Origin: a virus | Length of the DNA stretch: 29,681 bases | IMG/VR virus record: IMGVR_UViG_3300025118_000095 | Coordinates: 1 to 29,681 of that record | Reading direction: 5' to 3' (one strand) | Shown here: one piece after another, positions 1 through 29,681 of the stretch | How the letters are laid out: each line of letters opens with the position of its first letter | Numbering within the stretch: position 1 is the stretch's first letter | Made by a program: the position numbers and the translations under genes | Notes under the pieces: model-generated | Databases searched by the model: none | The model's input: the letters and a program-made list of their open reading frames with translations, nothing else | What the model was told of the DNA's origin: nothing

Positions 1-105
1 TCCTTACCCTAATGTCTTTTTGTGTATAAATATCCATTTTAAATTATTGTTCTCTAAATAATTTACACTATTATAGTGTAAATAAGATAGAAAGGTACAA
101 GGAAT
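1..105 (+). promoter_or_regulatory. Leader of the + strand tail-tip operon
   Basis: This AT-rich stretch carries no credible gene. It holds an 8-base TATAAATA element at 25-32, a perfect inverted repeat at 61-83, and a Shine-Dalgarno-like AAGGA a few bases before the ATG at 106. A promoter for the rightward tail-tip operon must lie here or further upstream, because everything from 106 to 9504 is packed with gaps of at most 9 bases. I cannot identify -35 and -10 boxes with confidence. Confidence 0.35.
61..83. repeat. Perfect 10-bp inverted repeat upstream of gpM-like gene
   Basis: ATTTACACTA at 61-70 and TAGTGTAAAT at 74-83 are exact reverse complements separated by TTA. The repeat sits 22 bases before the first start codon of the + strand operon. 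It could be an operator for a dimeric regulator or a hairpin in the 5' leader RNA. It has no GC-rich stem and no U-tract, so it is not a terminator. Confidence 0.7.
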
Positions 106-645
106 ATGGGATCAATTTATAATATAGCCTCTTGGGACGATAGCGGGACCGCAACATACCCGAAAAACTCTATCGTTAAGACTTCGGACGGTAAATTTTG
201 GTACGCCCTTCAGGATTTAGACGCGAACACTTCCACTGAAATTCCAGCGGTGGGCTCAGCATATTGGAACGGTTATACAAACGTGACAGTAGGAGGAACA
301 GCTACTGCAGAGTCGTATTTTTTCTGGACGCCTTCTTATAACATACAGGTTTCGCATACTCCAAGAGTTAAGTCCATTCAATTCGGTGATGGGTACGAGC
401 AGCGCATAAAAGATGGAATCAACAATGATCTATTAAATATTCAGTTGTCCTTTGAAAACCGAACGCAGGCAGAAGCGACAGCGATATTGCACTTTCTACA
501 TTCTAGAGAAGGATTTGGGGCGTTTTATTTTAAAGTTCCCGCTCCCTATTCGATGATTAAAAGATTTGTCTGCAAAGAGTTTAATAGTAATTTTATTTTT
601 GACGATAATTATTCAATACAATGTAAGCTCGGAGAGGTATCATAA
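106..645 (+). CDS. Minor tail protein, lambda gpM-like, with N-terminal chitin-binding-like module
   Basis: This 179-aa protein has two parts. Residues about 75-179 match the lambda gpM-type minor tail fold, with the family-typical stretch VKSIQFGDGYEQR, then a helix rich in Arg and Glu, then HFLHSREGFGAFYF. gpM-like proteins join the end of the tail tube to the tip complex. Residues about 5-57 look like a small carbohydrate-binding module of the CBM5/12 type: W10, Y18, an NSIV strand, GKFWYAL with W32, and YWNGY with W54. The start is supported by AAGGA just upstream. It is the first gene of the + operon and is followed after 5 bases by the gpL-like gene. The tail assignment is firm; sugar binding is inferred from aromatic spacing. 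Confidence 0.85.
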   Translation: MGSIYNIASWDDSGTATYPKNSIVKTSDGKFWYALQDLDANTSTEIPAVGSAYWNGYTNVTVGGTATAESYFFWTPSYNIQVSHTPRVKSIQFGDGYEQRIKDGINNDLLNIQLSFENRTQAEATAILHFLHSREGFGAFYFKVPAPYSMIKRFVCKEFNSNFIFDDNYSIQCKLGEVS

Positions 646-650
646 TATAT

Positions 651-1829
651 ATGGCAGGAAAAGTAAATCCATCAACAGCGAGAAGTACCATAAAAGAAAT
701 TTCGAAAGAGATTTCTGCTTTAGAAGCGTCATCTATTATATCATTATATGAAATAGACCTCTCACATATAAAGTCGAACTTAAACCTCGGAGTAAGTGGA
801 AACTTAGAGCCGCATGTTCTTAGATTTCATAACATGGAAGCGATAGGACAAAGAAAAATATACTTTAGAGGAGAAACATATCACCCGACGCCTATCATCA
901 CAGACGGATTCGAAGTGAGTTCGAGTGGAACGATTCCTAGGCCGACACTGACCTTTACCTCTTTTACCGGGATAAGAGAAGAGGCGGGAACAAGCGAGAG
1001 TGTCAAAAACGAATATTTTTATTCACTAAAAAGAGCGATCCTAGAATTAGATAACATGATAGGGGCCAAGGTCACGAGGATAAGAACCTTTTATAAATTT
1101 TTAGACGCGACAAATAATTTCGAGGGCGTCGGCGAATTTACATCGGGCCTAGGAAACAATCCCGAATTTCCTAAAGAAGTATATTATGTAGAAAGAAAAG
1201 TATCAGAAGATAAAGACGGAATACAATTAGAGTTAGCCTCTGTTGTCGACTTACAAAACTACAAAATCCCTTCAAGAACATGCTTATCGAATAGGTGCCC
1301 TTGGCAATATAGAGGGGAAGGCTGTTGTTACGAATTTAAAGCAACAGATAACACTCACGCCAAAGAACAGAAAGAGGCCTTTGGAGCGACGGGCCACCTA
1401 CCAGATTTTGCCCCTCCCATAGCAGATGATAATGATGACTTGCTCTCTACGTTAATAACTGGAGCAAATAAACAGTCTTTATATGACCCGACTACCGTTA
1501 CGGCCTCAAGCGTCGCGGAATATGATTCTCAAATAAAGTATAACGTAGGAACTGTAGCGTTCGTATTGAAAGACGGGATAAGATATTATTATGTAGCTTT
1601 AAAAAATCATCCCCACAAAGGAATTAGTCCCCCTCATTCACTTTATTGGGTGGCAGACAGGTGCGATAAATCATTAAGTTCCTGCAAGTTAAGGTGGGGA
1701 ACAGGTGGCGCGGCAAAAAACTGTAAGACAGGAACGGATTGTAGTAGCCCTTCGAATAGAGAAGCTACAAATAAGTTTCTGAACTTTGGAGGGTTCCCCG
1801 GAACAAACAGCAAAACGGTAACACGATGA
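651..1829 (+). CDS. Minor tail protein, lambda gpL-like, with inserted module
   Basis: This 392-aa protein is longer than lambda gpL (about 230 aa). Residues 1-210 form the N-terminal tip-binding part. A Cys cluster follows (C211, C216, C225, C226 in CLSNRCPWQYRGEGCCYEF), and a second pair, C338 and C345, precedes LRWG and the terminal LNFGGFPG. Lambda gpL family members use such cysteines to bind an iron-sulfur cluster, and the Cys-Pro-Tyr/Trp context fits. Between the two Cys groups, residues about 240-337 are extra. Part of that insert (YNVGTVAF to YW, about 297-333) resembles a CBM5/12-type sugar-binding module like the one in the preceding gene. The stop overlaps the next start (ATGA). 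It probably forms part of the distal tail tip; metal binding is by homology only. Confidence 0.85.
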   Translation: MAGKVNPSTARSTIKEISKEISALEASSIISLYEIDLSHIKSNLNLGVSGNLEPHVLRFHNMEAIGQRKIYFRGETYHPTPIITDGFEVSSSGTIPRPTLTFTSFTGIREEAGTSESVKNEYFYSLKRAILELDNMIGAKVTRIRTFYKFLDATNNFEGVGEFTSGLGNNPEFPKEVYYVERKVSEDKDGIQLELASVVDLQNYKIPSRTCLSNRCPWQYRGEGCCYEFKATDNTHAKEQKEAFGATGHLPDFAPPIADDNDDLLSTLITGANKQSLYDPTTVTASSVAEYDSQIKYNVGTVAFVLKDGIRYYYVALKNHPHKGISPPHSLYWVADRCDKSLSSCKLRWGTGGAAKNCKTGTDCSSPSNREATNKFLNFGGFPGTNSKTVTR

Positions 1830-2167
1830 TTAATAAATTATCAAAGAAAATTAAAAAAAATATTAAACGACACTCATTAGAGACGTTCCCTAATGAATGC
1901 TGCGGAATAATTTCTTTAGTTAACGGTAAACATCAATTAATAAAATGTGAAAATGTCGCTAGAGACAGACAAAACAATTTTCAAATTAGCGCAAGAGATT
2001 ATTTAAAGGCAAGCCGCCAAGGGGGTGTTAAAGCTTATTATCATTCTCATACGGATGATAGCAAAGGAGGGTTTTCCGAAATGGATAAAAAAAATAGCCA
2101 AGGGCACAAATTACCATTACTAATGTACAGTACAAAAGAACATAAACTATTTGAATACATTCCCTGA
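1826..2167 (+). CDS. JAMM/MPN-domain tail peptidase, N-terminal gpK-like
   Basis: This is a 113-aa single-domain protein of the JAB1/MPN/Mov34 zinc peptidase family. The metal-site pattern is visible: E24 in NECCGI, then YYHSH with H73 and H75, then S84 and D87. The spacing after the second His is one residue longer than the usual HxHx7SxxD. In lambda gpK this domain is fused to an NlpC/P60 peptidoglycan peptidase; here the protein ends after the JAMM fold and no NlpC/P60 gene is seen in the window. It lies between the gpL- and gpI-like genes, as in lambda, with a 4-base overlap upstream and a 2-base gap downstream, so it is translated from the same mRNA. Its likely role is processing or assembly of tip proteins. 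The target is unknown. Confidence 0.85.
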   Translation: MINKLSKKIKKNIKRHSLETFPNECCGIISLVNGKHQLIKCENVARDRQNNFQISARDYLKASRQGGVKAYYHSHTDDSKGGFSEMDKKNSQGHKLPLLMYSTKEHKLFEYIP

Positions 2168-2169
2168 TT

Positions 2170-2787
2170 ATGGCTAAAGTAACGTTACATGGAAAACTAG
2201 CTGAATCCGTTGGAGAGAAGGAGTGGAAGGTAAATGTCTCTAGCGTAGGAGAGGCTCTTCATGCAATAAATATTCAATCCGGAGAGGGAATCAAAAGATT
2301 TTTTTCCAAGAGGGAAAACGCATATGCAGAATATAGCGTCTTGATTAACGGAGAAGAAATAGCGCCCAGTAAAGATTTTAAAAATAACGAGCTAACGATA
2401 AACAGAAAAGACATAACAGAAATAGATATCGTTCCCATTTTAGAAGGAAAAAGTCTGGGTTTCCTTGGAATCATATTGGGGCTGGGAGGAATGGGATTTG
2501 CACAAACAAACATGGGAATGCTAACGGCAATAATGATGTTAGCTACGGGAATATCCACAATGCTTGCTAAGCCCCCCAAGATGCCCGAGCAAAGACAAAT
2601 ACTTAACCCTAGTTCGGACCCATCGATGCTAGCGAACTCTTATCTGTATAATGGAGCGGTGAACGTTATGAACGAAGGAGGGCCTGTTCCAATTGGATAC
2701 GGGAGAATGATTGTGGGTAGCCAAGTAATAATGAACTCTTATGACGTAAGAAAAGTTTTAGTCAGAGAGGCAGGAAGAAGAAGGTAA
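2170..2787 (+). CDS. Tail assembly protein, lambda gpI-like
   Basis: This 205-aa protein has an N-terminal ubiquitin-like beta-grasp part (residues about 1-90, starting VTLHGKLAESVGEKEW). A strongly hydrophobic Gly/Met-rich stretch follows (about 95-135, GFLGIILGLGGMGF), and then a C-terminal segment, VNVMNEGGPVPIGYGRM, typical of lambda gpI relatives. gpI is needed to assemble the gpJ tip and is thought not to remain in the virion. The gene sits directly between the JAMM and gpJ-like genes. No strong ribosome binding site precedes the ATG, which lies 2 bases after the previous stop, so translation is probably coupled. Confidence 0.85.
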   Translation: MAKVTLHGKLAESVGEKEWKVNVSSVGEALHAINIQSGEGIKRFFSKRENAYAEYSVLINGEEIAPSKDFKNNELTINRKDITEIDIVPILEGKSLGFLGIILGLGGMGFAQTNMGMLTAIMMLATGISTMLAKPPKMPEQRQILNPSSDPSMLANSYLYNGAVNVMNEGGPVPIGYGRMIVGSQVIMNSYDVRKVLVREAGRRR

Positions 2788-2788
2788 T

Positions 2789-5700
2789 ATGGCAGTTGTT
2801 AAGAATACTTCAAGATCGGAGGGCGACACTCAATATTATGGGATCGACACAAGCGTCGTAAATACGGAAGCGGCCGAGCTTTTTGGAAGCGAACAAATTC
2901 AACTTTTTGATACACCCTCGGGGTTTGGGATAATGTCGGGAGACACCGTTTTTCCACCCGGACACAAATATGCAGGAACCACAGGCTGGCTTACTACGAG
3001 GAGCATAGTAAAATGTCTTGATTTAATTAGCGAAGGAGAAATCGAAGGAATAGTTAGCGGCGAGTTTGTTCCGGACGATGATGACGCCTATGAAGGACAG
3101 ATAGGATGGAATGGAGGAGAAATAAAACCCTTTACAACCGCTAATCCAGAATGCTTTTTAAGGTCAATTTATCTCAATGATACTCCCATCGTTAACGTTA
3201 ACAATCAATACAATTTTCAACAGGCTGAAATAGCAATCACGAACGGCACCCCGGCAGGAGTCTCGGTTGATGATGATTTTTTATTCATAGGAGAAGACTT
3301 AGGTTTAGAAAAAACTAGGGTCATAAATGAAAGGCTAAGGGGTCCAGACGTTGCTTCCGACACAGACCTTCTAGGAGAAATTCCCGCAGCTTCTGATGAA
3401 GTTTTCCACTACCACTCTAAAGTTTATAGATTATTAAACAGAGATATAGATAAAATAAAAGTAAATATTAAAATAAGCGCCCTAACTTACACGAAAGTAA
3501 TAATCGAAGATGAGGAGGACATGGGGGGCGGAGTAATGAAAGTAACTCAAAGATGGCCCATGGATGATATAGGTCAAGTGCGAGGCAGTCAGCTTACTTT
3601 TAAATACAGATACCGCCCTATTTATAAAGACAAATTAGGGAATTTAGATTTAAACACCTCGAGGGGGTGGTATGGCAGACAGGGCAGTAAGCCTTTTGTT
3701 TCTCATATTAAAGGAAAAGTAACGAGCCCCTACCTTCATCCATATATTATAGAAGTACAGGATAAACTGAAGACTGAATTTTTAGCGGGCTGGGAAATTG
3801 AAATTACTAGAGTTACTCTAGACTCCATAGAGTCTCATATATCTAATCAAACCTATATAGATTCAATAACAGAGGTATACGAAAGCGTCTTGGGTTATCC
3901 AAACGCGGCCCTAGCAGCCATGAGTTTTAACGCCGAGTACTTTTCTCAGATACCCACTAGAGCTTATGACGTAAGGCTTTTAAAGGTTAAAGTCCCGGGC
4001 GGGCCCGGAGGGTATGACCCTATATTAAGAAATTATAACGAGTCCCCGTGGGAAGGAGACTTTGCAGATGAAAAAAAATGGACCGATAATCCAGCTTGGA
4101 TTTTTTATGATTTGTTAACAAATAAAAGGTACGGAATAGGTAAGCACCTAGGTGACGTAGAAGTAGATAAGTGGACTCTATACGAAATCGGACGGTTTTG
4201 TGACACTCTAGTTTCAGACGGAGAAGAGGGGTTTGAGCCTAGGTTTACCTGTAATACTTTAATTAACACGAAAGAAGACGCAGTCAAAGTCCTTCAAGAT
4301 TTTGCTAGTGTATTTAGGTCTATTTTATATTATGGGTTTGGAAGCGTCCACGCTGTATGCGACAAGCCGAGAAAAGAGGTAGCGCAATTTAACAATTCTA
4401 GCGTCGCCGAAGGAAACTTCACTTATTCTTCCACGGCCAAAAAGACAATACCCACAGTCTGCTTGGTGAGATACAACGATAAAGATAATTTTTATAAACC
4501 CGCAATCGAATATGTAGAGCACACAGAGGGTATAAGAAAATATGGTGTTGTAGAAAAAGAGATCACAGCTTTCGCCTGCACCAGCCGAACCCAAGCTCGA
4601 AGACTAGGGAGATGGATGCTCTCTACAGAGCTAGAACAAACCGAGACAATAACCTTCACTGCGGGGCCAGAAGCCATGCTCTTAAGGCCCGGAGACATAG
4701 TCAAAGTCACAGACTCGAACAGGTCAGAAAAAAAATATGGCGGAAGAGCGACAAGGGCAGAGGCCAGAAGCATTGTTTTAGATCAAGGAATAAATTTCAA
4801 AAAAGATACAGAGTATGAATTGACATTAACTACTCCTACTTATTTTTATGATACGTCAATTGTCGACATAGACAGTCAATCATATATCTCAGATTTTAGA
4901 AGGTCTCAAATTCAGACCTTTAATTTTACGACAGGCATAAATGACGTTACGGCTTCAACAGTTGTTCTGGGAGAAGACAGCACAATTACCGGATCAAAAA
5001 TCTCATGGACCGGAGATATGTTTATAGACAATTCTGTTACAGACATAGTAGATAAGGCCACTTGGAGTGTTACAGAAGTAAATGATCAAACTACTAACTT
5101 ATATAATGTTACCTCCACAAAAGAAAACGACGATTTATCGTACGGAATAGAGGCCATAGTCCATAGCACGGGGAAATATTCCTACATCGAATCTGGCGTG
5201 TTTTATTCATATCTTAAGACTCCCCAAGGAATAACTGCTCCGCCAAATCCCGCGAGCTCATGTAGCTTAGCGCTTAAAGATCACCCTGATAGCCCGCACG
5301 GGTTCACGAAGCGAATTCAAATAACAGTTGAACCTTGCGCGGGAGGCGGGTCAGCTTGCGACACAGGGACGACGGTGGGCTATAGAATTTATGTGAAACC
5401 CAAGACCGATTGGGACCCCAACAAAGACATGAAAAAGGAAGGGGGCACGGTACCCATTAATGAATGGTTGCATGAAACTATATACTTATCTGATCAAGGA
5501 GAAAGCGAAGACCCGATAAGTTACTATATCCCGGGACGCAACGAGCAAAGATATTTTGTTAGAGTTTTTGCTATAAATAGTATATCTGTTTTGTCTAGCT
5601 CTTTTGTAGACGGCCAAGACGGAGTCGTAGAAACCCCGGAAGATCTTAATGGTATATACGTGTTTAACCACTACCCGGTAAAAGATATTAAAATACACTC

Positions 5701-7873
5701 ATTGAGGCTACAAACAAATTATGCTCTACAGAATTTGCCTGAAGCTATACCAACGAAAGAAAGATATCTTTATACAGACGATAAAGACGCCGTGGTCCAA
5801 TGGGAAGCTTCATTTTTAAATGACGACGAATTTTCTTTACCGATAGACTACCGAGTAAGTATCCATGACCCAACATCTTCGACAAGCGCCATGCCCTCAA
5901 CAGAGCTCGCGGATTATATTACAGCGTTTACCGAATTTAATTTCTCATTTGACAGGAACATGTCGATGCCAAACAATAACGGCCCGAAAAGACACTACGA
6001 CTTGGTAGTCCAAGCAATAGACGAAAACGGAATAACTTCTTCCGGGGTAAATCAAGGAACAAACTTCGGCTGGGACATTGTAGAAGTCTTAAACCCCAAA
6101 CCGGTAGGATATTATCTAACGCCCAGACGAAGAAACGGCGTTAACGTGGGTTTACAACTCGGAACGGACAAAACATGGACAGAGCAGTATATAGATGGAG
6201 ATGGGTATGTCCATTTAAATGTTTTATCAAATACCATTCCTGATTTAGCCGGGGGATACGCTTATATTTCTAAACATCCATTTTCTGGAGCAGACTTTAA
6301 TAGTAACGGAAGCCCCAAGACGATTGGACAAAGAAGTCATATAACATTTGGCAGTCAAGAAGAGTTTAAAAAACCAGAGTTTGAAATAACCGAAACCAAT
6401 TTCGAAGCGCCCGCGGGAACAACGTACGGCACATATAATTCAGAGATAGTATTCAAACCCACGGGAATGACAGGATCATATGCTCCCCCCTACCACATGG
6501 GAGTTAAATTTTATGATAGTTTCGATAGGGAAATAAAAAACAATGCTTTAAATTCGACTTGGGACCAAGGAGTCCTAACAAGATCCAGTTCAATTTACGC
6601 TACAGAAGGCCTGTATCTAGCTTTTGGAAGGGACACAACCGGAACAGCGGGCGAAATAATAAAAGAAAATTATTGTTTTACTACGGGAAGCTGCGGAAAG
6701 TACGTGGGTAATCCTGATTTCGGAGGAGCAACAGATTCCTCTGATACCTTTTCCGTAAGGCTCTTGCCCACAAAATATTATAGCGCCAATCAGTCTGCCT
6801 TTAAGTATTGGATAAGGCTAAATATAAATGGCCACTGGGAAGGGCAAGGAATATCGCACGTTAAAGTCTTATCTCAGAAAGACGTAGAAACGGTTTATGA
6901 TTATAAAGGCTTTTTCGAATATTCATGTAAATCAATAGACCTTTTGACAGGGGTAGTTGAGGACGGTATTACATATAATGTATACTACCCCGCCCACCCC
7001 GAAAGCTTTACGAAATGTAACTTTAGGCAAGGATCTCTTTCTTCAAGTTTTCAAATTATAGCAAACACCATTGATGATCCTTATAGGTTAAGATTCTGGG
7101 GAGGTACGACATATTATGAGGGATTACCATTTTATATGGTTACGGGCGCGACCAGACACTTCTTGGGAGACAGCGTGGCTTATTTACCCACCGAGCTTTC
7201 GAGAGCGGGTATAGCACCAGATTACGACATGCACGTGCCGGGTGCGACGAATGAAGGGCTAGACAAAATCCCCTCGTATAATGAAAGGGGCAAAGTTATA
7301 GCTAACAAGTCTAGACCGTTAAGAGGTTTTAGAAGGTTTAGAGTATACTTTGATGAAAACAACTTGCCTCAACCGGCAGACGAGGGCGGGCTTGCATCTT
7401 ACGGCGTTATAGGAATGAACGCTTGGAACGGTGAATATGAGTCTTGGCAAGGCTCACACAGCAAGGCGGGAGAACAACAAATAGATTTATCAAAAGACAT
7501 ATTATTTGCTAAAGACGGAACAGACGTCTTTCCCTCTTCGGTGCAATCTTGGTTGAATAAAGGAGACCTTTTCGAAAATATCCCCGGAGTATGGAACCAT
7601 CATCCAGCTGGATTTGGAGCGGGATTCGGCGGGTTAGCGAAAAGCCAAAAATTCTTTGATGTACATCTAGGCAGAATGATTGACGATAGCTACTTAAATG
7701 AAGGGTTCTTCGGGGTGACGACAACAAATGACTACAGCATAGGTAGTCAAATGGCAAGAGTGCCCATAGGATATACGCAAGATACGGAACTACATGAGGC
7801 AGTATACTCAATTAATCCATACGTCACGGACCCGGATCACGATGGAGAGTTAAAATGGAATGAATACTTATAA
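2789..7873 (+). CDS. Tip attachment / host specificity protein, lambda gpJ-like
   Basis: This 1694-aa protein compares with about 1130 aa for lambda gpJ. The N-terminal part carries the gpJ signature TRSIVKCLDLISEGEIEG (about residues 68-85) and the IYLNDTPI segment. Residues about 455-640 match the central hub domain of the family, with IGRFCDTLVSDGEEG at the start and LLRPGDIVKVTD at the end. Fibronectin-III-like sequence follows (about 810-940, VGYRIYV to YFVRVFAINS). The remaining 700 residues are unfamiliar beta-rich sequence, expected to contain receptor-binding parts. The last 14 residues contain DPDHDGELKWNE (1681-1692), which fits an EF-hand calcium loop. The start is supported by AGAAGG just upstream, one base after the gpI-like stop. 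The hub assignment is firm; the receptor is unknown. Confidence 0.92.
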   Translation: MAVVKNTSRSEGDTQYYGIDTSVVNTEAAELFGSEQIQLFDTPSGFGIMSGDTVFPPGHKYAGTTGWLTTRSIVKCLDLISEGEIEGIVSGEFVPDDDDAYEGQIGWNGGEIKPFTTANPECFLRSIYLNDTPIVNVNNQYNFQQAEIAITNGTPAGVSVDDDFLFIGEDLGLEKTRVINERLRGPDVASDTDLLGEIPAASDEVFHYHSKVYRLLNRDIDKIKVNIKISALTYTKVIIEDEEDMGGGVMKVTQRWPMDDIGQVRGSQLTFKYRYRPIYKDKLGNLDLNTSRGWYGRQGSKPFVSHIKGKVTSPYLHPYIIEVQDKLKTEFLAGWEIEITRVTLDSIESHISNQTYIDSITEVYESVLGYPNAALAAMSFNAEYFSQIPTRAYDVRLLKVKVPGGPGGYDPILRNYNESPWEGDFADEKKWTDNPAWIFYDLLTNKRYGIGKHLGDVEVDKWTLYEIGRFCDTLVSDGEEGFEPRFTCNTLINTKEDAVKVLQDFASVFRSILYYGFGSVHAVCDKPRKEVAQFNNSSVAEGNFTYSSTAKKTIPTVCLVRYNDKDNFYKPAIEYVEHTEGIRKYGVVEKEITAFACTSRTQARRLGRWMLSTELEQTETITFTAGPEAMLLRPGDIVKVTDSNRSEKKYGGRATRAEARSIVLDQGINFKKDTEYELTLTTPTYFYDTSIVDIDSQSYISDFRRSQIQTFNFTTGINDVTASTVVLGEDSTITGSKISWTGDMFIDNSVTDIVDKATWSVTEVNDQTTNLYNVTSTKENDDLSYGIEAIVHSTGKYSYIESGVFYSYLKTPQGITAPPNPASSCSLALKDHPDSPHGFTKRIQITVEPCAGGGSACDTGTTVGYRIYVKPKTDWDPNKDMKKEGGTVPINEWLHETIYLSDQGESEDPISYYIPGRNEQRYFVRVFAINSISVLSSSFVDGQDGVVETPEDLNGIYVFNHYPVKDIKIHSLRLQTNYALQNLPEAIPTKERYLYTDDKDAVVQWEASFLNDDEFSLPIDYRVSIHDPTSSTSAMPSTELADYITAFTEFNFSFDRNMSMPNNNGPKRHYDLVVQAIDENGITSSGVNQGTNFGWDIVEVLNPKPVGYYLTPRRRNGVNVGLQLGTDKTWTEQYIDGDGYVHLNVLSNTIPDLAGGYAYISKHPFSGADFNSNGSPKTIGQRSHITFGSQEEFKKPEFEITETNFEAPAGTTYGTYNSEIVFKPTGMTGSYAPPYHMGVKFYDSFDREIKNNALNSTWDQGVLTRSSSIYATEGLYLAFGRDTTGTAGEIIKENYCFTTGSCGKYVGNPDFGGATDSSDTFSVRLLPTKYYSANQSAFKYWIRLNINGHWEGQGISHVKVLSQKDVETVYDYKGFFEYSCKSIDLLTGVVEDGITYNVYYPAHPESFTKCNFRQGSLSSSFQIIANTIDDPYRLRFWGGTTYYEGLPFYMVTGATRHFLGDSVAYLPTELSRAGIAPDYDMHVPGATNEGLDKIPSYNERGKVIANKSRPLRGFRRFRVYFDENNLPQPADEGGLASYGVIGMNAWNGEYESWQGSHSKAGEQQIDLSKDILFAKDGTDVFPSSVQSWLNKGDLFENIPGVWNHHPAGFGAGFGGLAKSQKFFDVHLGRMIDDSYLNEGFFGVTTTNDYSIGSQMARVPIGYTQDTELHEAVYSINPYVTDPDHDGELKWNEYL

Positions 7874-8604
7874 TGCAAAATAGAACACCCAAACAAATAT
7901 TATTAATAATAATGAAGGACGAGTCTAGATTCACCTATTCCGTCCCTGAAGGGAAGTCCTATTTAGATATTTATAGTTATGTCATTAATTCTGAAGGAGT
8001 CGATCCAAACGAAGTTAAAAGCGTATTATATTTCCCAAATACTTTATACGATATTGAAGAGTTTCAATATTATTACGAAGAAGAGACTAAGACTTTAGAT
8101 GATAAATCAATAGCAATTGACTTTAAGATAGACGAATTCCGTCGACAAAGAGGTTTACTGTTTAAGGCTTTAGACATGCAGTTTATGAGGAGCATGGAGA
8201 AGAAAGACTGCGAAGAGTGCGTGGAAAAGATAACTAGAATTAAAAAGCACCTGAGGGATTTGCCCGATTTACTACCTGATTTCCTGAATAAATATGACAC
8301 AGAAGAAATAACTAGATTTAATGCTTTTAATAATGTATATGATATTGTTATAATAAATGGTGGATCAGGATATACTGAGCCCCCAGAAATCACCATAAGT
8401 GAGCCAGACCAAGAAAACGTCTTGGGGATATCAATGCAAGCAAAAGCAATAATAGAAAACGGAAGCGTAACAGGCGTAGAAATAGCTCGATTCGGTTCAG
8501 GATACAAATCTGCTCCGTCAGTTAGTTTCGCTAAACCCTTAAGCGGTAATACTGCGATGGCTGTTACGGGAGCTCCGGAAAATGATTTGTTTAATTTAAA
8601 ATAA
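7873..8604 (+). CDS. Tail protein with tail-fibre-assembly-like helical segment and GGSGYT repeats
   Basis: This 243-aa protein begins on the last base of the gpJ-like stop codon (TAATG). Residues about 75-140 are helical and charged, with FRRQRGLLFKALD and then KKHLRDLPDL. That pattern resembles the C-terminal Arg-rich helix (RxxRdxLL...LRDLP) of phage tail fibre assembly or DUF4376-like proteins. Residues about 155-240 hold two beta units: INGGSGYTEPPEITI and ARFGSGYKSAPSVSF, each followed by an Ala-rich strand. Such GGSGYT-PP repeats recur in structural proteins of environmental phages. The position right after gpJ suggests a tip accessory or fibre-linked protein. The function is inferred from position and motifs only. 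Confidence 0.7.
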   Translation: MQNRTPKQILLIIMKDESRFTYSVPEGKSYLDIYSYVINSEGVDPNEVKSVLYFPNTLYDIEEFQYYYEEETKTLDDKSIAIDFKIDEFRRQRGLLFKALDMQFMRSMEKKDCEECVEKITRIKKHLRDLPDLLPDFLNKYDTEEITRFNAFNNVYDIVIINGGSGYTEPPEITISEPDQENVLGISMQAKAIIENGSVTGVEIARFGSGYKSAPSVSFAKPLSGNTAMAVTGAPENDLFNLK

Positions 8605-8613
8605 GGATTTACT

Positions 8614-9504
8614 ATGCCACCAATAATGATAAGAAAAAAATATGGATATACAGCCTCGGTTGCGCAAGGAACGAATAAAGTTATCGCCTGCTCTAAGGCT
8701 GACTGGGGAGCTATAAGAGACAACAGCTTCATAACTTTTGAAAGGGATGACGTTTTCTATAAAGTTCTTACTAAAAGGAAATTTTTATATAAAAAGTCAG
8801 TTACTATATTAAATAATACGCAACTTAAAATAAACGAAAACGCTGGAGCGATGCTCGCTGCAGATGACGAAATCTCTTTCTCTTATGACGAATATGAAGT
8901 TAAAGCGGCAAATATAAATAATGGAGGGTCGGGATACGAAGTCGGAGATATTTTAAGCCCGGAGGGCGGAGTATATAAATATAACTCTATTGATGAGCTC
9001 GACGTTCCTGCGCAAGTCACAGTTTCAGAAGTAGATAGCGATGGAAAAATTTTAGAGGCAGAGCTAACAAACCCGGGGGCTTATAACGTCTCGCCAGAAA
9101 ATTCCTGCAATGCGACATCGGGGTCAGGAGAAGGAGCGTCACTATCTTTAACTTGCGGACCGGCAGACGTCTCTCCCATTGAAGATAGGGGAATTGTTTC
9201 GGTAGATTTAAATAGCGATCATACTATAATTCATTTAGACCACTCTCTTCCGCCCAGAATACAAGCCGGAGAAATTAAAACAGAAAAATGGGAGCTTACG
9301 CTGAACATAAATTACGTAGGGGACAGTAAGTTTAGCGCTGGATATGAAATCGTAAAAGACTTTACTCCTAATTTTGATTTACCTTTAATACATTCAAAAT
9401 TAAATTCTAGTTATTTAGTATATAACGAAGCAATGGCTATACTTGACCAAAGAATTAAAGATATTGAAGACAAGTTAAGTTCCGAAGAGAACTTAGGTCC
9501 CTGA
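8614..9504 (+). CDS. Putative tail tip or fibre protein with GSGY-type beta repeats
   Basis: This 296-aa protein has a good ribosome binding site (AAGGA, 7 bases before ATG). Residues 1-100 are beta-rich and unfamiliar. Residues about 105-195 contain NNGGSGYEVGDI, a VDSDGKI turn and NPGAYNVSP, a variant of the GSGY unit found in the preceding gene. A few Cys occur here (SCNA and LTCG). The C-terminus (about 265-296) is a predicted coiled helix, AILDQRIKDIEDKLSSEE, which could trimerise. It is the last gene of the + operon, and its final 12 bases overlap the end of the tape measure gene on the other strand. It may be a short fibre or tip cap; I do not recognise the family. Confidence 0.65.
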   Translation: MPPIMIRKKYGYTASVAQGTNKVIACSKADWGAIRDNSFITFERDDVFYKVLTKRKFLYKKSVTILNNTQLKINENAGAMLAADDEISFSYDEYEVKAANINNGGSGYEVGDILSPEGGVYKYNSIDELDVPAQVTVSEVDSDGKILEAELTNPGAYNVSPENSCNATSGSGEGASLSLTCGPADVSPIEDRGIVSVDLNSDHTIIHLDHSLPPRIQAGEIKTEKWELTLNINYVGDSKFSAGYEIVKDFTPNFDLPLIHSKLNSSYLVYNEAMAILDQRIKDIEDKLSSEENLGP

Positions 9505-12500
9505 AATATTTCCGTCGTATAAGATTCCACCCTGACGTTTTTGATTAACTAGAGTATTTACGACCTCGTTCTTAATAATGGCGGCGAGGTTTCTTCCGTC
9601 TTCTCTATCCATCCCGTTTGAAGAGGTAGTGATCCCTCCCTTTTGATCAATATTAACCGTAATGCTAACATTGTTCGTCGAGCCCTCTGATGCCCTGTCC
9701 AGAGGAGACGCCCCCGGCGCTGGCGTGCCTTTAGCGTCTACGTAGCCGCCGTCGGCATACTTCTTTAACCGTCCAGTATTAAGAGCGTGAAAAAAGTCTA
9801 CTCCATAATTTCTAACCGCATCTGGCCTTACGACATATTCTCCACCCATCAACAAGGAGGGGACGTTGTCGCGACTTTTGTAACCCCCCTGCGCATCGAG
9901 ACCGGGCATCCCACCTTGGTTTCCACCGCCGCCCGGGATGCCCCCTATTGGCCGCCCGACCCCTGCTCCTCCTCGGCCACTAAAGAAATTAGACATTCCC
10001 CTTCCAAATCTATTACCGCTTGTTCCAAACGGAGCGGGCTGATTACCCGGGAACATTGTTCCCAGCGCGGTCATACCCAGCGCCATCAAGAGGGTATTTC
10101 TCATTTTCTTCTTTTTCATTCTATTGAATTCGTCTACCTCATCCTTCCACGCCTGTAGTTCCCGAGCTCTTTCGATCTGGTAATCTAAAAGGCTCGCAAC
10201 TTTATCTGCTCTAATTTGGTTACGAGGATTATCTTCATCCATCAAGGCCTGCCTAGTTAATCTTGGGTCGATGGCATAATGGCTTCCCCCAAGAGTGGGT
10301 TTATCACTATCATAAATAAAAGCGTTTCTCAAATTAAATCGAGCCATCTGACCCGTGTTACCGGCCTGATACTCTGTCAAAGAATCCATTTGCGACTGTG
10401 GATCCCTAGATGGATCGCCCGTAGGAAATCCACCATCAGCAAGGGTAGATGGGTCTTTTCCTTCAGCATTTACGGAATTTAAAAATCCTAAGCCGTATTT
10501 TCTAACCGAAGATTTTCTTATTACGTACTCTCCCTTTTGAAGTAGAGCGGGCACGTCATCTTTTACGCCGCTACCGCCCACGACCATCCCGCCCATCAGT
10601 GCTCTTTTCTTACCCTTCTGAGCCGCGGCCTTCTGGCCCATGGCTCCAAAAATACCTGTTTGACTTGCGATTGCGGCCATGCCACCAAACGCGCCGACAG
10701 AGCCACCAAAGCCGAAGCGCTGGATACCGTCGTTGCCTACGATTCCTCCTTTAGCACCACCGAACATATTTGAAAGGGGATTAAAGATGAACCGGTTTAC
10801 GGCCATCTCAATTAATTGTTTCTGCACCATTTTGCCGATGCCTTCGAACAGGTCACCGAAGGCTTCTCTTGCGTCCTTCGTCCCGTCGATCAATGCTCCA
10901 AATGCGGTGGATACTTCTGACCGGAATTGCTGAGAGACGTTAAACAAGGCGTCTTCCGCATCTCTTTCCATCATATCAGCACTGTATTTCCAGCTTTGAG
11001 CAATGTCAGCAAACGTGTTCTTCATCGAATAAGAGCCATCCTTCTTTCTTTGAAGAGCCTTGGTTCTCGTCCGCATCTTGGCCACTCTTTCGTCTTCGTA
11101 CATAGTCGGATCCAGCTTTTGTAAATCGATTTCTCTATTCAGATCATTAATCTTTGTCGCAAGGTCCGCCCTCTTATTATTGGCCCAGTCCTCCAGAATA
11201 GCCGTACGTCGGGCATCGACGTCTTGGCCTTTTTGTTCTAGCATGGCAAGGTTTCGTAGCTCTTCTACTCTTTTAGCCATGTTGGCTCTTTGCTCACTAA
11301 AGTCCGTCATTCTGGTCAAGGAGTGTTTAAAAACTCCCAAGTCTTTTTCGGCTATATTTAATTGACTATTTAATTTATCCGCGTCCCAATCCATAGCTGA
11401 TTCTCCAAATCGAGCTATAACTTGTTTTTGAATTTCATCTGAAAATGCCCATACGCCAGCGTCTGCGCCAGCAGGTCCTTCCATATCTTTAGTCTCCTTT
11501 TTAAGTTGACCAAGAATTTTCAACTCTGCATCTACCTTATCTTTGTTTCTTTTTAGAGCATCTACGTCTGCATACTTTACCCCTTCAAAATCTTTAAAGA
11601 TATCTTTTTCCAAAGCCATACCGCCTTTAGCTTGAAAGCCTCTGGTTTTATCTGACACACCCCACCTCTTTTGTTGCTTGCCTAAATAAGTTTGATCATC
11701 GAAATCTAATCCCGTATGTGCTCTTTGAGAATAATTAATAAGGTTTCTCTGGCTCCGAAGACGGATTCTTCTCATTTGATCTAACTCTGTATAATGAGCC
11801 CCAGTTTGTTTATCCCTACGCCTCGTATTCAATTGGTTTCGCAGGTTGTTTCTGGTCCCGCCTACAGCCATTTGACTTTTCCAAGGCCGATAGGTTCTGC
11901 TGTCTGAACGGTTTTCGTCTTCACCGAAATCAAAGTTTCCGTACATTATGTCCGTCGGAGTCAACAGTTTGACTTGGCCCGGTTTTAGTGTTTTATTATA
12001 TTTTGAGACCTTGGAAGTTTCTTTGGCGAAATTCTTACCGTAGTTGTTTTTCATATTCAACGTACCGATGTTGAAATCGAACAGCTGACCGAATCCAGTC
12101 TGAGCCTGCATTTTCTCGTTGGCCTTTCTAATGTCGCCATTATTATCCTTGAACCATTTATTTCTCGCTTCGAGAAGTTTTTCTAATTCGTCCGATCTTG
12201 TATCGATATCACCTTCGTACGCGTTAAGCTGCGCCGCTAATTGCTCCCAGTCCTTATCGGTCAAAGACTGGTAAAGGTCAACTCCCGGAGTTTTGCGCTT
12301 ACCATCCTGATCCGACCGGGAGACCCGGGTCGTCCATGTTCCTTGCATTGCGGCAGCTTTAACTTCCGGTCCAGTCATCTTTGCACTCCCCTTCGCGCCC
12401 TTGCCCTCCTTGGCCTTAGCGTTGGCGGCATCAACAATTCTCGGTATTAATTCTGTTCTTAATATTCTCTCTTGGTCCGCGGTCAGTTGATTGAGTGGGT

Positions 12501-15500
12501 GCATCGACATGGTGGCTTTTTCTCTTTCCCAACTCCCCGGAAGCTGGGCCTTGCTCAAGATGCCGCCTCTGCCGCCTCGATTCCTAAATTGTGTGAAGAT
12601 ACCTCCTTCTCTATCTGTTCCAGTTAAGCCGCTATTCGTGGGACCGAGATTCGGGCCCGAGACGCTATGGGATTGCTTGGCTTCATAGCCGAATATTCTA
12701 GCGAGAGCCTTCTGAACATCTATCCGGCTCAGGCTAACCTCTCCATATGTGCCATCTACGGTCCACTCATTTTGGTTGTAACTGGTCTTGCCCCTCTGAG
12801 CCAAAGCTCTCGAAGTCATATGCCCCCCGGGCTTCTGCAGGCCAAATTCTGTGGTACCCTTTCGTAAGAATCCTTTTCGGCCGGGGCCTTGGACAATGCC
12901 TTCAAGCTCCTCCATACTCTTTATCTTCAGGAGGTCTATGCCTTGCGTCTTGAACCAACTATACATTGCCTTTGAATCCACACCAGCCACCTTGCCCGAG
13001 GCGCCACCGGCCATTGAGGCCGCCCAATGTTGAAACCGGCCCTCCATTCCCATTTTTTGCGTTACCGCATTGTCTTTCGGGGACCTAAAATTTTCCGCGT
13101 AGGCCTTCCTAGAGATGCTCCCTTCTCTCAGTACCCTTGCTATGTCTGCGTCCTTGATCATGTCGAATACTTTAGAGCCCCCTTGTTTTATCAGTGCTGC
13201 AGCCTCCTCGTAATATTCATCATCAGTTCTTTTGGGGCCGGGATACTTGTCCAATAAAGCCTTTTCGCCCGCCGGGCCCGGGGCCACCTTGTTGGCCGGC
13301 ATAACGTTGCCACGGCTGCGCAGTGCCTTTTCCTCCACAAGCCATTTTTCCTTATCTCTCATTTTGAGCGCGTCTATTAATACGTCCCCATTTTCCTTGA
13401 GCCATTCTTGTTCTCTTTTGGCTGCCTGTCCTTGGTTCATTAATTCATTTAATATATTAATAGCCTTTACGATCTCGTTAGCGTCAGACGTACCATTCAC
13501 AGCGACGTTGTCTAACTGTTCGCCAGTAAATCTACGATCCTCAAAATGCTGCTTCGACACGTGCTCGGCTTCCGCGTCGGAAATTATCTCCAAATTTCTG
13601 TCCAAATTCGAAAAGTTGGTGTTCTGGTTTTTTGCCCCCTGCTTACCAACAGCATGCATGTTAGCAGACATAGAGTTGCCAACAGCTTGGCTATATTTGT
13701 TAGTTTGGTTGACCCCATCAATATTCTCTTTTCTGAGGTTCATCATATGGTTGTCGGCGGCGATAGCGTCTGCCTTCGCTTGCTCATTGATAGCGGCGGT
13801 GCCTCTCTCGGTTGCGGTAGCCGCATTTGCCCCAGCGTTTACGACAGCTTGATCTAGATTCCCTTGCGCCATGATGATCGCATTTGCGCCCCCCGTTACG
13901 TCTTTAGCAATAGTCTTCTGTCCGGCCACAATCTCACCGGTGTTTTCGCTGTCGGCTTTAACTAAATTATTATTAAATGCGATAATATCACTATTAAAAT
14001 GGTCTGTGATTTTATCTAGCTCTGTAGCTTTAATTGCAGAGATAAATGCTTGCTTGTTATTTTCAAATAGTTCGTTACCTTGAGCGACAATGATGTCCTG
14101 CAAGATCTGAAGTCCCTGATTCATTTCCATCATTTGATCAGGCATCAAATCGAATTTCATTTGCTTAGCCATTTGCGCTGCGGCCGTTTGAGCTATTGCC
14201 TCAGGGTCAGAAGCCTTTTCCAAAGCTTGATAGGCCTTGTCTCCCTCTCCTACTCCTTGAAATTTTAATTGTTTTTTGGCTTCCGCTAACTCCTGCTTGA
14301 TCGTCTCCATCCTTCCCGCCATGCCTATGCCAGCCAAAGCTCCAAAAGCTTCGGGCTGTAGTCTCTCGCCATGAGTGTCCCTTATGTTCATGTTGTTGAC
14401 TAAATGATCCAATAAGGCCGTGGCTGCCCTGCCAGCATCTATCTTGCTTCGTCCGTCGGGCGTGAGTCCTTCTGCTGGGATGCCCCCTCTTTCGACATTA
14501 ACTTTCGGTCCCTTTGGAAGCATCGATCGAATGAGAAAATTCATAGTTTTATTTGTCAGAGCTTCTTGATTGGTTGGAGCCCCAAATCTGCCAATGGATT
14601 GTCCGCCCATTGGTCCTCCGTACGAAGCAATTTTTTCCTGAACAATCAGTGCTTGTTCCTGTAACCGATGTTGGTCTAACAGGATGGTTTTTTGCATTTC
14701 GTTTTCATCAATTAGCAACGACATCTTTTGCGCAAATACTTCTGAAATATCTTTCATTTCTAACCCGATAACTTCAGCCATAAGCTCAGGATTATTTGCT
14801 CCGCCAGTCCTTAACGCCTCTTCTATTTCTCCAAGCACGCCTGACATATCTTTAAACTCTGTGGGTTTTTTCTTTATCTCTCCTAAGTGATCAACCATGA
14901 TTGGCATCAAAGCTTCCGTTAAGGCCATCTGCCTGTTTGTATCTTTCTCTATCGACCTTGTTTGTTCGGCGGTTGGAGCTTTTGCCATATGCCCCTGTAA
15001 TTTTTTTACGGAGTCTAGAAGCTGCTTTTGAGTAACATTAAAGGTTTTATTCATGGCTTCCGTGATAGCCTTCCTTTGATTTTTAACTAGCCCTGCGTTC
15101 ATTTTCATGACCTTTAATTCTGTGTCCATCCGGCCAGTCTCGACTTTACCCATAAAAGGCTTCATTTGATTTATGCCTTCTCCAGCATACATCTCGCTCC
15201 AGTTAAGCCCCATGTCATCTCTACGGGTCTTCATCTTGTTAATAAAGTCTATTCTTTGTTTCTCTAGCTTTATTTCCATGTTCATCTTCGTCATCGTCAA
15301 GTTCGTTGCGTCCTTGATTCTTTTCATTTCGGCGTCATATCTATCATCAATAGCTTTATTGAGTTTGATTATTCTTGCGGCCTCCTCAACGTCCAACATA
15401 TTTTGTCTTAGGTCGGTTAGGGACTTGCCTAGAGATTCCGCAGCTTTTGCTCCAGATTTTGTATTTTCCGCGGTCTTTCTAAATTGTTCGATATACTCTT

Positions 15501-18500
15501 CTGGGACACCAAATGCCCTTAGCTCTTTTACAAACTTTTCTAATTCATTAGCGTCCATATCTGTTCCGATACTAGAAACTAGCGCCTGTAATCCTGCAAT
15601 ATTTTTACCTCCTTCATCTCCCTTCAGCATATCTTTGTCGACCTCTCTACTAATCATTTGAGTATAATCGACTAAATTCTTTTTCCCCGCTGCGCCCTTA
15701 AAGATATCGTCACCCTTTTGCACGCCGAAGTCCTCAAGGAAAGTTCCCTTTAAGCCTTCTTGATCCCAGCCCATCCCTCGCATCGCACCCCGCCCCATGT
15801 CCTGCCACCAGCTGCGTTCTCCACCATAAATTTTTTCCTGATAGTGAGCGGCTCCTGTGGCTATGCGAGATTCGTCAGATAGTGTTTTTGCGGTCTCGTC
15901 AAAGAATTTTTTAATTGATTCTGCGTCTTTTTTAACGTGAGAAAATTGCTGCCTTACATGAGCGGGCATATCCATAAGGGCATCTTCTAAAGCGTCCTTC
16001 CTTTTAGCTAGCTCTTCTGGTTTTATCGTGCTAGACTTCATGCCTTCTTCTAGTTTTTCGAAAGCACCTAGATACTGTTGAGAAGAGTTCTGAAACTGGG
16101 TTAATTTTTCTTTAGCTTCTTCTGCGGTCTTCTTTAACTGTGCCAACGGATCCTTGTATGGACCCATAGCTTGCATTATTCCAATTAATGCTCCTCCGGC
16201 TAATGCGGCTCCAGCAATATATGGGTTACCCGTCATTGCGCCCATCATCGCAAAACTGCCCGCAGTTTCGACTCCTCCTATAACACCTTGAGCTTTTTCA
16301 GAATCTCCAGCTACGGTTCTAGCCATGCCTCCGACCATGGGTAATGCCATCATAGCTCCCATGCCCATACCTTGACCAGCGTTCATTGCTCTGCCTCCCG
16401 CAGTGCCTCCTTGAACGCCCTTTCCTTTAACGACCTGACCGCCGGTCATTGCGGCATTTTTATTATGCGCGGTGGCTTCTGCCTGCTTAGCCGCGGAGTT
16501 TCTCCTACTATCCCTAGCAGATTGACGTGTCGCATTTGTGTTCTCAACAGAGGCTTTGTGTTCTGCTTGCTTCGCCTGAGCCAATGCGCGATCTTTTTGA
16601 GCCTTCGTCTTTGCTTTAGCAATAGCATCTCTTGCTGCTTTTTCTTCGAGAGTTAAAGTTTTCGTGACTTTTTTCTTTTCAGAAATTAATCTTTTATTTA
16701 CTTTTGCGAGCTCTTCCCGATACTCTTTCCTTTCGTCCTTGGTCATCCCCTTTGTATTAACCAGACCGGTGGCGGTACGTCTACTAGCATATTTATCGAC
16801 TCCGGTTGTAGAATCTTTACCCACCAACTTTCTTGCTTCTTTATTTTGCGTGCGGTCAGCTTTACTCTCTGATTTTGTAGCCTTTTTTTCAGCGTCTCTC
16901 GACTCTTTTCCCAATTTCTTTCTATCTTCAAGAGATTGTTTTCTTGCTTCGTTAGCGTCCCTTTCTGCCTTTTCGGTTGCCCCTAGCTCTTCTTGTAATG
17001 TTCCAGCGGCTTTAGATACCTCTTTAAACGATTTAACATTATCATTTATACCCATCGCTAAGAAGCCCAAGCTTCCCGTAATCATGGCCATGTCCATTCC
17101 TGTTGCAAAGTTAGGAATCACTCCATCGTGCCCGAACTTGCTCGTATATCCTCCGCCCCCGCCGAGACGGGCTTGCATTTTTTCTGAATTGTTAAACGCT
17201 TTTTCCCATCCTTCGGGATGATCTCTTTTGACGTCTGCGAGGCTTGCTTGAGTTTTTTTGTCTCTAACGAAATAGCCTATTTTTTTATCAAAGTCGACAA
17301 CAGGATCTCCTCCCATAGCTCTTTCGGTATCCATGGCGGTTTTTAAAGCCTCCCTGTCAGGAATAAATCCTTGGGCCATGAGTTTTATGTTCGATTTTAT
17401 TCCCGCTTTTTGTTCCTGCCTCGCTAGAGTAGCCATTCCTTGGGAGGTTCCTCTAAAATTAGCCTGCATCAATGATTTGATCGTAGCCTGACCCTCTGGA
17501 GTACCAAATAAAATCTTAGTTGCCATCGATTCAATAGAGTGAGGATTGTAACTTCTCTTCGCGTCGGAATAACTACCGAAACTCTCATCAAAAATCTTTT
17601 GAAGATTACCGGCGTCGCTGGGCTGAAAGTCCCATCTGCGATAATCATTTGTATCCTTGTTGAGCCAAGAACTACTTTGTCCTATGGCTGTCGTAATAGA
17701 ATCTTCAAATATTTCTCCCTGTAGGGAGGATGAAATAGTATCGCCAACATATTTTTGAGCTCTCGTTTTTACCCCAGCCTTATTAACCGGTTTTATTTTT
17801 GTTCCTTTGGTTAACATCTTAGAAGTATTTAAGATAATATTCGTATAAGCGTCTGCTAGTTGACTTTTAACTTGCTCTCTAATTCCACTTTGTTTTTCAA
17901 TATCTTTTACTCCCGATACTCCGAAGCTCACAGCAACATTGCTTTTTGATAATCGTTGTGTTAATGAAGTTAGATCTTTCGGAGAAACCTTCATGCCCGT
18001 CCCCTGCATAATCTTTGAAAGCGCTTGGGTGTTACCTCTGGATCCAGCCTGAATTCTTTTGGCTATTGAGTCGCCTCGCATAACATAAGTCTCGGGTCTT
18101 TCCTTCATTCCCGATATATTTTGCGCAACCAACATTTGAGCCTGACTCTTGGTTTGAAGGCTGACCGCATTACCGATATTTCCCCCGGTTCCAATTGCTG
18201 CGACTCCCTTCTTATCTGTCGCTAAAACGTCTTTGTGTCCCATCCGTTGGCGCGCTGCCGGGCGAAAGTTAGGAACAAAGCCTTGATAAAATGGTGCAAT
18301 CCCTCTCTGCTTTTCTCTCAATGCTGCAATTGCATTGTTAGAATCAAATCCTACCTCTCGATTAAATTGATCTAAGCTCGTAACTTCGCCTTCGGTATAT
18401 TTTGCTAATTCTTTGCCCCTATTAGAAATTTCTCTTCCGACAACATGCTGTAGCTTGTCTAAATGTTTTCCAGCAATTTGATCTCCTGCATCCGCTTTTC

Positions 18501-21045
18501 TTTGCAGTCTCATTTTAATTTGCCTAAGAGACTGGCTGTTAGTTTCATACAAGGTCTTTAATAAAATTTGTCCAATTTGTTTAGTCTTAAGTTCCGGCTT
18601 GGCTTCGACACCATAGCTTCTTCCCGTTTTAGATTTAGTGCCGAAGTCTACGGGCATTTTACCCAACTGCCCTTTACCTCGGGGACTTTTAAATTTTTGC
18701 TCCCACGAATAATTGCCTTTCCGTCCGGCAAGAGCTCGCTCTGCTCGTGTACCTTTTTGATGCGCTGCATGCCCTTTTCCTGCTTTACCGACCTCTGCTT
18801 GGGTTGGCTGTGCAAGCTGTCCCATGGTTTTAATTGCTACTTTTTCTCCGGGACGTAAAGCTGAAGTAAGAACTCCTTGTAGCCAAGCAGGGACTCCCTG
18901 ACTTTTAATAAGCTGTTCTCGGGTAGCAGTTAACATATCCTGCATCCGGCCAGTTGGTCCTTGACCCTTCCTTTCAAAAGAGGTTCTCATTGAAGTCAAA
19001 ACTCCTAAAAGATTAGGTATGAATCCTTCATATCCGAGCTTGCCTGTATATCCTCCTCCTCCGAGGCGCGCTACGTCGGTACCATAAGGATCAAACCCGT
19101 GTTTATCATAAAATTTCTTTTTATATGTTTTTCCGGCATCGCTGGGCAGACCAGTTCTTTCGTCTATTTCTGGAGGCATAATAGCCGGATTCACCATCCC
19201 CGCAAATTGTTTCACCTGTTCAGCGTCGTTATACTTGACCATTCCTTCGCCCTTAAGGAATGTTTTCTGAATATCTCCCGGCTTATAACCCGCAGCGTAA
19301 GCGCCAAGGAATTCTTGCATGTCACTGAAGTTAGGAACAAAGCCAGCATATTTCCTAGATGATTTATGAGTGAGTCTCGTCGTGCCCGCTCCCTTATCAA
19401 TATCTACGCCGAACCCTGCAGCTTGAGCTCGAGCGCCAGAACCTGTTGCTAATGATGCGATTTGCTCTCTTAATAGAATTTCTTGTTTAAGGGCGTCTAG
19501 GACTTTTCTTTCGGCATCAACGCGAGAAAGCTCTCCTCGATTAATTTGAGCGATTAAATCGGGATTCGCAGACATAGCGGCGTGGATTTGCTGTTGTAGC
19601 GCAGCTTGTTGCGAGGCGTTCTTATTTAGGTTAGCAAAGTCAGCGACAGATTTAGTTAAGAACCTACTAAAGTCAATAAATAATTTGGCGACAATTGTTC
19701 CAAGAGCCACGAAGCCCGGACCAGATATAAAGTTACCAATTGACTTCATAATGTTACCAGCTAAATCGCCGCCGAATTTGTTTGCGTCGTCTTCATCGAA
19801 TCCCAAGAAAGCGCCTATGTCTCCAAAGATATTTACCTCTTTAGTTAAGGAGTTAAATCCTTCCAGAAGCTTTCTAAACATCGGCTCGAAAGTAATCTCT
19901 CCCACTTGAGCACCAATGCCCGTTAAATTTTGTACCGTCTCATTAATTAACGCGGAGAGAGTTTTATTTAACTCCCGGTTTCTTTGAATAGCTTCGTCAG
20001 TAGAATTATTGGAGATCGCTAATGCTCCTGCATAGGCAGAGTGTTCGTTTTTTAAGTCTTTAAGAATAGACTTTAAGATGTTCATTTGATACACGCCACC
20101 AACTAGCTCTGCAGTTTGAGCTTTTATCCTCGGGTTCAGAGTATCATAAACCTTGGAAAATTCTCCCAGAACTACCATAGCCGGGCGCATATTTCCTTCA
20201 GCGTCTCGGACAGCTACCCCTAGTTGTTGTAGCTGAGATACTACTTCTGTACGCTGGATTCTGGTGAATATAGTTTTAAGTGAGTTACCTATAACATTAC
20301 CACCCCGAGCGGTGGTTTGTTGAACTGAGGTAACTACTGCAATTAATTCATTAAAGTCGACCTTAACGTCTTCCGCACTCGCTCCCACACGCCTAATAGC
20401 TTCAGCTAAGTCACCCGTACTAACGGCAAAGGCAGCATCAACGTTAGCCATTTTATTAATAATCTCAGTAGAAGTTAACGCGGTTTGGCTAAAACTGTTG
20501 ATAGCAGCAGTTAAAGCGTTCACCGCTGCGGTCGTGTCCATTCCAGAGAGTCGAGTTAATATAAGAGCGTCTCTCGTCCGAAGGAGCGTTTTCTCCATAG
20601 ACAAGCCCTGTCGGGCAAATTCAGTAGCCGCTGTAGCGACCTCCCCAAAACTTTGTCCCGTCTCTTTGGCTACATTAAATAACTCACCACCAAATTTTTT
20701 AAGATTTTGACTTGAAGCACCCAAGATAACGTTAATATCTTTAAGCTGTTTCTCTACGTCTATAGTGGCCTTGGCCATTTCCGTAAAGGCCCTAGTTACG
20801 CCCATCAATATTCCCGCAGAAGCGGTAAAGGCTATGACACGAGCGTTGGAAGCTTCGAGCGATTTATGAAATTCGGAAACTGAACCGGTAATCTTCCCCA
20901 GAGGTTGGGTAAATTTTCTATGGTCAATGCCTTTAAGGTTTATTTGAGACCGTTCGGCTTTTTTTGTAAAACGAGCCAAGTCTTTTTCGGCTTTGTCAAG
21001 CCTTAGCCTCAGTTCCATTGTTACGCTGTCGTCTCTTCCTGCCAT
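9493..21045 (-). CDS. Giant tape measure protein with embedded nuclease-like cargo block
   Basis: At 3850 aa this is over four times lambda gpH (853 aa). The start has a Shine-Dalgarno-like AGGG-AAAAGG. Residues about 60-420 match the conserved phage tape measure domain (FGEVATAATEFARQGLS, VGASAEDVKVDFNELI, GGNVIGNSLKTIFTRIQ). A hydrophobic stretch follows near 440-465. Residues 568-1313 are a block punctuated by five GF(V/I)PN-like motifs with two PD-(D/E)XK-like segments. A Lys/Glu/Ala-rich coiled coil (about 1340-1530), hydrophobic helices (about 1550-1620) and long helical or unfamiliar regions come next. Near 3380-3440 lies a gpH-type C-terminal segment (AFGALIDGTKDAREAF). Two copies of a D-VP-LL-GEYV-R-VR-YG motif follow (3496-3526 and 3726-3756). 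I found no cysteine in the whole protein. At about 0.15 nm per residue the tail would be about 570 nm, or about 465 nm without the block. Confidence 0.95.
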   Translation of the reverse strand: MAGRDDSVTMELRLRLDKAEKDLARFTKKAERSQINLKGIDHRKFTQPLGKITGSVSEFHKSLEASNARVIAFTASAGILMGVTRAFTEMAKATIDVEKQLKDINVILGASSQNLKKFGGELFNVAKETGQSFGEVATAATEFARQGLSMEKTLLRTRDALILTRLSGMDTTAAVNALTAAINSFSQTALTSTEIINKMANVDAAFAVSTGDLAEAIRRVGASAEDVKVDFNELIAVVTSVQQTTARGGNVIGNSLKTIFTRIQRTEVVSQLQQLGVAVRDAEGNMRPAMVVLGEFSKVYDTLNPRIKAQTAELVGGVYQMNILKSILKDLKNEHSAYAGALAISNNSTDEAIQRNRELNKTLSALINETVQNLTGIGAQVGEITFEPMFRKLLEGFNSLTKEVNIFGDIGAFLGFDEDDANKFGGDLAGNIMKSIGNFISGPGFVALGTIVAKLFIDFSRFLTKSVADFANLNKNASQQAALQQQIHAAMSANPDLIAQINRGELSRVDAERKVLDALKQEILLREQIASLATGSGARAQAAGFGVDIDKGAGTTRLTHKSSRKYAGFVPNFSDMQEFLGAYAAGYKPGDIQKTFLKGEGMVKYNDAEQVKQFAGMVNPAIMPPEIDERTGLPSDAGKTYKKKFYDKHGFDPYGTDVARLGGGGYTGKLGYEGFIPNLLGVLTSMRTSFERKGQGPTGRMQDMLTATREQLIKSQGVPAWLQGVLTSALRPGEKVAIKTMGQLAQPTQAEVGKAGKGHAAHQKGTRAERALAGRKGNYSWEQKFKSPRGKGQLGKMPVDFGTKSKTGRSYGVEAKPELKTKQIGQILLKTLYETNSQSLRQIKMRLQRKADAGDQIAGKHLDKLQHVVGREISNRGKELAKYTEGEVTSLDQFNREVGFDSNNAIAALREKQRGIAPFYQGFVPNFRPAARQRMGHKDVLATDKKGVAAIGTGGNIGNAVSLQTKSQAQMLVAQNISGMKERPETYVMRGDSIAKRIQAGSRGNTQALSKIMQGTGMKVSPKDLTSLTQRLSKSNVAVSFGVSGVKDIEKQSGIREQVKSQLADAYTNIILNTSKMLTKGTKIKPVNKAGVKTRAQKYVGDTISSSLQGEIFEDSITTAIGQSSSWLNKDTNDYRRWDFQPSDAGNLQKIFDESFGSYSDAKRSYNPHSIESMATKILFGTPEGQATIKSLMQANFRGTSQGMATLARQEQKAGIKSNIKLMAQGFIPDREALKTAMDTERAMGGDPVVDFDKKIGYFVRDKKTQASLADVKRDHPEGWEKAFNNSEKMQARLGGGGGYTSKFGHDGVIPNFATGMDMAMITGSLGFLAMGINDNVKSFKEVSKAAGTLQEELGATEKAERDANEARKQSLEDRKKLGKESRDAEKKATKSESKADRTQNKEARKLVGKDSTTGVDKYASRRTATGLVNTKGMTKDERKEYREELAKVNKRLISEKKKVTKTLTLEEKAARDAIAKAKTKAQKDRALAQAKQAEHKASVENTNATRQSARDSRRNSAAKQAEATAHNKNAAMTGGQVVKGKGVQGGTAGGRAMNAGQGMGMGAMMALPMVGGMARTVAGDSEKAQGVIGGVETAGSFAMMGAMTGNPYIAGAALAGGALIGIMQAMGPYKDPLAQLKKTAEEAKEKLTQFQNSSQQYLGAFEKLEEGMKSSTIKPEELAKRKDALEDALMDMPAHVRQQFSHVKKDAESIKKFFDETAKTLSDESRIATGAAHYQEKIYGGERSWWQDMGRGAMRGMGWDQEGLKGTFLEDFGVQKGDDIFKGAAGKKNLVDYTQMISREVDKDMLKGDEGGKNIAGLQALVSSIGTDMDANELEKFVKELRAFGVPEEYIEQFRKTAENTKSGAKAAESLGKSLTDLRQNMLDVEEAARIIKLNKAIDDRYDAEMKRIKDATNLTMTKMNMEIKLEKQRIDFINKMKTRRDDMGLNWSEMYAGEGINQMKPFMGKVETGRMDTELKVMKMNAGLVKNQRKAITEAMNKTFNVTQKQLLDSVKKLQGHMAKAPTAEQTRSIEKDTNRQMALTEALMPIMVDHLGEIKKKPTEFKDMSGVLGEIEEALRTGGANNPELMAEVIGLEMKDISEVFAQKMSLLIDENEMQKTILLDQHRLQEQALIVQEKIASYGGPMGGQSIGRFGAPTNQEALTNKTMNFLIRSMLPKGPKVNVERGGIPAEGLTPDGRSKIDAGRAATALLDHLVNNMNIRDTHGERLQPEAFGALAGIGMAGRMETIKQELAEAKKQLKFQGVGEGDKAYQALEKASDPEAIAQTAAAQMAKQMKFDLMPDQMMEMNQGLQILQDIIVAQGNELFENNKQAFISAIKATELDKITDHFNSDIIAFNNNLVKADSENTGEIVAGQKTIAKDVTGGANAIIMAQGNLDQAVVNAGANAATATERGTAAINEQAKADAIAADNHMMNLRKENIDGVNQTNKYSQAVGNSMSANMHAVGKQGAKNQNTNFSNLDRNLEIISDAEAEHVSKQHFEDRRFTGEQLDNVAVNGTSDANEIVKAINILNELMNQGQAAKREQEWLKENGDVLIDALKMRDKEKWLVEEKALRSRGNVMPANKVAPGPAGEKALLDKYPGPKRTDDEYYEEAAALIKQGGSKVFDMIKDADIARVLREGSISRKAYAENFRSPKDNAVTQKMGMEGRFQHWAASMAGGASGKVAGVDSKAMYSWFKTQGIDLLKIKSMEELEGIVQGPGRKGFLRKGTTEFGLQKPGGHMTSRALAQRGKTSYNQNEWTVDGTYGEVSLSRIDVQKALARIFGYEAKQSHSVSGPNLGPTNSGLTGTDREGGIFTQFRNRGGRGGILSKAQLPGSWEREKATMSMHPLNQLTADQERILRTELIPRIVDAANAKAKEGKGAKGSAKMTGPEVKAAAMQGTWTTRVSRSDQDGKRKTPGVDLYQSLTDKDWEQLAAQLNAYEGDIDTRSDELEKLLEARNKWFKDNNGDIRKANEKMQAQTGFGQLFDFNIGTLNMKNNYGKNFAKETSKVSKYNKTLKPGQVKLLTPTDIMYGNFDFGEDENRSDSRTYRPWKSQMAVGGTRNNLRNQLNTRRRDKQTGAHYTELDQMRRIRLRSQRNLINYSQRAHTGLDFDDQTYLGKQQKRWGVSDKTRGFQAKGGMALEKDIFKDFEGVKYADVDALKRNKDKVDAELKILGQLKKETKDMEGPAGADAGVWAFSDEIQKQVIARFGESAMDWDADKLNSQLNIAEKDLGVFKHSLTRMTDFSEQRANMAKRVEELRNLAMLEQKGQDVDARRTAILEDWANNKRADLATKINDLNREIDLQKLDPTMYEDERVAKMRTRTKALQRKKDGSYSMKNTFADIAQSWKYSADMMERDAEDALFNVSQQFRSEVSTAFGALIDGTKDAREAFGDLFEGIGKMVQKQLIEMAVNRFIFNPLSNMFGGAKGGIVGNDGIQRFGFGGSVGAFGGMAAIASQTGIFGAMGQKAAAQKGKKRALMGGMVVGGSGVKDDVPALLQKGEYVIRKSSVRKYGLGFLNSVNAEGKDPSTLADGGFPTGDPSRDPQSQMDSLTEYQAGNTGQMARFNLRNAFIYDSDKPTLGGSHYAIDPRLTRQALMDEDNPRNQIRADKVASLLDYQIERARELQAWKDEVDEFNRMKKKKMRNTLLMALGMTALGTMFPGNQPAPFGTSGNRFGRGMSNFFSGRGGAGVGRPIGGIPGGGGNQGGMPGLDAQGGYKSRDNVPSLLMGGEYVVRPDAVRNYGVDFFHALNTGRLKKYADGGYVDAKGTPAPGASPLDRASEGSTNNVSITVNIDQKGGITTSSNGMDREDGRNLAAIIKNEVVNTLVNQKRQGGILYDGNISGT
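17371..18282 (-). other. PD-(D/E)XK-like nuclease segment 2 within the tape measure (residues 922-1225)
   Basis: This is a second candidate domain, between the third and fourth GF(V/I)PN motifs. The first part (922-1090) is basic and unfamiliar. The second part has LQGEIFEDSI (E1111, E1114), RRWDF (D1139) and YSDAKRS (D1161, K1163), which matches the pattern E, then D, then D-x-K. The 22 residues between the two Asp are long for the fold but tolerated in some families. It is not obviously a duplicate of segment 1, so the block may carry two different nuclease-like domains. Activity is not shown. Confidence 0.45.
18283..19026 (-). other. PD-(D/E)XK-like nuclease segment 1 within the tape measure (residues 674-921)
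   Basis: This is a domain call inside the tape measure, not a separate gene. The pattern KGTRAERAL (E769), then MPVDF (D800), then YGVEAKPE (E814, K816) has the order and spacing of a PD-(D/E)XK nuclease core: a helix Glu, a strand Asp, and E-x-K 14 residues later. A basic helical part follows (KTKQIGQILLKTLYE, then RQIKMRLQRK). It is bounded by the second and third GF(V/I)PN motifs. Other explanations are a degenerate, non-catalytic fold or chance. The acid and Lys residues are seen; nuclease activity is inferred. Confidence 0.5.
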
Positions 21046-21086
21046 GTACCTTTTCCCTGTATATAACTACACTATTTTCAGAGACT

Positions 21087-22124
21087 TTAACTGTGCATAT
21101 CTATGAAATCTTGCATGTTTAATTCGCCGCCCTTAGCTTCAGCGAGTTTTGATAAATTCATGTTATCTCCCGGAGTAGAATAACCTATAGCTTCCAAATC
21201 TTCCTTAGTAGCGCCCACGATAGAAGTTCCTCCTGCGGCCTCAGGGTTTTTAGATTTACTATTCATTTTGTCCATGAATTCATCAGCGTTTCTTCTTGAT
21301 TCGTAGAACTCTAACAGTAGTTCTGGATCATTTACAATCTCTGCGGGCGGTTTAGCTTTGGCTTCTTGAGCCATTTGTTTGAAATATCTTCCGTAAGCAA
21401 AAAGCTCAACCTGAAAATAAGTCAAGTCTACGACTGCTTTTCCATAAAAAATTTGCGGGTTATCTTCACATAAATAAAAATAGTTTCCAAAAAAGGGCAT
21501 AATAGAGATTCTCTTTAAGCTGCCTATAGTAAGAAACTGAGTGGAGAGATTATATTCTAAAGTAATTGTACTTAAATCGACATCAGTTAAATCATCAAAC
21601 TTGTCGTCGGGTAACGCTGGGATCTGACATTCCTTATCTGTATAGATCGCGTGCTTAATATAGTCCTCATTCGTTTTCTTGGCGGCAAAAGCTTCAGCGG
21701 TTAATCCTAGTAGTTCTCTTCTTGTGTTATCGAGGTCTGTAAGTTTTTTTTCATTTTCTTTTATGTCTTTTTTAATTGGGTCGATCTGAGATTTAAGAAA
21801 TAATCTACGTTTAGTCTCCTTTAAGCCAGACACATATGAGGCAAGCTTGGCCAACTCTAAATCTTTTTTTTCGGACCAAAGCTCTTGTTTTTCTAGGTAT
21901 ACTTTTTGTTCTTCATCAGTCGGTAGATTACTGTCCTTGGCTCGCTCAAAAGCTGTATTATAAACATCATCACTATCTATAGTATCATGAATCCCCAAAT
22001 GTTTTATATATATTTGGGTCTTTAACGCACGACTTTTATAACTTGTGTATCCCCGCAAAACGGAAGCGTAGACTAACTTTAAATCTAGCTCAGTAGCTAT
22101 TTGGATTTTGTTTGCATCAGACAC
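21087..22124 (-). CDS. Tail chaperone position ORF, second of an amber-linked pair
   Basis: This 345-aa ORF lies directly before the tape measure, where gpG/gpT-type assembly chaperones sit in siphophages. It starts at a GTG (22124-22122) with only a weak upstream AGG. It lies in the same frame as the preceding 310-aa ORF, with TAG-GCT-CGT in between. Residues about 75-145 are a charged coiled coil, followed by a compact part with LTIGSLKRISIMPFFGN and KAVVDLTYFQVELF, and an acidic tail. I recognise no family. By position it is the downstream partner of a chaperone, made either by re-initiation at GTG or by readthrough as a fusion of about 658 aa. The gap to the tape measure start is 41 bases. 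Confidence 0.6.
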   Translation of the reverse strand: MSDANKIQIATELDLKLVYASVLRGYTSYKSRALKTQIYIKHLGIHDTIDSDDVYNTAFERAKDSNLPTDEEQKVYLEKQELWSEKKDLELAKLASYVSGLKETKRRLFLKSQIDPIKKDIKENEKKLTDLDNTRRELLGLTAEAFAAKKTNEDYIKHAIYTDKECQIPALPDDKFDDLTDVDLSTITLEYNLSTQFLTIGSLKRISIMPFFGNYFYLCEDNPQIFYGKAVVDLTYFQVELFAYGRYFKQMAQEAKAKPPAEIVNDPELLLEFYESRRNADEFMDKMNSKSKNPEAAGGTSIVGATKEDLEAIGYSTPGDNMNLSKLAEAKGGELNMQDFIDMHS

Positions 22125-22133
22125 ACGAGCCTA
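22122..22133 (-). other. In-frame amber codon between two chaperone ORFs: candidate readthrough or re-initiation site
   Basis: On the - strand the sequence runs GAA-GAA-AAA-TAG-GCT-CGT-GTG-TCT. The TAG ends the 310-aa ORF; the same frame continues open for 345 more codons, and the first usable start is the GTG two codons on. Of 18 genes in the window with visible stops, 12 end in TAA, 5 in TGA and only this one in TAG. Readthrough would make a fusion analogous to lambda gpGT. Re-initiation at GTG is the simpler alternative. Confidence 0.4.
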
Positions 22134-23063
22134 TTTTTCTTCATTCGTTTCGGGCTCTTCCGACGCAGGTTCTTCCTTCACGGGCTCTTCTTTCACGGGC
22201 TCTTCCTCCACGGGCTCTTCCTCCACAGGCTCTTCCTCCACAGGCTCTTCCTTCACGGGATCTTCCTTCACGGGATCTTCCGTTAGTTTTGCAAGAGCCT
22301 CGTCAGCGGGCAAGTCGTCTAAACTATCTAAGTCTTCTTGCTCTGCGAATTTAATTAATTTTTTGAAATGCTCTGGGTCACCGGTCTTACTTACATACCA
22401 GAAGCTAACATAATAAAAAAACTTGTTAATGCACTCCGCCTCAAATTCATCTTCAGCTTCTTCCATCCTGTCATAAGATCTAATTTTGTCATCAAAATCT
22501 TCTCCAGCAAAGAATACGTCTTCGGGCTCTTTATAAGATAAGTTTAAAACCCACCAAAGAATTGTTTTGTTTCTCGCCCTGTTCTCAGCGGTTTGATCAT
22601 AAAGGCTAGATTGCTGCATCTCAAATTCTTGAATACGAGACCTAGCATTTTGAATAAATTCTTTATTTTCTTCTAGCGTGACTTTTTCTTCGCTTGTTCT
22701 GTCGCTTTTATCTTTTATTAGAAGTTGTTGCATCTCTACTTGTTTGTCAAAAACGTCACTGTATAGCTTACTCCATTCTTCTTTTTCTTTATCCCCCAAC
22801 GTGCCCCCGTCATTGCTAAACCTTTTTTGCAATAAAGCTCTGGTTAATAGTCCTTCTTTAATGCCCTCGGCTAATTTAACACCATAATATAGCTCGGCTT
22901 CATCGAAAAGCTTTCTCGTAGGCTTGCGTAAGAAAAACTTTTTGACGACATCCTTCTTGACTTCTTTGGTCGTGGTGATCTCTTCGCCCTTATCATTCTT
23001 GGTAGTTTCGCTTTCCTTAACCGCCTCTTCCCTTGTCATTGTAAACTCGTATAATTTTTTCAT
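22131..23063 (-). CDS. Putative tail assembly chaperone with acidic VEEEP-repeat tail
   Basis: This 310-aa ORF has a start preceded by AAGG 11 bases upstream. Residues about 35-95 (KKFFLRKPTRKLFDEAE, YYGVKLAEGIKEGLLT) resemble a segment I recall from tail-chaperone-position genes of environmental phages; I cannot name a family. The middle is helical with acidic patches (RMEEAEDEFEAECINKFF). The C-terminus, about residues 258-310, is a very acidic tail made of seven V(K/E)E(D/E)P units plus degenerate ones. Acidic tails suit a chaperone that must bind and release a long, basic, aggregation-prone tape measure. It ends in TAG, with the next ORF in the same frame. Confidence 0.6.
   Translation of the reverse strand: MKKLYEFTMTREEAVKESETTKNDKGEEITTTKEVKKDVVKKFFLRKPTRKLFDEAELYYGVKLAEGIKEGLLTRALLQKRFSNDGGTLGDKEKEEWSKLYSDVFDKQVEMQQLLIKDKSDRTSEEKVTLEENKEFIQNARSRIQEFEMQQSSLYDQTAENRARNKTILWWVLNLSYKEPEDVFFAGEDFDDKIRSYDRMEEAEDEFEAECINKFFYYVSFWYVSKTGDPEHFKKLIKFAEQEDLDSLDDLPADEALAKLTEDPVKEDPVKEEPVEEEPVEEEPVEEEPVKEEPVKEEPASEEPETNEEK
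22167..22271 (-). repeat. Seven 15-bp tandem units encoding V(K/E)E(D/E)P
   Basis: Exactly 105 bases encode seven pentapeptides in the order VKEDP, VKEEP, VEEEP, VEEEP, VEEEP, VKEEP, VKEEP. Degenerate units flank the array on both sides. The period is a multiple of three, so copy-number change would preserve the frame and alter only the length of the acidic tail. Confidence 0.95.
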
Positions 23064-23071
23064 AACTTTTT

Positions 23072-23296
23072 TTACCTTATCGTGATACTGAAGTTCTCTA
23101 TGTGGTCCTCGAATTCTCTAATGGAATCGTTTCCGCAGTCGAGAACTCTTTTTCTAATTTTTTGATACCTTTCCTCTGTTATGGGTTGGTTTTTTGAGTC
23201 TTCCAATAAGAAGAGAAAAGATTTACATAAATTGATAACCTTTCTCCTGTGGTGGAATTTAATAAAATCCTTACCTTTATCCTCAGTTTGATCCAT
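23072..23296 (-). CDS. Small protein between tail tube and chaperone genes
   Basis: This is a 74-aa ORF with the start placed at the ATG at 23296-23294, which has AAGG three bases upstream. The frame is also open to a TTG at 23323, but that start has no ribosome binding site. The sequence is charged and helical: FIKFHHRRKVINLC, then LLEDSKNQPITEERYQKIRKRVLDCGND. It lies between the terminator after the tube gene and the chaperone ORF, and 8 bases separate it from the latter. I do not recognise a family. Candidate roles are a small tail assembly factor or a regulator of this operon. Its coding status rests on the compact spacing and protein-like composition. Confidence 0.55.
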   Translation of the reverse strand: MDQTEDKGKDFIKFHHRRKVINLCKSFLFLLEDSKNQPITEERYQKIRKRVLDCGNDSIREFEDHIENFSITIR

Positions 23297-23339
23297 AATC
23301 CTTGGCTTATTTATTATAATCAAAAGTCTTAGAGAAATA

Positions 23340-23371
23340 AAATAAAAAAACCCCCCAAAAATGGGGGGTTT
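23340..23371 (-). terminator. Intrinsic terminator after the tail tube gene
   Basis: On the - strand a 9-bp stem AAACCCCCC/GGGGGGTTT with a 6-base loop is followed directly by a T-rich tract. It begins 25 bases beyond the tube protein stop and precedes the 74-aa gene. Placement suits attenuation: many tube subunits are needed, but few chaperones and only a few copies of the tape measure. Downstream genes would be served by partial readthrough or an unseen promoter. Confidence 0.88.
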
Positions 23372-23395
23372 GAATAATAATCTATTAATTAAGAT

Positions 23396-24535
23396 TTAGT
23401 TGTGGTAACCACTTAGGAAGATACCGATACCGCTCTGAGCGGCAGAACCGACCTGAGTACTCCAGTTGAGAGTCACGGTTTGGTTATCGCCAATTCCCAT
23501 CGAGAAGTTCTGACTGTCGAGTTTGGCCGATTTCATAACAATCGCCATGTGCTCAGCTGCGTCAGTGTCATCATCGAGTCTAACGATAACTTTTTGATCG
23601 GGGTTTCTGGTTAACATGTCAGCTAAGTCACCAGTCGTAAGATCACCCACAAGGGCATCACAAGACATGGAAGCTGTTACCGGGAAGGTAATCTCTCTGG
23701 TAAACGCAAAGCGGCTTCCCAGCTTGTTCAGCGGCTCTCTGGCCAAGTCAAAGCTAGCATTGAAGCTCTGAACAGCAATCCCGGAGAGATCTGCACCGCC
23801 CTGAGAACTCGGAAGAGTCAGGGTGATGTTGCCCGGCTTAATTGCAGTCACGTCGCTCGTAGACGCTCCGGAACTTGTGGCCGTAGGCAGATCAAACGCT
23901 TTACCGTCTACGGTTCCGCCAGCGATTCCCAGCGCAGCATTAGTCGTGCCGTCGGAAGCCTTAATCCATGGAGCCCATCCACTTTCCTTAGTCGTAAAGG
24001 CCATGTTCAAGCCTTCAATCGTAATGTTTGCGGTTGGGAATCCACCAACGGCTCCCTCAGCGCTATAAGAAGCTAAGAAGCCGTTACCGATACCAATAAC
24101 ATTGTTGTTGGCGCCGTCTGCGAATGTTACAGCGTCACTACCTTCCGAAACAACGCGGACGTAGTAATTTCTTTCGTCAGCATTATTTACGAGGATGTCG
24201 GTCAAGACACTTACCAAGTCATCCTCGGCAACGCCTGTTTGGTTAACCTTTAAGCCAACCTTATCTTCATTATAAAAGTTGCAGAGATACCATGACGTGT
24301 CAAAACTGACAGTCGGGCTCTCAAGAATAACGCGGTCAATAGCGGCTAACTCGCCGAATTGGTTCACGTCCGTCCGAGCAATATCGAAACTATAATTCGC
24401 ACTTTGAATTCGTTTCAATTGGTTCGGTGAATTAGAGGTGCCGGTTTCAGCGACCCAACCAGCATCGCCCTTGGCGGTCTTGTCGGGTCCAGCATATACA
24501 GCGGCACTTTGATAAATAGTTCTATTTCTGGCCAT
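23396..24535 (-). CDS. Major tail tube protein with internal duplication
   Basis: At 379 aa this is longer than lambda gpV (246 aa). The start is supported by AAGGA 8 bases upstream. Two similar segments are visible. Residues 45-78 read SANYSFDIARTDVNQFGELAA then R68 and P74. Residues 257-289 read SFNASFDLAREPLNKLGS then R280 and P285. Shared residues include S, N, SFD, AR, N, G, R and P with at most one gap. This is the tube-domain pattern (strand, Asp-Arg turn, Gly, strand ending in Pro) present twice, as in phage T5 pb6, which forms trimeric rings. Between them lies a Gly/Ala/Thr-rich region (about 130-245) that could be a surface domain. Location before the chaperones and tape measure, and its own terminator, support the call. 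Confidence 0.82.
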   Translation of the reverse strand: MARNRTIYQSAAVYAGPDKTAKGDAGWVAETGTSNSPNQLKRIQSANYSFDIARTDVNQFGELAAIDRVILESPTVSFDTSWYLCNFYNEDKVGLKVNQTGVAEDDLVSVLTDILVNNADERNYYVRVVSEGSDAVTFADGANNNVIGIGNGFLASYSAEGAVGGFPTANITIEGLNMAFTTKESGWAPWIKASDGTTNAALGIAGGTVDGKAFDLPTATSSGASTSDVTAIKPGNITLTLPSSQGGADLSGIAVQSFNASFDLAREPLNKLGSRFAFTREITFPVTASMSCDALVGDLTTGDLADMLTRNPDQKVIVRLDDDTDAAEHMAIVMKSAKLDSQNFSMGIGDNQTVTLNWSTQVGSAAQSGIGIFLSGYHN

Positions 24536-24614
24536 AATTTATTTTCCTTTTTCTTTTAACTAGTTAATGTTTTTTACAGTTTATTGTTAATATTGGGAAC
24601 TCATTTTATCCGCT
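24536..24614 (-). promoter_or_regulatory. Gap upstream of tail tube gene, possible promoter region
   Basis: This is the longest gap upstream of a gene in the - strand neck and tube block, in a region where most genes overlap or nearly touch. It is AT-rich, contains the perfect palindrome TTAACTAGTTAA (24556-24567) and ends in an AAGGA ribosome binding site. An extra promoter for the abundantly needed tube protein is plausible, but no clear -35/-10 pair is visible. Confidence 0.3.
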
Positions 24615-25466
24615 TTAACTCGCGCGAGGAAAGCGGAATCCTTGTAACTCAAAATCGATTATCGCCTTAAATACATCTTGATTGGTGTTTTTAAGATTTT
24701 CCATATACCCTAAACTAAAGCGGGATATTTCGACGGAATCTAAATAAACCTCGTCTGATATACCGCTAATAAGTTCCGTATAATTATATACACCTGATTT
24801 CAATCCCCCTAGAGCATTAAATGGATATTTTTCATCTGGGAGAATCTTAACTCCTACCTTAGACTGATCCTTGAATATTGAACAGGCTGCATCTAAATTA
24901 AATTGAGAATCTGACAGAATAATGGCTCTTACATTAGTCTTCGTCGTCTCTTCTCCGCCGAATGCCCTTGGTTCGTTTTCACCTCCATTATTCTTGATAA
25001 AAACAGCGGGATAAGTGGCTACATTGGAAGCGAGTCCCGTTTCGGTTTGAGAGGTAGAGGGCCGAAGTTCAATTTTGTCCTCAAAAAGAAGCTCTTGTTC
25101 AGCCTTACTGGTTAAATATACATTAAAGTCCTTAATAGCATAATTTCCGCTGACTACATTAGAGCCCTGACTGTTGCTAAAATATGCTTGCCCCTCGTTA
25201 TAGTCAATATCAACTAAGTTACCTTGTCCAGTTTTGTAAAAACTGCTATCTACATATACTCCACTGATTACCGTGGCGTTGGTTATAGAAGAGTCTGTTA
25301 CGAATTGCTTAAACGGCGCACCATATGCGTTATAATTATAATAAAGTCCCTCTACCGAATAAAATTTAGACCCATGATTCGTATAGGCCTCTCCCTTTTC
25401 TAGAAGGGTGTGGTCAAACCAAAGCAAAAAGCTAGATAACACTCTATTTTCGTATTGAGTTTTCAT
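24615..25466 (-). CDS. Virion protein at tail terminator/completion position
   Basis: This 283-aa protein starts within an ATGA overlap with the previous gene and has AGGGG upstream. The N-terminus reads YENRVLSSFLLWFDHTLL, then an aromatic-rich part (FYSVEGLYYNYNAYG). Beta-rich sequence follows (VISGVYVDSSFYKTGQG, VDIDYNEGQAYF), and the C-terminus contains EVYLDSVEISRFSLGYM and ends FRFPRAS. In lambda-like and HK97-like phages the gene just before the tube protein encodes the tail terminator that stops tube growth and joins the head. This protein is roughly twice the usual size, so it may be an enlarged terminator or an unrelated neck protein. I do not recognise a characterised family; function is by position. 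Confidence 0.5.
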   Translation of the reverse strand: MKTQYENRVLSSFLLWFDHTLLEKGEAYTNHGSKFYSVEGLYYNYNAYGAPFKQFVTDSSITNATVISGVYVDSSFYKTGQGNLVDIDYNEGQAYFSNSQGSNVVSGNYAIKDFNVYLTSKAEQELLFEDKIELRPSTSQTETGLASNVATYPAVFIKNNGGENEPRAFGGEETTKTNVRAIILSDSQFNLDAACSIFKDQSKVGVKILPDEKYPFNALGGLKSGVYNYTELISGISDEVYLDSVEISRFSLGYMENLKNTNQDVFKAIIDFELQGFRFPRAS

Positions 25467-26065
25467 TTTCCCCTAAATTTACTATTAAATGTCCTTAAAA
25501 TTGCGCTCATGTACCTAGTTTTTTTAAAAACCGCACCCTTTCGGTACTTACCGTCTGCTTGAATACCCGTGCCAGACCGACTAGAGCTTATATAATTTTT
25601 ATATATGTAGTGTCCCAGCCCAGATATCCCTTTTTCTATTCTAAATAACCAACTGCCCGGCTCCCAAGGCATTTTACTCACAGACGCCAGTTCATTTTTA
25701 TTAGGGACTCTAACTTTATATTGATAATACACCCTGTTTTTCCCCTTGGTAATTTTTGGCTTCTTAGACATGGAAACTCCAGCGTTTAACAAGGCTGAAA
25801 CGGACGATACCGGGTCTGACCCATCATGAAAACCAATAAAACTAAATAAATTTCCTCCGCCCGTTACGGTGCCGCTTATATTTTTTGCTGTAGAGCCAGC
25901 CTCTAATTCCCTTGTCACTGGGTGATTTTCAAAGTCTTCTATTAACTCTTTTTTGTGCTTTTCTACTTTTGCTAAGCTCCGCTGATAAGCTATGTCTCGT
26001 ATTTTTTTATCAGAGGTAAGCTTTTTCATAGCTTTGTTTTTTAATATTTTGGTATACCTTCCCAT
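25463..26065 (-). CDS. Head-tail joining protein, HK97 gp10-like by position
   Basis: This is a 200-aa basic protein. Residues 1-60 are helical and Lys-rich (KKLTSDKKIRDIAYQRSL, KVEKHKKELIEDFENHP). A Gly/Ser-rich segment follows (TVTGGGNLFSFIGFHDG), then a beta part (VYYQYKVRVPNKNE, PWEPGSWLFRIEKG) and a basic C-terminus. Its place between a stopper-like and a terminator-position gene is that of HK97 gp10/lambda gpZ-type tail completion proteins, and the helix-then-beta layout fits. It shares one base with the upstream stop (TAATG) and four with the downstream start. The assignment rests mainly on gene order. Confidence 0.5.
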   Translation of the reverse strand: MGRYTKILKNKAMKKLTSDKKIRDIAYQRSLAKVEKHKKELIEDFENHPVTRELEAGSTAKNISGTVTGGGNLFSFIGFHDGSDPVSSVSALLNAGVSMSKKPKITKGKNRVYYQYKVRVPNKNELASVSKMPWEPGSWLFRIEKGISGLGHYIYKNYISSSRSGTGIQADGKYRKGAVFKKTRYMSAILRTFNSKFRGK

Positions 26066-26511
26066 TAGTTAATTTCTTCTATAAAGTATACATATAATTT
26101 TAATCCAAAATAATTTTTTACTGAGTCTGTCGTCGCTAGCTTAAAAGATTTATTATCTATTACTATTTTTTCAGTTCCTCCTTTGTTTATATAGTCTCTA
26201 GTGTCCGACTTAACTTTTATATAAACCTTACCAAGTGGAATTTTCGCTCCGGCAGAGCTCTCTGTTTCAACAGTTTGTTTATCTCCATATTGAACGATTG
26301 CTTTGCGAGTGGTAAACTCTGGTATATATTCTATGTTGGTTGGACTTGAAGAATTTCCATACCCCGGCAACGGTGGCTTGGTCGGATTTACGTCGGTGAT
26401 CTTTTTCTTGGGAGCTTTATGTATTTCTATATCTCTAGAAAAAGTATCAAACAAATCAAGGATCGAGCCTTGAAATGAGCTTTTATCTAAGTCTGTTAAC
26501 AAGCTAGCCAT
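26065..26511 (-). CDS. Head closure/stopper-like neck protein
   Basis: This is a 148-aa protein. The first 30 residues are helical (FQGSILDLFDTFSRDIEI). The middle is Pro-rich (PTKPPLPGYG), and the rest is beta-rich (TRKAIVQYGDKQT, GKVYIKVKSDTRDYI, KIVIDNKSFKLATTD) and ends in an aromatic strand, LKLYVYFIEEIN. This small beta-barrel-like composition, right after an all-helical adaptor-like gene, matches the stopper (lambda gpFII, SPP1 gp16, HK97 gp9) in the standard neck order. The IDNKSFKLATTD strand pair resembles the RIDG-type loop of such proteins. Confidence is moderate because sequence similarity in this group is low. Confidence 0.5.
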   Translation of the reverse strand: MASLLTDLDKSSFQGSILDLFDTFSRDIEIHKAPKKKITDVNPTKPPLPGYGNSSSPTNIEYIPEFTTRKAIVQYGDKQTVETESSAGAKIPLGKVYIKVKSDTRDYINKGGTEKIVIDNKSFKLATTDSVKNYFGLKLYVYFIEEIN

Positions 26512-26513
26512 AT

Positions 26514-26999
26514 TTATTCTTTCTCCCTAAGATCGTTGCGGTTGGAAGAGTAAACGCCCTCTACGGTATCATCCCCCACAACCTGTAATGGGGCAGCCGC
26601 TCTTATCCTATAAGCATGGATCATTTTATTTAATTCTTCTAACTCGACCTTCTTCGCAGTTTGATAAGTCTTACCTTGCTCGACCTTGTTCACTCTCCGA
26701 ACGGAAGTTCCGTCGGATTCGATTGAGATCCATGTGTCTGTGGAAGCCGCCCCCAAAGATTCTCTTAACTTAACATCGTAATAGTGAACCAAATATAATC
26801 TTTTAAAAATATCCTTTTCTTCCTGACCCATAGCCGGACTTATCTCAAAAGTACTCAAATCTACCAAGAAAGTAGTATTTAAATAAGAATTTAAGCTTCC
26901 GATATTAGTTCTGAGCCAAAAAGCAACAGGAGGGATAGAAAGGCTTGTAGGTTCTCCTAGTTCCATAAATATCTCATTTGCTATATCAACAATCTTCAT
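26514..26999 (-). CDS. Head-tail adaptor-like neck protein
   Basis: This 161-aa protein looks mostly helical: VDIANEIFMELGEP, then WLRTNIGSLNSYLNTTF, then EEKDIFKRLYLVHYYDV, and a long basic helix near 110-130. Small helical proteins of this sort, encoded first in the neck cluster, are adaptors that dock on the portal (SPP1 gp15, HK97 gp6). AAGG lies one base before the ATG, which is unusually close. Gene order (adaptor, stopper, gp10-like, terminator position, tube) supports the call. The portal and head genes are not in the window. Confidence 0.55.
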   Translation of the reverse strand: MKIVDIANEIFMELGEPTSLSIPPVAFWLRTNIGSLNSYLNTTFLVDLSTFEISPAMGQEEKDIFKRLYLVHYYDVKLRESLGAASTDTWISIESDGTSVRRVNKVEQGKTYQTAKKVELEELNKMIHAYRIRAAAPLQVVGDDTVEGVYSSNRNDLREKE

Positions 27000-27051
27000 A
27001 CCTTATATTACACCAATATTCTTATTACTTTTCTTTTTTATCTAAAGCTTA
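27000..27051 (-). other. Short AT-rich gap before the neck cluster
   Basis: The 52 bases between the Ig protein stop and the adaptor-like start are AT-rich and contain no hairpin with a U-tract. A weak promoter could lie here, since the upstream Ig gene differs in composition from the neck genes, but no boxes are clear. Confidence 0.25.
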
Positions 27052-29394
27052 TCAATTGCAATCGGTAAGATAGCACCCGACTGCTTTCCTCTGTCCTTCC
27101 ATAAAGTGCGCCTGAGTGAAATTATATGAACCTTTATAATTTTTAATCCGGTAGCGGTCACTTTGATTACCGATCGCGTCTTCGTCACGATAGGTTCCCG
27201 CGAGCCCCCATGTGATTTTGTCGATTGCGGTCACTTCGAGCACTTCCCATCTTCCTGATGCCGAAAAAGAGGCGGTATTCAGAGAGACGAAAAATCTAGC
27301 CTTACCAGCATTTCCTGCTTTCGGCACTCTTCTGAGCGCATTTGTTGGGTGGAATTTAAAAGCTGGGAGACTCCACCAAACATTTTGAATAGAGAAAAAG
27401 GTCCACTTCGCGCCTCTCACCCAACTTACGGGTTTTGCCCATGGGGTGGGATTATTTGCACCGGGCTTGCCTCCCTGTGCGTCAAACCAGCCCGGATTGT
27501 CGGGGCAGTAACGTATAGTTCTTATTCTATATACGACCGTATTGTCCGCTCTCATTATGGTTGGACCATTGACAACGCGTAATTCCCCAGCATTACTGAT
27601 TACTGTGTTTACGTTTCCTAAGGGAGGAGGCCCTCCTCCTCCGTTAGATACCCTACATTTATAGGTACCGCTATGCACTACTTGAGGATTCAAAATAACC
27701 AGAGTTCTATTCGTTGCCCCGGCGATACGCGCACCATTTTTATACCATTGATATCTTAGTGGCATCCCACCAGCCGCCACGGTCGCGGTGACAGAAATAG
27801 TAACTTGGTTGCCCACGCCCCCGCCAAGGCCTAGGGCGTTCCCCCGCAATACAGATAGTTTATTGCGCGGTTCGGTATGAAAAGGATGTTTGATAATTAC
27901 TGGCATGGGAACCGGAGGGAAACAAATCGGATTAAATGTCCCAACACTTCCTCCGCTGTCTTTCGCACAGTCACAGCGCCCGTCAATACCCGACCATGAT
28001 GTTTTCGGCGCAGCCCCAAAATTGTTGCCGGGCCTTGCGAGCCTATAAAAATTCGTATAGAAAGCAACTCGTAGCCGAGTTGGCCGTGGAGGCCCGCTCA
28101 GCCTGATCCCACCCGGTGGTACATTTGGCCAATAAGCCCTCCAGTTACCGCTACCCCGCGGAAATTCTCTAAGACCATAATAAGCTAACAGTTTAATTTC
28201 GTCAGTCGGACAATCAACTACTCTTACTTCGAAGCATTTACCGTTGGCAAAATACCAGAATTTATTATTATGAAATTTAAAAAGGTTCACGTGAAAAGCG
28301 TCTGCCCTAACCCGCCGAACCACCATTTTTCCCGAAGAAATACATAGGTTAATGGGTAATTTAAACGCTGGATTAGCATAGTTGTTTATTTGATCTACCC
28401 TGCTACAACCGTCTGCCCTACCGGCTTCAGAGACAGCAATTATAAAATCTTGTAAACAGGGAGAACAATCTTCATAGTGGACATATGATGTATCATAGGT
28501 TGTTTGATCTATCCACTGAATACTTTTCAACGTATCTCCGGGCCCCGTCTTTGGACCCCGAGGAATCGCTGCATAAGTATAACAATGTGGCCAATCTACT
28601 CTGAGGCTGCTTCTACCCGCTTGCCTCGTTTTAAAAGGGTGTGTCATCCTCGGCCAATTAGTCGGGTTCGCTGGGTGCTGAATGACTCCCCCTGCCGGAA
28701 AATTAAATGTATTTGCTGTTTCTAAATATAATCTTTTCCTACCGCTTTTGTAGGTGCTACCACAAGCGGTACATGGTGTTAGTTGCCAATATTTAGGGCA
28801 ACGTACTCCTTGTGCCAAATACATCGCACCGTCAGGTCTCGGGGGATATTGCGCGGCAGAAATGATCGGAGGGCACTGATATGTCGGCCAGTCTTCAGCG
28901 GGTATTTGAAATACAAACTCTTTATAATACTTCATTAATCCCCAGCGCTCGGGGTGCCATGTTTTATTGTGATGCTGACCATTAACCCATTGATTTAAAA
29001 GTACCGGAAGGTTCCGCGGGTCCATTGGAGGAAGCCTTTTAATTCTCCACCAGTTTGTGCGGGTAATTAAACCATTTAACCAAACTTTTGTATAAGGAAG
29101 CCCAACGCCCAGATTACCGTCTATCCCTCCAGAGGGATGAGTACCTGCCCTCGGATTAGATGGATCGTTATATTTATGGACACATCCGACATATTGGGTT
29201 CCTGTAGGGTCACCCGTAAGCGTGTCTATATTACCATTTATTCGAGCGCATTCGCTATCCAACTGAGCAGCCATCGTTCCATAACGACAATTCATCATTG
29301 CAGAGAACTCATAAATACAAGACACAGTAACTGGAGGCCCCGGATTAGGCGGGGCATTACAAGTGTTCATATTTCTGGTTTCGAAACTATGCAT
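27052..29394 (-). CDS. Large Cys- and Trp-rich virion-type protein with an Ig-like domain
   Basis: This is a 780-aa protein with 23 cysteines by my count, many in pairs (CTAC, CSPC, CDC), and many Trp and Pro. Residues about 515-610 form an Ig-like domain with YQWYKNGARIAGA (W550), an SGTYKCRVSN F-strand (C580) and PPLGNVNTVIS. The usual B-strand Cys is replaced, so the standard disulfide is absent. The rest is unfamiliar. No signal peptide or membrane segment is evident, and no ribosome binding site precedes either the first ATG or the Met at residue 9. It lies upstream of the neck genes, so it may be a capsid or neck decoration or a whisker-like adhesin. Ig domains on phage virions commonly bind cell-surface sugars. 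The Ig call is firm; virion location is inferred. Confidence 0.75.
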   Translation of the reverse strand: MHSFETRNMNTCNAPPNPGPPVTVSCIYEFSAMMNCRYGTMAAQLDSECARINGNIDTLTGDPTGTQYVGCVHKYNDPSNPRAGTHPSGGIDGNLGVGLPYTKVWLNGLITRTNWWRIKRLPPMDPRNLPVLLNQWVNGQHHNKTWHPERWGLMKYYKEFVFQIPAEDWPTYQCPPIISAAQYPPRPDGAMYLAQGVRCPKYWQLTPCTACGSTYKSGRKRLYLETANTFNFPAGGVIQHPANPTNWPRMTHPFKTRQAGRSSLRVDWPHCYTYAAIPRGPKTGPGDTLKSIQWIDQTTYDTSYVHYEDCSPCLQDFIIAVSEAGRADGCSRVDQINNYANPAFKLPINLCISSGKMVVRRVRADAFHVNLFKFHNNKFWYFANGKCFEVRVVDCPTDEIKLLAYYGLREFPRGSGNWRAYWPNVPPGGIRLSGPPRPTRLRVAFYTNFYRLARPGNNFGAAPKTSWSGIDGRCDCAKDSGGSVGTFNPICFPPVPMPVIIKHPFHTEPRNKLSVLRGNALGLGGGVGNQVTISVTATVAAGGMPLRYQWYKNGARIAGATNRTLVILNPQVVHSGTYKCRVSNGGGGPPPLGNVNTVISNAGELRVVNGPTIMRADNTVVYRIRTIRYCPDNPGWFDAQGGKPGANNPTPWAKPVSWVRGAKWTFFSIQNVWWSLPAFKFHPTNALRRVPKAGNAGKARFFVSLNTASFSASGRWEVLEVTAIDKITWGLAGTYRDEDAIGNQSDRYRIKNYKGSYNFTQAHFMEGQRKAVGCYLTDCN

Positions 29395-29424
29395 TAGTTA
29401 TTTTAGTTATATTTTCTTGATTTA

Positions 29425-29681
29425 TTATAATAATTCATCTTGGTCGTCTTCCGTATGTGTCGGTGTGCTTACAATTGAGTCGGTGGCCTCTGGGGGCGCA
29501 TCCGTGGAGGAGTCTGTAGCTGCTGGTGTCTCTGTAGCTGCCGGTGTCTCTGTTGGCGACGGAGTCTTTGTCGGTGTCTCTGTTGGCGCATCCGTGTAGG
29601 GGTCTGTAGCTACCGGTGTCTCTGTTGGCGCATCCGTGTAGGGGTCTGTAGCTACCGGTGTCTCTGTTGGCGCATCCGTGT
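29425..29681 (-). CDS. C-terminus of a Thr/Pro-rich repeat protein (partial)
   Basis: The last 84 codons of a gene that starts beyond the right edge are visible. The frame reads units TDAPTETPVATDPY, repeated twice and then shortened, followed by TKTPSPTETPAATETP and an acidic end, TEDDQDELL, before TAA. Only Thr, Pro, Ala, Asp and Glu dominate, so it is an extended, disordered tail with many possible O-modification sites. It is 30 bases upstream of the Ig protein. The opposite strand has stops in the matching frame, which supports this reading. Identity of the full protein cannot be known from here; a head or decoration protein is possible by position. Confidence 0.6.
   Translation of the reverse strand, partial: TDAPTETPVATDPYTDAPTETPVATDPYTDAPTETPTKTPSPTETPAATETPAATDSSTDAPPEATDSIVSTPTHTEDDQDELL
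29581..29681. repeat. 42-bp tandem repeat
   Basis: Two identical 42-base units (29581-29622 and 29623-29664) are followed by the first 17 bases of a third that runs off the window. Diverged, shorter copies of the GGTGTCTCTG(T/C)TGGC core lie at about 29522-29580. The unit encodes 14 residues on the - strand. Confidence 0.95.

Follow-up and report, generated by a model that had tools for sequence, protein, structure and literature searches.

Tape measure gene and its motif array

The window, by which we mean the whole stretch of DNA analysed here (a 29,681-base IMG/VR contig), encodes on its minus strand a protein of 3850 residues (ORF 9493-21045). Its N-terminal domain, great length and position in a tail gene block identify it as a tail tape measure protein: Pfam places a PhageMin_Tail domain at residues 126-311 (E 7.7e-26), and PHROG tail length tape measure families match the ORF with a best E of 5.8e-51. 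The conserved N-terminal tape measure domain spans residues 1-567 (19345-21045; this and all further features of the gene lie on the minus strand) and is 35-62% identical to its counterpart in 28 other tape measures. Residues 1314-3850 form the tape measure body (9496-17106), with a weak PHROG tape measure match at residues 2950-3540. The two most hydrophobic stretches of the protein, residues 439-464 and 1608-1628, are possible membrane-inserting segments.

Tail genes are co-directional as a rule. Here, lambda-like minor tail, tail assembly and central fibre J genes adjoin the tape measure gene on the opposite strand (106-9504, plus strand), converging on it with a 12-nt overlap. Further along, positions 27052-29394 (minus strand) encode 780 residues in which Pfam recognises an immunoglobulin-like domain (Ig_3, 1.1e-7); the product may be a tail-tube or head protein bearing a decoration. 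None of the minus-strand ORFs lying between this gene and the tape measure gave a credible Pfam or PHROG match.

A block of repeated motifs, G-F/V-V/I-P-N/D, punctuates residues 568-1313, between the N-terminal domain and the body. Residue 568 starts at position 19344 and residue 1313 ends at 17107, exactly where a previous reading of the sequence alone had placed the block. The motifs are GFVPNF at residues 568-573 (19327-19344), GFIPNL at 674-679 (19009-19026), GFVPNF at 922-927 (18265-18282), GFIPDR at 1226-1231 (17353-17370) and GVIPNF at 1308-1313 (17107-17124). That reading counted five GF(V/I)PN motifs; five are indeed present, but only three are exact, the other two being the one-residue variants GFIPD and GVIPN. 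From the composition of the whole protein one would expect 0.0017 strict motifs (three are seen) and 0.009 loose ones (five are seen), and none of 2000 shuffled versions of the protein contained more than one loose motif. The motifs fall in low-confidence stretches of an AlphaFold2 model of the whole block.

At the DNA level, motif copies within one gene share 58% of synonymous codons against 50% expected, with a positive difference in 93 of 122 genes. The sharing is slight, so the motif appears to be held mainly as protein, with at most mild homogenisation of the DNA. Its glycine codons are about as variable as glycine codons elsewhere.

The motifs delimit four intervals, S1 to S4. The two short ones, S1 (residues 574-673; 19027-19326) and S4 (residues 1232-1307; 17125-17352), lie at both ends of the array and bracket it in most of the family; S1 has homologues in the great majority of relatives. 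They fall in one sequence cluster and their profiles cross-match. In the AlphaFold2 block model both are predicted as a helix followed by a β-hairpin, with pLDDT of about 80-90 (78-90 for S1, 83-89 in the core of S4). S1 ends in the linker ARLGGGGYTGKLGYE (19027-19071) and S4 in ARLGGGGGYTSKFGHD (17125-17172). Both had been taken for short intervals with a shared linker: the linker ARLGGGG(G)YT.K.G does occur at residues 659 and 1292, and nowhere else in the protein, but the intervals are related α-β-β modules rather than mere linkers. Its two copies are also alike in DNA (43 of 56 nt, 77%), and none of the related tape measures checked has it. This points to a lineage-specific linker and to copying from one end of the window array to the other. 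The idea of a family-wide ARLGGGG linker was dropped: among the sequences checked it is unique to the window.

Relatives were sampled from IMG/VR using a profile that covers the N-terminal domain and S1. The search returned at least 523 relatives, all metagenomic contigs, from which the best 80 were kept, ranked by similarity to a query whose first sequence is the window. They yield 74 near-full-length distinct tape measures, the window included. Three to ten motifs occur in 70 of these 74, a proportion to be read with the profile in mind, whose rows came from motif-bearing genes; exactly four are found in 44 tape measures, five or more in 18, three in eight, and one or two in four. No motif lies beyond residue 2600 in any of the 74. 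The punctuated layout, for which the sequence-only reading had called for a survey of tape measures, is family-wide. In the commonest layout, the N-terminal domain is followed by S1, a nuclease-like core, S4 and the coiled-coil body, all separated by motifs; the window has the same order with S2 added between S1 and S3.

A DNA scan of viral contigs for stretches encoding GFVPNFA gave at least 120; among the matches listed, nearly all that were translated lie in long tape-measure-like frames, mostly with two to nine motifs. In cultured phages, even the nearest relatives of the N-terminal domain reach no more than about 28% identity, and none was found to match the cassettes: tblastn against 50,697 phage records gave no match, and queries with cores of 77 and 89 residues returned chance matches only or none. 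Matches in genome collections came mostly from contigs of metagenome-assembled genomes (MAGs) of various phyla, and chance binning of phage contigs may well account for them; host assignment was therefore dropped and no host is claimed.

Two cassettes with nuclease-like residue patterns

The S3 cassette (residues 928-1225; 17371-18264) was found by profile searches to hold the nuclease-like core that recurs throughout the family. In the window this PD-(D/E)XK-like core covers residues 1109-1179 (17509-17721), including G1110, F1113, E1114, D1139, D1161, K1163 and K1177, with the signature GEIFE1114...WD1139F...D1161AK1163...K1177. An iterated profile search started from the window S3 recovered it as a 73-residue core in 51 non-identical cassettes. 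In the set selected by the N-terminal domain, 63 of 74 tape measures carry it, and its place between S1 and S4 is as a rule the same. There, G1110, E1114, D1139, (D/E)1161, K1163 and K1177 are kept in 65 of 65 core copies, in an alignment whose columns average only about 15% identity. The same positions are nearly invariant in the separate set of 51 cassettes (E in 49/50, D in 46/52, D/E in 50/52 and K in 50/52). With dN/dS between 0.10 and 0.58 (median 0.26, 32 pairs), the core is under purifying selection. Pfam contains no family matching S3. Among the other 295 genomes sampled from the phylum of the Flavobacteriales MAG, none contained the core, which is therefore not a common cellular domain in that phylum.

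The S2 cassette (residues 680-921; 18283-19008) carries its own signature, KGTRAE769...PVD800...VE814AK816...Q826. It also occurs in four contigs beyond the window (L134, L135, L136 and L214), in the same order as in the window where the contig is long enough (L134/L216, L135/L215, L136/L013/L122 and L214). E769, D800, E814 and K816 are invariant in the five copies, and Q826 is kept in four, L214 being the exception. L214 (IMGVR_UViG_2716884425_000003, 136.5 kb) is the longest relative with the S1-S2-S3-S4 order, and its S2 is 62% identical; it would be the best genome in which to study context. No S2 turned up in 289 genomes from another phylum, which were searched without a positive control. 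When profiles of S2 and S3 were compared, they aligned only at the terminal motif; lacking profile similarity beyond it, the two are not shown to be duplicates. S2 would be a second PD-(D/E)XK-like cassette, apparently unrelated to S3, that the window phage has gained.

Both cassettes present E, D, (D/E)xK and a later K or Q in this order, so that each large interval does hold the PD-(D/E)XK-like signature first noticed there. The residue patterns are those of PD-(D/E)XK enzymes, and nuclease activity is putative. This phosphodiesterase superfamily includes the type VI secretion effector domain PoNe (PMC6688995). S2 and S3 share with it the order and type of these residues, but neither their sequences nor their models detectably match any member described so far.

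Modelled alone with AlphaFold2, S3 gave a pLDDT of 73.6 and a pTM of 0.69. The predicted order is a helix bearing E, a short strand bearing D, a helix, a strand bearing DxK and a helix bearing K, without a complete sheet. The model of the whole block is weaker (pLDDT 61.7, pTM 0.38), with S2 at low confidence. Foldseek found no significant match for either model in the PDB, nor for the S3 model in BFVD; a profile search of PDB sequences gave nothing credible. A likely reason for this weak outcome is that the alignments behind the models were shallow, with 46-48 rows. Of the proposal that the intervals are nuclease-like, and of the two ways in which it might have failed, the residue side holds: homologues retain the acidic and lysine residues (65/65 for S3, 5/5 for S2). 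The fold side does not yet follow, as the AlphaFold2 and Foldseek results recover no nuclease fold.

Cassette exchange at the motif

Across 140 distinct tape measures we delimited 484 intervals. The nuclease-like core is present in 91 of these tape measures; of the remaining intervals, 183 exceed 90 residues, and these are spread over 66 tape measures. Pfam matches in array slots are to a Staphylococcal nuclease (SNase, E 2.2e-9), a PcfJ domain (1.3e-6), a cytidyltransferase-related region (3.2e-8) and, in four members, a GNAT acetyltransferase (2.1e-5). The first is a clear nuclease cassette within a tape measure (L054:8742-9362), and the PcfJ-like domain lies at residues 1371-1474 of the stretch L196:11607-16652. 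That homologous arrays hold recognisable enzymes supports the reading of the block as a punctuated region of modular cassettes. Sequence motifs among the 183 cassettes provide leads rather than family assignments: nine HAD-type, nine P-loop, five SNase, four zincin-like (HExxH) and two credible kinase-like glycine loops. The nuclease-like core is missing from eleven of the 74 near-full-length tape measures, mostly ones whose arrays have five to ten motifs with other cassettes.

Related phages gain, lose and swap cassettes exactly at the motif. Over most of the array, the tape measure genes of L083 and L098 agree at 91-98% of their DNA positions, and L098 lacks two cassettes; the alignment breaks off and restarts at motif codons. 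These clean single-cassette losses (L083:3587-8446), one of them of a P-loop type of 167 residues, amount to a natural deletion experiment. Between L014 and L086, one unit is swapped and both joints lie at motifs. L076 and L111 share a 1555-nt block that is 100% identical and bounded by motifs, with diverged flanks (nt 2490-4044 of the L076 tape measure ORF), a candidate for very recent transfer. Over all pairs, 193 de-duplicated alignment ends, some still from overlapping pairs, lie at a median of 3 nt from a motif; 83% are within 20 nt, compared with 16% for random positions. Assembly chimerism is an unlikely source of the exchanges, since the joints recur over many contigs at 80-98% identity; for the single identical block of L076 and L111 it is possible. 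A survey of phage protein mosaicism did not confirm genuine recent mosaicism in tape measures (PMC10684548), and the exchanges seen here would be cases of it.

A proposed payload ahead of the genome

The tape measure of this siphophage-type virus is rather likely also a carrier of exchangeable, virion-borne enzyme cassettes that are ejected into the cell at DNA entry. The motif array, its conservation in the family, the retained catalytic-type residues, the purifying selection and the exchange at motif boundaries are direct observations; the carriage and delivery are reconstructed as follows. Downstream of the N-terminal domain, S1 and S4 would bracket a series of motif-separated units. The standard payload would be one PD-(D/E)XK-like nuclease, S3, to which the window phage adds S2; some relatives would carry SNase, acetyltransferase, HAD-like, P-loop, zincin-like or kinase-like units instead.

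In phage 80-alpha the N-terminus of the tape measure is at the neck (PMC11661146), and in lambda the C-terminus is at the tail tip (PMC10721106). If the window protein is arranged likewise, its cassette block would be head-proximal and would exit after the coiled-coil body. It would probably be the last part of the tape measure to leave, directly ahead of the DNA. The sequence-only reading supposed that the cargo could reach the cell first: arrival before the genome agrees with this analogy, but arrival ahead of the rest of the tape measure does not. Once ejected into the infected cell with the tape measure as the DNA enters, the nucleases may cut nucleic acid there, be it host or competitor DNA or nucleic acid related to defence. 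The resident prophages and plasmids named by the sequence-only reading are conceivable targets. Since the units of relatives range over SNase, GNAT, HAD-like and kinase-like types, a payload serving takeover or anti-defence in general fits better than the breakdown of host DNA alone. The motif itself may serve as a flexible hinge, a docking site or a cleavage site between units.

The last of these options leads to a distinct though compatible account, which we regard as possible but doubtful: the array is a polyprotein in which a protease cleaves at the motif and so frees the units from one another, either during assembly or once they are injected. The motif is short and hydrophobic, sits in low-confidence linkers and is conserved mainly as protein, as its modest codon sharing indicates. 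A few arrays also hold HExxH zincin-like cassettes, reminiscent of the processing peptidases of polyvalent proteins (PMC5512222). However, these cassettes are rare (4 of 183) and no protease was identified in the window. Moreover, if the N-terminus binds the neck, the tape measure has to stay continuous as far as the neck.

A structural or assembly role is improbable. The core would then be a degenerate or metal-stabilised fold that, with no enzymatic effect on nucleic acid, helps to assemble the tail, pack its lumen or serve the neck. The nuclease fold is unconfirmed by AlphaFold2 and Foldseek, and a core so common and so regularly placed between S1 and S4 resembles a structural part. Against this, the positions that do not vary are mainly E, D, (D/E)xK and K, whereas the remainder of the core drifts. 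The eleven relatives without the core mostly carry other cassettes, recognisable enzymes among them, which argues that it is dispensable for building the tail.

Tape measures are late structural proteins, and PD-(D/E)XK domains could act before they are enclosed. We nonetheless think it quite unlikely that the enzymes work in the producing cell, late in infection and before assembly (in degrading host nucleic acid, for example), with carriage in the virion incidental: replicating phage DNA would be at risk from an active nuclease attached to a tail protein, and a free enzyme would serve better.

Least of all do we expect the nuclease cassettes to be selfish in-frame elements that spread, like homing endonucleases, by cutting cassette-less alleles at motif-coding DNA: insertion and excision do occur exactly there and motif copies share codons slightly above expectation, but slots of this kind also take HAD-like, P-loop and GNAT cassettes, purifying selection acts on the main core, which is close to fixation, and the variable glycine codons leave no constant target site, which is at odds with the sporadic, self-spreading insert and fixed target that define a homing endonuclease or intein.

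The payload reading has its closest parallel in the polyvalent proteins of phages and conjugative elements, multi-domain enzyme arrays for which entry together with the DNA has been proposed (Iyer et al. 2017, PMC5512222). Common to both are arrays of disparate enzymes: nucleic-acid-directed, protein-modifying, nucleotide-acting and zincin-like domains. Several disparate domains per polypeptide are found in the family, whereas both recognisable cassettes of the window are nuclease-like. A zincin-like peptidase, frequent though not universal in polyvalent proteins, is suggested by HExxH in those four other cassettes, and none was recognised in the window. PMC5512222 mentions neither tape measures nor the motif; the window array lies inside a tape measure, is bracketed by S1 and S4 and has a fixed, repeated joint. 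Delivery into the host with the DNA, as proposed for polyvalent proteins, is here inferred from tape measure behaviour.

The Sle1-type effectors of contractile injection systems are likewise tape-measure-related scaffolds with interchangeable functional domains, one of which is inferred to act on nucleic acids (PMC13277306). They belong to bacterial injection systems, however, their variable part is C-terminal, and no motif-punctuated internal array is described for them. The tape measure of mycobacteriophage TM4 also has a built-in enzymatic segment, a peptidoglycan hydrolase motif (PMC1796659); as far as that account describes it, this is a single wall-cutting motif, with no exchangeable array and no nuclease. 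A text search of open-licence papers found no biological use of the motif and no prior description of the array.

When phages inject helper proteins, these are as a rule virion proteins in their own right. Here the tail's ruler itself seems to hold a swappable array of enzymes, and to do so in hundreds of uncultured phages. For this large uncultured family of tailed phages, our judgement is evenly balanced on the fullest form of the payload reading: the tape measure may be a reloadable magazine, in which one motif serves as both protein hinge and recombination joint, for the delivery of first-strike or anti-defence proteins just ahead of the genome, the window being loaded with a pair of nucleases. 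The joint sequence offers a handle for finding more cassettes: any motif-bounded interval may encode an anti-defence or host-takeover enzyme, and most of these candidates belong to no known family. Such arrays would challenge the view of tape measures as only coiled-coil rulers with an occasional wall-cutting domain.
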